A DNA stretch of 57,443 nucleotides, from positions 1 through 57,443 of the forward strand of contig JAULBX010025719.1 of NCBI GenBank assembly GCA_032358255.1. The letters are read 5' to 3'. Positions 1 through 57,443 of the stretch are shown here, one piece after another (positions within the stretch are counted from its first letter, which is position 1; each line of letters starts with the position of its first letter). A model generated the notes under the pieces. The model worked only from the letters and a program-made list of their open reading frames with translations. It was not told the DNA's origin and did not search any database. The DNA is from Heterotrichella gracilis. Taxonomy: Eukaryota > Sar > Xanthophyceae > Tribonematales > Xanthonemataceae. A program made the position numbers and the translations under genes.

Positions 1-1113
1 AATTATACGGAGGTTATTCATGAATTATATTCCAAATCAGAATCACTTCAAAAAGCCGAGCAATTGATTGAAAACCATTTTAATTATTTGCATGCCTTTA
101 CACTTGATATGTTTACTGCCAACGAAGAAAAGGCCATACATGCACAAGGCGAATTGTTAAGCACTGCTATGTTTCATTATTATCTGGAAGAACAGGGCGT
201 TTCGTCAGTGTTATTGCCGGCCTTGAATTTTATGCGCATTGATGCCAATGATGAACCGGATATGGTTTACATAGAAAAATATTTAACTGAAGAATTACAA
301 AAACATCCTGGCGCTAATTTGTTTATTACCCAAGGTTATATTTGCCGTAATGTGTTTGGCGAAATAGATAATTTAAAACGCGGAGGGAGTGATTACACGG
401 CCTCTATAGTTGGTGCAGCCATTATGAGTCCGGAAATACAAATATGGACGGATATTGACGGAATGCACAACAACGATCCCAGAATTGTCAATAAAACACA
501 TCCTATTAAAGAATTAAGTTTTGATGAAGCCGCTGAGTTAGCCTATTTTGGTGCCAAGATCTTACATCCAACCTGCATTTTACCGGCTAAAAAACGCAAC
601 ATTCCGGTTCGATTGAAGAACACCATGCAACCGGAAGCTTCGGGGACTTTGATTGCCAATATTAATACTAATGAAGGCATTAAGGCTGTTGCTGCAAAAG
701 ATGGGATTACAGCGATCAATATTAAAAGTGACCGAATGTTATTGGCTCATGGTTTTTTACGCGCTGTGTTTGAGATCTTTGAACGTTACAAAACACCCAT
801 CGATATGATCACCACGAGTGAGGTAGCGGTATCACTTACCATTGACACGGTTAAAAATTTAGCACACATTACCAAAGAACTGAAAGAAATTGCGGTGGTG
901 GAGATTGATGAAAATCAAACCATCATTTGTATTGTGGGTCAATTGCCGAAGGACAAATCGGGTTATGCGACCAAAGTGCTGGAAGCTTTACGAAACATTC
1001 CTTTGCGAATGGTTTCATACGGAGGCAGTGCCAATAATATCTCTGTTCTGGTTAACGGAAATCTTAAGCAGGATGCCTTGAAGGCTTTAAATAGCGGACT
1101 CTTTAACTATTAA
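1..1113 (+). CDS. lysC: Aspartate kinase, 5' truncated by the window edge
   Basis: Phosphorylates aspartate, the first step toward lysine, threonine and methionine. The reading frame is open to base 1, so the N-terminal lysine-binding part of the kinase domain lies outside the window. Seen here are the kinase motif SDYTASIVGAA (about nt 388-420) and WTDIDGM, followed by two ACT regulatory domains from about nt 690 to the stop. The ACT domains suggest feedback control by an amino acid end product. A TTG at 64 can be read as a start but is inside the domain and is not one. The stop is followed after 11 bases by lysA, which fits a lysine-type isozyme in one operon. Confidence 0.93.
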   Translation, partial: NYTEVIHELYSKSESLQKAEQLIENHFNYLHAFTLDMFTANEEKAIHAQGELLSTAMFHYYLEEQGVSSVLLPALNFMRIDANDEPDMVYIEKYLTEELQKHPGANLFITQGYICRNVFGEIDNLKRGGSDYTASIVGAAIMSPEIQIWTDIDGMHNNDPRIVNKTHPIKELSFDEAAELAYFGAKILHPTCILPAKKRNIPVRLKNTMQPEASGTLIANINTNEGIKAVAAKDGITAINIKSDRMLLAHGFLRAVFEIFERYKTPIDMITTSEVAVSLTIDTVKNLAHITKELKEIAVVEIDENQTIICIVGQLPKDKSGYATKVLEALRNIPLRMVSYGGSANNISVLVNGNLKQDALKALNSGLFNY

Positions 1114-1124
1114 TTCCATTAAAA

Positions 1125-2282
1125 ATGTTTAGCAAAAAAGTAGTTACACGTTTTAACTCCCTTGAAACACCTTTTTATTATTACGATACAAAGCTATTGG
1201 AGCAAACCTTAGCGGCCATTAAAAAAGCCTCCCCTTCCTCGTACCACATCCATTATGCCTTAAAAGCCAATGCCCACCCTACTCTCTTAAGGTATATTCG
1301 AGAGGCAGGCTTCGGTGCCGATTGTGTGAGCGGCAATGAGGTGAAGCGCGCCATTGAATGTGGATTTGATAAGGAGAAAGTAGTATTTGCCGGTGTTGGT
1401 AAAAGTGACAAGGAAATAAACTATGCTCTTGATCAATTGATTTTTTGCTTCAATGTTGAAAGCATACATGAATTAAAAGTAATTAATGAGCTGGCAAAGG
1501 CTCAAAATCGTCGGGCTTCCATCGCACTCAGGATCAATCCCAATGTGGATGCATATACGCATAAATACATTACCACCGGATTGGAAGAAAATAAATTCGG
1601 CATTAATCCCTATGAATTTGATGCTGTGCTGGAAGAACTGAAGAAACTCGAGCACATTCAATTCACCGGTCTTCATTTTCATATCGGCTCTCAGATTCAA
1701 GACATGACTGCCTTTAAAAATTTATGTCTGCGAGCCAATGAGATCAACAAATGGTTTATGTCAAAAGGGTATACACCTCAGCACATTAATTTAGGTGGTG
1801 GTTTAGGGATCGATTACATAGAGCCGGATACACATGCTATTGTTGACTTTGACGCATATTTTAATGTTTTCAAACAGTTTCTTGAATTACTTCCGCAACA
1901 ACAGGTTCACTTTGAATTAGGACGTTGCATCATTGCACAATGTGGCAGTTTGATCAGCCGTGTGTTGTATATTAAGAACGGTATCAATACTAATTTTGCC
2001 ATATTGGATGCCGGTATGACAGAATTGATAAGACCTGCGCTCTATCAAGCTTATCATAAAATAGAAAACATCAGTGCAGATCCATCCAATAAAACCGAAA
2101 AGTATGATGTGGTAGGACCCATTTGCGAGAGCAGTGATTGTTTTGGAAAAGCGATTGTGCTGCCTAAAACGCAGCGCGGTGATCTGATAGCGATCAGAAG
2201 CGCAGGTGCCTACGGAGAAGTGATGAGCAACCGGTATAATCTGAGAGACGGTGTTACCTCCGTTTTTAGTTCAGAAGATTAA
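1125..2282 (+). CDS. lysA: Diaminopimelate decarboxylase
   Basis: PLP enzyme that converts meso-diaminopimelate to lysine in the cytoplasm. The protein has 385 residues. The PLP lysine is K47 in HYALKAN, the glycine-rich phosphate loop is LGGGLGIDY, and the C-terminal active-site cysteine motif is GPICESSDCFGK. This is the alanine-racemase-like barrel followed by a C-terminal sheet domain. It lies 11 bases after lysC, so the two genes form a lysine module. Its TAA overlaps the stop codon of the convergent potassium channel gene (2279-2282). The length is slightly below the usual 400-420 residues because the N-terminus is short. Confidence 0.95.
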   Translation: MFSKKVVTRFNSLETPFYYYDTKLLEQTLAAIKKASPSSYHIHYALKANAHPTLLRYIREAGFGADCVSGNEVKRAIECGFDKEKVVFAGVGKSDKEINYALDQLIFCFNVESIHELKVINELAKAQNRRASIALRINPNVDAYTHKYITTGLEENKFGINPYEFDAVLEELKKLEHIQFTGLHFHIGSQIQDMTAFKNLCLRANEINKWFMSKGYTPQHINLGGGLGIDYIEPDTHAIVDFDAYFNVFKQFLELLPQQQVHFELGRCIIAQCGSLISRVLYIKNGINTNFAILDAGMTELIRPALYQAYHKIENISADPSNKTEKYDVVGPICESSDCFGKAIVLPKTQRGDLIAIRSAGAYGEVMSNRYNLRDGVTSVFSSED

Positions 2283-3223
2283 ACAAGTGAATCGTATAAA
2301 TGGATGTCTGTTACAGAGATCTTTACAGCACCTTCGGCAGTTGCTTCTGTTTTAAGCGGTTTAAATTTAGCCTTTTCAATCAACTCATCCGTTTTATAGG
2401 AATTTCTTGAATACACTGTTTGTGAATAGGTATCATTGATGGCCCGAATAAGGATTATAATTTCGGCATCTCGTTCCATCATATCTTGTTTTGTCAGTCC
2501 GTATAATGGGCTTTCTTCATTAATGTGGTGAACAATCGTCCAACTCATAGCCAAAAAATTAATTTTACTGATCTCCAATTTTAAATTCACAAATTCACGT
2601 TTATTTGTTTCAGGATTATTCATGGTAAGATTGACATTCGCTTCCGACTCTATTAATTCATATTGTTTTTGATTTGCCACTCGAAACATGAGTCCTGTTG
2701 CCTCTTTGTAAGGAGAAATTAAAATATTCTTACTGTACACAATGTGTGACTTTGGTCTTGAAAAGCGACCATACAATACCCCGGTGGCGAGTGCAAAACT
2801 TAATAAACCCAGCAATGATTCAACGGCGGCAGCAATGCTGGCAGCGTTGCCAATAGGATAAATATGACCATATCCTAAGGTAGTAATGGTTTGAGCGCTG
2901 AAAAAAAAGAGTCCCAGGTATTTATTCCATTCAGAGGTATTCTCTACATCCAAACCACCAAAGTGTTCTACGCCCACTAAATAATAAACACCGGCAAATA
3001 AAAAGTTAATGGCGATGTAAGAAGAAATAATTAAAAGGATGAGTTGGCCTACTGATGCTGAGATCATAGAATGGTAGAGATCTGTGTTATTGATCCATCC
3101 CATCCCCGATCGTTTGACATTTATTTTGCCATTGCGATTAAGAAACCGCACCGATTCGTTATAGTTCTTAGACCCGAAGCCCAGTTCGCGTTCATCGGAC
3201 TGTTTAATTTTTATTTTCACCAT
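2279..3223 (-). CDS. Inward-rectifier (KirBac-type) potassium channel
   Basis: Two-helix potassium channel of the inner membrane, 314 residues. The selectivity filter is TLGYG at residues 115-119, placed between an outer helix (about 57-83) and an inner helix (about 127-152). An amphipathic slide helix (about 47-56) precedes them. The rest (about 158-314) is the cytoplasmic immunoglobulin-like domain typical of Kir channels, including FRVANQK and LSWTIVHHI-like blocks. No neighbour gives a specific role. It converges on lysA with overlapping stop codons and is divergent from the Sco gene, leaving 33 bases between the two start codons. Confidence 0.93.
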   Translation of the reverse strand: MVKIKIKQSDERELGFGSKNYNESVRFLNRNGKINVKRSGMGWINNTDLYHSMISASVGQLILLIISSYIAINFLFAGVYYLVGVEHFGGLDVENTSEWNKYLGLFFFSAQTITTLGYGHIYPIGNAASIAAAVESLLGLLSFALATGVLYGRFSRPKSHIVYSKNILISPYKEATGLMFRVANQKQYELIESEANVNLTMNNPETNKREFVNLKLEISKINFLAMSWTIVHHINEESPLYGLTKQDMMERDAEIIILIRAINDTYSQTVYSRNSYKTDELIEKAKFKPLKTEATAEGAVKISVTDIHLYDSLV

Positions 3224-3256
3224 AATTAAAATTTACGCGTAATTTTGCACTGTCTT

Positions 3257-3925
3257 ATGAAGTCTAAATTTAGTTATTATTGGTTACTTTTTTTATTGCC
3301 TTTATTTTTTGTTTTCTGGTATTTTCTATCCAATTCTGAAAACAAGCCTCTCCGCTATCTGGCTTATTATGGACCAAAAAAATTCATTAAACAAAATGAT
3401 ACCGGATACCATCGTATTCCTGAATTTAGTTTTGTGGATCAAAACAATGAAGTGGTAAATAGTCAACGCGTAAAAAACAAAATTTATGTCTGTGAGTACT
3501 TTTTTACAACCTGTCAAAGTATTTGTCCGATCATGAACAAAAAGCTTGAACAGGTTTATGCTACTTTTAAGGATAAGGAAGATTTTATGATCCTTTCGCA
3601 CACCGTAGATCCTGAAACGGATAGTATTTCGGTTTTAAAAGCCTATGCACTTTCGCATGGTGTCACCGACAAACGCTGGTTATTTGTGACCGGAACAAAA
3701 CAACATTTGTATGAATTAGCCAGAAAAGGATATCTGTTAAATGCAGAAGAAGGTAATGGCGGAACCGAAGATTTTATTCACACACAAAACTTTGCGCTTA
3801 TTGATAAAGAGCAACACATTCGTGGTTATTACGATGGCACCGACAGTGCCGAAGTCAGTCATTTAATAAGGGACATCAAGTTACTTTACCAGGAATATGA
3901 CTATAGGGAAAAGAATCGCCATTAG
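3257..3925 (+). CDS. SCO1/SenC/PrrC family copper protein
   Basis: Membrane-anchored thioredoxin-fold protein that delivers copper to the CuA centre of cytochrome c oxidase, or acts as a thiol reductase for it. The 222-residue protein has one N-terminal membrane anchor (about residues 6-24). The copper ligands C86 and C90 lie in TTCQSICP, and the distal ligand H175 is in DFIHTQNF. I chose the ATG at 3257. The upstream TTG at 3245 would add four residues without benefit. A TAATTTTG sequence at 3240-3247 could be a -7 element, giving an almost leaderless transcript. The next gene overlaps it by 29 bases, pointing to translational coupling with the TlpA-like protein. Confidence 0.9.
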   Translation: MKSKFSYYWLLFLLPLFFVFWYFLSNSENKPLRYLAYYGPKKFIKQNDTGYHRIPEFSFVDQNNEVVNSQRVKNKIYVCEYFFTTCQSICPIMNKKLEQVYATFKDKEDFMILSHTVDPETDSISVLKAYALSHGVTDKRWLFVTGTKQHLYELARKGYLLNAEEGNGGTEDFIHTQNFALIDKEQHIRGYYDGTDSAEVSHLIRDIKLLYQEYDYREKNRH

Positions 3926-4373
3926 TTTGATGCTGATAAGCGCCTTTGCATCGGCACAAAACTTTAGGGGCATCTATAAGATTGACCGGCTCTTATCAAG
4001 AATCGATCATCGAGACACTCTTTATGTGATCAATTTTTGGGCCACCTGGTGTAAGCCTTGTGTACAGGAACTTCCCAGTTTTGATAGTTTGCATGTAATA
4101 AGTAAAAACAAAACTGTTAAAGTTATTCTGGTAAGTCTTGATTTTAGTGAAGATACTGAAAAAAAGGTCAAACCTTTTTTATTAAAACAAGGTATTAGGG
4201 CCGAATGTATTCTATTGGATGAGGTTAACGGGAATAATTTTATCAGCAAGATCTCATCCGAATGGACCGGCGCCATTCCGGCCACCTTATTCAAAAAAGG
4301 CGATCAGCAAAAATTCGTAGAGAAAAAAATGAATCTCAAAGAAATTGAGAAACAACTAAACGGCTTCCATTAA
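3897..4373 (+). CDS. TlpA/ResA-like thioredoxin, exported
   Basis: Periplasmic thiol-disulfide oxidoreductase of 158 residues. An N-terminal signal sequence (about 1-20, ending AFASA) is followed by a thioredoxin fold with the active site WCKPC (C52, C55) and the cis-proline region GAIPAT. Such proteins reduce cysteines of apo-cytochrome c or of Sco and CuA proteins, which fits the overlapping sco gene upstream. The ATG at 3897 is inside the sco coding region and has AGGAA just before it. The domain is short compared with full TlpA (about 180-200 residues) but complete. Confidence 0.88.
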   Translation: MTIGKRIAISLMLISAFASAQNFRGIYKIDRLLSRIDHRDTLYVINFWATWCKPCVQELPSFDSLHVISKNKTVKVILVSLDFSEDTEKKVKPFLLKQGIRAECILLDEVNGNNFISKISSEWTGAIPATLFKKGDQQKFVEKKMNLKEIEKQLNGFH

Positions 4374-4413
4374 TTTTTTCAAGAGTATACTTTACTTGAT
4401 TATTACCCCTGAA

Positions 4414-4439
4414 TAGACAATTAAAAAAACAATTGTCTA
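4414..4439. repeat. Inverted repeat 1 of a triple foldback
   Basis: Perfect arms TAGACAATT (4414-4422) and AATTGTCTA (4431-4439) around an A-rich loop. It lies between the convergent genes ending at 4373 and 4569. There is no T-tract after the stem on either strand, so a classical terminator is not shown. Confidence 0.7.
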
Positions 4440-4446
4440 CGATGTA

Positions 4447-4500
4447 AGTAATAGTAAGCATTTCAGGGTATATTATCGATTTGAAATGCTAACTATTACT
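4447..4500. repeat. Inverted repeat 2 of a triple foldback
   Basis: Arms of 19 bases at 4447-4465 and 4482-4500 with one mismatch. The first arm contains AGTAATAGT and AAGCATTTCA. It is separated from foldback 1 by seven bases. Confidence 0.75.
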
Positions 4501-4511
4501 AAATCGGGGTT

Positions 4512-4569
4512 ATCCGCACTAAGACAGTAGTTCGCTATAAAAATCAGCTTCTACTGTCTAAATGCGGAT
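4512..4569. repeat. Inverted repeat 3 of a triple foldback
   Basis: Arms of 19 bases at 4512-4530 (ATCCGCACTAAGACAGTAG) and 4551-4569 with two mismatches, separated by 20 bases. The right arm touches the stop codon of the lipoprotein gene on the minus strand. It may act with its two neighbours to end transcription from both sides. Confidence 0.75.
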
Positions 4570-5702
4570 TAAGGTTTATAACCAACAGCGATCACCCCAT
4601 CTGCGTTCATTAAAGTTATTTGTCGGCTACCATTTTGAAGCACACAATTAAATTTCACCTTCACGCTTTTGGTAGGTGTACCATGTGCATCGTTCTTATA
4701 ATCAGAAACGGAAATAATCTCCAGATTGCTTGATGCCGGTTGAGCAACATTTCGCGAAGAAAAAACGGTACCATCTGGTTCGGTCAATAGAACAGTGGCT
4801 GTGGCAAAGAAAGTGGAATTTTGCACTTCTGAAAAAGTAGCGCTGTAGTTAGCTTCGCAAACAGAACCATTAGTGGCATCCAATTGATAATAGGAATAAC
4901 AAGTATCTGATGTTTTGAGGTCGACCAACATTAAGCTAATTAGGTATTTGCCCGGATTAAATAAATGAGTCGGCGATTTCATAGAAGAGGTATAACCATC
5001 CGAAGCTTTCCAGGCACAACTAAATGTACTTCCGGTATAAGGAAGAGGATATGAAAAGGTGTACTTAAATTCAGGCGTTGTGGTATCGCGTTTGGCTATA
5101 ATTTTTGTTTGGAGCCTGCTTCCCACTCTAAAAACATTTGTATGTGTAGTAGCGCAGCCACCAATATTATCATCATATTTCATAGTGACCGAATACGATT
5201 TGCCAATAGGTAATTCTTCGCTGATGGAATACCCTGAAAAGTTTCTGATATCACCCATGCCGTCATTTAACTCCCATTGATAGGAAGAGGATGGATTAAA
5301 TGCTTTATCGGCTTTGAAGGTTAATTTTTGGGAAGTGCCTTGAATAAATTGATTGTTCAACAAATGAGAACCCAGTTTCAAAATACTGTCCACCTTCATG
5401 CTCGCATTTGGCATGGAAGGCAGTGCGTCATTAAAAAGCAAACTAATGGCATTTCCCTTCATTGTTGTTCCTGCTGACTGCAAGAGATCGCCTTGCAGCA
5501 CATACACCATGGAGGTATCTTGTGACCAGTTAGTTGACATAAAATAATCATTATTACCCGCTTCAATTCGCTGACTGGTTCCATTGAGGAAATAGTTGAG
5601 GTAAAAGACAGGTTCTTCTGAGTTTTGCACCGGCAATTCTTTCTTTTTGCAAGAAGAAAAACCCATGACCAGAAGTGTCAGATAAAGTACCGTTTTTTTC
5701 AT
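4569..5702 (-). CDS. Lipoprotein with PKD-like domain
   Basis: Exported lipoprotein of 377 residues. The signal peptide ends in a lipobox (MGFSSCKKK, C18) typical of Bacteroidota lipoproteins. Two beta-sandwich segments resemble PKD domains: YQWELNDGMGD (about residue 140) and CAWKASDGYTSS (about 225), each followed by a sequence like the PKD 'G-Y-S-V' strand. Such domains usually bind proteins or glycans at the surface. It is the last gene of the ECF sigma operon, starting two bases after the barrel protein stop. I do not recognise a specific family. A surface role tied to the barrel protein upstream is inferred from the operon. Confidence 0.75.
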   Translation of the reverse strand: MKKTVLYLTLLVMGFSSCKKKELPVQNSEEPVFYLNYFLNGTSQRIEAGNNDYFMSTNWSQDTSMVYVLQGDLLQSAGTTMKGNAISLLFNDALPSMPNASMKVDSILKLGSHLLNNQFIQGTSQKLTFKADKAFNPSSSYQWELNDGMGDIRNFSGYSISEELPIGKSYSVTMKYDDNIGGCATTHTNVFRVGSRLQTKIIAKRDTTTPEFKYTFSYPLPYTGSTFSCAWKASDGYTSSMKSPTHLFNPGKYLISLMLVDLKTSDTCYSYYQLDATNGSVCEANYSATFSEVQNSTFFATATVLLTEPDGTVFSSRNVAQPASSNLEIISVSDYKNDAHGTPTKSVKVKFNCVLQNGSRQITLMNADGVIAVGYKP

Positions 5703-5703
5703 T

Positions 5704-7164
5704 TTATTTATCGAAAATGGTGTATGTTAAACCCAAGCGCAGACCAATGGTTTGTTCAGTTGAATTTGTTTCGCTCGTGTTATTAAATAAATCGCTTAAG
5801 CCGTAAACCGCTTCAGCATTGATGCCGATTCGTTTGCTAAACTTTAAAGCATAATTCGCGGTAAGCATATAATTATACTGATTAATGCCCTCGTAAATAC
5901 CCTTTTCAGTGGAGCTGTTCAGTATTATTTTCGCATTATCCTGATAATAATATGATTCTGAATGAGTGTTTGCACTAAAGGCATAAGCTGCGTTAAATCC
6001 TAATCCAATAATATTTGAACTATTAATTGCATAATTGACTTTTATTGGAATGGCTGCGTAATACAATTGATTACAAGTGACAACGGTATAAACTGAGATA
6101 GAACCAAAATCATATTCTTTATGTGAAGAGGTATAATAAGGTTCATCCATATTGGCAAAATTATACACTTGTGCTCCTATGCCAATACTAAACTTATTAT
6201 TGAGATAAAATCCATAGTTGATCCCGCCGAAATAATCCAGTCCTTTACCATCTGTGCCGGCATTGGTATTCCAGCCTAACATATAGGCAATTCCTGCTTC
6301 GATGTTTAAATAATGTGTTTTTGCTTTCTGCTTAAAGTAGGCATCGTCATATTTAATCATAGACAACATGTTTTCTGTTTGCAAAGATCTTTCCTGGAAG
6401 GTATAAGGCAAACTTAAATTAAAAGCACTTAATTGATCAACGGTGGTTTGATCGCTGAGTGTGGCCGATTCATTTTTTATTTCTGCCTGAGCCGCTAGTT
6501 CAGTTTCTGAAACGTTTGTTTCATTTGTTTGTTGTGATTGGGCAGAAGAAGCGTTCACCGGTGGTATGATACCAGCCCCAATAACAGGTACTGAAGGCTC
6601 ATTGCTGGCGCTGTTGTGAGAGGCTTCTACCGGAGCAGATGATTGAGATACTGTAGGATCGATCGTTTGTTCATCCTCCGCTTGCGTTGCGCTGTATTGA
6701 GCGGATTCCGGTTGTTTTTTTTGTGATGGTGATGGTGATTCAGATAATGTCTCTTTGGAAGCAAGGTCCTTTTTTATGGATTGATTGTTAGTGTACGCCT
6801 GAGATGCCGCCTCACCAGATGTAATGGAACTGTTGCTTGGATCAGATTGAGGATTGTTCAAGCTATTTGTTGAAGCCTGCTCCAGGTTTTCGCTTGAACG
6901 TGATTGACTTTTTTCATTTGATACAGCCACTTGGGTTGGAGTACTTTCATTTTTAAGCAAAAGAAAGGCCATTGTAACAACAGAAGCCAAAGCAGCAAAA
7001 GCCAAAGCAGGCTTTAATCTCTTTTTGAAGGTTACGAGTCGTGTCGCTTTCCTCTCCGCATCAATCAATGTGCTGGCCTGTTCCCAATGCTTTGCCTCAA
7101 AGGGATATTCCATTTCCTCTGATTTTTGGCGGATTATCTTATCAAATTCTTCTTCAAAACTCAT
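5704..7164 (-). CDS. Membrane protein: anti-sigma-like N-terminus, low-complexity linker, outer membrane barrel
   Basis: 486 residues in three parts. Residues 1-46 are charged and cytoplasmic (FEEEFDKIIRQKSEEM, then HWEQASTLID), followed by one transmembrane helix (about 50-68). A Ser/Thr/Gln/Asn-rich linker occupies about 70-250. The C-terminal part (about 280-486) has alternating aromatic strands and ends GLTYTIFDK, as in PorT-like or OmpW-like outer membrane barrels. Just downstream of an ECF sigma gene, the N-terminal part is a good candidate for a sigma-binding segment. If so, one chain would reach from the cytoplasm through the inner membrane to the outer membrane. The domain reading is mine; the family is not one I can name. 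Confidence 0.7.
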   Translation of the reverse strand: MSFEEEFDKIIRQKSEEMEYPFEAKHWEQASTLIDAERKATRLVTFKKRLKPALAFAALASVVTMAFLLLKNESTPTQVAVSNEKSQSRSSENLEQASTNSLNNPQSDPSNSSITSGEAASQAYTNNQSIKKDLASKETLSESPSPSQKKQPESAQYSATQAEDEQTIDPTVSQSSAPVEASHNSASNEPSVPVIGAGIIPPVNASSAQSQQTNETNVSETELAAQAEIKNESATLSDQTTVDQLSAFNLSLPYTFQERSLQTENMLSMIKYDDAYFKQKAKTHYLNIEAGIAYMLGWNTNAGTDGKGLDYFGGINYGFYLNNKFSIGIGAQVYNFANMDEPYYTSSHKEYDFGSISVYTVVTCNQLYYAAIPIKVNYAINSSNIIGLGFNAAYAFSANTHSESYYYQDNAKIILNSSTEKGIYEGINQYNYMLTANYALKFSKRIGINAEAVYGLSDLFNNTSETNSTEQTIGLRLGLTYTIFDK

Positions 7165-7174
7165 CTTAGTTCCA

Positions 7175-7726
7175 TTATACTTTTGTTAATACACTATTTT
7201 CTATATACTCTTTCAATTTTTGTCGTGCTGCATTGATGTGCCATTTGGAGGTACCTTCGCTGATCATTAACAACTCGCTGATCTCTTTGTGCGAATAACC
7301 GTCGATGGCAAAAAGATTAAACACTTTTTTAGTTGCCTCCGGAAGCAGATTAATCTGAGAAAGAAGTTGCTGATAGTTTAATTTACTTAATGCTTCGTTT
7401 ACTTCAGAAAAATCGGAGCTATCGTAATACTCACTCACGTAAGTGATCTTTTCTTTTTCCCGTTTATTTTTGCGATACTCGTCAATGAGGGTGTTCACCA
7501 TTACCCTTCTGATCCATGATTTAAAAGGGATTGATGGCTTGTACGTGTTCAAATTAGTGAGGATCTTCAGAAAACCAATATTAAGGGAAGAGGCGGCGCT
7601 ATCTTTATCTTTTGAATAACGCATGCATATACTCATGAGGTAGCTGTACGTCAGTTTATACAATTCAAATTCAGCCTTACGGTCCTGCTTTAAGCACAAG
7701 CTTATCAATTGCGGCTGAATTATCAT
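7175..7726 (-). CDS. ECF-type RNA polymerase sigma factor
   Basis: Sigma-70 family protein of 183 residues that redirects RNA polymerase to a small gene set. Region 2 covers about residues 22-92, with the core-binding helix and the -10 reading part near FKSWIRRVMVNTLIDEYR. Region 4 covers about 118-172, with the helix-turn-helix GYSHKEISELLMISEGTSKWHI. It is the first gene of an operon with the membrane protein (10 bases) and the lipoprotein, so the downstream protein is likely its regulator. The start MIIQPQL at 7726 fits the family length. Confidence 0.92.
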   Translation of the reverse strand: MIIQPQLISLCLKQDRKAEFELYKLTYSYLMSICMRYSKDKDSAASSLNIGFLKILTNLNTYKPSIPFKSWIRRVMVNTLIDEYRKNKREKEKITYVSEYYDSSDFSEVNEALSKLNYQQLLSQINLLPEATKKVFNLFAIDGYSHKEISELLMISEGTSKWHINAARQKLKEYIENSVLTKV

Positions 7727-7829
7727 ATCGTGTAATACCCTATTAACTTATACGTTTAAAGGTACACAAAAGTTGGGTTCCAAAAAAGAACTAAACCAAT
7801 GATAATCAGTGAATTAAAAAGAAAAGAAA

Positions 7830-8675
7830 TTAGTTTTTAAACATTTTGAGTAAAATGCCCAATTTTTCTTTTAATTCTGTACGGGGAATGATCTTATCTA
7901 AGAATCCGTGTTCGAGCACAAACTCTGCTGTTTGAAAGCCTTTAGGAAGGTCTTTTCCAATTGTTTCTTTCACTACACGCGGTCCGGCGAAACCAATTAA
8001 AGAAGCAGGTTCGGCGATGTTAAGATCTCCTAACATGGCATAGCTGGCGGTTACACCTCCGGTAGTCGGGTCGGTGAGCAATGAAATGTATGGAATTTTA
8101 TGTTGCGCCAACTGACTTAATTTGGCTGATGTTTTAGCCATTTGCATTAAAGAGAAGGCGGCTTCCATCATTCGCGCCCCACCGCTTTTTGAAATAATGA
8201 GCAAAGGTGTTTTTGTTTTGATGCAATGATCAATACCGCGAGATATTTTTTCACCCACCACAGAGCCCATACTACCTCCAATGAAGGTAAAATCCATACA
8301 ACAAACTAATAAATCGGAACCATTTACTTTTCCATAACCCGTGCGCAAAGCATCTTTCAGATTTGTTTTACGGATGGTATCGGTTAAACGGTCGGTGTAT
8401 TTTTTTGTATCGGTAAAACTTAAAGGATCTCCACTCACCAGATTTTCATCTAATTCAGTAAAAGCGCCTTCATCAAAAATCACTTCAAAATATTCTTTAC
8501 TGCCAATTTTTTCATGATAACCACATTCTGAACAAACATATTTATTGGAAGTATGATCTTGAACAGTATGAATTTTTTTACAAGAAGGGCATTTGTACCA
8601 AAGGCCTTCCGGCGTTTCCTTCTTTTCTTTTGTAGAAGTAGTAATTCCTTCTTTTAATCGTTTAAACCAACCCAT
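7830..8675 (-). CDS. accD: Acetyl-CoA carboxylase carboxyltransferase beta subunit
   Basis: Carboxyltransferase subunit that, with AccA, moves the carboxyl group from biotin to acetyl-CoA to make malonyl-CoA for fatty acids. It has 281 residues. An N-terminal C4 zinc ribbon (C29, C32, C48, C51; KCPSCKK and VCSECGYH) precedes a crotonase fold with the oxyanion glycines SGGARMMEA and [14 protein letters not shown]. Length and order match the family. It stands alone between a sigma operon and the aldolase gene. Confidence 0.97.
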
Positions 8676-8750
8676 TTTTATAAATTTAAGATTTGATGAA
8701 TTTTTGATTTAATGAATCTAAAATTCAATAAATCAAGAAATCAAAAATTA

Positions 8751-9806
8751 TTAAGCGATCGTAATTGTTTTATCTAAATAAACATCCTGAATGGTATTCA
8801 ACAATTGTACACCCTCTTTAACCGGTTTTTGAAATGCTTTTCGGCCACTAATTAAACCTTGTCCACCCGCTCTTTTATTAATAACTGCGGTGGTCACTGC
8901 TTCCGCCATATCACTGGCTCCTTTACTTTCGCCTCCACTATTAATTAAACCATTGCGTCCCATGTAACAGTTTGCCACTTGGTAGCGACAAAGGTCGATA
9001 GGGTGATCGGTAGTGAGTTCGGAGTATACTTTTGGATGTGTTTTTCCAAAATTGATCGCGTTATATCCACCGTTTTTATCCGATAATTTTTGTTTGATGA
9101 TGTCGGCTTGAATAGTCACTCCCAGGTGATTAGCCTGAGAAGAAAGATCGGCGGCGGTATGGTAATCTACCCCGTCTTTTTTAAAGGCATTGTTACGTGT
9201 ATAGCACCAAAGAATGGTGGCCATGCCTAATTCATGAGCACGTTCAAACGCTTGTGCCACTTCTATGATTTGGCGACCAGATTCAGGAGAACCAAAATAG
9301 ATGGTGGCACCAACTGCCACAGCACCCATATTCCAAGCATCTTCAACCGAACCAAACATGATCTGATCAAATTTATTCGGATAAGATAAAAATTCGTTGT
9401 GATTTATTTTTACAATGAAAGGGATTTTATGTGCGTATTTACGGGCAACAGAGCCTAATACCCCATAAGTAGAAGCCACGGCATTACATCCCCCTTCAAT
9501 AGCCAACTTAATTATATTTTCACTGTCGAAATAAAGTGGGTTAGGCGCAAAACTCGCTCCGGCACTGTGTTCAATTCCCTGATCCACCGGCAAGATGCTC
9601 ATGTAACCTGTACCTGCTAATCGGCCGGTATTGTATAACTGATGAAGACTTCTTAATACTTGAGGATTTCGGTTCGAAGGGGCGAACATTCGGTCTACAA
9701 AATCATTGCCCGGTAAATGGATCAGATCTTTCGAAATGGTTTTACAAGTATGATTTAATAAGTTATCGGCGTTAGCGCCTAATAATTCTGAAATTTTAGT
9801 TGACAT
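8751..9806 (-). CDS. fbaB: Class I fructose-bisphosphate aldolase (FbaB/DhnA type)
   Basis: Schiff-base aldolase of the bacterial/archaeal DhnA family, which splits fructose 1,6-bisphosphate to triose phosphates. The protein has 351 residues from the ATG at 9806 (MSTKISELL), close to E. coli FbaB. Visible family blocks are [23 protein letters not shown], the region [10 protein letters not shown], and [16 protein letters not shown] longer reading from 9854 would add 16 residues that overlap the terminator of the upstream operon, so it is rejected. It is likely transcribed on its own. Confidence 0.94.
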
Positions 9807-9840
9807 AATTTGACTGTTAAAAGGGAGACAAATATAATGA

Positions 9841-9863
9841 AAAAACCCCGCCAATTGGCAGGG
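9841..9863 (-). terminator. Rho-independent terminator after the siaB/siaC operon
   Basis: On the minus strand a GC-rich stem, CCCTGCCAA with TTGGCGGGG, is followed by a run of five T. It lies 24 bases after the siaC stop and just upstream of fbaB, so it separates the two units. Confidence 0.85.
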
Positions 9864-9886
9864 TATTCTTATGAAAATTAAACTTT

Positions 9887-10267
9887 TTATTCGTTAACCA
9901 TTATCATTTTAAATGGAACGTTGATGATTGCCTGATAATCTTCACCGGCTTCCAACATATCTTCATCATCTTCTTCGTAGTGCCAGTTAATCGTCACTGC
10001 GCTTCCGCCTTTGTTGATACCTTCTAATTTCTTAAATACATCAAGAATGCATTTAGAAGAAGATGTGTTAAAATATTCCAACTGTACATTTACGACAGTA
10101 GCAGGTTTTGCAGCGCTTGCGTATTTATCTAAAGCGTCAACCAGTGGTTTATAAAATTCGATAGAATTTTCAGGAATTGAACGCCCTTTTACTTCCAATA
10201 CTCCACCATTTAAATCGAAGTTGATACTAGGTGTTTTTGGTGTGCCTTCAATAGAATACTTTTCCAT
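9887..10267 (-). CDS. SiaC family regulatory phosphoprotein (DUF1987)
   Basis: Small STAS-like partner protein of 126 residues. The SiaC family signatures are [19 protein letters not shown] at the N-terminus, then [11 protein letters not shown], then [19 protein letters not shown]. In Pseudomonas SiaC is phosphorylated by the kinase SiaB, dephosphorylated by the PP2C phosphatase SiaA, and in the free form activates the diguanylate cyclase SiaD. Here the kinase-like gene is directly upstream (11 bases) and a SpoIIE phosphatase heads the operon. No diguanylate cyclase is nearby, so the target must be different or encoded elsewhere. Confidence 0.88.
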
Positions 10268-10278
10268 AGTTGTAAATT

Positions 10279-10833
10279 TTAATTTTGTTGATTTGATACT
10301 TTTATATTAAGTGTAAAGAAAGAAACTTTATTGTCAATTTCCAAAAAATTATATTCTAATTTTTCACCTGTTTTACGGGCAATGTCAATCATTCCTAATC
10401 CGCCACCACCTTTTAAGGACATTTCCCCGTTATTCAACACTTTTTTGTAATATTCTTTTAATTCTTCTTTTGAAAGTGAATTTACCTCATCTAAACGGTT
10501 TTTTAAGCCGTTGATGTTTTCATTCAAAATATAATTACCTGTAATGATCGAATATTTATTATCAATTTTCCCTATTGTAAATATGGCTGATCTGATTTTT
10601 TCAGATTCCATGTCTACTTCAGAAATTTCATCCAAATGATGATAAAGATTTTGCAAGCACTCTACCAGTACATTGTATACCTTCTTTTTCATTTTGGGCT
10701 CCTCCTGCATGTTATCCATTTTATTCTCCATGATCTGAAGAATTGAGGTCAGCAAATCGGAGGTAATTTCCCCCTTAAATGAAAGCAAAATATTATTTCG
10801 CTCCATTTTATCGTATATATCGAAAACGTCCAC
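10279..10833 (-). CDS. SiaB-like protein kinase
   Basis: 184-residue protein with a GHKL-type ATP-binding fold. The N-box-like helix is VYNVLVECLQNLYHH (about residues 51-65) and the glycine box is GGGGLGMIDIARKTG (about 141-155). It should phosphorylate the SiaC-like protein encoded 11 bases downstream. It has no membrane segment and no histidine phospho-acceptor domain, as expected for SiaB and anti-sigma kinases. It follows a lipoprotein gene in an operon headed by a SpoIIE phosphatase. The assignment rests on these motifs and on gene order. Confidence 0.82.
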   Translation of the reverse strand: MDVFDIYDKMERNNILLSFKGEITSDLLTSILQIMENKMDNMQEEPKMKKKVYNVLVECLQNLYHHLDEISEVDMESEKIRSAIFTIGKIDNKYSIITGNYILNENINGLKNRLDEVNSLSKEELKEYYKKVLNNGEMSLKGGGGLGMIDIARKTGEKLEYNFLEIDNKVSFFTLNIKVSNQQN

Positions 10834-10868
10834 TATGGAATAACTTGCTTTAATTTGCTGTAAATATA

Positions 10869-11714
10869 TTATTTTAATTTAAATTCTACAGTATTTTCAA
10901 AAATATTGTATGAAGCAATTTCGTCACAGGTTCCATTTCCATAATCAACAATGTATGGTGACCTGTCTTTATTGGTAATTTGTTGTAATCCTTTTGTAAA
11001 GAAATTGCAATTCGAACTCTGTTCAATTGAATTTAATGTGTCAGAAATTGTTTCAAAACTTATTCCAAATCGATTGGTAGCAAAGGCCTTTCCATCCATA
11101 TAAGAAAGCCATTGCACATTTGATCCCGAGATGGTTTTGCTGAGTTGAATATTCTTGGAGCCTTCATATAAAATAGTAAAATTTTGGCCTGAACACTTCG
11201 CTGCAATGATTTCAGCTGATAATTTAATTTTAGAATCGCTCACTGATTTTAAGTGAACAACCATGCTATCGCAGTTATAATCTAAGCCGTTTGCCAAATA
11301 ATTGTTTAATTTAATGACAAATTGTGTCGTTGTTTGGCTTATTTTTCCGTTCGTTCTGAGCCATAATCCTCCTGAACGTACTTTCTGGTCTGCATAAGGC
11401 TGAGAGCAGTTACTACTGTTGACAATTACCTGGTATACCACATGTGGATCAAAATCGACTGTATCGCCACTGAGCAGTGAAATGGTATAACAATCACTTG
11501 TTATCACCGCCTTTCCGGTATTTTGTTCGGCTATTTGAAGATATTGAATAGCTGCGGGAATGATTGCCATTAATTCTTGTTCGGCCAGGGCATTGTCAAT
11601 TAAGGACTGGGTTTCAGTATCGTTTTGAAAGGTCTCTCTCTTTTTGCAAGCCGATAAAAGCAGGACTAAGTATAGACTAAAAAGGAAGGGTAATTTTAGG
11701 CCAGAATGGATCAT
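10869..11714 (-). CDS. Hypothetical lipoprotein in the partner-switch operon
   Basis: 281 residues. The signal peptide ends in a lipobox (LLLSACKKR, C23), so the mature protein should be anchored in the outer or inner membrane. Beyond that it has a strand-rich sequence with several cysteines and no family I recognise. It is placed between the sensor phosphatase (38 bases) and the SiaB-like kinase (35 bases). That position suggests it takes part in sensing or is an output controlled with the switch. Function unknown. Confidence 0.7.
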   Translation of the reverse strand: MIHSGLKLPFLFSLYLVLLLSACKKRETFQNDTETQSLIDNALAEQELMAIIPAAIQYLQIAEQNTGKAVITSDCYTISLLSGDTVDFDPHVVYQVIVNSSNCSQPYADQKVRSGGLWLRTNGKISQTTTQFVIKLNNYLANGLDYNCDSMVVHLKSVSDSKIKLSAEIIAAKCSGQNFTILYEGSKNIQLSKTISGSNVQWLSYMDGKAFATNRFGISFETISDTLNSIEQSSNCNFFTKGLQQITNKDRSPYIVDYGNGTCDEIASYNIFENTVEFKLK

Positions 11715-11752
11715 TTTTAGACGAACAAAGCATTTTTATCGACAAATATAGA

Positions 11753-14700
11753 TTAAATTTGGATTCCGACGATTAAAACGTCGTCCACTTGTTCGTGGTT
11801 CATACGCCATTTTTCAAATTCATTTTTTAGGTATAAACGTTGTTCTTCTGCTCCCATTAGATGGATTTCGGTCAGCAGGTCATGAAACCGTTTTACCATG
11901 AATTTTTTACCCTTATCGCCGCCAAACTGGTCAGGATAACCATCGGAGAACATATAGGCCATGGACGCTTCGTTGACAGTCACATTTCTGGTGGTAAAAT
12001 GTCTGTTTACATCATACTGAGCGCCGCCAATTGGGAATTTATTGCCATCCACTTTTGTGAGCTCTCCGCTTTTATTAATGATGACCAAAGGGCGATTGGC
12101 TCCTGCCCATTTAATCTCCTTCTTCGCCTCATTGATAGCAATGATAGAAACGTCCATACCATCGTTGGTGTTTATTTCATTGTGTCCCTGACGCAAAGCA
12201 TCCTGAACACCTTTATGAAGGTAATTTAAGATATCTCCCGGCTCAGTAATTCCTTTTTCCAAAACGATCTGATGCAAAAGATTATGGCCGATCATGCTCA
12301 TAAATGCGCCGGGAACACCGTGCCCCGTGCAATCAACCACTGCAAATATTTTATGTCCGTTTTCTTCAGCAAACCAATAAAAATCGCCGCTCACAATATC
12401 TTTTGGCTGATATAAAATAAATACCTTATTGAGTTTTTGGTAGATGGTGTCCTTAGAAGGCAGAATGGCTTCCTGGATCCGTTTCGCATAAACAATACTT
12501 CCGGTAATGTCTCTGTTTTTTTCTTCTAATTCTTTGGTTCGCTCGGCTACTTTATTTTCAAGGACCTTATTTTCTTTTTTCATGGCCCTTGTTCTGAGTT
12601 GAATATAGAAATAGATCAAGGTGAATCCGAGGAGAATGATAAGCACGTAAAATGTTTTGGTCTTCCAAAAAGGTGGCACCACAGTAATATGAAGTTCATA
12701 AGGTTGCTCGTTCCAAATGCCGTCATTATTAGCAGCTTTAACTTTGAAGGTATAATTACCGCCCGGTAATTGTGTGTAGGATACATATCTGACATTGGTA
12801 GGTGCAGACCAGTCTTTGTCATAGCCTTCGAGTTTGTATCTGAAAATATTTTTTGACGGATCGGTATAATCAATGGCCACTAATTCAAATTGAAAAAAAT
12901 TATCTGCCCACGACACACTCAGGTGTTTTTTATAGGCTATCAAAGAGTCTGTTTCAACATCATTACCACTTCTTTTGTAACTGATCACATAGGGTTGAGG
13001 AGTGTGTAAATTATCTTTAATAGATGTTGGCCGAAAGGTATTAAAGCCTTTGTTACCGGCAAAATACATCATGCCCGATTCTGCAGCCAAGGCAGCGCCT
13101 TTATTGTATTCAATGTTGATCAGACCATCTTTGATGTTATAGTTTTTGAAAGTAATTTCTTTTTCTGCCTTCATTGGATTAAATCGAATGATGCCGGCAT
13201 TTGAACTCATCCAAAAATTGGAGGTACTGTCTTTAAGGATTGAATATAGATATGTATTTGCCAGGCCATCTTTGGAATAAAAATTATAAAAGGTATTGTT
13301 CGCCAGTAATTTACTTAATCCGGAAGATGTCGCCGCCCATATATTACCGCCTTTATCTTCATTGATATCCAGCACGGTGTTAGATGCAATTTCTCCCAAT
13401 TTTCCTTTGTTGCTAAACGTTTTCTCAACACTTAATTTTCCGTTCTTATCAAAACCATTTAATTTGATCAATCCTCCATCAGCAGATCCTAACCAAACTT
13501 TGCCTTTTGAGTCCTTAAAAATGGCGTTAATACTTAAGAATTCGAGTCCTTCTTTTTCTGTGAACTGAGTCAGTTCAAATGTTTTTACATTTATTTTGAA
13601 TAAACCATCCCCCGAAGAACCTGCGTATAAATGATCACCATCCATTTTAAGACAATTAATGGTAATGCCAGATTCCTTATTTAAAAAGGCTTTACTTCTT
13701 TTAGTGCTCTTATCATATCGAATCAATCCGCCACCGTTAGTTCCCAACCAAAGTACATTGGCTGATTCTTTGGCAATACAGAGGATATGTTCTTTTGGAA
13801 AATCTTTATTGTGAGCTTGAACATTTCCTGTTTCAAGGTTTAGTTCGTGAAAGGTTTTAATTCCGCCTAAAAAAACAGAGCGGGTTCCGTTTTCACAAAA
13901 GGCATAAATATTCTCGAGCTGTTTTTCAGTGTTTTCAATTGACAAGGGGAATTTTTGAGATCTGAAAAAGGCGATGTTCACTCCGCCCAGATCGGTACCT
14001 ATCCACAAATTATTTTCTGTGTCACTATAAATACAATTGCCTGCATTTGAATTCAAGGTAAGAGGTGCTTGCTGTTTGGTGTAATAGTCTACCCGTTCAT
14101 TCAACATATTGTAAACTAAAATTCCCCATGAGGAAGCGACAAAGATCTTACTATCGCGAATAACAAAGTCTTTGATGTAATTAGACATTTCATCCTGCTT
14201 CAAAAATGAGATCTTGGCTTCGATCTCAAAATTTCTATCCACTTTAAAAATACCGTTTCCATAGGTGCCCAGGTACATTTTACCACTGTAGCTGCCTATG
14301 TGCATGATTGTTTTTAATTCATCTATTTTTACAGGAAAGTATTCTGATTGCACAAAATCAATTTTCTCGAGAGCATTATTTTTATTCAAACGCCATAAGC
14401 CCTTTTCCATTGTACCTATGTATACTTCATTGTTATAGGATTCAATGCACTTTACACTTACTTGTTCATCCGTTTTAAAAAATGGATTTTTAATGGTTCG
14501 ATTGCTGAAGTTCAGTATAAAAAGTCCTTTTTCGGTACCAATGAGAGCTGTGTTTTCATCGAGCTTAAAAATAGCGTTAACGCGGCTATTTAAACCCCGG
14601 TCGGCTTTTTGCATGGCACTGAATTTTTCGGTTACCGGGTCGAAGAAGTTCAATCCTTCTTTGGTACCTACCAGAATAAGATTTGATTTTACCTGTTTTA

Positions 14701-14962
14701 GTGCGGTAATATCGGAGCAGGATAATGAATTAGGATTAGTGGGATCATTCTTAAACACTTTGATCTGGTAACCATCGTACTTATTTAAACCATCCTGAGT
14801 TCCAAACCACATAAAGCCGAGCTCATCCTGAATAATGGTGCTCACGAAATTGGTACTTAATCCTTCTTCACTGGTAATGTGTTTAAATCTCAATTGTTGA
14901 GAAAAAAGTGAAACGCTGCACAAAAGCAGCATCTTAAAAATTATGTACCGTGTGTTCTTCAA
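11753..14962 (-). CDS. Sensor phosphatase: two-component-type propeller, Y_Y_Y domain, SpoIIE PP2C
   Basis: 1069-residue membrane protein. In order: signal peptide (about 1-21); two-component regulator propeller repeats (about 25-660, first repeat GFMWFGTQDGLNKYDGY); a Y_Y_Y domain (about 685-755, YKLEGYDKDW and PGGNYTFKVKA); one transmembrane helix (about 765-788); a coiled coil (about 793-840, ending KRIQEAILPS); and a SpoIIE-type PP2C phosphatase (about 850-1069, SGDFYWFAEENG, DCTGHGVPGAFMS, FSDGYPDQFGG). The periplasmic propeller probably senses a signal and the phosphatase acts on the SiaC-like protein of the same operon, as SiaA does. The histidine kinase usual for propeller sensors is absent. 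Confidence 0.92.
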   Translation of the reverse strand: MKNTRYIIFKMLLLCSVSLFSQQLRFKHITSEEGLSTNFVSTIIQDELGFMWFGTQDGLNKYDGYQIKVFKNDPTNPNSLSCSDITALKQVKSNLILVGTKEGLNFFDPVTEKFSAMQKADRGLNSRVNAIFKLDENTALIGTEKGLFILNFSNRTIKNPFFKTDEQVSVKCIESYNNEVYIGTMEKGLWRLNKNNALEKIDFVQSEYFPVKIDELKTIMHIGSYSGKMYLGTYGNGIFKVDRNFEIEAKISFLKQDEMSNYIKDFVIRDSKIFVASSWGILVYNMLNERVDYYTKQQAPLTLNSNAGNCIYSDTENNLWIGTDLGGVNIAFFRSQKFPLSIENTEKQLENIYAFCENGTRSVFLGGIKTFHELNLETGNVQAHNKDFPKEHILCIAKESANVLWLGTNGGGLIRYDKSTKRSKAFLNKESGITINCLKMDGDHLYAGSSGDGLFKINVKTFELTQFTEKEGLEFLSINAIFKDSKGKVWLGSADGGLIKLNGFDKNGKLSVEKTFSNKGKLGEIASNTVLDINEDKGGNIWAATSSGLSKLLANNTFYNFYSKDGLANTYLYSILKDSTSNFWMSSNAGIIRFNPMKAEKEITFKNYNIKDGLINIEYNKGAALAAESGMMYFAGNKGFNTFRPTSIKDNLHTPQPYVISYKRSGNDVETDSLIAYKKHLSVSWADNFFQFELVAIDYTDPSKNIFRYKLEGYDKDWSAPTNVRYVSYTQLPGGNYTFKVKAANNDGIWNEQPYELHITVVPPFWKTKTFYVLIILLGFTLIYFYIQLRTRAMKKENKVLENKVAERTKELEEKNRDITGSIVYAKRIQEAILPSKDTIYQKLNKVFILYQPKDIVSGDFYWFAEENGHKIFAVVDCTGHGVPGAFMSMIGHNLLHQIVLEKGITEPGDILNYLHKGVQDALRQGHNEINTNDGMDVSIIAINEAKKEIKWAGANRPLVIINKSGELTKVDGNKFPIGGAQYDVNRHFTTRNVTVNEASMAYMFSDGYPDQFGGDKGKKFMVKRFHDLLTEIHLMGAEEQRLYLKNEFEKWRMNHEQVDDVLIVGIQI

Positions 14963-15134
14963 AATAAAGGTCTAAGATAATATTTTTGTAATACAGTATT
15001 CAAGTATATTTGACAAAAAAAAACGGATGGGTCACGTGTTTTTTTTAATAGACAAATTAACCACATACGTCTATAAAAAATGAAGGTCCGGCTATTTAAC
15101 ATAAAAATTGTACTTTAATTTTAAACTAAGTTTT

Positions 15135-16316
15135 GTGCCAAAAATATTACGCATCATTAATCGTTTCAATTTAGGAGGAATAAGTTATAATGTTTCTTAT
15201 TTGAGCAAATACTTGCCTGAGAACTATGACACTTTATTGATTGGAGGTCCTGAAGAGCCGGGTGAAGAGAGTTCCTTGTACATTCCTCATTCATTAGGAT
15301 TACAACCTGAGATCATTTTAGAATTGAGAAGAAGTGTGAATCCTTTGAGCGACTATTTAGCCTATCGAAAAATAAAAAAAATCATTCGTGACTACAAGCC
15401 CGACATTGTTCACACGCACGCCAGTAAGGCCGGAGCAGTTGGGAGATTGGCGGCCTTTCATTGTAAGGTGCCTGTAATTGTTCACACCTTTCACGGCCAT
15501 GTGTTTCATGGTTATTTTGGAAAATTTAAAACAAGTATTTTTAAATGGATAGAACGTTATCTTGCCAAACGCAGCACAGCCATTGTTGCAATTAGTGAAG
15601 TTCAAAAAAAAGAATTGTGTTTAGAGCATAAGATCTGTGAGGCGGAGAAAATACAGGTGATACCTTTGGGTTTTGATCTAAACCGATTTAAAGAAGGACA
15701 AATTGAAAAAAGAAATCAATTTCGCACGAAGTATCACATTGCCGCTGATGAAATTGTGATTGGTATCATTGGTCGATTGGCACCGATCAAAAATCATTAT
15801 TTATTTATTGATGCCATTGAATATGTTTCAAAAAACAGCAAGAGAAAAATAAGTGCTTATATTGTTGGTGATGGTGAAACAAAGGAAGCTTTAATGGCCT
15901 ATGTTAAGGAGAAAGGCTTGAACTATTCAATGGGCACTGGTAAAAAAGAGCTAATTTGTTTTACGAGTTGGATCAGAGAAGTGGATGTGGCCCTGGCGGG
16001 ATTAGATATTGTTTGCCTGAGTTCTAAAAATGAAGGAACGCCGGTCAGTTTGATTGAAGCGCAGGCCGCTTCGAAATTTATTGTGACCACGAATGTTGGT
16101 GGCATAAAGGATATCTTGCATCCTGAATGTGGATTATTGTCGGAAGCTAATGATGAAATGACTTTTAAAAACAATTTATTGTTTGCCGTCAATAATTTTG
16201 AAGAAGTTCAATCAAAGGCCGGTTTAGCCAGTGAATCTGTTATTAAAAAATTTCATTATACACGCTTGTGCGAAGACATGGATGCTTTGTACAAGAGGTG
16301 TTTACACAGGAGTTAG
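15135..16316 (+). CDS. Glycosyltransferase family 4 (GT-B fold)
   Basis: Retaining glycosyltransferase of 393 residues, probably adding a sugar to a surface glycan at the cytoplasmic face. The N-terminal acceptor domain starts PKILRIINRFNLGG and includes DIVHTHASKAGAVGR. The C-terminal donor domain has IGIIGRLAPIKNH and the nucleotide-sugar loop SSKNEGTPVSLIEAQA. I prefer the GTG at 15135, which gives the usual start just before the first strand. The TTG at 15108 would add nine residues. It is a lone gene, not inside a recognisable polysaccharide cluster. Confidence 0.87.
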   Translation: MPKILRIINRFNLGGISYNVSYLSKYLPENYDTLLIGGPEEPGEESSLYIPHSLGLQPEIILELRRSVNPLSDYLAYRKIKKIIRDYKPDIVHTHASKAGAVGRLAAFHCKVPVIVHTFHGHVFHGYFGKFKTSIFKWIERYLAKRSTAIVAISEVQKKELCLEHKICEAEKIQVIPLGFDLNRFKEGQIEKRNQFRTKYHIAADEIVIGIIGRLAPIKNHYLFIDAIEYVSKNSKRKISAYIVGDGETKEALMAYVKEKGLNYSMGTGKKELICFTSWIREVDVALAGLDIVCLSSKNEGTPVSLIEAQAASKFIVTTNVGGIKDILHPECGLLSEANDEMTFKNNLLFAVNNFEEVQSKAGLASESVIKKFHYTRLCEDMDALYKRCLHRS

Positions 16317-16494
16317 TTTTTAACTACTTTGTTTTTATATTGAAACCAAACTAATAAAGATTGTGGTAATTAGTTTAATTAGTCGAGCCTCAAAAAGTCT
16401 ACAACCCATTGGTGTCAATTGCAGCTGATAGATTTAATGGGCTCTAAACTACAAGTAATGAAGGCAACATTCTAAAATCTTGGTATTTCTTTTA

Positions 16495-16670
16495 TTACTT
16501 TTGGCGCGCAAAAGTAACCAAAACGCTTTTGAACTTTTGTAGGAGATTTTTACTTTCGCGAGGAAGAGGCAGCGAAAGTAAAACCGCTGTCATCCCAGGC
16601 TTCTCTTCTAAACGCTCAAATACAAGCCGCCTAGCCTGGTCTGCAGCTATCTCTTCAAAAGTTCAAAAAG
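16495..16670. repeat. Nested foldback element in the 16317-16728 intergenic region
   Basis: No gene is visible between 16317 and 16728. The segment holds several nested inverted repeats. TTACTTTT (16495-16502) pairs with AAAAGTAA (16510-16517) around GGCGCGC. An outer stem is formed by 16527-16539 (TTTTGAACTTTTG) and 16656-16668. Inside it is a perfect 12-bp hairpin, TTTTACTTTCGC (16548-16559) with 16572-16583. CCCAGGCT and AGCCTGG also pair inside. The 61-codon frame at 16529-16714 is an accident of this structure. Confidence 0.65.
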
Positions 16671-16728
16671 GCAATACCCGTCCGACTAAACGCTTATACA
16701 ACATTAAAAAATAATTTTTTGAGGTTAA

Positions 16729-18501
16729 CTAATTAATAACCAAGGTAAATGGCAAACGGGCTTGAATGCCTTCTAATTTCATTAAGTCCTGAACTTGTTT
16801 AAAATAGGTGTAAGTTGGACCTAAGTTACTTTTCAGTATTTTAGTTTCGAGTTCTGTTTCTTTTTTGCCAAATAATTCATCCAAAGGATTTACCAGTTTT
16901 GGCAATTCAACCAGTTTGTATTCTTTCAATTTTGCTTTTTTAGCAGCGTAGGCAATGGCATCGTTCAAGCTGCCCAATTCATCAACGAGATTAATTTTAA
17001 CAGCATCTGAACCTGTCCAAACTCGCCCCTGCCCTATGCTATCCACCTCAGCTTGGGACATTTTTCGGCCTTCGGCGACGCGTTTTGTAAATGTGTCGTA
17101 AATTTTTTCGACTGAATTTTGAATGTAGTTGTATTCTTTTTCGGTAAATGGTCGGAGGCCACTTGCCAAATCGCTGTATTTATTTGTATTTACTGTATCG
17201 ATGGTGATACCCAATTTATTTTGGAGCATTTTTTGCAAGTTTGGAATTAAACCAAATACACCAATGGAGCCTGTTATGGTGTTAGGCTGTGCGAAAATAC
17301 GGTCGGCGGCACAACTAATATAATAACCGCCGCTTGCTGCCAGATCGCCCATGCTTACAATCACCGGCTTTGTTTTCTTCGCTAACAAAACTTCTCTCCA
17401 GATCACGTCACTGGCGAGAGCACTACCACCGGGAGAATTCACTCGAAATACAATGGCTTTAATTTTATCGTCTAAACGCGCCTCTCTGATGGTCTTTGCC
17501 AGGCGTGAACTGCCAATTTCTTCATCGTTTCCTTCGCCACCACCTATTGAACCAACAGCATAGATTACCGCAATTTTTGAGGCTTTTACTTTTAAATCTT
17601 TGGAAGGTGTCTCGTAATTTGATAGGCTAGTAAACTTCAATTTTTCTGATTCTTTTAATTTAATGGCTTTTTTGAGTTCTGATGCCACCTCATCTTCGTA
17701 TGCCAAGGCATCTACAAATTTACCCAAAGCATCTTCCGGGTATTGTATTTGCAAGGTATTTGCCATGTTATTTAATTCAGCGATACTGATTTTTCTGTCC
17801 TTTGAAATATCCGTTAGCATGCTGTTCCAAATACTATTCAAAAAAATCTCTGATTGATATCTGTTTGACGGACTCATTTTATCGAGAATAAAAGGCTCTA
17901 TGGCGCTTTTAAATTTTCCATGTCTAAAGACATTCATTTCGATATCTAATTTTTCGAAGGATTGTTTAAAGAACATCAGACTAGCGCCAAGCCCCTTCCA
18001 GTCGAACTCTCCCTGAGGGTTGAGAAAAACTTTTGTGGATACGGAAGCCAGGTAATATTCCTTTTGATTAAAGCCTTCCGAATAACTGTAAATAAATTTT
18101 CCTGAATTTTTGAAATTTTGTAATGTTTTTCTAAGTTCCTGAACGGTGGCAAATCCTGCTTCAAGGTTTTTGAATTGTAGGTAAATACCTTTGATATCTT
18201 TATCGTCTTTTGCAGCATTGATCTTTTGAACCAATGTATTTAATCCCATACCATCGTCTTCGCCTAAATTAGCCAGGCTACCCATTTCAGCGAATGGATT
18301 TACTTTTTCACGTTCGGTGATCTCACCATCAATGACCATCTTGAGAATAGCACCTGATTTTGCAGACTCTTCCTTTTCATTGTCTTTAAATGCATCATTA
18401 AAGCTCGATTTAATTGTTGCGATGATAATGACGATGGCAAGAACTGTGGCAAGAATAATTCCAATGATGGATCCGAAAAAGGCGCCGAAAAATTGTTTCA
18501 T
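16729..18501 (-). CDS. sppA: Signal peptide peptidase SppA, 67K type
   Basis: Inner membrane serine protease that degrades leftover signal peptides. The 590-residue protein has one N-terminal membrane helix (about 8-30) and two crotonase-like domains. The catalytic lysine is K198 in GKFKSAIEPF and the nucleophile is S390 in LAASGGYY, matching the Ser-Lys dyad of E. coli SppA. Length is slightly below the E. coli protein (618). It is divergent from folK with 106 bases between starts. Confidence 0.95.
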   Translation of the reverse strand: MKQFFGAFFGSIIGIILATVLAIVIIIATIKSSFNDAFKDNEKEESAKSGAILKMVIDGEITEREKVNPFAEMGSLANLGEDDGMGLNTLVQKINAAKDDKDIKGIYLQFKNLEAGFATVQELRKTLQNFKNSGKFIYSYSEGFNQKEYYLASVSTKVFLNPQGEFDWKGLGASLMFFKQSFEKLDIEMNVFRHGKFKSAIEPFILDKMSPSNRYQSEIFLNSIWNSMLTDISKDRKISIAELNNMANTLQIQYPEDALGKFVDALAYEDEVASELKKAIKLKESEKLKFTSLSNYETPSKDLKVKASKIAVIYAVGSIGGGEGNDEEIGSSRLAKTIREARLDDKIKAIVFRVNSPGGSALASDVIWREVLLAKKTKPVIVSMGDLAASGGYYISCAADRIFAQPNTITGSIGVFGLIPNLQKMLQNKLGITIDTVNTNKYSDLASGLRPFTEKEYNYIQNSVEKIYDTFTKRVAEGRKMSQAEVDSIGQGRVWTGSDAVKINLVDELGSLNDAIAYAAKKAKLKEYKLVELPKLVNPLDELFGKKETELETKILKSNLGPTYTYFKQVQDLMKLEGIQARLPFTLVIN

Positions 18502-18528
18502 GGTAGGAGGAGATTTACTGGTTGATGA

Positions 18529-18557
18529 TTGATTTCTTTGTTAAGCTGATAAATTTG
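18529..18557 (+). promoter_or_regulatory. Predicted folK promoter
   Basis: TTG at 18529-18531, an 18-base spacer, then TAAATTTG at 18550-18557. This is the Bacteroidota consensus TTG-N(17-23)-TAnnTTTG, about 50 bases before the folK ATG. Confidence 0.55.
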
Positions 18558-18607
18558 TATTTTTCGGTAAAAATAAACTAATAAATGCAGGCTTATTAAA
18601 AGATGTT

Positions 18608-19096
18608 ATGAACGAGGTTTTTTTAGGGTTGGGCGGAAATGAAGGCGACAGGCTAAACAATATCCTAGCAAGTAGGCGGGATATTGAGACGGAGTGTGGC
18701 CTTATTATAGCCTGCTCAAGCATTTATCAAACGGCCGCCTGGGGATTAAGTTCATCGTTTAGCTTTTTAAATCAGGTGATCAAAATTCAAACAACTCTCT
18801 CGCCAGGGGAGCTGTTGCAAAAATTGATGAAAATTGAGCTGCAACTAGGACGTAAAAGGGAAAAACCACAATACGCAGACCGTACGGCAGACCTTGATAT
18901 TTTATTTTATAATGATGAAGTCATACACACAGCCAGCCTTCAAGTGCCCCATCCCAGGCTACAGTTGCGTAAATTTGTATTAATTCCTTTAACAGAAATC
19001 GCCGCAGAGTTTATTCATCCGGTGTTTCATAAAACGATGGCAAAGCTATTAGAAACCTGTTCAGATCATTTAGATGTGAAACCTTATAGGCCTTGA
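18608..19096 (+). CDS. folK: 2-amino-4-hydroxy-6-hydroxymethyldihydropteridine pyrophosphokinase
   Basis: HPPK, which transfers pyrophosphate from ATP to the pterin in folate synthesis. 162 residues, the family length. Signatures are FLGLGGNEGDR at the N-terminus, SSIYQTAAWG, and the metal and ATP-binding motif RTADLDILFYND (D-x-D), followed by VPHPRLQLRKFVL. It is a cytoplasmic enzyme and a single-gene unit beside sppA. Confidence 0.96.
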   Translation: MNEVFLGLGGNEGDRLNNILASRRDIETECGLIIACSSIYQTAAWGLSSSFSFLNQVIKIQTTLSPGELLQKLMKIELQLGRKREKPQYADRTADLDILFYNDEVIHTASLQVPHPRLQLRKFVLIPLTEIAAEFIHPVFHKTMAKLLETCSDHLDVKPYRP

Positions 19097-19260
19097 ACCT
19101 TCCATCCACTCGTCAAAATAAACGATTTGCTCGCTTGATTTTAGACGAAAGAACAGTTAAACCTGCTAAAAGCAGAAATAATTGGTTTATATTTCGAGCA
19201 TTTTAAGCAAAAATATTTTGGTTGAACAAGCTAAAACCTTTATATTTAGTGCTTCCCACG

Positions 19261-21186
19261 ATGAAAAGAATCTTTTTTTTATTAATGATCCTGAATTGGA
19301 GTTTAATTTGCAGTGGGCAAGTCACCTTAATTGGTCATACCCAATTAAATAACATTCCACTCAAACAAGTGTCCATTTCAATTAAAGTCAATGGTATTAC
19401 AACCAAAACTTTAAATACCCAATCGAGTTCTGATTTTAAACTGGTTTTTAAGTACGGCAAGATCTATGATATCTATTTTCAACATCCATTATCTCCGGTT
19501 ATTTCTATGCAGGTCATTGCTAATACCTTGCCTCCTGAAAAATATTATTATTTGATGGGTTATGAACTGATCATTCCATTTGTATACAAAAATGATGAAG
19601 ATGTGGATACCACGGTTTTTAAAAATCCCTTTTTTAAAATAACATATGATGGCTTAAAAAGCATGGTGGCAGATACCGCTTATAATAATGCTTTTGCGCA
19701 TTCCATCATCATGCGACCAACAAGAGACTATGTAGATCCTTCAAAAATTGCCTTACCACTGGAAGCTCCCGGTCTTTTTACAGGTAAAATATTCTTACAT
19801 GAAAAAGAACTTAAACCGGCAGGAGGCCGAATGGTGTCGGTCATCAGTAAGACCGGAGAAATCCTTGCCAGTGGAAGCACGAATAAATTTGGGGTGTTTG
19901 CCTTTTCAGGCATTGCTCCTTCCCGTGTATCGAAACTCGTCATGAACATTCCGGACAGTGTTTCAATTGATCCCATCGAGCTTCACAATTCAAAAAACAA
20001 AAACATTTCTTCTTCCAAAACCATTAAAGGAAGCTGTGAATGGAATTTAAGCAGTGCAGAAGCCCAATTACTTATTGATAATAGCTTTGTTTACAACATA
20101 GGAGGAAAACTGGTATCTGCCTCGGTGAAGGAAAAAAAGTTCTATGCTGAAAGGAGTGTTTATTTACTCAACAGGCACAATACGATCCTTAAGAAAATCA
20201 CCACTAATTTATTTGGAACCTTTGTGTTTGAAGACATCCGGCCGGATGTGTCTTATTGTATCGCTATTGATAAAGAAGGATTATTAAAAGGAGAAAAAAT
20301 AGACCTCCTGAGTAAGACAGATGTATACCTGGCTACCTTAGACAGTCTTGTTGCAGGAAAAGACGCTACACTCATTCGTGCAAATGCCAACAAAAAATTT
20401 ATTGAACTAAGTGTGAATGAAACAGAAATGAAAATGGATGTTAAGGCGACTGTTTTTGGAGATAACATCAATCAACCAATTGGGAGACTAAAAATAATTT
20501 TATTGAACGATGATTACGAGGTCATTGACAGTGCCATCACTGATGACTTTGGAACCTTTAAATTTAAGTATCTGCCGTTTTTAAAACGTTTCTTTTTAAG
20601 CGCAGAAAACACCGATAATGTGCTGGATGTGTTTAAGAATATTTTAATTTATAGTGAAGAAGAGAATCTGATCAAGATCATGACCCACCAAAAAGGGGCC
20701 AAGTTTACTTATAAACCGGTGAGTGCAGAACTTTCGAGTATACGTGCCATTGAATTAGATGACCCCTGGCTGGAGTTGGTGGACAGTAAAAAATCGAATC
20801 CGACAGATCTGGCAGCTATCTCAAAAGAAAACAAGTTAATTGTTGAAAACATCATGTTTGAACCAGGCAGATATACTATATCGGAAGAGGCAAAAGAAAT
20901 TCTTGACAAAGTGATATTAGTCTTAAATGCAAACAAGAGTCTCAAAATTGAGGTTGGTGCCCATACAGACAGTAAAGGAAATGCAGAGGCTAATTTAAAA
21001 CTTAGTGAGCAGCGCGCCAAAACGGTAGTGGATTATATTACCCATTCTTCTATTGGCATTGAAAGGATATCTGCCAAGGGCTATGGAGAAACACAATTAT
21101 TAAATCATTGCAAAGATGACGTTCCTTGCAGTGAAGAAGAGCATGCCCATAACAGGAGAATTGAATTCAAAATTTTAGGCGAATAA
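19261..21186 (+). CDS. OmpA family outer membrane protein
   Basis: 641 residues from the ATG at 19261; the TTG at 19222 precedes the signal peptide and is not needed. Order: signal peptide (about 1-19, ending LICSG); several beta-sandwich segments resembling carboxypeptidase-regulatory folds (GSTNKFGVFAFSGIAP, TNLFGTFVFEDIRP, TDDFGTFKFKYLP); and a C-terminal OmpA peptidoglycan-binding domain (about 540-641, GAHTDSKGNAEANLKLSEQR). It would tether an outer membrane or periplasmic assembly to peptidoglycan. The gldC gene follows after three bases. Confidence 0.88.
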   Translation: MKRIFFLLMILNWSLICSGQVTLIGHTQLNNIPLKQVSISIKVNGITTKTLNTQSSSDFKLVFKYGKIYDIYFQHPLSPVISMQVIANTLPPEKYYYLMGYELIIPFVYKNDEDVDTTVFKNPFFKITYDGLKSMVADTAYNNAFAHSIIMRPTRDYVDPSKIALPLEAPGLFTGKIFLHEKELKPAGGRMVSVISKTGEILASGSTNKFGVFAFSGIAPSRVSKLVMNIPDSVSIDPIELHNSKNKNISSSKTIKGSCEWNLSSAEAQLLIDNSFVYNIGGKLVSASVKEKKFYAERSVYLLNRHNTILKKITTNLFGTFVFEDIRPDVSYCIAIDKEGLLKGEKIDLLSKTDVYLATLDSLVAGKDATLIRANANKKFIELSVNETEMKMDVKATVFGDNINQPIGRLKIILLNDDYEVIDSAITDDFGTFKFKYLPFLKRFFLSAENTDNVLDVFKNILIYSEEENLIKIMTHQKGAKFTYKPVSAELSSIRAIELDDPWLELVDSKKSNPTDLAAISKENKLIVENIMFEPGRYTISEEAKEILDKVILVLNANKSLKIEVGAHTDSKGNAEANLKLSEQRAKTVVDYITHSSIGIERISAKGYGETQLLNHCKDDVPCSEEEHAHNRRIEFKILGE

Positions 21187-21189
21187 TAA

Positions 21190-21513
21190 ATGAAAACATC
21201 AGAGATAAATTTTAAAGTTAGCGTTGACGAAAACAACTTACCAACCACCATTCAATGGAATGCACCGGATAGCGGCGAATCAAGCGAATGCAAAAGCTTG
21301 ATGATTGCCTTATGGGATGCCAAAGAAAACAACACCTTGCGCATTGACCTATGGACAAAGGAAATGATGGTGGATGAAATGAAAAAATTTTACCACCAGA
21401 ACGTTTTAACCTTAACAGATACCTATTTAAGGGCTACCGGAGATGAAGTAACTGCCAAGAAGGTGAAAGAAATGTTCACAGAGATCGGCAAAGAGATTGG
21501 CGTTATTCGCTGA
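21190..21513 (+). CDS. gldC: Gliding motility protein GldC
   Basis: 107-residue cytoplasmic protein conserved in Bacteroidota. Family blocks are MKTSEINFKVSVDENNLP, IQWNAPDSG, ALWDAKENNTLRIDLWTKEM and EMFTEIGKEIGVI. In Flavobacterium it is associated with gliding, but it is also present in non-gliding species and is not a core secretion component. It is three bases downstream of the OmpA gene and overlaps convergent rsmD by 11 bases. Confidence 0.93.
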   Translation: MKTSEINFKVSVDENNLPTTIQWNAPDSGESSECKSLMIALWDAKENNTLRIDLWTKEMMVDEMKKFYHQNVLTLTDTYLRATGDEVTAKKVKEMFTEIGKEIGVIR

Positions 21514-22048
21514 TTAAGGTATTTTCAAAAAAACTGAAATTTACATTGCCGTAATTGCGTAAACGCGTGAATCCAGTCATTTGTGAAAGGTCTGTCTTAG
21601 AACCATGTTCAATGATGAGGATACCATTTTTATTCAATAAATTTCGTTCGAATACCAGGGTATTGATCTCAGCAATGTTCGCCAGATCATAGGGCGGATC
21701 GGCGAAGATAATATCAAATTTGGCTGATGTTTTTTTTAAAAAATCAAACACGTCACTTTTCACCGGGTTAATATTGAACTTGAGTTCTTCACTCATGGCC
21801 TTTAGAAAACCAACACATTTGTAGTTTTGATCAACCCCAACTAAGTCACGGCAACCTCTGGATGCAAATTCCAGTGAAATATGTCCGGTGCCGCTGAACA
21901 GATCCAATACTGTCATTCCTTCCAGATCGAATCTGTTAGAGAGAATATTAAATAAACCTTCTTTCGCGAAATCGGTTGTTGGCCTAACGGGCAGATCTTT
22001 TGGGGCTTTAATTACATAGCCTTTGCGGGAACCGCCTATAATTCGCAT
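21503..22048 (-). CDS. rsmD: 16S rRNA (guanine(966)-N(2))-methyltransferase
   Basis: SAM-dependent methyltransferase that modifies G966 of 16S rRNA in the 30S subunit. 181 residues. N-terminal MRIIGGSRKG, the SAM loop DLFSGTGHISLEFASRG, and the catalytic motif ADPPYDL of N-methyltransferases are all present. It overlaps the upstream DUF3822 gene by 13 bases, so the two are translated together, an arrangement common in Bacteroidota. Confidence 0.95.
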   Translation of the reverse strand: MRIIGGSRKGYVIKAPKDLPVRPTTDFAKEGLFNILSNRFDLEGMTVLDLFSGTGHISLEFASRGCRDLVGVDQNYKCVGFLKAMSEELKFNINPVKSDVFDFLKKTSAKFDIIFADPPYDLANIAEINTLVFERNLLNKNGILIIEHGSKTDLSQMTGFTRLRNYGNVNFSFFENTLISE

Positions 22049-22890
22049 ACGTGTTGATTTAATAAGGTGAAATAATAATGCTGCGGTAAATTTGCCATTT
22101 CACCTTCTAAACTTAAGGATGGATGGTGACTTACAAAACTAAGTTGCTTGACGTACTTTTTAATACTTAGTGCTAAGTCCCCAGTAGTCTCAATTTGCCC
22201 TGCCAAACTCAATTTGACGTGCAATGGATCTAATTCAAACTGTTCCATGGTAAACAACAGATAGTATAAAATATCCTCATTATTTTCATACCTAAAGTTG
22301 TTATAAAAAATAAGTTTGTTGTGTTCTTTGATGAGCAATTCAAAACTGGTATCGTAAATATTTAGAAATACATTGGTATTCAAAAGCGAATGATGGCTCA
22401 TCAACAAATCGATTGATGTTGCTCCGGCGTGCCGAACCGAAACATTTAGAAAAGTGTTTTCTATAAAAGTTATGAGTTTCTGATCGATGGCAAATAAAAA
22501 GTTCAAACCACTTAAATGGTGTTGTCTGGTAACGGAAGCTTTCGAAAATCCGGCAGCGAAATTCAAGATCGTTTTGGAATCGGCGGTTGCGGCAAAAGCT
22601 TCAGGTAAGAGTGTAAAATCCCCAGAGAGCAATGATAATTGTACTTTATTAAATTTCTTTTGGTGCAACAAAAAATTATTGATCAGAAAAACCAAAGCAT
22701 CGGAGGGATCATTTGCCATTGAACCGGCATTTATTTCTACATGCCCTAATTCTAAACAACGCTGATTGTTTTCAGAAAGTACGGCAAACATAAAGGTGTT
22801 TTGACCAAACAGGAGAGACAAGTTTGATGAGCCGGAGTAAGCTTGTTTCAGACTTGCATGATATTTGGTGATAAAAGCCTCGTTATTCAT
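22036..22890 (-). CDS. DUF3822 family protein
   Basis: 284 residues from the ATG at 22890 (MNNEAFITKY); a TTG nine bases further up is possible but unlikely. The sequence has the pattern of an actin/hexokinase-like fold (NVFLNIYDTSFELLI followed by FYNNFRYENNEDILYYLLF), as reported for this family. In Bacteroidota it is commonly beside rsmD, as here with a 13-base overlap. Function is not known. A role linked to RNA modification or coenzyme A genes is only a guess from gene order. Confidence 0.8.
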   Translation of the reverse strand: MNNEAFITKYHASLKQAYSGSSNLSLLFGQNTFMFAVLSENNQRCLELGHVEINAGSMANDPSDALVFLINNFLLHQKKFNKVQLSLLSGDFTLLPEAFAATADSKTILNFAAGFSKASVTRQHHLSGLNFLFAIDQKLITFIENTFLNVSVRHAGATSIDLLMSHHSLLNTNVFLNIYDTSFELLIKEHNKLIFYNNFRYENNEDILYYLLFTMEQFELDPLHVKLSLAGQIETTGDLALSIKKYVKQLSFVSHHPSLSLEGEMANLPQHYYFTLLNQHVCEL

Positions 22891-23026
22891 AAAAAGCAAA
22901 GCTAATACATTCTTAAAATAAAGCCTAATTCGAATTAAATAAGGTAGATCAGGTGGCGGATAGTTTCATTTATTTGTTAGAAAAAATGGCTTGGCAAGGA
23001 TTTGTCCTTATTTTTGAACTCAGGAG

Positions 23027-24451
23027 ATGTTGAAGCCTAGTCCAATAGAAGAGTTTAGATCACAAATACGAGCCTATTTGCCATTTGAGGCTAACGATAA
23101 CCAAAAAGAAGCGCTGATTAAATTATCTGAATTTGTTTTTCAAAAGGAGGAGCGCAGCGTTTTTATTTTGAAAGGTTATGCCGGAACCGGTAAAACCAAA
23201 CTTATTTCGGCTCTTACACAAGCCTTACCGGGCATTCGTTGGAGAAGTGTTTTATTGGCTCCAACAGGACGTGCTGCAAAAGTACTGAGTGCCTATTCAC
23301 AGCGAACAGCCTTCACGATTCATAAAAAAATATTTCGAAAAGAAATGGACGGAGAAGGCCGCATGCTATTTTCTCTCTCAGAAAATTTACACAAAAACAC
23401 TTTGTTCATTGTTGATGAGGCTTCGATGATTGGCACCGACAGTGGCGGAGAGAGTTTATTTAACAATTTGCTTGAAAACCTGTTTGAGTATGTTTATAGC
23501 GGTGAAAACTGCAAGCTCATTCTTGTGGGCGACACCGCACAATTACCGCCGGTAGGAAGTAATGAAAGTCCCGCGCTTAATTCGGATTATCTTAAAACAG
23601 CCTTTTATTTAAACATTGCCCAATACGAATTAAAGGAAGTGGCACGCCAAAAGGAAGAAAGCGGTATTCTCTTAAATGCCACTCAGTTGAGGAATGCCAT
23701 TGGTTTAACACCGTTCATATTTCCAAAACTACTCACTGGCGCTGATGTTGTGCGTTTAAGCGGCGAAGATCTGGAAGACACGTTAAACTCTTGCCTTTCA
23801 AAATACGGTGAAGAAAATGTACTGATCATTACGCGCAGCAATAAACAAGCCAATTTGTTCAACCAGGCATTTAGAAATCGGGTAAAACTGTATGAGGAGG
23901 ACCTTTGTGCAGGTGACAAATTAATGGTGGTAAAAAACAATTATTTCTGGTTACCTGAAAATAATGGCGAAGCCGGATTTATTGCCAATGGTGATATGGT
24001 TGAACTGGTGCGGATCATAAATCGGCAAGAACTTTACGGCTTTCATTTTTGCGAATGTGCCATTAAGTTTATGGATTATCCCAATTTGCCGGAGCAACAA
24101 GTAAAACTGCTGACGGATAGTTTATATACCGACAACCCTTCGTTGAGTCAGGAGGATCAGAAACGCTTGTACAATCAGTTATTGGAAGAAGTGAGTGATG
24201 AGCCGATAAGAGGCAATCGGACAGCGTATCTCCGGAAAAGTCCCTATTACAATGCCCTTCAGGTTAAGTTCAGTTATGCCGTTACATGTCATAAATCGCA
24301 AGGTGGACAATGGGCTGTTGTATTTATTGATCAAGGCTATTTAAAAGAAGAAGCTATTGATGAATCCTATCTTCGTTGGTTATATACAGCTGTAACTAGG
24401 GCTACAGAGCGCGTTTACTTTATTAATTTTAGTGATTTCTTTTTCGAATAA
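23027..24451 (+). CDS. RecD-like ATP-dependent DNA helicase
   Basis: Superfamily 1B helicase of 474 residues. Walker A GYAGTGKT (50-57), Walker B IVDEASMIG, motif III VGDTAQLPPVG, and the C-terminal UvrD_C_2 motifs TCHKSQGGQW and YTAVTRATERVYF are all present. It lacks the N-terminal extension of RecD2, so it is the short stand-alone form common in Bacteroidota. A role in DNA repair or recombination is probable. A TATTTTTG at 23009-23016 just before the ATG may be a -7 element. Confidence 0.9.
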   Translation: MLKPSPIEEFRSQIRAYLPFEANDNQKEALIKLSEFVFQKEERSVFILKGYAGTGKTKLISALTQALPGIRWRSVLLAPTGRAAKVLSAYSQRTAFTIHKKIFRKEMDGEGRMLFSLSENLHKNTLFIVDEASMIGTDSGGESLFNNLLENLFEYVYSGENCKLILVGDTAQLPPVGSNESPALNSDYLKTAFYLNIAQYELKEVARQKEESGILLNATQLRNAIGLTPFIFPKLLTGADVVRLSGEDLEDTLNSCLSKYGEENVLIITRSNKQANLFNQAFRNRVKLYEEDLCAGDKLMVVKNNYFWLPENNGEAGFIANGDMVELVRIINRQELYGFHFCECAIKFMDYPNLPEQQVKLLTDSLYTDNPSLSQEDQKRLYNQLLEEVSDEPIRGNRTAYLRKSPYYNALQVKFSYAVTCHKSQGGQWAVVFIDQGYLKEEAIDESYLRWLYTAVTRATERVYFINFSDFFFE

Positions 24452-24572
24452 TGTGTTTTAATCTCATTTAAACCCTTAATTATTAACTCATTATTGTTTA
24501 TTAAAAGTCCTGATTATTTTTTAGTCTGCCTTTAAAGGCTTATTTTTGCTAGATGTTGACACTCGTTTTTAA

Positions 24573-25520
24573 ATGAAAAGAGCACTTTTATTGATTCTTC
24601 TTGTCTTTTTCATTTTTGGGATGAATGCCCAGAGCTTTATGCGCCCTAATGAGTGGAAAAAATATAAGCGCGAATTGTTCGTTACCTTAGGTACTTCAAA
24701 TTTTTTAGGGGATCTGGGTGGTAAAAAAGGGGAAGGAAGGGATTACAGTCCGGCTGACTTAAACTTTAATCAAAGTCGCATGGCATTTGGTTTTGGCGGA
24801 AGGTACAAGATAAAACGCTGGGCCAATGTGGCAGCTAAATTCAGTTATTTAAATGTGAAGGGAAATGATGCGGAGTCTAAAGAGCCTATTCGTTATAACC
24901 GGAATCTAAACTTCAAATCCAATATTTATGAATTAAGTGCCCGGGTTGAGGCCGGTTATCAAAGTACCAAACGTGGGGCGAGTAAATATGGGGTAAGACG
25001 GAATTATGGTCGTATGAAGAACATTACCCATAATTTATATGGTTTTATAGGTGTGGGCGCTTTTTATTATAATCCCAAAGGACAACGTGCCAACGGAGAA
25101 TGGGTGGATTTAAGGCCTTTGCATACGGAAGGACAAGGTTTAGATGGTGGTCCAAAACAATATTCAAAAATCAGTGTGAGTTTTCCATTAGGAGCATATT
25201 ATAAGTTGACCTTGAACAAAAAATGGTCCTTTGGCATTGAATTTTCTTACCGACCAACACGCAGTGATTACATTGATGATGTAAGTGGCGTTTATTATGA
25301 TCCTAATGCCTTGGAAGCTGCTTATGGCTCTATTTCGAGAGAGATGGCTGACCCAAGTCTTAAAATGCCTGGTTATGAAACCGCCACCTCACCCAATGCG
25401 GATGGAACCGGCGCGCAAAGAGGTGATTCTCAAAAAGACTCTTATATGACCTTAGAAATAACGGCCAGCTATATCTTCAAGAAAGCACGTAAGTCAGCTC
25501 GTTTGAGAAGTAAGTTCTAA
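24573..25520 (+). CDS. DUF6089-type outer membrane beta-barrel protein
   Basis: 315 residues. Signal peptide about 1-20 (ends FGMNAQS). The mature part begins ELFVTLGTSNFLGDLGG, a block typical of DUF6089, followed by alternating aromatic strands (FGFGGRYKIKRWANVAAKF) expected of a small porin-like barrel. It ends in a basic tail rather than a terminal phenylalanine strand. A TATTTTTG at 24541-24548 is a possible -7 element. No partner is evident; probably an outer membrane structural protein. Confidence 0.78.
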   Translation: MKRALLLILLVFFIFGMNAQSFMRPNEWKKYKRELFVTLGTSNFLGDLGGKKGEGRDYSPADLNFNQSRMAFGFGGRYKIKRWANVAAKFSYLNVKGNDAESKEPIRYNRNLNFKSNIYELSARVEAGYQSTKRGASKYGVRRNYGRMKNITHNLYGFIGVGAFYYNPKGQRANGEWVDLRPLHTEGQGLDGGPKQYSKISVSFPLGAYYKLTLNKKWSFGIEFSYRPTRSDYIDDVSGVYYDPNALEAAYGSISREMADPSLKMPGYETATSPNADGTGAQRGDSQKDSYMTLEITASYIFKKARKSARLRSKF

Positions 25521-25536
25521 TTTAGAACACCACTAA

Positions 25537-25554
25537 GTCCGATAGCTATCGGAC
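25537..25554. repeat. Palindrome GTCCGATAGCTATCGGAC
   Basis: A perfect 18-bp palindrome in the 25521-25895 intergenic stretch. It shares its CCGATAGCTATCGG core with sites at 28134 and 52415 and resembles CCCGAAAGCTTTCGGG near 49067-49585. The rest of the stretch shows no convincing gene. Confidence 0.85.
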
Positions 25555-25895
25555 ACTTAGAACACTTAGAAACACTAAGATATTATAGTCATTGATGAGG
25601 TTTGACTTACACATCTGTTTCTCTCCAGAAATCTTGTATAATTGTATTAGAAGAAACATTTCTCTTTGAATGAACCTTCTATAAATTCGAAACCCAAATT
25701 CAATTGAATCATAAGACGAACGAGTGTTTTTTTTAAGCATTAAAGGCATTTAAGGCTGTTGGATGTTAAGGGCTAAAGGAAGTATTATTTGGCAGGAAAA
25801 AGGAAGCAGATTAAAGATTACACAAGCTATAAGATGCCTTAGAATAAAATCACTTTAGGTGTAATTGGTGGTTCCGGATATCTATAAACTAAAAA

Positions 25896-25920
25896 AACCT
25901 CCATGATTTGCATGGAGGTT
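25896..25920 (-). terminator. Rho-independent terminator after rplY
   Basis: Stem AACCTCCATG (25896-25905) with CATGGAGGTT (25911-25920), flanked on the minus strand by a T run. It lies 21 bases after the rplY stop and may also work in the other direction. Confidence 0.88.
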
Positions 25921-25941
25921 TTTAAAATTAAAAAGAGAAGC

Positions 25942-26568
25942 TTATTTCTTAGCAGCAGGAGCAGCTGCTTTTGCAGCAGGAGCCGGAGCAGCAGGTTTTG
26001 CAGCTGCAGGTTCCTCAGCAACTACTGCACGTGTTGTATCAACACTTACAATAGAAATATTTTTTGGATGTAATAAGGTAATACCTTTGATGTTAACATC
26101 ACCAGCGGAGATTGACTTACCGATAGCTAATTTTTCGATGTTTAACTCAATGTATTCAGGAAGATCTGAAATTAAACCTCTTACTTTTAGTTTACGTAAT
26201 TTAAGAGTTAATTTACCACCTGCTTTTACCCCTTCGGAAGTACCAACAGTTTTAACCGGCAGTTGAACAGTCACCGGTTTGTTTTCTGTTACTTGTAAAA
26301 AGTCGGCGTGAATTAAGTTATCACTAATTTTGTGGTATTGTGCTTCCTGAAGAACGGTCTTGTAGGTTTTACCACCTATTTCGATGTTCACTAAATTAGT
26401 TTCAGGTGTGAAAATTATGTTTTTAAAGTGACGAATGTCGGCACTGAAGTGAATTTGCTCACCTGCTCCATAAATTACACATGGAACCTGGCCTAGAGCT
26501 CTCACAGCTTTAGCATCCACTTTCCCTACGTTCGCTCTTGGCGAACCGCTCAAAGATACTGTTTTCAT
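25942..26568 (-). CDS. rplY: 50S ribosomal protein L25/general stress protein Ctc
   Basis: 5S rRNA-binding ribosomal protein of 208 residues, the long (Ctc/TL5) form. The N-terminal L25 domain covers about 1-95 (LSGSPRANVGKVDAKAVR, then VPCVIYGAG). The C-terminal beta domain covers about 96-185. The tail is rich in Ala, Pro and Lys, which is common in this phylum. It lies 73 bases downstream of prs, an arrangement widespread in bacteria, and is probably co-transcribed with it. Confidence 0.95.
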   Translation of the reverse strand: MKTVSLSGSPRANVGKVDAKAVRALGQVPCVIYGAGEQIHFSADIRHFKNIIFTPETNLVNIEIGGKTYKTVLQEAQYHKISDNLIHADFLQVTENKPVTVQLPVKTVGTSEGVKAGGKLTLKLRKLKVRGLISDLPEYIELNIEKLAIGKSISAGDVNIKGITLLHPKNISIVSVDTTRAVVAEEPAAAKPAAPAPAAKAAAPAAKK

Positions 26569-26642
26569 TTTTTTGTTTTTTTTAGTGAGTTGAGAAAAGC
26601 CCGTTACTTCTCTATGGCTCTTTTATATAGTTTAAACGGGAA

Positions 26643-27575
26643 TTACATGATAAAATTTCCACTGATCGATTCGTAATTGTGAACACTGTTGATCACTTTC
26701 GCAAAAAGGTCAGAAACGGTTAATACTTTTATTTTATCGCTTTGTTGAGTTAAAGGGATGGTATCGGTTACAATTAACTCTTTAAGTTTAGAGTTATTGA
26801 TATTTTCGTAAGCTTTGCCTGAAAGCACGGGATGTGTACAAACAGCCCTCACGCTTAAAGCGCCTCTGTCTAACATCATTTCTGCGGCCTTGCACAAAGT
26901 TCCACCGGTATCCACCAGATCATCCACCAGAACGATGTTTCTTCCTTCAATTTCTCCAATGGCAGTCATACTTTCCACCACATTGGCTTTCGCTCTTTGT
27001 TTGTAACAGATCACCATTTCTGCCTTTAAATGTTTGGCATAACTGTTGGCGCGCTTACTACCACCCATATCAGGAGCGGCAATGGTAAGATTGTCGAGAT
27101 GTAAAGATTGAAGGTATGGAAGAAAAATAGTTGAAGCGTACAAATGATCTACAGGCACATTAAAAAAACCTTGAATTTGATCAGCATGCAGATCCATGGT
27201 CATCACGCGGGTTGCGCCGGCAACTGCCAGCATATCGGCTACTAATTTAGCGCCGATGGCAACACGGGGTTTGTCTTTTCTATCCTGACGGGCATATCCA
27301 TAATATGGAATAACGGCTACGATGTGTCTGGCACTGGCGCGTTTTGCAGCGTCAATGAGTAATAAGAGTTCCATTAAATTATCAGCAGGCGGCATGGTGC
27401 TTTGCATGATGAACACACTGTGTCCACGCAGACTCTCTTCATAAGAAGCCTGTAGTTCGCCATCGCTAAAGCGGTAATGCTCCACTTTACCAAGTGATTG
27501 CCCATAAGATGATGCAATTTTTTCGGCTAAAGATTCTGTAGCGATTCCTGAAAATAATTTTACCTGTGATTCCAT
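26643..27575 (-). CDS. prs: Ribose-phosphate pyrophosphokinase (housekeeping)
   Basis: Makes PRPP from ribose 5-phosphate and ATP for nucleotide, histidine and tryptophan synthesis. 310 residues, the class I length. Metal and ATP motif VMTMDLHADQIQGFF and the PRPP-binding loop VLVDDLVDTGGTL are intact, with the flexible loop IGEIEG in the usual place. It heads the prs-rplY unit. A second, divergent Prs is encoded at 43740. Confidence 0.96.
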   Translation of the reverse strand: MESQVKLFSGIATESLAEKIASSYGQSLGKVEHYRFSDGELQASYEESLRGHSVFIMQSTMPPADNLMELLLLIDAAKRASARHIVAVIPYYGYARQDRKDKPRVAIGAKLVADMLAVAGATRVMTMDLHADQIQGFFNVPVDHLYASTIFLPYLQSLHLDNLTIAAPDMGGSKRANSYAKHLKAEMVICYKQRAKANVVESMTAIGEIEGRNIVLVDDLVDTGGTLCKAAEMMLDRGALSVRAVCTHPVLSGKAYENINNSKLKELIVTDTIPLTQQSDKIKVLTVSDLFAKVINSVHNYESISGNFIM

Positions 27576-27589
27576 TTTTTTAAGGACTG

Positions 27590-27621
27590 CAAATATAGCA
27601 AAAGTTCGGGATATGGCACAA
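27590..27621 (-). promoter_or_regulatory. Predicted prs promoter
   Basis: On the minus strand TTG (27621-27619), a 21-base spacer, then TATATTTG (27597-27590), the Bacteroidota consensus. It lies 15 bases before the prs ATG, so the leader would be short. Confidence 0.6.
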
Positions 27622-27649
27622 AAATAAAGGCAATTATGGGCTTATTATT

Positions 27650-27679
27650 TTGTTTTAAGCAAAACTTAACGTAATTTTG
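27650..27679 (+). promoter_or_regulatory. Predicted tRNA-Leu promoter
   Basis: TTG at 27650-27652, a 19-base spacer, then TAATTTTG at 27672-27679, a full match to the Bacteroidota consensus. The tRNA starts 16 bases downstream. Confidence 0.7.
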
Positions 27680-27694
27680 CCCGCCTATTAAAAT

Positions 27695-27778
27695 GCCTCG
27701 GTGGCGGAATTGGTAGACGCGCTGGTCTCAAACACCAGTGTCTTCACTGGCATGCCGGTTCGAGTCCGGCCCGGGGTA
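27695..27778 (+). tRNA. tRNA-Leu (anticodon CAA)
   Basis: 84-base class II tRNA. The D-arm region GGCGGAATTGGTAGACGC is typical of tRNA-Leu. The anticodon stem CTGGT/ACCAG encloses the loop CTCAAAC, giving anticodon CAA for the UUG codon. A long variable arm follows, then the T-arm GCCGG-TTCGAGT-CCGGC. The acceptor 5' side GCCTCGG pairs with CCGGGGT with two G-U wobbles (1-72 and 4-69). CCA is not encoded. The 3' half seems to have been supplied by an inserted element; see the displaced copy at 28126-28201. Confidence 0.95.
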
Positions 27779-27781
27779 CGG

Positions 27782-27802
27782 CAAAAGCCCGGTGGGCTTT
27801 TG
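27782..27802 (+). terminator. Hairpin after tRNA-Leu
   Basis: CAAAAGCCC (27782-27790) pairs with GGGCTTTTG (27794-27802) around GGT, four bases after the tRNA end. The T tract is inside the stem, so it may stop transcription or shape tRNA processing. Confidence 0.55.
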
Positions 27803-27826
27803 AGCGAGCAGGTGCGAAAGCACAGA

Positions 27827-27856
27827 AAAGCCCTTTCGTTAATTCGGGAGGGCTTT
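27827..27856 (+). terminator. Second hairpin after tRNA-Leu
   Basis: AAAGCCCT (27827-27834) pairs with AGGGCTTT (27849-27856), followed by ACGTTTTAT. It would separate the tRNA from the GIY-YIG sequence downstream. Confidence 0.45.
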
Positions 27857-28126
27857 ACGTTTTATGGTACTCTAGCAGATTTATTCTACACTGGTTCTAC
27901 AAAAGACCAAGATCAAAGAATTGTTTATCACTTAGAGAAAGAATTTCAATCGAGTTTCACTGCCAAATACTCTGATTGGGAACTCTTTTATTTTATAGAT
28001 CATTTAACTATTTCTTGCGCAAGAAAAATAGAATCTCACATAAAAAACATGAAAAGCAGAATTTATATTCAAAATCTCAAACGTTATCCGGAGATGTCTC
28101 AAAAATTAATCCTTAAGTATTCTTAA
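27857..28126 (+). pseudogene. GIY-YIG endonuclease domain, N-terminus lost
   Basis: The frame running from inside the tRNA (27701) ends at 28126 and carries a GIY-YIG nuclease domain from about 27875. FYTGSTKDQDQRI corresponds to the 'YIG' part. SSFTAKYSDWELFYF and ARKIESHIKNMKSRIYIQNL follow as in small single-domain GIY-YIG proteins. The first 'GIY' strand (VYILYS in the fragment at 28245) is missing; about ten bases are lost just before 27870. No good start codon exists outside the tRNA. It is therefore a decayed gene, or a domain read only from within the tRNA frame, which is unlikely to be expressed. Confidence 0.8.
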
Positions 28127-28201
28127 CGCGCTGTGCCGATAGCTATCGGCATCAAACACCAGTAAATCACGGTTGTGTCGGTTCGAGTCCGACCGGAGGT
28201 A
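28126..28201 (+). pseudogene. Displaced 3' half of a tRNA-Leu
   Basis: ACGCGCTG at 28126-28133 and TCAAACACCAG from 28152 match the anticodon region of the tRNA at 27695. A T-arm (GTCGG-TTCGAGT-CCGAC) and the acceptor end CGGAGGTA follow at 28180-28201. The D-arm and acceptor 5' half are absent, and an 18-bp palindrome replaces three bases of the anticodon stem-loop. The variable arm differs from that of the working tRNA, so this is not a simple recent duplication. Confidence 0.82.
28134..28151. repeat. Palindrome TGCCGATAGCTATCGGCA in the tRNA remnant
   Basis: Perfect 18-bp palindrome inserted between CGCGCTG and TCAAACACC of the tRNA fragment. It has the same 14-bp core as the sites at 25537 and 52415 but different, still complementary, outer bases. 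Confidence 0.88.
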
Positions 28202-28203
28202 CA

Positions 28204-28229
28204 AAAACCTCTCAGAAATGAGAGGTTTT
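28204..28229 (+). terminator. Rho-independent terminator of the original tRNA-Leu
   Basis: AAAACCTCTCA (28204-28214) pairs with TGAGAGGTTTT (28219-28229), followed by more T. It stands directly after the displaced tRNA 3' half and was probably the terminator of the tRNA before the insertion. Confidence 0.88.
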
Positions 28230-28244
28230 TTTATATTTATACCC

Positions 28245-28376
28245 ATGGCATCTGTTTATATCCTGTATTCTAAATGAGCAGATTTATTCTACACTGGTTC
28301 TACCAAAGACCAAGATCAAAGAATCGATTCTATCGAAATAGCGGAAGGAATGGCATCAATACTGGAAATTTGTTAA
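28245..28376 (+). pseudogene. GIY-YIG endonuclease N-terminal fragment
   Basis: ATG at 28245 reads MASVYILYSK, the 'GIY' strand of GIY-YIG nucleases, then an in-frame TGA (28275-28277). It continues ADLFYTGSTKDQDQRI before losing similarity and stopping at 28376. Bases 28277-28324 are 47/48 identical to 27874-27921 of the first copy. The two copies are complementary: one lacks the start, the other lacks the C-terminal two thirds. Confidence 0.78.
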
Positions 28377-28436
28377 TTTAATTCATCAATAGAAATATGT
28401 TGTATTTTTATTTCTTTAAATAAGTCTGTAGATAGC

Positions 28437-29459
28437 ATGCATATAGGTAAAGGTTATACATTTAAAGAAGTCATACTTTGGACAAGACGAGATATTTTTG
28501 TTTTGCTGTTAATAGCTTCGATTCCAACCACATTATTCCATTTTTTTAAATGGCCATGGCTGTTATTGCCTTGGCTTCCAATTGCCTTATTAGGAACAGC
28601 CGTGGCCTTTGTTGTTGGATTTAAAAACAATGCCTCCTACGATCGTTTGTGGGAAGCCCGACGAATTTGGGGCTCAATTACCAATTATAGTCGGAGTTGG
28701 GGAATCATGGTTAAGGACTATGTTACCAATAAACACAGCATTACCAAATTATCTGAATCAGAGCTTAAAGAACTTCATTTAATGCTCTGCAATCGCCATT
28801 TTGCCTGGTTAACGGCCTTACGTTTTCAATTGAGAGAGAATAAAACGTGGGAAGCTATTAATCTGCCTCACAATAAAGAATATCGCAATCAATGGTTTAG
28901 AGTTGAAGAGCAGGATAACAAACTGGAAGATGCTATTAAACCTTATTTAAGCGATAAGGAATATCAAATTGTGATATCAAAATCAAATAAAGCCACACAA
29001 ATTTTGGCTTTGCAATCTGAACACCTCAGAAATATATTAGAAGCTGGATTGATTGATGATTTCAGACATATGGAACTTGAGCGATTAATAGTTGAACTTT
29101 ATAATCAACAAGGTGCCTGTGAACGGATCAAAAACTTCCCATATCCTCGTCAGTATGCGAGTTTAAATAATTGGTTTGTGAAAATTTTTGTTGCTCTTAT
29201 TCCTTTTGGAATGATACAAGAATTTGCAAAATTGGGAGAGGGTTACATTTGGATGACCATTCCCTTTTCGGCATTATCAGGCTGGATCTTCACAACGCTT
29301 GAACGTATTGGTGAAACTTCTGAAAATCCTTTTGAAGGAAGTGCAAATGATGTACCAATTACCTCTATTAGTAGAAATATTGAAATTGACCTACTAGAAA
29401 TGTTAGAAATCAAACATCATTTAAAAGCAATACCATCTCAAAATAATATTTTAACCTAA
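28437..29459 (+). CDS. Bestrophin family anion channel
   Basis: Membrane protein of 340 residues of the bestrophin/YneE family, forming pentameric anion (or in some bacteria cation) channels. The N-terminal helices contain RRDIFVLLLIASIPTTLFHF and the family signature NNASYDRLWEARRIWG (about residues 62-77). Another helical pair is at about 245-285 (IFVALIPFGMIQEFAKLGEGY). The next gene, one base later, encodes a beta-carbonic anhydrase. This supports a role in bicarbonate movement across the inner membrane, which is an inference. Confidence 0.92.
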   Translation: MHIGKGYTFKEVILWTRRDIFVLLLIASIPTTLFHFFKWPWLLLPWLPIALLGTAVAFVVGFKNNASYDRLWEARRIWGSITNYSRSWGIMVKDYVTNKHSITKLSESELKELHLMLCNRHFAWLTALRFQLRENKTWEAINLPHNKEYRNQWFRVEEQDNKLEDAIKPYLSDKEYQIVISKSNKATQILALQSEHLRNILEAGLIDDFRHMELERLIVELYNQQGACERIKNFPYPRQYASLNNWFVKIFVALIPFGMIQEFAKLGEGYIWMTIPFSALSGWIFTTLERIGETSENPFEGSANDVPITSISRNIEIDLLEMLEIKHHLKAIPSQNNILT

Positions 29460-29460
29460 C

Positions 29461-30102
29461 ATGAAATTAGAAACCATATTTAAGAATAATGAAAAGTGGG
29501 TAGCAAGTAAATTAGAACTTGATCCACTCTACTTCGAGAACTTATCTAAAGGACAACATCCCGAGTTTTTATACATTGGCTGCAGTGATAGTCGTGTTAC
29601 CGCAGAAGATCTGATGGGTGTGAATCCTGGTGAGGTATTTATTCATCGGAACATTGCTAATCAGGTTATTCCAACTGACAACAATATTAATTCGGTGATT
29701 CAATATGCGGTAGAGCATTTGAAAGTTAAACACATCATCATTTGCGGCCATTATGAATGCGGTGGTGTTAAAGCGGCATTAAATCCCAGCGATATGGGTC
29801 AATTAAACAGTTGGCTACAAACCTTAAGGGATGTAAGGCGATTGCACCAGACTGAATTGGAAAGTATTAAAGACGAACACGAATTATTTGACAGAATGGT
29901 TGAGTTAAATGTGAGGGAGCAATGCATGAATGTGATTAAAATAGACCATGTTCAGCGCAGTTGGTATAAAACCGGATTCCCTCAAATTCATGGTTGGATC
30001 TTTGATGTCAGAACCGGAAAACTAAAAGACTCAGGACTAGATCTGGAAAAAGAATTTATGGAAATAAGAGAAATTTATGATCTAAAACCCTTAGAAAAAT
30101 GA
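29461..30102 (+). CDS. Beta-class carbonic anhydrase
   Basis: Interconverts CO2 and bicarbonate. 213 residues. Zinc ligands C41, H97 and C100 and the dyad D43/R45 are in GCSDSRVTAEDL and IICGHYECGGV, the usual beta-class arrangement. Length and the helical C-terminus match the family. No signal peptide, so cytoplasmic. It is one base from the bestrophin stop; the pair is an operon. Confidence 0.96.
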   Translation: MKLETIFKNNEKWVASKLELDPLYFENLSKGQHPEFLYIGCSDSRVTAEDLMGVNPGEVFIHRNIANQVIPTDNNINSVIQYAVEHLKVKHIIICGHYECGGVKAALNPSDMGQLNSWLQTLRDVRRLHQTELESIKDEHELFDRMVELNVREQCMNVIKIDHVQRSWYKTGFPQIHGWIFDVRTGKLKDSGLDLEKEFMEIREIYDLKPLEK

Positions 30103-30283
30103 TCTCATGAGAATTGCCTCTTATTAAAGCGCCTAAAGCAGACTGAACATTCCCTCTATACTAACAAACAAATTTCACTAGTTTAATTTAATGTCAGCAA
30201 GTAAATTATTTGTTATCAATTTATTTTTAACACCTAATCGATTAAAATCAGTTTAGATTTATGACTCACAAAAAATCAAACTT

Positions 30284-30391
30284 ATGATAAGCGATTTTAA
30301 TGACAATAAAATGGACAAACAAGAAATCATTCAAGTGTTGTTTGCATTAGGCGTTATTATTTTAATTTTTACCGTTTGGTCATTCATTTAA
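30284..30391 (+). CDS. Small single-helix membrane protein (35 aa)
   Basis: ATG at 30284 encodes a 35-residue protein with a charged N-terminus (MISDFNDNKMDKQEI) and one strong hydrophobic helix (VLFALGVIILIFTVW), ending SFI. It resembles the short 'DUF'-type membrane peptides common in Bacteroidota. It lies between carbonic anhydrase and HU, with a hairpin just after its stop. It has no recognisable family. The coding call rests on its amphipathic composition and context only. Confidence 0.45.
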   Translation: MISDFNDNKMDKQEIIQVLFALGVIILIFTVWSFI

Positions 30392-30406
30392 AGAATGGAT
30401 GAAACG

Positions 30407-30448
30407 TTGATCTCATCAAATTATGTGAGATCAAAAAAAAAAAAAAAA
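30407..30448. other. Hairpin followed by a 16-A tract
   Basis: TTGATCTCA (30407-30415) pairs with TGAGATCAA (30426-30434), then A runs from 30433 to 30448. The tract is on the wrong side for a plus-strand terminator. The remaining sequence from 30103 to 30760 shows only the small ORF at 30284 and the HU promoter. Confidence 0.6.
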
Positions 30449-30685
30449 CAGTTTTCGTTTTTGTTGAATCAAACGGTGCATTCCCTTATTCATCTTCTTT
30501 TTTACTTACCTCTATTATCAAAAAATAGTTGATTTATTATTTGAAATACCCTCTGATAGCCTTAAAAACCGTGGTTGATTTGGATTGAACCGCTCTAAAG
30601 ACCCCTCAAAACAGTGATTTTTGAAATAAAATGTTAAAAAAGTGCCTATTTATGCACAAATCGAGCATTTTTTCTTCCCAAACAC

Positions 30686-30716
30686 TTGACAATACTAGAA
30701 TATATGTTTATGTTTG
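30686..30716 (+). promoter_or_regulatory. Predicted HU promoter
   Basis: TTGACA from 30686, then TATGTTTG at 30709-30716 with 20 bases between TTG and TA. This gives a Bacteroidota-type promoter about 44 bases before the HU start. Confidence 0.7.
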
Positions 30717-30759
30717 ATGTAAGTAAATAAATGTTTAACCCTTTAATTAAAAAAACAAC

Positions 30760-31041
30760 ATGAACAAAGCAGAATTAATTGATGCTATTGCATCTGGTTC
30801 AAAATTAACTAAAGCAGACGCTGGACGTGCTTTAGATTCAACAATCGAAGCGATTCACAAAGCTTTAAAAAAAGGTGATCGTATTGGTTTAGTAGGATTT
30901 GGTTCTTTCTCAGTAGCAAAACGTGCTGCTCGTTTAGGCCGTAATCCTCAAACAGGAAAAGAAATTAAAATTGCTGCTAAAAAAGTAGTAAAGTTTAAAG
31001 CAGGTTCTGAACTAGCTGGTACAGTAAACAAAGGAAAATAA
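30760..31041 (+). CDS. HU family DNA-binding protein
   Basis: Histone-like protein of 93 residues that bends DNA and compacts the nucleoid. It has the helical dimer part ([20 protein letters not shown]) and the beta-arm with [12 protein letters not shown]. The HU signature [19 protein letters not shown] is intact. It has its own promoter and a strong terminator, so it is transcribed alone. The lysine-rich low-GC coding suggests high expression. Confidence 0.96.
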
Positions 31042-31062
31042 TTCCTTCCTGTTGATCTCATT

Positions 31063-31093
31063 AAAAAGCCACAGATTAGTCTGTGGCTTTTTT
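31063..31093 (+). terminator. Rho-independent terminator after HU
   Basis: AAAAAGCCACAG (31063-31074) pairs with CTGTGGCTTTTT (31081-31092), followed by TTGTTTTT. Strong stem 22 bases after the stop. Confidence 0.93.
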
Positions 31094-31114
31094 GTTTTTA
31101 GGAATATCACAAAA

Positions 31115-31145
31115 AAAACAGGGCCAATAATTATTGCCCTGTTTT
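31115..31145 (-). terminator. Rho-independent terminator of the convergent coiled-coil gene
   Basis: On the minus strand the stem AAAACAGGGC with GCCCTGTTTT is followed by a run of T (A run 31111-31118 on the plus strand). It lies 25 bases after the stop at 31170. Confidence 0.85.
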
Positions 31146-31169
31146 CTAAAAGTAGTTTGTTGTACCCGA

Positions 31170-31547
31170 TTATGAGCGTTTGCTTAAAAACAAATTAAAC
31201 TCTTTGCGGATGTCTGCAAAATTAGATTCAAAACTTTTCATCATGTCGCGCTCTTTGGTATGATCTTCAGCCTTTCTATGATCAGAAGCGACAGGGTTAC
31301 TGTTAATGTTCGCCATGATCACTTTTTCGTCCAATTTTATACTCCGTTTCATATCATCAATAAATTTCGTTTGAATGATGAATTGATTTTGAAAGTGCTC
31401 AATTTCTTTTCTCACCTCAAGACCCGAGTTTTTGCTGCTGATATCTTCAAGTCGCTTTTGCATGATTGTCATTTCGTCAACATAAAAATTCAGGTTCTTT
31501 AACCATTCGGTGTGTTCGCTGTGTTGATCATAAAGATTCGTCTTCAT
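31170..31547 (-). CDS. Hypothetical coiled-coil protein at the head of the stress island
   Basis: 125 residues, mostly helical and charged, with no signal peptide or membrane segment. Heptad-like stretches include EMTIMQKRLEDISSK and RKEIEHFQNQFIIQTKFIDDMKRSI. I do not recognise a family. It is divergent from the DoxX gene and shares with it a control region bearing two Crp/Fnr-like boxes, so it should belong to the same regulon. A minus-strand GACATTTG at 31593-31586 is the likely -7 element. It is probably a small cytoplasmic stress protein; its partner is not known. Confidence 0.75.
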   Translation of the reverse strand: MKTNLYDQHSEHTEWLKNLNFYVDEMTIMQKRLEDISSKNSGLEVRKEIEHFQNQFIIQTKFIDDMKRSIKLDEKVIMANINSNPVASDHRKAEDHTKERDMMKSFESNFADIRKEFNLFLSKRS

Positions 31548-31585
31548 ATTAGATTTTTTTAGTTGATTAAATTATTTTCTCGAAG

Positions 31586-31682
31586 CAAATGTCGAGAAGA
31601 TCTTGCTCAGGTAAGTTGATAAATATCAGTTAAAAAACATGATTTTGATCAGATAAAAGAACAGTTTGTTGTTGGAAATTTG
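31586..31682. promoter_or_regulatory. Divergent promoter region with two Crp/Fnr-like boxes
   Basis: Box 1 TTGAT-AAAT-ATCAG (31616-31629) and box 2 ATGAT-TTTG-ATCAG (31639-31652) have centres 23 bp apart. A plus-strand -7 element GAAATTTG starts at 31675, 29.5 bp from the centre of box 2. A minus-strand GACATTTG starts at 31593, 29.5 bp from the centre of box 1. The layout is symmetrical and would put each near box at about -41.5, the class II activator position. Confidence 0.75.
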
Positions 31683-31690
31683 AACAAGGC

Positions 31691-32104
31691 ATGACAGAAT
31701 ATCAATTACATATGGCGGAGTTATTTTTGCGGATTTTTGCCGGGGTGCTTTTTCTATTTCAGGGCTACGACAAATTATTTCGCATCAAAATAAGCGGTGT
31801 TGTGGATGCCTTTCGCAGTGAAGCGGCCATTTATCAAGTCCCCCGATGGCTTTTATCCTTGTTGGCCTACTACACCAGTTTGACTGAATTTATTGGCGGA
31901 GCATTGCTTTTAGTCGGATTATTCAGTGATATTGCTTTAGTTTTACTTATCATAGACTTAATATTGGTTTCAATTGCTTTTTCATTTATTGAGCCTATGT
32001 GGGATACCAAACATGTGTTTCCCCGGTTTATTGCTTTGATCGCACTTCTTCTCTTACAATCAGGCAACAATCCTTACTCTTTAGATCAGCTTTTTAATAA
32101 ATAG
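31691..32104 (+). CDS. DoxX family membrane protein
   Basis: 137-residue inner membrane protein with four predicted helices. The family blocks are LFLRIFAGVLFLFQGYDKLF, then YYTSLTEFIGGALLLVGL (about residues 55-75), then a last pair ending FIALIALLLLQSG. DoxX proteins are linked with quinone or thiosulfate chemistry and with oxidative stress, but the family is poorly defined. It is preceded by the twin Crp/Fnr-like boxes and followed after 20 bases by the TerB-like gene, so the two form an operon. Confidence 0.85.
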   Translation: MTEYQLHMAELFLRIFAGVLFLFQGYDKLFRIKISGVVDAFRSEAAIYQVPRWLLSLLAYYTSLTEFIGGALLLVGLFSDIALVLLIIDLILVSIAFSFIEPMWDTKHVFPRFIALIALLLLQSGNNPYSLDQLFNK

Positions 32105-32124
32105 TTTAGTAACATAAAATTCGC

Positions 32125-32520
32125 ATGAAAAACATCAAACAATATTACAAAGAGCTTGGAAAACTGGTTTATGCTGTTGCTATTGCCGATGGTATTGTTC
32201 AAATTGAAGAACGTGAAAAACTACATCAGTTTGTTTTAAAAGAACTGGCAAGCAACGAAAAAACGTACGATTCATCGGGCATGAATCAGGCTTTTTATGT
32301 TGACTTTGAATTTGATGAGAGTGAACGAAACCGAATTAACCTAAATGGAACGATCTTAAAATTTTCGGAGTTCATTCGGGAAAATTTTGAACCACAGGAT
32401 AAAGAGCTGATCCAACGTTCAGTAAAACTCTTAGAAGTAGTCGCAAAGGCTTATCCTAAAAACAAAGAAAAGAACATCATTGAACAATTTATAAATAAAA
32501 CAAGGTCTATTATTCAATAA
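32125..32520 (+). CDS. TerB-like protein
   Basis: 131 residues, all helical, cytoplasmic. The segment LVYAVAIADGIVQIEEREKL (about residues 13-32) matches the acidic helix of TerB/tellurite resistance-type domains, where Asp and Glu residues can bind metal. The match is to the first half of the domain; the second half is weak. It follows DoxX by 20 bases. A stress or membrane-associated signalling role is inferred from the family. Confidence 0.65.
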   Translation: MKNIKQYYKELGKLVYAVAIADGIVQIEEREKLHQFVLKELASNEKTYDSSGMNQAFYVDFEFDESERNRINLNGTILKFSEFIRENFEPQDKELIQRSVKLLEVVAKAYPKNKEKNIIEQFINKTRSIIQ

Positions 32521-32583
32521 TTCACCTTTAAAAACAATACGACAATTAAAAAAAATATTCAGGTAAATCCTGCCATTAAGCAT

Positions 32584-32964
32584 ATGATTGCATTTACAAT
32601 TACAAGTGCCGATAATCTGGAGCTCATTAAAAATGAATTCACACTTGCTTTTCCATTTTTAAAACTTGAGTTTTTTAAACACAAACACAAGGTTATGGCG
32701 GCAAGTCCGAAAAATGACTTATTCGTTCGTCCTCTATCATTAACTGATTTACCTAAAAAATACCAAAACGGATTTATTCATGTAACAGAAGAAATGCTTG
32801 TTTCAGACTTGGAAAAATCATTCGAAGAACAATTCGGACTTTCGGCACAAGTATTCAGAAAGTCAGGAAGAAGTTGGCTGGAAACCACCAAAACAGATGA
32901 TTGGACGCTCAAACATCAAAATAAAGAAGGCAATGAATTAAGTCTTTTTATCAGGGCCTGGTAA
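32584..32964 (+). CDS. Conserved hypothetical, paralogue of the protein at 36386
   Basis: 126 residues. It shares with the 36386 product the blocks AFPFLKLEFF near the start and GLSAQVFRKSGRSWLETT with W-T-L-K near the end. No signal peptide or membrane segment, and no family I can name. It may be a small globular protein with a mixed alpha/beta fold. It is the third gene of the DoxX-TerB unit (63 bases downstream) and converges on the response regulator gene. Two copies inside one stress island suggest a role in that response. Confidence 0.7.
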   Translation: MIAFTITSADNLELIKNEFTLAFPFLKLEFFKHKHKVMAASPKNDLFVRPLSLTDLPKKYQNGFIHVTEEMLVSDLEKSFEEQFGLSAQVFRKSGRSWLETTKTDDWTLKHQNKEGNELSLFIRAW

Positions 32965-33016
32965 GCGCCTCTTTCAGATAAAAAATCAATAAGCTTCTTT
33001 ACCTATCGGTTTCTCA

Positions 33017-34075
33017 TTACGCTTTTAATTTCACTAATTTATCGTGGTTGATGATAGTAATATTACTGCCTTTGATCTCCACCAGTTTTTCTTCTTTAAA
33101 ATCACTTAATGTTCGAATTAAGGACTCTGTAGCAGTTCCAACAATATTTGCCAGGTCTTCCCGCGAAATGGAGATACTGAAATTATTTTCCTTTGAGGTA
33201 TCAAATCTGCTTTGTAATAGCAGTAAGGCTTCTGCTACGCGCTTACGCACCGAACTATATGCCAAGTTCACCAACTGCTTTTCTTTATCGAGAATATTAT
33301 CTGTTAACATTTTTGTAAAAACCTTCATCACATTCATATTACTGTGCATGAGTGAAAAAAAGTCTTCCTTAGGGATCAAACAAATTTCTGAATCTTCCAA
33401 GGCCTCTGCTGTTTCTGAATAAGGCTGATCTTCCATTAAAACGGTGTAACCAAAAAAATCACCTTCTTTATATAATGCCGTGATCAATTCTTTTCCATAC
33501 TCGTGCGATTTATAGGTTTTCACTTTTCCTTTTGCCATAAAAAACAAATAGTTTGGACTGTTTCCCTCGCTGAAAATGATCTCCTTCTTTTTAAAAGCCT
33601 TTACACGTCGGTTAGATGAAAGTTTTTTAAGATCCTCCAGTTTACTCACCTCATCAAAAAATTTATTAAGTCCATCCACATTTTTTGAAAATTCAGCTTT
33701 TAAAATATCGTGCTTTTTAAGCCGACTTTCCACAGCTTTTAATAATTCAAGATCATCAAACGGTTTGGTGATGTAATCATCAGCACCCATTTCCATTCCT
33801 TTTCTAAAATCGGGTCTTTCACTTTTTGCTGTTAAAAAGATAAATGGAATACTGGCCGTATCGGCACTTTTGTTGAGTAAATGAATAACGCCGTAACCAT
33901 CTAAAACCGGCATCATTATATCGCAAATAATCAGATCGGGCATCATTTTTTGTGCCTTTTCAACACCTTCTTTTCCGTTCTCCGCTTGAATGACCTTATA
34001 ACTGGCCAGTTCAAGAATTTCTGCTGTATTCTCCCGCACATCGGCATTATCTTCAATAAGTAGTATGGTTTTCAT
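33017..34075 (-). CDS. Response regulator fused to Crp/Fnr-type regulator
   Basis: 352 residues. A receiver domain (about 1-120) has the acidic pair E8/D9, phospho-acceptor D52 in ICDIMMP and the lysine in LTAKSERP. It is followed by a cyclic-nucleotide-binding-like domain (about 150-260, KEIIFSEGNSPNYLFFMAKG) and a Crp/Fnr winged helix (about 290-345). The recognition helix contains E317 and R321, spaced as in Crp and Fnr, where these residues read the TGA half-site. No cysteine cluster for an iron-sulfur centre is seen. Paired with the histidine kinase 29 bases upstream; probable regulator of the nearby TGA-N6-TCA boxes, including its own promoter. Confidence 0.88.
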   Translation of the reverse strand: MKTILLIEDNADVRENTAEILELASYKVIQAENGKEGVEKAQKMMPDLIICDIMMPVLDGYGVIHLLNKSADTASIPFIFLTAKSERPDFRKGMEMGADDYITKPFDDLELLKAVESRLKKHDILKAEFSKNVDGLNKFFDEVSKLEDLKKLSSNRRVKAFKKKEIIFSEGNSPNYLFFMAKGKVKTYKSHEYGKELITALYKEGDFFGYTVLMEDQPYSETAEALEDSEICLIPKEDFFSLMHSNMNVMKVFTKMLTDNILDKEKQLVNLAYSSVRKRVAEALLLLQSRFDTSKENNFSISISREDLANIVGTATESLIRTLSDFKEEKLVEIKGSNITIINHDKLVKLKA

Positions 34076-34104
34076 AGTTGCAAATAATTAGTTTGACTTA
34101 TATT

Positions 34105-35328
34105 CTATTCTATTGGTAAGGTTCTTTTTTCATTTGGCAAGGTGAGAAAAAAAGTTGTTCCCACCCCTACTTCACTTTCAAATTCTATCTTTCCATTCAT
34201 AGCCTCCAGATACTTAGATACAATGTTCAATCCTAAACCGGTTCCTTGCACGTTTGTAACATTAGAAGCCCTGAAAAAACGTTGAAACAAATGTTCTTGC
34301 TCTTCTTTAGGAATACCAAGGCCTTGATCGGAGATCTGAATTTTTATTTCATTCTCAGTGACATTCGTAGATATTGAAATTGTTTTATTCTCAGCTGAAA
34401 ATTTGATGGCGTTAGAAATCAAATTAAGGAGAATATTTCGTATCATTTGAATATCTAAATTAACCTCTGATGAGCCGCTATGTGTGTAGAGTAATTTTTG
34501 GTCCTTCTTAAGGATACCATTGATCTCACTAAGAATTTCGTTCACCAAACCCTGGAGATTAAATAGCTCCTTGCGCATAAAAACTTTACCCTCTTCTAAT
34601 TTTTCAGCCGACAAAAAATCGTTTAGGATCAAGGTCATGTTTGTGACGGCAGATTTAATGCGGTGCACATGTTTATCTATTTTTTCATCTCCTTCATTGT
34701 ATTTATTAACCAGTGAAATGGAAGATAAAATGGTACTTAAGGGTGTCCGGAATTCATGAGAGGCCATGGTAACAAAACGCGATTTCATATCATTGAGTTC
34801 TTTTTCTTTTGATAAGGCCACGCTTAATTGTTCCTTTGAATTTTCCAGTTCTATTAAAGCTTCGTGAAGCACTTTGGTGCGTTCATCTACTTTTTTTTCC
34901 AGTTCCTGATTGAGCTTTAAAACATTTTTCTCATGTTGTTTGCGTTCTGTGATGTCGATAATAAACGCAATCACAAACATTTCTTCAGCCTGTTTATAAT
35001 AAGATAAACTAATTTCAACAGGAAATTCAGAATTATCTTTTCTTTTAGCACAAAGATCCATGTTTTTACCCATTGAACGGGCATGAGGGTGTTTCATGTA
35101 ACCCTCTCTGAGTTTAGAATGGTCGGCGACATGTTTTGTTGGGATGAGTTCCTCAATTCTTACTCCTAACAATTCTTGTTTGGCATAACCAAACACTTTT
35201 TCGGCGCTCGGGTTGGCGCGAACTATCACACCTTTTTGATCACAAATAATTATACCTTCTGTGGCATGTTCAAACAAGGCATTTAGACTTTCCATCTGAA
35301 ATTTATCTTCTGTGTCTAAACTAATCAT
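34105..35328 (-). CDS. Soluble PAS-domain histidine kinase
   Basis: 407 residues without membrane segments. A PAS domain (about 14-130) has NALFEHATEGIIICD and the PAC end IDITERK. A coiled coil (about 130-185) follows. The HisKA domain has phospho-acceptor H191 in MASHEFRTPL. The HATPase domain has N-box NLISNAIKFS and G-boxes ISDQGLGIP and GTGLGLNIV. It probably phosphorylates the receiver of the protein encoded 29 bases downstream. Being cytosolic, it should sense an internal signal such as redox state or oxygen through the PAS pocket; the ligand is not evident. Its promoter faces the usp promoter. Confidence 0.92.
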   Translation of the reverse strand: MISLDTEDKFQMESLNALFEHATEGIIICDQKGVIVRANPSAEKVFGYAKQELLGVRIEELIPTKHVADHSKLREGYMKHPHARSMGKNMDLCAKRKDNSEFPVEISLSYYKQAEEMFVIAFIIDITERKQHEKNVLKLNQELEKKVDERTKVLHEALIELENSKEQLSVALSKEKELNDMKSRFVTMASHEFRTPLSTILSSISLVNKYNEGDEKIDKHVHRIKSAVTNMTLILNDFLSAEKLEEGKVFMRKELFNLQGLVNEILSEINGILKKDQKLLYTHSGSSEVNLDIQMIRNILLNLISNAIKFSAENKTISISTNVTENEIKIQISDQGLGIPKEEQEHLFQRFFRASNVTNVQGTGLGLNIVSKYLEAMNGKIEFESEVGVGTTFFLTLPNEKRTLPIE

Positions 35329-35382
35329 TTTGCCAATATTATCCTAAGTGTTTCCAAGAATCTGATGTAAGAGTCTGATTAC

Positions 35383-35523
35383 CAAAGATGATCGACAACG
35401 TCTAGTAAATAAATGACTTTGGTCAGTTTATTAAATGACAAAAATCATGTTCTGTTTTTGACAATTATCAGTGAGAAATCTGAGAATCATCAGAAATTTG
35501 ACTGAACAATGGAAATACATTTG
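35383..35523. promoter_or_regulatory. Divergent promoter region with four Crp/Fnr-like boxes
   Basis: Boxes ATGAC-TTTG-GTCAG (35413-35426), ATGAC-AAAA-ATCAT (35435-35448), TTGAC-AATT-ATCAG (35458-35471) and CTGAG-AATC-ATCAG (35480-35493) have centres 22, 23 and 22 bp apart. The usp -7 element TACATTTG starts at 35516, 29.5 bp from the centre of box 4. On the minus strand CATCTTTG (35390-35383) is 29.5 bp from the centre of box 1 and would serve the histidine kinase operon. Confidence 0.75.
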
Positions 35524-35541
35524 TAACAAACCTATCACCTG

Positions 35542-36369
35542 ATGAAAACACTCTTAGTTGCCACCGATTATTCCAAAACGGCTTTAAACGCAGTAAATTA
35601 TGCTGCAGATCTGGCAGTTCGAACGAAATCCAAATTAGTTCTTTTCCATGTTTATCATGCGCCCATTATTATGTCTGAAGTCCCTGTGGTAATACCAAGT
35701 CTAGACGAAATGGAGAAAGAGAGTTTAAAAGAACTCACAAAAATTGAAAAAAAATTAAAAGTAAAATTTGGCATCAAACTAAAGATTGAAAAAGTTGTCA
35801 AGTGTGGGCTGGCTGTGGATGAAATTATTGACGAGGCAAAAAAATTACATGCCGACCTGGTGGTGATGGGCATGCAGGGAGTGGGAATAATTAGTGAAAG
35901 GCTGGCAGGAAGTATCACAACATCACTGATGCAAAAAGCAGAATTCCCGGTATTATGCATCAATGAGAAGGTGAAATATAAATCCTTAAAACGAATAGCA
36001 CTCGCTTGTGATTACATCGAACTTAAAAATAATAAAATATTAGAACCTTTAATTCAATTAGCTCAATTATTCAAATCGGAAGTCTACATTCTCAATGTTT
36101 TAAATCAAGCTGACACAAGACCTACTGTAAGCGAAGCTGTAGCAGGTATTAAACTCGAAAAAGCGGTGGAAGCAATTAATCATAGTTTTCATTATATAAA
36201 AAATAAGGACATCATAGAAGGGATCAATGAGTTTGCAGTAGGCAATAAAATAGATCTTATTGTCATGATTCCGCGAAAACATTCTGTTTTAAAAAATATT
36301 TTAAAAGAACCAACTACCAAACGCATGGCTTTTCACACACACATACCCTTATTAACACTACATGAATAA
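35542..36369 (+). CDS. Tandem universal stress protein
   Basis: 275 residues made of two UspA domains (about 1-145 and 150-275). The first domain begins KTLLVATDYSKTALNAVNYA and has the ATP-binding loop GMQGVGIISERLAGSITTS (G-x2-G-x9-G-S). The second is degenerate and lacks this loop. Such proteins help cells persist under energy or oxygen limitation. It is controlled by four Crp/Fnr-like boxes upstream. Its stop codon overlaps the first possible start of the next gene, indicating an operon. Confidence 0.9.
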   Translation: MKTLLVATDYSKTALNAVNYAADLAVRTKSKLVLFHVYHAPIIMSEVPVVIPSLDEMEKESLKELTKIEKKLKVKFGIKLKIEKVVKCGLAVDEIIDEAKKLHADLVVMGMQGVGIISERLAGSITTSLMQKAEFPVLCINEKVKYKSLKRIALACDYIELKNNKILEPLIQLAQLFKSEVYILNVLNQADTRPTVSEAVAGIKLEKAVEAINHSFHYIKNKDIIEGINEFAVGNKIDLIVMIPRKHSVLKNILKEPTTKRMAFHTHIPLLTLHE

Positions 36370-36385
36370 ACTAATTGATATTCCT

Positions 36386-36760
36386 ATGAAAATTACGATT
36401 AATGATAAACGAAAAATTTTTGCTATTCAGGAAGAATTTAACATTGCATTTCCGTTTCTAAGAATTGAATTTTTTTCTAAACCGCATAAGCCGGGAGCCG
36501 GTTCTTCGAAAAAATTTATTAAGCATTCAAGTAAAACCTTGGGAGAATGTCGTACCATTCATAATGCCGGCAGCATTACCATTTCCGAAAATATGACCGT
36601 AACCGAATTGGAACAACGATTTGGGGATGTATACGGATTGGGAGTTCAGGTTTTCCGAAAATCAGGCAATGTGTGGTTAGAAACCACTGTTACCGATGGC
36701 TGGACATTGAAGGAGCAAAATGATCAGGGAGAATCCTTAAGTAAAGTGATCATTAATTGA
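36386..36760 (+). CDS. Conserved hypothetical, paralogue of the protein at 32584
   Basis: 124 residues from the ATG at 36386 (MKITINDKRK), the start that aligns with the paralogue. An earlier ATG at 36362 overlaps the usp gene. Shared blocks are FNIAFPFLRIEFF and GLGVQVFRKSGNVWLETTVTD. It is cytoplasmic, has no known domain, and is co-transcribed with usp. Its pairing with stress genes at both sites makes a role in the same response likely; the biochemical function is unknown. Confidence 0.7.
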   Translation: MKITINDKRKIFAIQEEFNIAFPFLRIEFFSKPHKPGAGSSKKFIKHSSKTLGECRTIHNAGSITISENMTVTELEQRFGDVYGLGVQVFRKSGNVWLETTVTDGWTLKEQNDQGESLSKVIIN

Positions 36761-36998
36761 GTAACTTAACTCTATCCATTTCTAATTGCTAATTATCATT
36801 CTTAATTACGTTTTTTGAAATTAATTTAGGAACAGAATTAATTCATGTTGATTTAAAATACACTAAAAAAAAGACTCGTTTAAAAAGAAAAAGAAATCAA
36901 ACAAAGCAAAGTCAATAACCCGATTTCGTAAGGCTTTTTCTTCAAGCAAAAAGAATTTATATTTTGCTTCAAAACATAGATTTATAGCGGAGATTGGT

Positions 36999-37006
36999 TA
37001 TATTTG
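36999..37006 (+). promoter_or_regulatory. Possible -7 element before the mla-type operon
   Basis: TATATTTG fits the TAnnTTTG consensus 57 bases before the permease start. No TTG stands at the right distance and no TGA-N6-TCA box is present. The rest of the 303-base gap (36761-37063) shows no gene. Confidence 0.35.
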
Positions 37007-37063
37007 TTTAGAAGCCTTTAAGAAGTATCTCATTTAATTTGAAAAGCTTTATCACTTCACCTT

Positions 37064-37831
37064 ATGAAACACAGTGCACTTTATTCTTTTCTTAATGAAG
37101 CCGGAGATATTGCACGCTTCACCGGAAGGTTTTTTAAGGAGACATTTAAACCCGGATTTGAATTCAAGGAATTTCTAAAACAGTGTTTTGACATTGGTTA
37201 TAGATCTTTGCCCTTGGTGGTTGTTACCGCTTTTATTATTGGTTTGGTGATCACTATACAATCCAGACCTACCCTCGTGGAAGTTGGCGCTGAAGCCTGG
37301 TTACCGGCCATGGTCTCGGTTTCGCTGGTTCGAGAAATTTCACCGGTCATAACCGCTTTGATCTGTGCGGGAAAAATAGGCTCGGGTATTGGAGCTGAAT
37401 TAGGCAGTATGAAAGTTACTGAGCAAATAGACGCGATGGAAGTGTCGGGAACAAATCCTTACAAGTATTTGGTTGCTACCCGTGTATTAGCAACCACTTT
37501 TATGATCCCTATCCTGGCGGTTCTTGCAGATGCTGTTTCACTTTATGGAGGTTATCTGGGCACAAATATCAAGGGCGTTGTCAGCTGGGAACTATTCTGG
37601 AGTCAGGTGTTTGACAGTTTAGCATTTAGTGATGTCATTCCATCTTTGCTCAAAACATTTTTGTTTGGGTTTGCCATTGGAATTATAGGTTGTTACAAGG
37701 GTTATAATTCCAGCAAAGGAACTGAAGGCGTTGGACAATCGGCCAATTCTGCGGTTGTTATTTCCTCTTTATTGGTATTTATCATTGATCTTATAGCTGT
37801 TCAACTTACCGACGTACTAAATCTCACGTGA
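37064..37831 (+). CDS. MlaE/YrbE-type ABC permease
   Basis: 255-residue inner membrane permease of MCE transport systems, which move phospholipids or other lipids between membranes. Five or six hydrophobic helices are visible. The family signature VREISPVITALICAGKIGSG with GAELGSMKVTEQIDAM (about residues 88-125) is the coupling helix that meets the ATPase. It overlaps the ATPase gene by four bases, so the MlaE-F-D genes form an operon. No MlaB STAS gene or MlaC carrier gene is adjacent. Confidence 0.93.
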   Translation: MKHSALYSFLNEAGDIARFTGRFFKETFKPGFEFKEFLKQCFDIGYRSLPLVVVTAFIIGLVITIQSRPTLVEVGAEAWLPAMVSVSLVREISPVITALICAGKIGSGIGAELGSMKVTEQIDAMEVSGTNPYKYLVATRVLATTFMIPILAVLADAVSLYGGYLGTNIKGVVSWELFWSQVFDSLAFSDVIPSLLKTFLFGFAIGIIGCYKGYNSSKGTEGVGQSANSAVVISSLLVFIIDLIAVQLTDVLNLT

Positions 37832-38607
37832 TAAAAGAACAACATAGCCCTTTAAGCCAACTTCCTATAGAAACGGAAGCAGAAGTGGTTATTCGTTTAA
37901 AAAACGTGTCAAAATCGTTTGGTGAAAATCAGGTGCTTAAAGATCTAAATTTTGAACTTAAGAGAGGCGAAAACATCGTTGTATTAGGTAAGTCAGGTTC
38001 CGGTAAATCGGTTCTCATCAAATGCATTATTGGATTGGTGAAACCGGATACGGGCAGCATTGAAGTATTAAAACAAGAGATCACAAAAATTCGCACCGAA
38101 GAGTTAGATATCCTGAGAGCGAAAGTTGGATTTTTATTTCAAAGTAACGCGCTGTATGATTCCATGAGTGTGAGAGAAAATCTTGAATTTCCATTACGCA
38201 GACACCGCAAAGGATTAGACCGATCACAGATCAATCACTTGGTAGAAGAGGCTTTGAGTAATGTTGGTCTGATTCACACCATTGACATGATGCCGGCAGA
38301 GCTATCAGGCGGCATGAAAAAGCGGGTGGCTTTGGCGCGAACCCTGATACTTAAGCCCGAGATCATCTTATACGATGAACCCACCACCGGCTTAGATCCC
38401 ATAACGGGAAAAGAAATTTCAATGCTCATGAAAGATCTTGCTGATAAATTTAACACATCTACCATCATCATTTCACACGATTTAAATTGTGTGAAAATTG
38501 TGGCTGAAAAAATCATCATGTTAATTGATGGAAGATGTTATGCACAAGGCACCTTTGAGGAGTTAGAACAGTCAACAGATAAAAAAATTAAAGACTTTTT
38601 CATATAG
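37828..38607 (+). CDS. MlaF-type ABC ATPase
   Basis: Cytoplasmic ATPase of 259 residues that powers the MCE lipid transporter. Walker A GKSGSGKS (about residues 53-60), signature LSGGMKKRVALARTL, Walker B IILYDEPTTGLDP and the switch histidine in IIISHDLNC are all intact. GGMKKR is typical of the Mla/Mkl group. Four-base overlap with the permease and one base to the MCE gene indicate tight coupling. Confidence 0.95.
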   Translation: MIKEQHSPLSQLPIETEAEVVIRLKNVSKSFGENQVLKDLNFELKRGENIVVLGKSGSGKSVLIKCIIGLVKPDTGSIEVLKQEITKIRTEELDILRAKVGFLFQSNALYDSMSVRENLEFPLRRHRKGLDRSQINHLVEEALSNVGLIHTIDMMPAELSGGMKKRVALARTLILKPEIILYDEPTTGLDPITGKEISMLMKDLADKFNTSTIIISHDLNCVKIVAEKIIMLIDGRCYAQGTFEELEQSTDKKIKDFFI

Positions 38608-38608
38608 T

Positions 38609-39559
38609 ATGGCAAACGAAGGCTCAAGAAATATTCGATTAGGGATTTTTGTTTTAAGCGGCACCATTTTATTGATCGCTGCTTTGTATCTGATGGGAAA
38701 TAAGCAGAATTTATTTGGCTCAACTTTCAGGATCAGTGCAGAGTTTCATAATGTGGACGGATTAATGCCGGGAAACAATGTACGTTTTGCGGGAATCGAT
38801 GTAGGCACGGTGGAGTCGGTAAAAATAGTGAACGACACTTCCGTAAGAGTAGTGATGGTGCTTGAAAAGAAAATACAGCCCTATATTAAAAAAAATTCAT
38901 TGGCAGGTGTTGGCACCGATGGCTTAATGGGTAACAAGCTTGTCAACATCAATTCAGTGAAACAAAGAGGCGAACCGGTAGTGGAAGGAGATATTATTCA
39001 AACCATTCGTCCTATTGAAATGGATGAAATGGTTCGAACATTAAATTCAACCAACGATAATATCAATGTTATTTCTGCCAATCTCCGTAACATCACTGAT
39101 AAAATAAACAGTAAAAATAGTCTATGGAGTGTTTTGTTGGATACAGTAGTGGCTGAGAATGTTAAATCGGCGGTAGTGAATTTAAAACTCATGAGTAATC
39201 AAGGTGTCATGGTCACCGGAGATCTGAGCCAATTAACCCGCGACATCAAATCGGGAAAAGGCAGCATTGGCGCGCTCATCACAGACACCATCTTATCCTA
39301 CAAAATCAATCAAACCGTGGTTAATTTAAATATGATCAGTGATACAGTGGCAATCATGAGTGGGAATCTTTCTTCCATTGTTCACAATTTAAAATCAGGA
39401 AAAGGCTCCATGGGCATATTATTAAATGACACCACCTTAATTCATGACTTAAATAAGAGTATTAAGAGCATCGATAAAGGGGCTAACAGTTTTGATGAAA
39501 ACATGGAAGCTCTGCATTATTCATGGCCCTTTAAAAAATATTATAAAAAGAAAAAATAA
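38609..39559 (+). CDS. MCE-domain (MlaD-type) substrate-binding protein
   Basis: 316 residues. One N-terminal membrane anchor (about 12-30) is followed by an MCE domain (about 40-120, FHNVDGLMPGNNVRFAGIDV). The C-terminal helical part (about 150-300) has two related repeats around LKSGKGSMGILLNDT and IKSGKGSIGALITDT. Such proteins form hexameric rings that pass lipids across the periplasm. It is last in the mla-type operon. The repeats in the tail are also seen in other Bacteroidota MCE proteins. Confidence 0.92.
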   Translation: MANEGSRNIRLGIFVLSGTILLIAALYLMGNKQNLFGSTFRISAEFHNVDGLMPGNNVRFAGIDVGTVESVKIVNDTSVRVVMVLEKKIQPYIKKNSLAGVGTDGLMGNKLVNINSVKQRGEPVVEGDIIQTIRPIEMDEMVRTLNSTNDNINVISANLRNITDKINSKNSLWSVLLDTVVAENVKSAVVNLKLMSNQGVMVTGDLSQLTRDIKSGKGSIGALITDTILSYKINQTVVNLNMISDTVAIMSGNLSSIVHNLKSGKGSMGILLNDTTLIHDLNKSIKSIDKGANSFDENMEALHYSWPFKKYYKKKK

Positions 39560-39569
39560 GCATTGTCCG

Positions 39570-39606
39570 AACGCTGATCATTGATCAGTTGGCTTGGGCT
39601 TGCGTT
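39570..39606. repeat. Inverted repeats after the MCE gene
   Basis: A perfect 15-bp palindrome CTGATCATTGATCAG (39574-39588) sits inside AACGC (39570-39574) and GCGTT (39602-39606), followed by TTTT. It may be a terminator of the mla-type operon. Its N5 spacing differs from the Crp/Fnr-like boxes. Confidence 0.5.
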
Positions 39607-39728
39607 TTTAACTGATGTTGTTCGGTTGCCATTTGACATTTCACTTTTATCTAAAATTTCAAGCAATGTTTTGTATGTATTCTAAAAACCTTATTCACTC
39701 AAACAAAAAAAGGAACTAATTCTGCTTT

Positions 39729-42236
39729 ATGATCGCATACAAACATACCGGCTTAAACCCCGAAGAGGTAATGGCATCCAGGGCAAAGCATGGTATGAAT
39801 GCGCTGAACACAAAACAAGAAAGCCGGTTTTTTACCTTACTGAAAGAAATCGTATTAGAACCCCTTTTTATTATTTTAGTTTGTGCCGCCATCATTTATT
39901 TTCTTTTAGACCAACAAAATGAAGGATTTATAATGCTGGCAGCCATTGTGTTTGTTTCCGGTATTTCATTTTATCAGGAGAACAAAAGTCAAAACGCGGT
40001 AGATAGTCTTAAAAAACTAACTGATCCAAGTGCGAAAGTGATCAGAAATAGTTTGCTCACAGATATTCCGAACACAGAAGTCGTGGTGAATGATATTTTA
40101 GTGGTGGAAGACGGAAATATTATTTCGGCAGATGCAGAGGTTTTAGAGGCGCACGATTTTACCGTCAACGAAAGTACGCTCACCGGCGAATCGTTACCGG
40201 TAAACAAAAACACAGACCAAGGAAACAATCAACTCTTACAAGGCACTATGGTCAACACCGGATCTTGTGTTGCCAGAGTGACTGCTGTTGGTAATCAAAC
40301 TCGTTTTGGAAAAATAGGAGAATCACTTGTATCCATCAAGGTAACAAAAACACCCTTACAATTGCAAATCAAAACATTTGTAAAGTCATTAGTCATTGTT
40401 GGCGCCATTGCCTTTTTAATTGTTTTAGGCATTAACTGGTTTATCACAAAAAGTTTTTTGAATGGTTTATTGCAAGGTTTAACACTGGCCATGTCTATTC
40501 TGCCGGAAGAAATTCCGGTTGCCTTTAGCACCTTTATGGCTCTGGGCGCTTATCAATTGCATAAACAAAAGGTCATTGCCATGAGTCCTCATACAGTAGA
40601 AACTTTAGGTGCGGCTACGGTGATCTGCACTGATAAAACGGGTACAATTACCGAGAATAAAATGGAATTATCTGCTATTTATGATTTTCAAAAAAAGGAA
40701 ATTTATGATTATACCAGCAGTAAAATAGTTGCGAATGAGGTGTTGGAGTATGCCATGTGGTCATCTGAGACAGAACCTTTTGATGCGATGGAAAAGTCGA
40801 TTCATACTGCGTATACGGATGTTAGTAAAGCGGATCTTCGAAACCAATTTAAAATGATTCATGAGTATCCATTGGCAGGAAAACCTCCCATGATGACACA
40901 TGTATTTGAGAATGACGATAAAAAACGCATCATTGCTGTAAAAGGCAGTGTAGAAGCTGTTTTGAAATGCGTATCGCTTAGTGATGCAGAAAAAGAATCC
41001 ATCGTTAAACAATCGAAGGTCTTTGCTTCAAAAGGATTTCGTGTTTTGGCAGTAGGTCGCTCTTTCTATGATTCTAGTACTTTTCCACTTAGCCAGGATG
41101 AATTTGAATTTGAATTTTTAGGTTTGATCGCCTTTTATGATCCTCCTAAAAAAAATATGATTGAGATCCTGAAACGATTTTATGAGGCCGGAATAGATGT
41201 AAAAATGATCACCGGCGATTATCCTGAAACAGCGATGGCCATTGCAAAACAAATCAAATTAAAAAACAGTGATTCTGTGCTAAACGGACAAGAAGTTGCT
41301 GAAATGCCCATGGAGCTTTTGCGTGAGAAGGTAAAACAGACCACCTTGTTTGCCAGGATGTTTCCGGATGCCAAATTAAAAATCATTGAAGCCTTAAAGG
41401 CCAATGGAGAAGTAGTGGCTATGACAGGCGATGGCGTTAATGATGGTCCGGCTTTAAAAGCAGCGCACATTGGCATTGCCATGGGTTTAAGAGGAAGTGA
41501 AATTGCAAAAAAATCGGCAGCTCTTATTTTAGTGGATGATGATCTTTCGCATATGCCTGAGGCGGTGGCCATGGGAAGAAGAATTTATGAAAATTTAAAA
41601 AAAGCTATTCAGTATATCATATCTATTCATATACCTATCATATTGATTGTTACCTTGCCTTTGGTTTTATTTTGGAAATACACCAACCTGTTTACACCGG
41701 TGCATGTGATCTTTTTAGAACTCATCATGGGTCCTATCTGTTCAATTGTATTTGAAAGAGAACCTATTGAAAAAAATTCCATGTTAAAGCCTCCTCGTCA
41801 ACTCAGTGTCACCTTTTTTTCTTTTCGGGAATTATTTATAAGCATCATTCAAGGTCTTTTCATAACACTTGTTTGTTTAAGTATGGGGTTTTATTACATG
41901 CAAGCAAGCAGTAGTATTGAGGAAGTGCGAACCATTATTTACACCACCCTTATTTTCAGTAATTTGTTTCTTGCCCTGGTAAACCGGTCATTCGTGTACT
42001 CGGTTCTTGAAAGTTTTAAAAACAAAAACAGATTGATGCCTTTATTTTTAGGGATCTCCTTGTTGGTTCTTTTTCTCTCTATTTATGAACCACATATGAG
42101 AGGCATTTTTGAATTTTCAATCATCTCATTTAAAACCCTTTTCACCTCTCTGCTATTCGCCTTTATAGGTGTAAGCTGGATTGAAGTATATAAGTTTTTT
42201 ATCAGAAAAAAAACAGCTCCTCCAACTATAGTATGA
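39729..42236 (+). CDS. Cation-translocating P-type ATPase (calcium pump-like, P2)
   Basis: 835-residue inner membrane pump. The actuator motif is LTGES (151-155), the phosphorylated aspartate is D302 in CTDKTGTITEN, the hinge is TGDGVNDGPALKAAHIGIAMG, and the fourth helix carries ILPEEIP. There is no N-terminal metal-binding domain, and helices 5-10 at the C-terminus place it in the P2 (calcium/sodium-type) group. The transported ion cannot be stated with certainty. The stop codon overlaps the phosphorylase gene by four bases, tying an ion pump to nucleotide breakdown in one operon. Confidence 0.9.
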   Translation: MIAYKHTGLNPEEVMASRAKHGMNALNTKQESRFFTLLKEIVLEPLFIILVCAAIIYFLLDQQNEGFIMLAAIVFVSGISFYQENKSQNAVDSLKKLTDPSAKVIRNSLLTDIPNTEVVVNDILVVEDGNIISADAEVLEAHDFTVNESTLTGESLPVNKNTDQGNNQLLQGTMVNTGSCVARVTAVGNQTRFGKIGESLVSIKVTKTPLQLQIKTFVKSLVIVGAIAFLIVLGINWFITKSFLNGLLQGLTLAMSILPEEIPVAFSTFMALGAYQLHKQKVIAMSPHTVETLGAATVICTDKTGTITENKMELSAIYDFQKKEIYDYTSSKIVANEVLEYAMWSSETEPFDAMEKSIHTAYTDVSKADLRNQFKMIHEYPLAGKPPMMTHVFENDDKKRIIAVKGSVEAVLKCVSLSDAEKESIVKQSKVFASKGFRVLAVGRSFYDSSTFPLSQDEFEFEFLGLIAFYDPPKKNMIEILKRFYEAGIDVKMITGDYPETAMAIAKQIKLKNSDSVLNGQEVAEMPMELLREKVKQTTLFARMFPDAKLKIIEALKANGEVVAMTGDGVNDGPALKAAHIGIAMGLRGSEIAKKSAALILVDDDLSHMPEAVAMGRRIYENLKKAIQYIISIHIPIILIVTLPLVLFWKYTNLFTPVHVIFLELIMGPICSIVFEREPIEKNSMLKPPRQLSVTFFSFRELFISIIQGLFITLVCLSMGFYYMQASSSIEEVRTIIYTTLIFSNLFLALVNRSFVYSVLESFKNKNRLMPLFLGISLLVLFLSIYEPHMRGIFEFSIISFKTLFTSLLFAFIGVSWIEVYKFFIRKKTAPPTIV

Positions 42237-43738
42237 AAGAACAATTGATCAATACCTTAAAATTAAAACGTCTTCATATTGACACTCAAATTGAACATGT
42301 GGTTTACATGGCTAAAAATTGTTCTGTTTACAAATCAGAAGGCTTTGAATCATTGAGCCGGGTTCAGGTGAATTTAAACAACAAATCTCTTATTGCCACC
42401 TTAAATATTATTGACAATGGTATGTTGCATTTAGGAGAAGCCGGCTTATCAGAAAACGCCTGGCTTTTATTAGAGGCGCAAGAAGGAGATGAAGTTAGTT
42501 TCAGTCATCCCAAACCGGTTGAATCAATGGCTTATGTGCGTGCTAAGATCTATGGGAAAATGTTAAGTAAAGAAAATTTTACCGAGATCTTAACAGATAT
42601 TGTACAAGGCCGTTATTCAAACATAGAGATCTCCGCTTTTATTACGGCCTGCGCCGGAGACAATTTAAGTATTGAGGAGATTACGGCTTTGTCGAAGGCC
42701 ATGGTAGATACAGGTCAGCATTTACATTGGAATAAAACGGTTGTGGTAGATAAACACTGTGTTGGTGGCTTGCCTGGAAACAGAACCACACCCATTGTTG
42801 TTTCTATTGTTGCTGCAGCAGGCCTCACTATCCCTAAAACATCTTCACGCGCCATCACTTCTCCGGCGGGAACCGCAGATACTATGGAAACCATCACTCG
42901 AGTAGATCTGGATCTAGATGAAATTAAACGAGTGGTTGATCAGGAAAATGGCTGTTTGGCCTGGGGTGGATCCGTGAAATTAAGTCCGGCGGATGACATT
43001 GTGATTCGGGTGGAACGGGCCTTAGACATTGATAGCGAAGGACAGATGATCGCTTCCGTTCTATCTAAAAAAAGTGCAGCCGGTTCAACGCATGTGGTCA
43101 TTGATATTCCTGTTGGAAAAACTGCAAAAGTAAGAACGCAAGAAAGTGCCGAAAAATTAAAATACTATTTCAAGGTCATTGGCGCCTCCATGAACATGAA
43201 AATAAAAGTGTTGATCACCGATGGTTCTCAACCGGTAGGAAGAGGAATTGGTCCGGCCTTGGAAGCCATGGATGTATTAAGTGTATTACGCAATGAACAG
43301 GAGGCTCCGGCAGATCTGAGATTACGATCATTGGAAATCGCCGCAGAAGTTTTAGAATTATCAGAACTTGTGACTGTAGGTGAAGGCATGAAATTAGCGC
43401 AAGAACTTTTACAGAGTGGCAAAGCTTATTCAAAATTTGAAGCCATTTGTAAAGCACAAGGTGCCTTTAAGGCTCCTCAATATGCTCCAAACAGAATTGG
43501 TATTGAAGCGGAGAGATCTGGAATGATTGTTGAAATTGATAACCGCAAACTCGCCAAATTAGCTAAACTGGCCGGCGCGCCAAAAGAACTGTCTGCAGGT
43601 GTTCTCATGCAATGTTGTCTCCATAAAAAAGTCAAAAAAGGGGACATTCTTTTTTATATTTATGCTGCAGAGATCGGTGAATTAAATTATGCTTTAGATT
43701 ATTTAACCTCACAAACAAACATCATACGAATTGAATAA
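42233..43738 (+). CDS. AMP/thymidine phosphorylase family enzyme
   Basis: 501 residues, longer than DeoA (about 440) and equal to the archaeal AMP phosphorylase class. The extra N-terminal domain (about 1-85) is characteristic of that class. The catalytic part has VDKHCVGGLPGNRTTPI, PKTSSRAITSPAGTADTM and ITRVDL, with the phosphate-binding and glycine-rich loops intact. It should split a nucleoside monophosphate or nucleoside with phosphate; family knowledge points to NMP giving base plus ribose 1,5-bisphosphate. It overlaps the ATPase gene by four bases and is one base from the prs paralogue. Substrate is not proven. Confidence 0.82.
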   Translation: MKEQLINTLKLKRLHIDTQIEHVVYMAKNCSVYKSEGFESLSRVQVNLNNKSLIATLNIIDNGMLHLGEAGLSENAWLLLEAQEGDEVSFSHPKPVESMAYVRAKIYGKMLSKENFTEILTDIVQGRYSNIEISAFITACAGDNLSIEEITALSKAMVDTGQHLHWNKTVVVDKHCVGGLPGNRTTPIVVSIVAAAGLTIPKTSSRAITSPAGTADTMETITRVDLDLDEIKRVVDQENGCLAWGGSVKLSPADDIVIRVERALDIDSEGQMIASVLSKKSAAGSTHVVIDIPVGKTAKVRTQESAEKLKYYFKVIGASMNMKIKVLITDGSQPVGRGIGPALEAMDVLSVLRNEQEAPADLRLRSLEIAAEVLELSELVTVGEGMKLAQELLQSGKAYSKFEAICKAQGAFKAPQYAPNRIGIEAERSGMIVEIDNRKLAKLAKLAGAPKELSAGVLMQCCLHKKVKKGDILFYIYAAEIGELNYALDYLTSQTNIIRIE

Positions 43739-43739
43739 G

Positions 43740-44624
43740 ATGAAATTACTTTTTTTCGCTTTTCCGGGAAACGAAACTTTAAGTGCTGAACTTGTGAAAA
43801 AACAAGAAGGAGAAACTGGTATTTTTGAACTTAGAAATTTTCCGGATGGTGAAAGCTATCTTAGAATTCTATCGACGGTAGAAAATAGAAGAACCGTTTT
43901 GGTTTGCTCACTCCATCAACCCGATGAAAAAATTCTGCGCTTATATTTCTTTGCAAAAACATTAAAAAGTCTGGGTGCCCGCGAGGTAATTTTAATCACC
44001 CCTTATCTTGCTTATATGCGACAGGACAAACTTTTTCATCCCGGAGAAGGAATCAGTTCACATTATGTAGCCGAATTTCTATCCGGTTTTTTTGATGGAA
44101 TTATTACCCTTGATCCCCATTTACATCGCATTAAAAAATTGAGTGACATCTATTCTATCAAAACAAAAGTGGTGCATGCGGCGGGACTCATTGCGCAGTG
44201 GATCAAACACCATGTACCAAATGCTTTGTTGATCGGTCCAGATTCAGAGAGTGAACAATGGGTCTCTAAAGTGGCTCAGGAGGCAGGTGCGGCATTTACC
44301 ATTCTTGAAAAACACCGAAGTGGTGATACTCAGGTTGAAGTATCGATGCCTCATGTAGAAACCTATAAAGACCACAGCCCTGTTTTAATAGATGATATCA
44401 TTTCAACCGGCAGAACCATGATTGAAACCATTATTCATTTAAAACAATTAAAGATGAAAGCACCGGTATGCATTGTTATTCATGCTGTATTTTCAAATAA
44501 CGCTTATGCTGAACTGAAATCAGCCGGTCCACTAAAAATTGTAAGTTGCAACAGCATTTCACATGAAAGTAATGGCATTGATGTGAGTGAGTTGCTTCAG
44601 GTGCCTGGACAAGCTGACTGGTAA
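43740..44624 (+). CDS. Divergent ribose-phosphate pyrophosphokinase paralogue
   Basis: 294 residues from ATG at 43740; TTG at 43731 overlaps the previous stop and is less likely. PRPP synthetase features are ITLDPHLHRIK, the pyrophosphate region GPDSESEQW, and the PRPP loop VLIDDIISTGRTM. It differs from the housekeeping Prs at 26643 in the flexible loop (LEKHRSGDTQVEV) and is shorter. Next to the phosphorylase it may recycle the pentose phosphate of nucleotides into PRPP. The exact substrate is uncertain. Confidence 0.85.
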   Translation: MKLLFFAFPGNETLSAELVKKQEGETGIFELRNFPDGESYLRILSTVENRRTVLVCSLHQPDEKILRLYFFAKTLKSLGAREVILITPYLAYMRQDKLFHPGEGISSHYVAEFLSGFFDGIITLDPHLHRIKKLSDIYSIKTKVVHAAGLIAQWIKHHVPNALLIGPDSESEQWVSKVAQEAGAAFTILEKHRSGDTQVEVSMPHVETYKDHSPVLIDDIISTGRTMIETIIHLKQLKMKAPVCIVIHAVFSNNAYAELKSAGPLKIVSCNSISHESNGIDVSELLQVPGQADW

Positions 44625-44626
44625 AA

Positions 44627-44692
44627 GTGACAATTATCACTTTTTCTTCTGAGGTAGCTCATTCCTTTTTTCAATTAAGTTTGATACATTTA
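44627..44692 (+). promoter_or_regulatory. Promoter with two Crp/Fnr-like boxes
   Basis: GTGAC-AATT-ATCAC (44627-44640) and CTGAG-GTAG-CTCAT (44649-44662) have centres 22 bp apart. The -7 element TACATTTA starts at 44685, 29.5 bp from the centre of the near box. The first box is also a short hairpin followed by T, so it may double as terminator of the prs paralogue. Confidence 0.68.
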
Positions 44693-44717
44693 TATGATCA
44701 ACTTAAATAAGCACCTT

Positions 44718-44828
44718 ATGAAAACCGATACCATCAGTTCTAAAATTATAGAAAGCATAAATGCCGCCTGGAGTGAAATTGATGAATTGCGTGTGCAATT
44801 GGCATTAGGAAAAGCTGAAGCAAGTTAA
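44718..44828 (+). CDS. Small protein (36 aa) related to the next coiled-coil protein
   Basis: ATG at 44718 encodes a 36-residue helical peptide ending DELRVQLALGKAEAS. The block VQLALGKAE recurs in the protein encoded after the assembly gap (ESLKVQLALGKAETK), with different codons, so the likeness is at the protein level and not an assembly duplicate. It has its own promoter with two Crp/Fnr-like boxes. It is likely a small stress-island protein. Function unknown. Confidence 0.55.
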   Translation: MKTDTISSKIIESINAAWSEIDELRVQLALGKAEAS

Positions 44829-44890
44829 TTTCCTAGATATTATCTTCTGAACTTATTCATGCTATATATTCTGATGATTCATACCAATGG

Positions 44891-44900
44891 NNNNNNNNNN
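44891..44900. other. Assembly gap (10 N)
   Basis: Ten N bases join two contigs. The gap falls in the 5' part of a coiled-coil gene, whose true start and length upstream are therefore unknown. Confidence 1.
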
Positions 44901-45360
44901 TTTGCTTCATGAGGTATCGCAGGAAATAGCTGAGTTAAAGGAGGACAAAGATGTTCTGATCTTATTAAACACACTTGAATCACTTAAAGTTCAACTGGCC
45001 CTCGGTAAAGCTGAAACCAAACAGTTATTTGAAGAGCAGTATGAAAAGATAAAATTGTCTTTACATGAATTTGAGACAGAATTCAGGAAAAACAAACAGG
45101 TGGAAGAGAACTATGCCAAACTACATTTAGAAATTGAAAAATTTAAGATCAAACTTGAGTTACTGCATTTACATTATAAACTCCTTAAAGTGAAGTCAGG
45201 TTTTCAGTTTGAGGACAAAAAGAAGGAGATGTTTTCAAAACTAGCGGCCATCAAAGACAAAATGCTGGCAAAGGAAAAAGAAGGTAAGCAAAAATGGAAT
45301 CATTTTCAGGAAGAACTCGGTGAAGCCTATGAACATCTGAGATCTGCATTTAGAGACTAA
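44901..45360 (+). CDS. Coiled-coil protein, 5' end in the assembly gap
   Basis: At least 152 residues, almost all heptad-like helix (EEQYEKIKLSLHEFETEF, NYAKLHLEIEKFKIKLELL). No membrane segment or signal peptide is visible. The reading frame enters from the N gap, so the ATG at 44887 just before it cannot be trusted. The LKVQLALGKAE block links it to the small protein at 44718. It is 21 bases upstream of usp2. It may act as a structural or scaffolding stress protein; no family is recognised. Confidence 0.65.
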
Positions 45361-45381
45361 ATCGATTAATACATAAATCAT

Positions 45382-46239
45382 ATGAATTTAATTTCAACCA
45401 AACTTCTGGTCACCACCGATTTCTCGGCCAATTCAAAAGCGGGAATCCGATTTGCCTTGCAATTACAAGCACAAACCAACTGTGAAATAGTATTTTATCA
45501 TGTGGTTGAGATCATGAAACCTACCTCATGGAATGATGAGCACTATAAAAAGTTTGCGAAACAAAAAATTGCGGAGTTCACTGAAGAATTGATTGACTTT
45601 GTGACAAAGGTGAGAGGAGAAGGATTTTTAGCAAAGGGAAAAATTGGGTTTAAAGTTGAAATTGGGACCAGTATTGATGAGCTTGCTATTAGTGCTGCAA
45701 AAAAGAGCAAAGCCACTTACATTTGTATGTCTACCAAGGGTGCAGGAAGAATTAAAAAAATATTTGGAACCAATGCTTCGTCTATGGTCAACAACTCCCC
45801 TATTCCGGTGATTGTTGTGCCAAGCACCTATAAACCTAAGCCTCTTTCTCAACTGTTTTATGCCTCTGATTTTGCTATGTTAGGTGCAGAACTCAAGCAA
45901 GTACAAAAATTTGCAGAGAACACAAAAGCCCGTATCAATGTGTTTCATTACGACTATTTACTGCACGTGCCGGAGAACAAAGCCAAACTCGAAAAATTAG
46001 CTGGAAAATATGCAGGAAAAGAATTGGTATTCAATTTCAAAAGACAAGAGATCGAGATCCCCTTATCGGCGCATCTTAAAAAGGATATCAAACAAATAAA
46101 GCCTGACCTGGTCATTTTATTTACCAAACAAAACCGTAAATGGTTCGACCGACTTTTTCCTTCCAGTGAAGCACAAGAGATGGCCTTTAATACCACGATA
46201 CCCTTATTGGTTTTCAGAAAAAAAACAAATGCTTCATGA
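45382..46239 (+). CDS. Tandem universal stress protein 2
   Basis: 285 residues, two UspA domains. The first begins KLLVTTDFSANSKAGIRFA and has the ATP loop STKGAGRIKKIFGTNASSM (G-x2-G-x9-N-A-S, altered last glycine). The second lacks the loop. It is a divergent paralogue of the Usp at 35542. Its stop overlaps the thioredoxin gene start by four bases. Likely part of the operon that starts at 44718. Confidence 0.88.
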   Translation: MNLISTKLLVTTDFSANSKAGIRFALQLQAQTNCEIVFYHVVEIMKPTSWNDEHYKKFAKQKIAEFTEELIDFVTKVRGEGFLAKGKIGFKVEIGTSIDELAISAAKKSKATYICMSTKGAGRIKKIFGTNASSMVNNSPIPVIVVPSTYKPKPLSQLFYASDFAMLGAELKQVQKFAENTKARINVFHYDYLLHVPENKAKLEKLAGKYAGKELVFNFKRQEIEIPLSAHLKKDIKQIKPDLVILFTKQNRKWFDRLFPSSEAQEMAFNTTIPLLVFRKKTNAS

Positions 46240-46637
46240 AACAGATATTTTTCATAACTGTTCTTATTTTATTTTCGGGGTACTGCCATTCGCAAAATAC
46301 TCCCGGCGATAGTATTGCGCGTTATCCTATCAACATGACAGTAGATGAATTTAACAAACGGACATCTATAAAAGACAAATTGGTCTTGGTCAATTTTGAA
46401 GCAGATTGGTGTATCATGTGTAAAAAACAAAAACCAATACTCAATGAAATTATTGCAGAAAAAAAGAATCTGGAGGTGATCATCATTGATATGGAACAAA
46501 ACCCGCTGATTGCTGAGTATTTTAATGTTGATGGATTGCCAATTAACCTCATTTATAAAAACGGAACATTAGCATGGGATCGGGCAGGTTTCAGAACAAA
46601 AAATGAACTTCTTAAACAGATCAATGTATTTGAATAG
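46236..46637 (+). CDS. Exported thioredoxin-like protein
   Basis: 133 residues. Signal peptide about 1-19 (ending GYCHSQ), then a thioredoxin fold with EADWCIMCKKQKP, active site CIMC, and the cis-proline loop DGLPINLIY. The DsbD C-terminal domain and related thiol reductases have a similar WC-x2-C-K context. It should act in the periplasm. It is translationally coupled to usp2. Confidence 0.85.
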   Translation: MKQIFFITVLILFSGYCHSQNTPGDSIARYPINMTVDEFNKRTSIKDKLVLVNFEADWCIMCKKQKPILNEIIAEKKNLEVIIIDMEQNPLIAEYFNVDGLPINLIYKNGTLAWDRAGFRTKNELLKQINVFE

Positions 46638-46750
46638 ATTTGGTAGATGAATTAAATTTAACATCAGTAATACTCGAATAATTTGTGAATGAACGACAAG
46701 ATCACGAACTTCAGACCTATCCTTAACCTTTAAACTAAAAACCAGCCATT

Positions 46751-47176
46751 ATGAAGACGAACAATTCTCAACAAACCGGTATTTGGATCGATGGAACAAA
46801 AGCGATCATCATCTCTTTAAAAGCAGGTAAAGAAGTGGTAAATGAAATTGAATCAGACATTGAAGATGCGGTTCACCACACTCATGAAGGAGATAAAGGA
46901 TCATTTATGGGAAGCCGACACATTAATAATGAAAAAAAGATCTCTGCGCGGAAAAAACAAGAAGTGGATCGCTATGTAAATTCAGTGATAGATGCGGTGA
47001 AAAATACTGATGAACTTTATGTGTTTGGTCCGGCCGGCTTAAAAACCAAATTAAAAAATAAAATTCAAGAACACACAGCCTTGGCCTCTAAATTAAAGGC
47101 TGTTGAAACCAGTAAACCCATGACGCTTAATCAATGTATCGCAAAGGTGAAAACTTTTTATAAAATAAAAGTTTAA
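46751..47176 (+). CDS. Conserved hypothetical (possible eRF1/baeRF-like fold)
   Basis: 141 residues, cytoplasmic. N-terminal strand GIWIDGTKAIIISL and the later segments DELYVFGPAGLKTKLKNKI and HTALASKLKAVET resemble the central domain of bacterial/archaeal eRF1-related proteins, which occur in stress gene clusters. The likeness is weak and rests on pattern only. A histidine-rich stretch (AVHHTHEGDKGS) is notable. It follows the usp2 operon after 113 bases. Confidence 0.6.
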   Translation: MKTNNSQQTGIWIDGTKAIIISLKAGKEVVNEIESDIEDAVHHTHEGDKGSFMGSRHINNEKKISARKKQEVDRYVNSVIDAVKNTDELYVFGPAGLKTKLKNKIQEHTALASKLKAVETSKPMTLNQCIAKVKTFYKIKV

Positions 47177-47254
47177 GTCAACAGTGTTTATTTCTGAATA
47201 GTTCCTTAATTAAATAAGTACTTTTTCATTCATTTTATTGTAATACTCAAAGCA

Positions 47255-47668
47255 ATGAATTCATTAGAAAAAAACACAAAACATTCTCCCTTTACTTCCT
47301 TTTTAAATTCACAAGGAATTGTAGAAATTGAATGGAATTCGGAAGTTTTAGAAATTACAAAAGATCACTTATTGCAAATTAAATCTCAATTAAAGGAATT
47401 AGGGAAGGGCGTGAAACTACCTTTGTATGTAGATTCAAATGAATTTATTCCTATTTCTGCTGAAGCAAGATCATATACCGCCACTCCGGAATCGGCTCAG
47501 TATACACTTGCCAATGCTATCAAAATTGACACATTGGCTAAAAAAATCATATTCAATTTTTTACTTCGATTTATGCACCCAAGTGTTCCAACGCGCGCAT
47601 TTACAAACAAGACCGAGGCATTAGAGTGGTTAATGTCTCAAAAAAGAGATCTAGAAACGAAGATGTAG
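47255..47668 (+). CDS. Conserved hypothetical, STAS/SEC14-like
   Basis: 137 residues. A central strand pair (GIVEIEWNSEVLEITKDHL), a helix with LKELGKGVKLPLYVD, and the C-terminal block FLLRFMHPSVPTRAFTNKTEALEWL fit the small STAS-like proteins common in Bacteroidota, which have a last helix with T-E-A-L-x-W-L. No transmembrane segment. It is the final gene of the island before era and may act in a signalling relay. The family label is a pattern judgement. Confidence 0.62.
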   Translation: MNSLEKNTKHSPFTSFLNSQGIVEIEWNSEVLEITKDHLLQIKSQLKELGKGVKLPLYVDSNEFIPISAEARSYTATPESAQYTLANAIKIDTLAKKIIFNFLLRFMHPSVPTRAFTNKTEALEWLMSQKRDLETKM

Positions 47669-47849
47669 TTTAAATATCACCTTTTTTTCACTGAATTTTG
47701 ACTCATCATTCTTGCGATTGGATGAATCCTCTTCATATGAGTCAATTTCATATTTAATAGTAACTTAGCGGAATGAGAAATGACGATTGAAGCTCATGTA
47801 ATGCTTTAACAAATTGTCTCGCTTTAAAATTGAAATATCTTTAAAAAAC

Positions 47850-48731
47850 ATGTCAAACCCACATAAATCTGGTTTCGTAAATATCATTGGTTGTCCAAAT
47901 GTTGGCAAATCAACTCTCATGAATGCCTTAGTTGGTGAACGTCTCAGCATCATCACCTCAAAAGCACAAACAACGCGTCACCGCATCATGGGTATTGTGA
48001 GTGGGGAAGACTATCAAATTGTGTTCAGTGATACTCCCGGCATCATTAAACCTTTGTATAAGCTTCAGGAAAAGATGATGCAGTTTGTGATCACCGCTTT
48101 TGCCGATGCAGACCTGTTTTTACTGATCACGGATATTTTTGAGGACATTCAACTGGAAGAATCGTATTTAGAAAAATTACAGAAAACAGACACCCCTATT
48201 CTTTTACTCATTAATAAAATTGATGTGGCCACTCAGGCACAGCTGGAAGAAAAGTTGTTAAGCTGGAAGGAAAAATTACCCAAGGCTGAGATCATTGCTG
48301 TATCTGCACTTAAGAACTTTAACATTGACAAAATTTTAGGTCGGATCATTGAGATGCTGCCGGCAGGAAATGCCTTTTACAGCAAAGAAGAATTTACCGA
48401 TAAATCGGAACGATTTTTTGTGAGTGAAATTGTTCGTGAAAAAATATTATTGAATTACAAAAAAGAAATTCCATACAGCGTGGAAGTGATCGTTAATTCT
48501 TTTAAAGAAGAAGAAAAGATCATTAAAATGCAGGTGGATATTTTAGTGGAACGTGATAGTCAGAAAGGCATCATCATTGGCGATAAAGGTGCAGCACTCA
48601 AACGCGTTGGAACCCAAGCCAGAAAGGATCTGGAGACTTTTTTCAAAAAACAGGTGTATTTGGAATTGTTTGTGAAGGTGGATAAGGATTGGAGAAGCAA
48701 TGAGAATAGATTGAAAAACTTCGGGTATTGA
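47850..48731 (+). CDS. era: Ribosome assembly GTPase Era
   Basis: GTPase of 293 residues from the ATG at 47850 (MSNPHKSG); the TTG at 47814 would add 12 unneeded residues. G1 GCPNVGKST, G3 DTPG, G4 NKID and G5 SALK precede a C-terminal KH domain (about 205-290, IIIGDKGAALKRVGTQARKDL). It binds the 3' end of 16S rRNA during 30S maturation. It is the last housekeeping gene before the repeat array. Confidence 0.96.
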   Translation: MSNPHKSGFVNIIGCPNVGKSTLMNALVGERLSIITSKAQTTRHRIMGIVSGEDYQIVFSDTPGIIKPLYKLQEKMMQFVITAFADADLFLLITDIFEDIQLEESYLEKLQKTDTPILLLINKIDVATQAQLEEKLLSWKEKLPKAEIIAVSALKNFNIDKILGRIIEMLPAGNAFYSKEEFTDKSERFFVSEIVREKILLNYKKEIPYSVEVIVNSFKEEEKIIKMQVDILVERDSQKGIIIGDKGAALKRVGTQARKDLETFFKKQVYLELFVKVDKDWRSNENRLKNFGY

Positions 48732-49066
48732 TGGAGAGTTGATTTTCGCTGCACTCAAATCACTCAAAATTCAACACAGAGGCGACGGAGACACCGGGGC
48801 ACTGAGCGATTTTAGAATCCAATTACTCAAACTAATATTACTCCAGCAGATTAGAATAAGACACTAATTACACTAATTACACTAATTTGTATTGTGTGCC
48901 TAAAGATTTTGACGCAGATTGCACTGATTTCGCTGATTTTTTTTTCGCTGCGCTCAAAACGCTTAAAAATTTAACACAGAGAGCACTGAGGCTCTGAGGC
49001 ACTGAGAGATTTTAAAATCCAATTACAAAAACTATGAGAAATCCCATAAACTAAAACAAGACACTA

Positions 49067-49084
49067 TCCCGAAAGCTTTCGGGA
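49067..49084. repeat. Palindrome TCCCGAAAGCTTTCGGGA, copy 1
   Basis: Perfect 18-bp palindrome in repeat unit 2, placed after GACACTA. Unit 1 has uninterrupted AATTACACTAATT at the same place. Confidence 0.9.
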
Positions 49085-49318
49085 CCACGAATTGCACGAA
49101 TTTGTATTGTATGATTAAAGACTTTGACGCAGATTACACTGATTTCGCAGATGAATTGATGATTAATATGGATGAATAATTTACGCAGATTTTTTTTCGC
49201 TGCGCTCAAAAACGGAAAAAGCTTTGACACAGAGGCGACGGAGGCACCGGGACACAGTGAGATTTAAAATCCAATTACAAAAACTAAGATTACCCCAGCA
49301 GATTAGAATGAGACACTA

Positions 49319-49336
49319 TCCCGAAAGCTTTCGGGA
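49319..49336. repeat. Palindrome TCCCGAAAGCTTTCGGGA, copy 2
   Basis: Identical to copy 1, in repeat unit 3, again after GACACTA. Confidence 0.9.
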
Positions 49337-49567
49337 CCACGAATTTCAATAATGGTATTTTATGCCTTAAGTTTTTTTACGCAGATTTCGCGGATGGTAC
49401 AGATGGATGCGTTGACATGATGTTTAAATTTCACAGATTTGTTTTTCGCTGCGCTCAAAAGACATAAAAATTTAACACAGAGAGCACTGAGGCTCTGAGG
49501 CACTGAGAGATTTTAGAATCCAATTACTAAAACTAAGATTACTATATTAAACTGAAGCCAGACACTA

Positions 49568-49585
49568 TCCCGAAAGCTTTCGGGA
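49568..49585. repeat. Palindrome TCCCGAAAGCTTTCGGGA, copy 3
   Basis: Identical to copies 1 and 2, in unit 4, after GACACTA. Here the next bases also pair, giving a 20-bp palindrome (49567-49586). Confidence 0.9.
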
Positions 49586-49797
49586 TCACTAATTTCACTA
49601 ATTAGTATGGTGTGCCTGAATTTTTTTACGCAGATTGCACAGAAGAATTATAAACTAATCCACTTAATATTCTCGTTGATCATTTTTATGCAAGCTCAAA
49701 AAACAGGGATGAAAAATTAAATAAACTTTTTTAATTTATATTGAAAGTATTGGTTTTAACTAAAGGTTTATTAGTTCCAAATCTTTACTATTTCAAT

Positions 49798-49880
49798 TTG
49801 TGTAATTCGTGAAATTCGTGTCTTTCCTCAGATAAACCCCTTTCTCAGTGTCCTCGCAATCTCTCGTGCCTCCGTGTTTA
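49798..49880 (-). repeat. Inverted partial copy of the repeat unit
   Basis: Read on the minus strand this holds AAACACGGAGGCACGAGAG, then ACACTGAG and GACACGAATTTCACGAATT, the same blocks as the direct array in opposite orientation. It lies next to the 3' end of the permease gene. Confidence 0.7.
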
Positions 49881-49893
49881 AAAATGGGCAATG

Positions 49894-51162
49894 CTAATCG
49901 AATTTTAAGGTTTTGATGGGTGTTAATTTGGTGATGATCAAAGTGGGTAAGAACAGCATTAAAGCACAGGTAATTAATGTTCCTATATTTAAAAGTAAAA
50001 AATAATACCAGTTAAATTCTACCGCCACATAATCCACATAATAGGTTTCACCATCGAGTTTAGCGATCTTAAAATAATATTGAAGAAAACAAAGTAACAA
50101 ACCAAACAGATTGCCCCAGAGCATGCCTCTGCCTATTAAGCGGAGACTGATAAACAAAAAGACCTTTCGCACATTAAAATTGGTCATGCCCAGTGCTTTT
50201 ATGAGTCCAACCATATTGGTGCGTTCTAAAATAAGTATGAGTAAAGCGGTGATCATGTTAATGGTAGCTACCAGAATCATAAGCACCACAATAATAATGG
50301 CATTGATATCCAATTTATCCAACCAGATAAAAATATTGGAATATAATTCCCGCACATTATTGATGTTATAGGAATATCCCATCAGATCTTCGACCTGTGT
50401 TTGGTTTTCGGCAACCTGAGAAAAATCGTTGACCTCAATTTCATAGGTGCCAACCATCTCATGCGTCCAATAACTTAAATTTTGAATTTGACGAATATCC
50501 GTGATGCTCAACTTCTCATCAAAATCGGCAAAACTGGTTTTAAAAACTCCACAAATAGTTAGTTTGCGAGATCGTTGTTCTGATTTTAAGATGGTGACAT
50601 CTGCCAGACTATCGTAAACAGGATGTTGAATGATGAAATACACCAAAATCTTATCATTTAATTTTAAATGCATGCGTCTGGATAAAACCTCTGAAATAAG
50701 AATGTCCTTGCTTGCTTCATCCTCCTTAAATACCGGCAATCGTCCGGCAATGAGGTGTTGTTGAATAAACTCAAAATTATAGTCCTTTGAAACACCCTTT
50801 AAAAGAATACCCTCATTTTCGGTCTCTGTTTTTAATAAACCATTTTTAAAAGCGGTTGCTTGCACATGTTTTACAAAAGGCAATTGCCTGAGTAATTTTA
50901 AGGTATCTTCACTAATGGTAATGGGTTCGGGCTCGTTGCTGGCATTAAGACTGGCATTGCTGATCACAATGTGTGTGGTTAAACCGGTGATCTTGGTGAT
51001 GATCTCTCTTTTAAATCCTAAAACGATGGCCACGGTTAAGAGCATGACAGAAATTCCCACAGAAATACCAATAATTCCTATTTTTACAATAGGCTTAGAG
51101 ATGTTACCTTTGTTTTGTCGGGAATTTAAAATCCGTTCGGCTATAAATCGCTCAGCGCTCAC
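49894..51162 (-). CDS. LolC/LolE-type ABC permease (FtsX/MacB family)
   Basis: 422 residues from a GTG at 51162 (reads SAERFIAERI, the usual family start). A longer frame to 51252 is antisense to the next gene's signal peptide and is rejected. One N-terminal helix (about 25-50) is followed by a large periplasmic part (about 55-280) and three C-terminal helices (about 290-400), where the FtsX-type motif NMITALLILILERTNMVGLIKALGM is found. It resembles the lipoprotein-releasing permease of Bacteroidota. No ATPase gene is next to it. The start lies 14 bases from the divergent NamZ gene. Confidence 0.88.
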   Translation of the reverse strand: MSAERFIAERILNSRQNKGNISKPIVKIGIIGISVGISVMLLTVAIVLGFKREIITKITGLTTHIVISNASLNASNEPEPITISEDTLKLLRQLPFVKHVQATAFKNGLLKTETENEGILLKGVSKDYNFEFIQQHLIAGRLPVFKEDEASKDILISEVLSRRMHLKLNDKILVYFIIQHPVYDSLADVTILKSEQRSRKLTICGVFKTSFADFDEKLSITDIRQIQNLSYWTHEMVGTYEIEVNDFSQVAENQTQVEDLMGYSYNINNVRELYSNIFIWLDKLDINAIIIVVLMILVATINMITALLILILERTNMVGLIKALGMTNFNVRKVFLFISLRLIGRGMLWGNLFGLLLCFLQYYFKIAKLDGETYYVDYVAVEFNWYYFLLLNIGTLITCALMLFLPTLIITKLTPIKTLKFD

Positions 51163-51176
51163 TAAATAACTACTTA

Positions 51177-52376
51177 ATGCACAAAAATAACAATTTGAAC
51201 GGCTTTCTTCTAGCATTACTCTTATTATCTCCCGTTTTGCTCTCGCAGTCAAATCCCATCATTAAAGAATATACCAGCGTTACGATCGGCGCAACACAAT
51301 TCGATCAATACCTTCCTAAATTAAAAAACAAACGGGTGGCGGTTTTGACCAATGTGACCGGACTAGTAGGAAAAACAAGCATTGTGGATACCTTACTCAA
51401 ATTAAAAGTCAATATTAAAAAAATATTCGGTCCCGAACACGGCTTTAGAAGCGACACGGAGGCCGGTGAGACGGTAAAGAGCAATAAGGATATTAAAACA
51501 GGTTTGCCCATTATTTCCTTGTATGGGTCTAATAAAAAACCTACAAAAGAACAGCTAAAAGATATTGATGTGTTGATCTACGATATCCAGGATATTGGTG
51601 TGCGTTTTTACACCTACATCTCTACGATGAGCTATGCCATGGAAGCCTGTGCCGAAAATGGCAAAGAGTTCATGGTTTTAGACCGGCCCAATCCAAATGG
51701 ATTTTATGTGGATGGTCCGGTTTTAAAACCCGAGTACCAGAGTTTTTTAGGCTTGCATGCGGTGCCTATTGTATATGGCATGACCTGTGGTGAATATGCT
51801 AAAATGGTGAATGGAGAAGGCTGGTTAAAGAATAAGGTAAAATGTAAACTTACGGTTATCGCCTTAAAAAAATACGATAGAAAGGCTTCTTATCGTTTGC
51901 CGGTAAATCCATCACCCAATATTCCAAATGCGCAGGCAGTGCTCTTATATCCGGGATTAGGTCTATTTGAAGGCACTCCGGTAAGTCTAGGCAGAGGAAC
52001 CCCTTTTCCATTTCAGGTGATAGGACTTCCCTCCTATCCTGATACGGCCTTTAGTTTTACACCAAGGCCTTCCAAATTATCAAAAGAGCCCAAGTACGTT
52101 GATGAGACTTGTTATGGACTTGATCTGAGAAAGGATGCCTATTTAAAAGAACATCCAAAAAAAATAAATATTGATTGGGTTATTCAATTCTATGCCAAAC
52201 TAAAACGAGAAGATTTTTTTGAGAACAATTTTAATTACCATGCCGGAAACAGGGAACTTCAGATGCAGATCAAAGAAAGTGTGAGTGAAACAGAGATCAG
52301 AAAAAGTTGGCAGGCAGATTTGGAGAAGTTTAAGTTGATGCGGAAGAAGTATTTGATGTATGCAGATTTTGAATAG
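51177..52376 (+). CDS. NamZ-type exo-beta-N-acetylmuramidase (DUF1343, GH171)
   Basis: 399 residues. Signal peptide about 1-24 (ends LLSQS). DUF1343 blocks are VAVLTNVTGLV, FGPEHGFR, DIQDIGVRFYTYI, VLDRPNPNG, IVYGMTCGEYA, and SPNIP with GLFEGTPVSLGRGTPFPF. Members such as NamZ remove terminal N-acetylmuramic acid from peptidoglycan fragments, so this is probably a wall recycling enzyme in the periplasm. Its promoter must lie inside or at the start of the divergent permease gene because only 14 bases separate the two start codons. Confidence 0.9.
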   Translation: MHKNNNLNGFLLALLLLSPVLLSQSNPIIKEYTSVTIGATQFDQYLPKLKNKRVAVLTNVTGLVGKTSIVDTLLKLKVNIKKIFGPEHGFRSDTEAGETVKSNKDIKTGLPIISLYGSNKKPTKEQLKDIDVLIYDIQDIGVRFYTYISTMSYAMEACAENGKEFMVLDRPNPNGFYVDGPVLKPEYQSFLGLHAVPIVYGMTCGEYAKMVNGEGWLKNKVKCKLTVIALKKYDRKASYRLPVNPSPNIPNAQAVLLYPGLGLFEGTPVSLGRGTPFPFQVIGLPSYPDTAFSFTPRPSKLSKEPKYVDETCYGLDLRKDAYLKEHPKKINIDWVIQFYAKLKREDFFENNFNYHAGNRELQMQIKESVSETEIRKSWQADLEKFKLMRKKYLMYADFE

Positions 52377-52414
52377 CATGGTGCTATCAAGGGCGCTAAA
52401 AAAAAGCCACAGAA

Positions 52415-52428
52415 CCGATAGCTATCGG
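52415..52428. repeat. Palindrome CCGATAGCTATCGG
   Basis: 14-bp perfect palindrome in a remnant of the degenerate repeat (GCGGATTACACAGATT and TTTCACAGATGG nearby). The 52377-52741 gap shows nothing else that can be supported. Confidence 0.85.
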
Positions 52429-52741
52429 ATTCGCGGATTACACAGATTATAAAAATTTTTAAAATTTCACAGATGGATTTTTAGCTTCGCTAAAAAAATA
52501 AAAAGACCGAGATTTTTGAATCTAAAACTGATTTTCTATGTTTAATCAAATTCGAACAGTATAAATGATTTTTCAGAATTTTAAAACTGAATTTTCAATT
52601 ACTAAAATTGGTTATTTTTGATACAGTATCGCTGTTCAAATTGAGCAGCAATTCTTTTTGTTGCACTTCGGCAAAAATTTTGAAAGAATGAACATGTGAA
52701 ATTTGTTTACTATGCATAGAGAGCAAACTTTTTCATCTTCA

Positions 52742-52933
52742 TTAAATATAATACAGTCCATTTTCGTATAAAAACTTCAGAAAGGAAGATGAATCTCTCG
52801 AATTTGTTTTATTGTAAATATGTCTTTTGTGAGTTTTAATTGTATTTAAACTTACATGCAGTTCGCTTGCAATTTGCTTGCTGCTTTTCAATTCTAGCAT
52901 TGCTTTGACAACTTCAATTTCACGATCACTCAT
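52742..52933 (-). CDS. Truncated LuxR-type HTH protein
   Basis: 63 residues that consist only of a LuxR-family DNA-binding domain: SDREIEVVKAMLE, then SKQIASELHVSLNTIKTHKRHIYNK, then a final helix. The frame is open for about 17 further codons upstream (WSEQKLYFFLKELE) but has no ATG before a TAA at about 52985. No sensor domain is left, so it may be a remnant of a longer regulator or a mini-regulator. The divergent gene at 53343 has operator-like repeats nearby, which makes a link possible but unproven. Confidence 0.65.
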   Translation of the reverse strand: MSDREIEVVKAMLELKSSKQIASELHVSLNTIKTHKRHIYNKTNSRDSSSFLKFLYENGLYYI

Positions 52934-53144
52934 TTCTAATTCCTTTAAAAAAAAATAGAGTTTTTGTTCACTCCAATTATGTCTTTAGATTTGCATGCGT
53001 TGGTGTATAAAATTCAGTGTTTGGGATCCTAATTAAATTTAAGGCTAATAGATTTAAAAAAACATTCTGTTTGCTGTAGTTTAGACCAATTAGTATATAA
53101 TATCGATATAAAAAATATCACCATTTTTTCTTGACCTTGATCTG

Positions 53145-53210
53145 TATCACCCAGAGGGGTGATTTTTATCCCCCCTTGGGATGATTTTTATCCCCCATTG
53201 GGGTGATGTC
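53145..53210. promoter_or_regulatory. Three tandem 22-bp operator-like repeats
   Basis: Units at 53145-53166, 53167-53188 and 53189-53210, each exactly 22 bp and each an imperfect palindrome of the form ATC(A/C)CCC-N-GGG(A/G)TGAT. They sit directly before the -33 box of the 53343 gene, as expected for an activator site. No gene is seen in 52934-53342. Confidence 0.72.
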
Positions 53211-53243
53211 TTGTTTTTTGCACAATAAGCCGCAATAACTTTG
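53211..53243 (+). promoter_or_regulatory. Predicted promoter of the secreted protein gene
   Basis: TTG at 53211-53213, 22 bases, then TAACTTTG at 53236-53243, in line with the Bacteroidota consensus. The start codon is 99 bases further on, leaving a long leader. Confidence 0.55.
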
Positions 53244-53342
53244 TACAAGCGGTAGAATAAAGATCGTATGTAACTATTAAAAAGGGGCCGGTTACCCTAA
53301 ATGAAACAAAATAAAAAAATTAACAATTTAAAATAAAAAAAA

Positions 53343-53789
53343 ATGAAAACAATCAATTCAACCTCAAAACATGGCAACAAAATAAATTTCTTGCCAAAAT
53401 TAACATTGCTAGTATCAATTTTACTGTGCTTGAGTTTACCAAAAACGAGTTATGGGCAAACTCCTTCATGCAATTATTTGGTCAATAATGGCTCTTCGTG
53501 CAATCTTGATCTAACTATTGTATTTTATAATTCCGGCGGGATTTGTAATACAATTAGCAATTACTCGCTTTTGACAGGTCAACAATACTATGCGAACTGC
53601 GGTTCATGTGGCACTCTGACTGACGTGATGATTTATGTAAATTTAGTAAATGGCAATACACCTGGAAATACAACAACCATAGGTTTAAGTGCAACTTCCA
53701 CTTTAAATTATTCAACAGGGGCAAATTGTTCTGGTTCTAATAATATTTATGGTGATTGGCAGCCAAATAGTACCGATTTTCATGATTGA
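53343..53789 (+). CDS. Small secreted cysteine-containing protein
   Basis: 148 residues. A signal peptide (about 1-39, ending SYGQ) is followed by a mature part of about 109 residues rich in Asn, Gly, Ser and Thr with six cysteines (C in PSCNY, SSCNL, GGICN, YANCGSC and GANCS). These could form three disulfides. No family is recognised. It has its own promoter with three upstream repeats and its own terminator hairpin. It precedes a large secreted adhesin-like gene but is not in one transcription unit with it. Confidence 0.75.
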   Translation: MKTINSTSKHGNKINFLPKLTLLVSILLCLSLPKTSYGQTPSCNYLVNNGSSCNLDLTIVFYNSGGICNTISNYSLLTGQQYYANCGSCGTLTDVMIYVNLVNGNTPGNTTTIGLSATSTLNYSTGANCSGSNNIYGDWQPNSTDFHD

Positions 53790-53810
53790 TAGAATTATTC
53801 TTTTGCCCTT

Positions 53811-53842
53811 CAACCCCTAATTGAAAATTCAATTAGGGGTTG
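53811..53842 (+). terminator. Long hairpin after the secreted protein gene
   Basis: CAACCCCTAATTGAA (53811-53825) pairs perfectly with 53828-53842. It is 21 bases after the stop and probably ends transcription, although only a weak T tract follows. From 53843 to 54036 nothing else is seen. Confidence 0.7.
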
Positions 53843-54036
53843 ATTATGCAACAAACTATTAGTAATTCTTTCTATTTTAAAATAAAATTTAAAGTATTGT
53901 AATTGTACTTTGTTAAGTATTAATTGAATTTAATTCCTTACATTAGATAAGCAAAGCTAACAAGCAAAGAGGAGAAGTATTCTTTACTCAGAAAAAAAAG
54001 AAATTTTGAATGATATATAATTAAAATCAAAAAAAA

Positions 54037-57000
54037 TTGAACCAAACAATTAAATATAAGTTCTTCTTTTTGATGTTGTTTTCTCTAACCTATGCCGGTT
54101 TCTCCCAAATTCAAAACAACAAATGGTTTTTTGGTGCTTATACCGGTTTAGATTTTACACCTACTACTCCATCTATTTTAAGCAGTACTTTAGGTCCTGG
54201 TAGTTGGGCGGATTGCGCAAGTATTGCAGATGCATCAGGTAATTTGCTATTTTATACAGATGGAGTAACAATCTATAATAGCACGCATACCGTTATGGCA
54301 AATGGCTCCGGTTTAAATGGTTATTCTGGAATTTGGGGTAATAGTCCGCTTATCGCAAAACAACCTGGCAATTCTAACCTTTATTACCTATTTTCTACCA
54401 ATATGAGTACCGTGACTAGTGGTGGAATTTGGTATTCGGTAATTGATATGAGTTTGGCAGCCGGTATGGGTTCTGTCACTACAAAAAATGCTATATTATT
54501 TAACTCACCCGTATTTAAATATATTCAAGGCACTCGACATTGCAATGGCACAGATTATTGGATAATTGCCCATGATCAAACAGATGTATATTACACATAT
54601 TTATTAACCAGTACCGGCATTAACACTCTAGCCATAACAAGTACCATTGGTACCAATGTTAACATTAACCCTATTTATTTAACATTTAATTTCGGTGATT
54701 ATCTAAAAATTAGTCCGAATGGCAAAAAAATTGCCTTTCATCGCTCTACAACGAATTTAAATAATAATGAATATGTTGACTTTTGTGATTTTGATAATTC
54801 GACTGGTTTAGTCTCAAACTTTTTACAGTTAGACGTAGGTTCAGGTGGATATCATTATGGTGAATTTTCTCCTGACGCCAGTAAATTTTATTCTACAACA
54901 TCCCCTTCCCAAGTCTCTCCTGCGGTCACCAGGTACGTGAACCAATTTGATTTATGCGCAGGTTCTCTTTCTCAAATACAGAGTTCAAGTCTTACTATTG
55001 GCAGTGCCACTGTGACAGGAGGGTATGGTATGATGGAGATTGCCCCTAATGGAAAAATATATATTGCCAAAGGTTTAGATCCTTACCTAGCTGTTATCAA
55101 TAATCCTAATGCAGCAGGCACCGCTTGTAATTTTGTTGATCAGGGTCAATTGGTAGGATATGTCGGCAGTTCAGGTTATGGTTTAATTAATACCATCAAT
55201 GTTTTGCAAAAAGCACCATTGCCGCCCATTGCTTTTACTATGAATATTAACCCTTGCCAAAATGTGAGTTTTATGAGTCCTGTTCTTCCCGGTACATCCT
55301 ACGGCTGTGGTAGTTTCAGTTCATATACCTTACAAAATTTACAATGGGATTTTGGTGATCCAATCTCAACATCCAATAATACTTCCACATTATCTGCTCC
55401 TTCGCACACTTTTTCAAGTATTGGTACATATACAGTCAAACTCATTTTAAATTATGGTTGTGGAGGAGGTATAGATACTTTAAAACAGGTAATAAATATT
55501 AATCAATCTTGTTTTTCGGTAAGCACTACTTCCATTACCTGTGCTAATTTGGGTTCTGCAACAGTTACGCCACAGGGAAGTGGCGGTCCTTTTACTTACA
55601 GTTGGTTGCCCACTTCGCAGACAAGTTCTGTGGCTACAAATTTAATTCCCGGCACTTATACTTTGTTGGTATATGATCCCGGTATTAATTACACGCATAC
55701 TTTAACACAACAATTTAATCCAATCACTCCACTCACCGGTAATGTTTCAAGTAGTCCGAGTCTTACCTGTAATGCCGCCAGCACAGGTACAGGAGCCATC
55801 ACAGGCATTAACGGAGGTTCCAGTTTACAATATTTTTTATGGACAAATGGTACTACCAATTACACAAGCTCCTCTACTAATTCGCTCAGTGCAGGTTTGT
55901 GGTCTGTGACAGTAACAGATGCTTTAACAGCTTGCACCTTTTCGAATGTGTTTTTTATTTCGCAGCCCCCGGCTTTTAATTTAACGCTTTCTTCAAATAC
56001 GCCCACTAATTGCGCCGGAGCAAATATTGTGTTAACGGGTGCTAACTCCGGTGGAACAGCTTTTTCAAGTGGTCCGCCATACACCTATACCTGGAACGCT
56101 GGTCCTGCCAATGACACACAAACCGTCACGCAATCAACAAGCGGCACTTTTGTTTATACCTTGAACAGCTCCGATGCCAACAATTGTTTAACATCTAATA
56201 CCATTGCAGTTGATTTTATTGCCAATCCGCTTTTGTCTGTGAGCAATGTGTCCATCTGTCCTTTAGCCCTTGGTACTTTAACCGTGAGTGGGGCAACAAA
56301 TTATACCTGGTCTTCAACAAGTACTACTGCAACAGGCAGCAGTTTTACAGATTCTCCAACAGCAACGCAACAATATACTTTAGTAGGCGAATCCTTAGGA
56401 TGCAGCACTCAAACAACGGCAAGTATTATTTTACATAACTTACCAAATCCCATTTCAAACAATAACAGTCCGCGTTGTAACGGAGATCTGTTAAGTCTGA
56501 GTGGTTTTGGTGGGGTGTCGTATGTGTGGTCCGGACCAAATTCATTTACTTCTGCTTTGCAAACTAATTCGATCAATCCTGTTTCCTCAGCGAATGCCGG
56601 AGTTTATAATCTCACGGTTACTGCTGCAACAGGCTGCACTGCCTCTATTTCAAAAACTGTGGTGGTAAACCCCACGCCTACGCTCAGCGCAATTGGTAGC
56701 ACAGTGTGTACTACTCAAACTTTAAATTTATCTGCGAGTTCTTTTACTGGTTCTACTTATTTATGGAGCGGTCCGCCAAATTTTACTTCATCACTTCAAA
56801 ACCCTTTTATTACTAATCCTCTTACAACAAATACCGGCACGTACACGGTAAAAGTGACTTCTGCGCTTGGTTGTACCAATATCGCCATTGCAACTGCTAG
56901 TGTCGCTCTTCCACCTTCTTTAACCGCACAACTTAGTAGCAACACACTTTGCTCTCAGGCCTTTAATGGCTCTCCAAACACCATTACCTTAACGGCTGGT

Positions 57001-57443
57001 GGGGCAAACACTTACACACTGGTAACAGTTCCTGATATGTTTAATGCAAATCCCGGTGGACCGATTTCACCTTTAACAGCCATTCCACCAAACACAGGAA
57101 TTGCTTCTGCCACTTTATCGGGTTCTAATGGAGTTTGTACAGTAACAACAGGACTAACCTTTTCCATCCTACCAAATCCAAGTATCACCGTGAGTTCGCC
57201 AACGCCTGTTATTTGTGCCGGAGACACCTATACCTACACCAACAATGGTGCGAGTTCTTATACCTGGAGCAGCAGCACACCGGGCTTTACAACTTTTAAC
57301 AATGGCGGTGTGGCGGTTTCAAACCCAAGTATTAATTCGGTCTTCTCTGTTTTTGGTGGAAGTTTAGGTTGTAATTCTGCCAGTAAAACAAGTACTATTA
57401 CAGTAAACCCTTTGCCGGTGTTTTCTGTTTCCCCAGGCACGCC
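54037..57443 (+). CDS. Large secreted propeller/PKD/repeat protein, 3' truncated by window edge
   Basis: A continuous frame of at least 1135 codons runs off the window. TTG at 54037 gives a proper signal peptide (LNQTIKYKFFFLMLF to about residue 25, ending GFSQ). The ATG at 54073 would leave too short a signal. Residues about 26-395 form a propeller-like region (KWFFGAYTGLDF, NLLFYTDGVTIYNS, GEFSPDASKFY). A PKD domain (about 400-490, LQWDFGDP) follows. Then come SprB-like repeats (about 495-660) and Ig-like repeats with a conserved Y-x-W-S-G-P motif. The C-terminal type IX secretion signal expected for such a protein is beyond the window, so T9SS export is inferred. Confidence 0.85.
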   Translation, partial: MNQTIKYKFFFLMLFSLTYAGFSQIQNNKWFFGAYTGLDFTPTTPSILSSTLGPGSWADCASIADASGNLLFYTDGVTIYNSTHTVMANGSGLNGYSGIWGNSPLIAKQPGNSNLYYLFSTNMSTVTSGGIWYSVIDMSLAAGMGSVTTKNAILFNSPVFKYIQGTRHCNGTDYWIIAHDQTDVYYTYLLTSTGINTLAITSTIGTNVNINPIYLTFNFGDYLKISPNGKKIAFHRSTTNLNNNEYVDFCDFDNSTGLVSNFLQLDVGSGGYHYGEFSPDASKFYSTTSPSQVSPAVTRYVNQFDLCAGSLSQIQSSSLTIGSATVTGGYGMMEIAPNGKIYIAKGLDPYLAVINNPNAAGTACNFVDQGQLVGYVGSSGYGLINTINVLQKAPLPPIAFTMNINPCQNVSFMSPVLPGTSYGCGSFSSYTLQNLQWDFGDPISTSNNTSTLSAPSHTFSSIGTYTVKLILNYGCGGGIDTLKQVININQSCFSVSTTSITCANLGSATVTPQGSGGPFTYSWLPTSQTSSVATNLIPGTYTLLVYDPGINYTHTLTQQFNPITPLTGNVSSSPSLTCNAASTGTGAITGINGGSSLQYFLWTNGTTNYTSSSTNSLSAGLWSVTVTDALTACTFSNVFFISQPPAFNLTLSSNTPTNCAGANIVLTGANSGGTAFSSGPPYTYTWNAGPANDTQTVTQSTSGTFVYTLNSSDANNCLTSNTIAVDFIANPLLSVSNVSICPLALGTLTVSGATNYTWSSTSTTATGSSFTDSPTATQQYTLVGESLGCSTQTTASIILHNLPNPISNNNSPRCNGDLLSLSGFGGVSYVWSGPNSFTSALQTNSINPVSSANAGVYNLTVTAATGCTASISKTVVVNPTPTLSAIGSTVCTTQTLNLSASSFTGSTYLWSGPPNFTSSLQNPFITNPLTTNTGTYTVKVTSALGCTNIAIATASVALPPSLTAQLSSNTLCSQAFNGSPNTITLTAGGANTYTLVTVPDMFNANPGGPISPLTAIPPNTGIASATLSGSNGVCTVTTGLTFSILPNPSITVSSPTPVICAGDTYTYTNNGASSYTWSSSTPGFTTFNNGGVAVSNPSINSVFSVFGGSLGCNSASKTSTITVNPLPVFSVSPGT

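Follow-up and report, generated by a model that had tools for sequence, protein, structure and literature searches.

Twin CRP/FNR-type boxes in a fixed promoter layout beside a FixL-like kinase and a REC-CRP response regulator, a candidate low-oxygen regulon recurring in Bacteroidia

Five promoters with one rigid geometry were found in a DNA stretch of 57,443 nucleotides (contig JAULBX010025719.1, analysed at full length and called the window below). The five sites quite probably represent a single composite, activator-dependent promoter type, through which a FixL-like kinase and a regulator resembling a fusion of FixJ and FixK feed a low-oxygen FNR-type regulon. The first-pass annotation had taken this regulon to be local, which was not borne out, as the same promoter grammar recurs through the Bacteroidia: the 65-bp tandem pattern gave 475 matches in 157 of 295 genomes. 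A description of the twin-box layout as a common control switch was not found in the literature searched.

All eight boxes listed in the first-pass annotation are present (Table 1); its remark that some deviate by one half-site base was mistaken, every box being an exact TGA-N6-TCA. The centre spacing of 22-23 bp holds in all three regions (23 bp in the first, 22, 23 and 22 bp in the second, 22 bp in the third), as does the distance of exactly 29.5 bp between the near box and the first base of an NAnnTTT(G/A) (-7-like) element, which was recovered in five of five promoters; in each of them a far box lies a further 22-23 bp upstream. Boxes 1 and 2 form a twin common to two divergent promoters, and the final base of the -7 element TACATTTA is off consensus. 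With up to two total box mismatches allowed, a scan of the window returned just these five promoters, all with zero mismatches. Five near-box/-7 pairs were observed vs. a mean of 0.245 (maximum 2) in 200 dinucleotide-shuffled versions of the window, and five tandem pairs at 22-23 bp vs. a mean of 0.02 (maximum 1).

Table 1. Boxes, -7 elements and genes of the island (predicted starts were placed by setting the first base of the -7 element to -12)
Feature	Position	Strand	Box centre or first base of -7 element	Remark
125-aa protein	31170..31547	-		no Pfam match; next gene behind minus promoter
-7 element GACATTTG	31586..31593	-	31593	29.5 bp from box 1; predicted start about 31581, 34 nt before 125-aa start codon
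Box 1 TGATAAATATCA	31617..31628		31622.5	near box of minus promoter, far box of plus promoter
Box 2 TGATTTTGATCA	31640..31651		31645.5	near box of plus promoter, far box of minus promoter
-7 element GAAATTTG	31675..31682	+	31675	29.5 bp from box 2; predicted start about 31687, 4 nt before DoxX-like ATG
DoxX-family protein	31691..32104	+		
131-aa protein	32125..32520	+		no Pfam match; downstream of DoxX
126-aa protein	32584..32964	+		no Pfam match; paralogue of 36362-36760
Response regulator	33017..34075	-		REC + cNMP-binding + HTH_Crp_2; candidate activator
Histidine kinase	34105..35328	-		PAS-HisKA-HATPase
-7 element CATCTTTG	35383..35390	-	35390	kinase-regulator operon; predicted start about 35378, 50 nt before kinase start codon
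Box 3 TGACTTTGGTCA	35414..35425		35419.5	near box, kinase-regulator promoter
Box 4 TGACAAAAATCA	35436..35447		35441.5	far box, kinase-regulator promoter
Box 5 TGACAATTATCA	35459..35470		35464.5	far box, Usp promoter
Box 6 TGAGAATCATCA	35481..35492		35486.5	near box, Usp promoter
-7 element TACATTTG	35516..35523	+	35516	29.5 bp from box 6; predicted start about 35528, 14 nt before Usp start codon
Universal stress protein (Usp)	35542..36369	+		
132-aa protein	36362..36760	+		no Pfam match; relatives in 36/80 regulator loci
MlaE permease, ABC ATPase, MlaD (three genes)	37064..39559	+		
P-type cation ATPase	39729..42236	+		best match is calcium type, below cut-off
Thymidine/AMP phosphorylase family + ribose-phosphate pyrophosphokinase	42233..44624	+		
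Box 7 TGACAATTATCA	44628..44639		44633.5	far box, third plus promoter
Box 8 TGAGGTAGCTCA	44650..44661		44655.5	near box, third plus promoter
-7 element TACATTTA	44685..44692	+	44685	29.5 bp from box 8; predicted start about 44697, 21 nt before ATG at 44718
36-codon ORF, N gap, ORF to 45360, Usp, thioredoxin	44718..46637	+		likely the transcript of the third plus promoter

The chance frequency of the layout, on which the first-pass annotation had made its reading depend, was determined in relatives, as this stretch may be the only available sequence of the bacterium concerned, and the outcome strongly favours the layout. In 80 loci with relatives of the response regulator (58-85% identity; flanks of up to 10 kb a side), the distance from box to NAnnTTTG peaked at 29.5 bp (122 cases) and 51.5 bp (97 cases) and the spacing from box to box at 22 bp (107 pairs), whereas six control boxes reached 0-2 cases at 29.5 bp in the same flanks. 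In 86 of the 122 near-box promoters a second box lay at 22/23 bp and was exact; in a further ten it lay at 21-23 bp and had a single mismatch (96/122 with at most one mismatch). Across the 295 genomes the reversed 65-bp pattern gave no match and the pattern with the -7 element moved by 3 bp gave one; in the regulator flanks there was one full promoter for every 16 kb, compared with the 475 in 295 genomes.

Mapped start sites of Flavobacterium psychrophilum place TAnnTTTG at -12 to -5 (available part of PMC9723704). With start positions carried over from that organism, the near boxes of the window would be centred at -41.5, so that the class II position claimed earlier for the activator is supported by this placement together with the constant 29.5 bp. 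The composite promoter consists of TGAY-N4-RTCA, a second TGAY-N4-RTCA 22-23 bp on, and a further 23 bp to NAnnTTTG. Two adjacent CRP/FNR-family dimers are predicted, one centred at -41.5 and the other about two turns of the helix away, at -63.5 or -64.5. The near one would replace the -33 element and contact RNA polymerase, and the far one would reinforce the complex.

The Crp/Fnr-type regulator reported for the island was confirmed, and its operon with the kinase does carry one of the five promoters (minus-strand -7 element, boxes 3 and 4). PF00027 and PF13545 scored above cut-off, and the cNMP-binding fold followed by HTH_Crp with a Glu-Arg helix places the protein in the CRP/FNR superfamily. 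E317 and R321, predicted to read TGA as proposed previously, are invariant in 84/84 aligned regulators including that of the window, and so are I320 and the phosphorylation residues D9, D52 and K104. Carriers of the regulator include the cultured Rufibacter latericius and Runella limosa. Fe-S FNR proteins have an N-terminal cysteine triad and a fourth cysteine; the window regulator, with cysteines at 51 and 232 only (C232 retained in 18 of the 84), was rejected as one of them. It was also rejected as a FixJ/NarL response regulator, in which REC is joined to a LuxR-type HTH, because its REC is linked instead to domains of the cNMP-binding and HTH_Crp_2 types, and as FixK, a solo CRP/FNR protein devoid of REC and of an N-terminal cysteine cluster, because REC is present; it may nevertheless work like FixK. 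In the window's organism this regulator, switched by phosphorylation from the adjoining FixL-like PAS kinase, would be the likely activator binding the boxes.

Regarding the kinase, its Pfam matches include no membrane domain, and its PAS domain is closest to FixL and DosP. H70 lies in a predicted helix (64-79), as expected of a FixL-type proximal haem histidine, which sits in the F helix of PAS, and aligns with the histidine that binds haem in FixL/DosP; it is retained in 56 of 57 kinases having that PAS stretch, which is itself absent, conserved histidine included, from 16 of 73 kinases. At the aligned place of the distal-side arginine of FixL (R220) the window kinase has M90, and this position is variable in relatives. 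The PAS domain may carry haem.

Targets were clustered from 151 promoters with an assigned ORF. The largest cluster (24/151) is represented by the fused cbb3 oxidase CcoNO, followed by DoxX (18), Usp (13) and the kinase (12); 13 targets are P-type ATPases, seven of them matching that of the window, and smaller clusters are represented by HemA (7) and Hsp20 (3). The 125-aa protein of the window falls in a cluster of six targets, itself counted. Single targets include FixG and hemerythrin/ScdA. We infer low oxygen as the signal of the twin-box regulon, whose output would be a low-oxygen respiration and survival programme. A genuine, CRP/FNR-driven grammar whose signal is carbon, redox or general stress instead of oxygen, and in which the CNB domain takes a cNMP or some other ligand, is unlikely, although it is not without backing: an assignment to carbon-sensing MalR has been made for Crp/Fnr homologues of Flavobacteriales and Saprospiraceae (available part of PMC8510549), the regulator retains a cNMP-binding fold domain, the genes for Usp and thioredoxin belong to general stress, and some single targets give no hint of oxygen (peptidyl-arginine deiminase, beta-eliminating lyase, SprB/PKD protein, Mrr/ATP-cone protein). 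The prominence of cbb3 oxidase, the presence of HemA and FixG among the targets and the closeness of the kinase PAS domain to FixL and DosP speak against it, as does F. psychrophilum, in which oxygen limitation strongly induces cbb3 oxidase and also raises haem-synthesis enzymes (accessible sections of PMC9723704).

The response regulator stands as a candidate reader of the boxes, as first proposed, but not as the sole one, since a cysteine-bearing solo FNR-like protein is also associated with them. Among genomes encoding only the response regulator, promoters were found in 70 of 97 (the other 27 being without an exact promoter), among those encoding only the solo protein in 37 of 71, among those encoding both in 44 of 46 and among those encoding neither in 6 of 81 (raw counts that ignore shared ancestry, the cut-off for solo proteins having been chosen after inspection of the list). 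The solo proteins have an N-terminal CX2CX8C and, in addition, C38, C59 and C112, invariant in 10/10 aligned; their recognition helix is nearly identical to that of the response regulator (TATET-IRLLSEFK vs. TATESLIRTLSDFK). The solo protein probably reads the same boxes in other Bacteroidia, alone or with the response regulator. The stronger proposition, that a solo Fe-S-type FNR is the reader and the island's response regulator merely a neighbour or active elsewhere, would suit the cysteines, the helix and the solo-only genomes; it is rather improbable given the frequency of promoters where the response regulator occurs and no solo protein was found, compared with genomes having neither, and given near-box promoters within the flanks (up to 10 kb a side) of 64 of the 80 response-regulator loci. 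A search at E 1e-8 found no solo protein in the window's assembly, in which this contig may be the bacterium's only one. Chance, by which the spacing of a common TGA-N6-TCA would be coincidental or merely reflect the AT-richness of intergenic DNA, could draw on the frequency of the motif, which occurs 33 times in the window, 25 times outside the three regions, so that a lone box means little and the information lies in pairing and distance. It can practically be dismissed: the shuffle, reversed-pattern, 3-bp-shift and control-box comparisons refute such an origin.

More tentatively, and with somewhat less than even confidence, the composite promoter may serve a low-oxygen regulon of the whole class Bacteroidia, built on a rigid 65-bp promoter with two phased, cooperating dimers, in which kinase and REC-FNR fusion compress the FixL-FixJ-FixK cascade into two proteins and an Fe-S FNR, where present, uses the same promoters, grading the response from mild to severe oxygen shortage.

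In E. coli class II promoters the CRP/FNR activator is centred at -41.5 and its palindrome is read by a Glu-Arg recognition helix. The twin-box promoters are predicted to share these features; unlike there, a second phased box is the rule and the sigma factor consensus differs. The mycobacterial DosS/DosT-DosR dormancy regulon places Usp-rich and cation-ATPase genes under two-component low-oxygen control, as is suggested here, but DosR has a LuxR-type output domain, whereas the present one is CRP-type. In rhizobia, FixL-FixJ-FixK or hFixL-FxkR-FixK and FnrN converge on the anaerobox TTGAT-N4-ATCAA before the cbb3 oxidase operon (available part of PMC7888657). Common to both systems would be a kinase route and a cysteine-bearing FNR route that meet on one FNR-type box before a cbb3 operon, and regulator genes cluster with targets in both. 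In the rhizobial systems covered there the response regulator turns on a separate FixK gene, whereas the present regulator unites REC and the FNR-like DNA-binding part in a single protein, most boxes come in pairs spaced 22-23 bp, and TAnnTTTG of Bacteroidota serves as the -7 element. The lxa locus of Burkholderia cenocepacia, with six universal stress proteins, a link to limited oxygen and a discussed Anr/FixK-like regulator, is similar in these respects, but belongs to another phylum and differs in gene set, and the twin-box grammar was not found in the available part of its description (PMC6127331).

Few descriptions of oxygen control were found for the Bacteroidota, which are a major phylum in soils, waters and the gut. 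The 65-bp pattern could provide candidate low-oxygen gene lists in many of them, unknown small proteins included, and the twin-box promoters offer a direct test case for two-component and FNR routes meeting on one promoter and for class II activation with a sigma factor using TAnnTTTG.

Residue 316 switches from T to K among the regulators, and a covariation comparison gave no clear accompanying change in the box flanks. Autoregulation is not general: with up to two mismatches allowed, a promoter lies within 400 bp of 14 of 72 kinase genes, compared with 70 of the 876 remaining ORFs of these loci.

All eight boxes of the window (37% GC) are exact TGA-N6-TCA sites with the centres and spacings given in the first-pass annotation, and the near box, i.e. 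the one closer to the -7-like element NAnnTTT(G/A), lies 29.5 bp from that element in five of five promoters, as had been claimed. A sixth such promoter was not found in the 57 kb with up to two box mismatches permitted. In 200 dinucleotide shuffles, near-box/-7 pairs (5 observed) occurred with a mean of 0.245 and a maximum of 2, and tandem box pairs at 22-23 bp, or twins (5 observed), with a mean of 0.02 and a maximum of 1; the box pairs of the window are far beyond chance. The predicted transcription starts of the five promoters lie 4-50 nt 5' of the start codon. Since the start codons of DoxX and of several other DoxX and P-ATPase genes elsewhere (0-15 nt past the predicted start) adjoin it, near-leaderless mRNAs may be common in this regulon. 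Among 172 promoters from 128 sources, divergent promoters used one common twin in 14 cases and separate pairs in five rows; a single Fluviicola locus accounts for three of these rows, leaving three distinct loci.

Coordinates of features in the window and of one gene at another locus
Feature	Coordinates	Strand	Remark
Twin	31617-31651		common to two divergent promoters
Predicted transcription start, DoxX	31687	+	
DoxX start	31691	+	
Small protein	32584-32964		paralogue, no Pfam match
Response regulator	33017-34075	-	REC, cNMP-binding fold, HTH_Crp_2
Kinase	34105-35328	-	PAS-HisKA-HATPase
Four-box row	35414-35492		feeds kinase operon and Usp operon
Small protein	36362-36760		paralogue, no Pfam match
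Region with VQLALGKAE(A/T) repeat	44718-44910		motif on both sides of gap
Gap of 10 N	44891-44900		
HemA-like gene	L046:11286-12566		immediately behind promoter

With an alignment of 20 regulators as query, at least 594 stretches were matched and the best 80 loci (1,378,212 bases) retained, from Cytophagales genera, Chitinophagaceae, Sphingobacteria, Flavobacteriales and unplaced Bacteroidetes, along with one MAG labelled Alphaproteobacteria (L056). In these loci the distance from box to NAnnTTTG peaked at 29.5 bp (122) and 51.5 bp (97), the next-highest offset being 52.5 bp with 18, and six kinds of control box gave 0-2 at 29.5 bp. The commonest spacing between boxes was 22 bp (107 pairs); 12 pairs had 23 bp, and any other spacing occurred at most 4 times. 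The 122 near-box promoters are spread over 64 of the 80 loci; the second box is exact at 22/23 bp in 86, carries a single mismatch at 21-23 bp in 10, is exact elsewhere in one and is absent from 25.

A genome scan had been named in the first-pass annotation as the test of whether such pairs occur as often by chance. The 65-bp pattern (far box, near box, NAnnTTTG) gave 475 matches in 157 of 295 evenly sampled genomes of the class Bacteroidia, against none for the reversed pattern; with the -7 element shifted 3 bp closer, one match was left. The highest count, 19 full twin-box promoters, was found in a single genome (G228), where 10 of the 13 places listed sit on one contig (C56).

The consensus was drawn from 116 unique exact promoters, in which the letters of the pattern are fixed by selection and only the free positions are informative. 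The far box reads TGAY-N4-RTCA with an A-rich centre (A 0.47-0.61); the near box has an unconstrained centre, with C, G or A preceding TCA, and is followed by T in 0.74, the first base of the -7 element being T in 0.59. No conserved TTG was seen between near box and -7 element in these promoters. In E. coli, -41.5 is the position of class II activators. As TAnnTTTG lies at -12 to -5 in a mapped flavobacterial transcriptome (available text of PMC9723704), the near box would by analogy be centred at -41.5, with the far box at -63.5 or -64.5. Confidence in the promoter grammar itself is high.

Regarding the protein that reads the boxes, a relative of the response regulator (E 1e-60) is present in 143 of the 295 genomes, and twin-box promoters occur in 114 of these versus 43 of the 152 without it. 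In 38 of those 43, the best match is to the Crp part, in a solo Crp/Fnr-like frame. In an alignment of ten such solo proteins, CX2CX8C stands close to the N-terminus, C38, C59 and C112 are also invariant, and the recognition helix is nearly identical to that of the response regulator. With the solo class defined by E below 1e-66 plus ten short-frame matches picked by hand, promoters were found in 6/81 genomes with neither protein, 70/97 with the response regulator only, 37/71 with the solo protein only and 44/46 with both (mean matches per genome 0.11, 1.90, 1.15 and 4.35), and under the strict E cut alone in 7/90, 71/98, 36/62 and 43/45, all raw counts that include shared ancestry. Physical linkage is a second line of evidence: near regulator genes there is roughly one full promoter per 16 kb, whereas the 295 genomes, each of a few Mb, contain 475 altogether. 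The Glu and Arg of the CRP/FNR recognition helix contact TGA; E317, I320 and R321 are invariant in 84 aligned regulators, as are the phosphorylation residues D9, D52 and K104. A solo FNR query (E 1e-8) against the 68.5 Mb assembly, of which this contig may be the sole part from the bacterium, matched solely the response regulator of the window. Confidence in the response regulator as the reader of the twin boxes in this organism is fair.

The PAS domain of the kinase matches FixL (E 2.2e-12) and DosP (2.3e-11). Its H70, in a predicted helix, corresponds to the FixL/DosP histidine and is kept in 56 of the 57 kinases having that stretch, which is absent from 16 of 73. Haem in this domain is no more than plausible, since the FixL arginine is not kept in the alignment. 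Confidence in oxygen as the signal is lower than in either the grammar or the reader. Crp/Fnr homologues of Flavobacteriales and Saprospiraceae have been assigned to the carbon-sensing MalR (PMC8510549, in part); judging by the cysteine cluster of the solo proteins, some of these may sense oxygen instead.

In rhizobia, two routes converge on the anaerobox before fixNOQP, one running from a FixL-type kinase to FixK and the other through FnrN, which bears cysteines (available text of PMC7888657). This network is the closest known to us, and the twin-box system would by analogy operate like it; here, in contrast, response regulator and FixK-like part are fused in one protein. The response regulator is not a FixJ (different output domain), a FixK (which has no REC domain) or an Fe-S FNR (cysteines).

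Targets were taken from 153 unique promoters, including the four of the window with TTTG, and an ORF was assigned within 350 bp for 151. The largest cluster (24) is represented by the fused cbb3 oxidase CcoNO, followed by DoxX (18), P-type ATPases (13, seven matching that of the window), Usp (13), a Pfam-less small protein (12), the kinase (12), HemA as representative (7), an unknown small protein (7), relatives of the 31170 ORF (6) and Hsp20 as representative (3). Smaller clusters hold FixG, cytochrome c and hemerythrin/ScdA; peptidyl-arginine deiminase, a beta-eliminating lyase, a secreted PKD/SprB protein and an Mrr/ATP-cone protein carry no pointer to oxygen. The HemA-cluster loci listed (L046, L054, L068, L069, L071, L073) belong to Pontibacter, Adhaeribacter and Rufibacter. 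Under oxygen limitation in a flavobacterium, cbb3 oxidase is strongly increased and haem-synthesis enzymes also rise (PMC9723704, in part).

The plus strand of the island encodes DoxX, two universal stress proteins, an Mla-type transporter, a P-type cation ATPase, a thymidine/AMP phosphorylase with ribose-phosphate pyrophosphokinase, and thioredoxin. The closest named relatives of the response regulator are Bacteroidia. Because this bacterial stretch (C321:1-57443) sits in an assembly of 68.5 Mb and 903 contigs, it is probably a Bacteroidia-like contig of a symbiont, food organism or contaminant in a eukaryote project. The small-protein paralogues have relatives in 36 of the 80 regulator loci, and members of the family stand immediately behind 12 promoters; their confident alpha/beta structure model gave no clear fold match. 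The VQLALGKAE(A/T) copies lie in a 36-codon ORF 5' of the N gap and in the ORF 3' of it, and would reflect either duplication at this site or misassembly.
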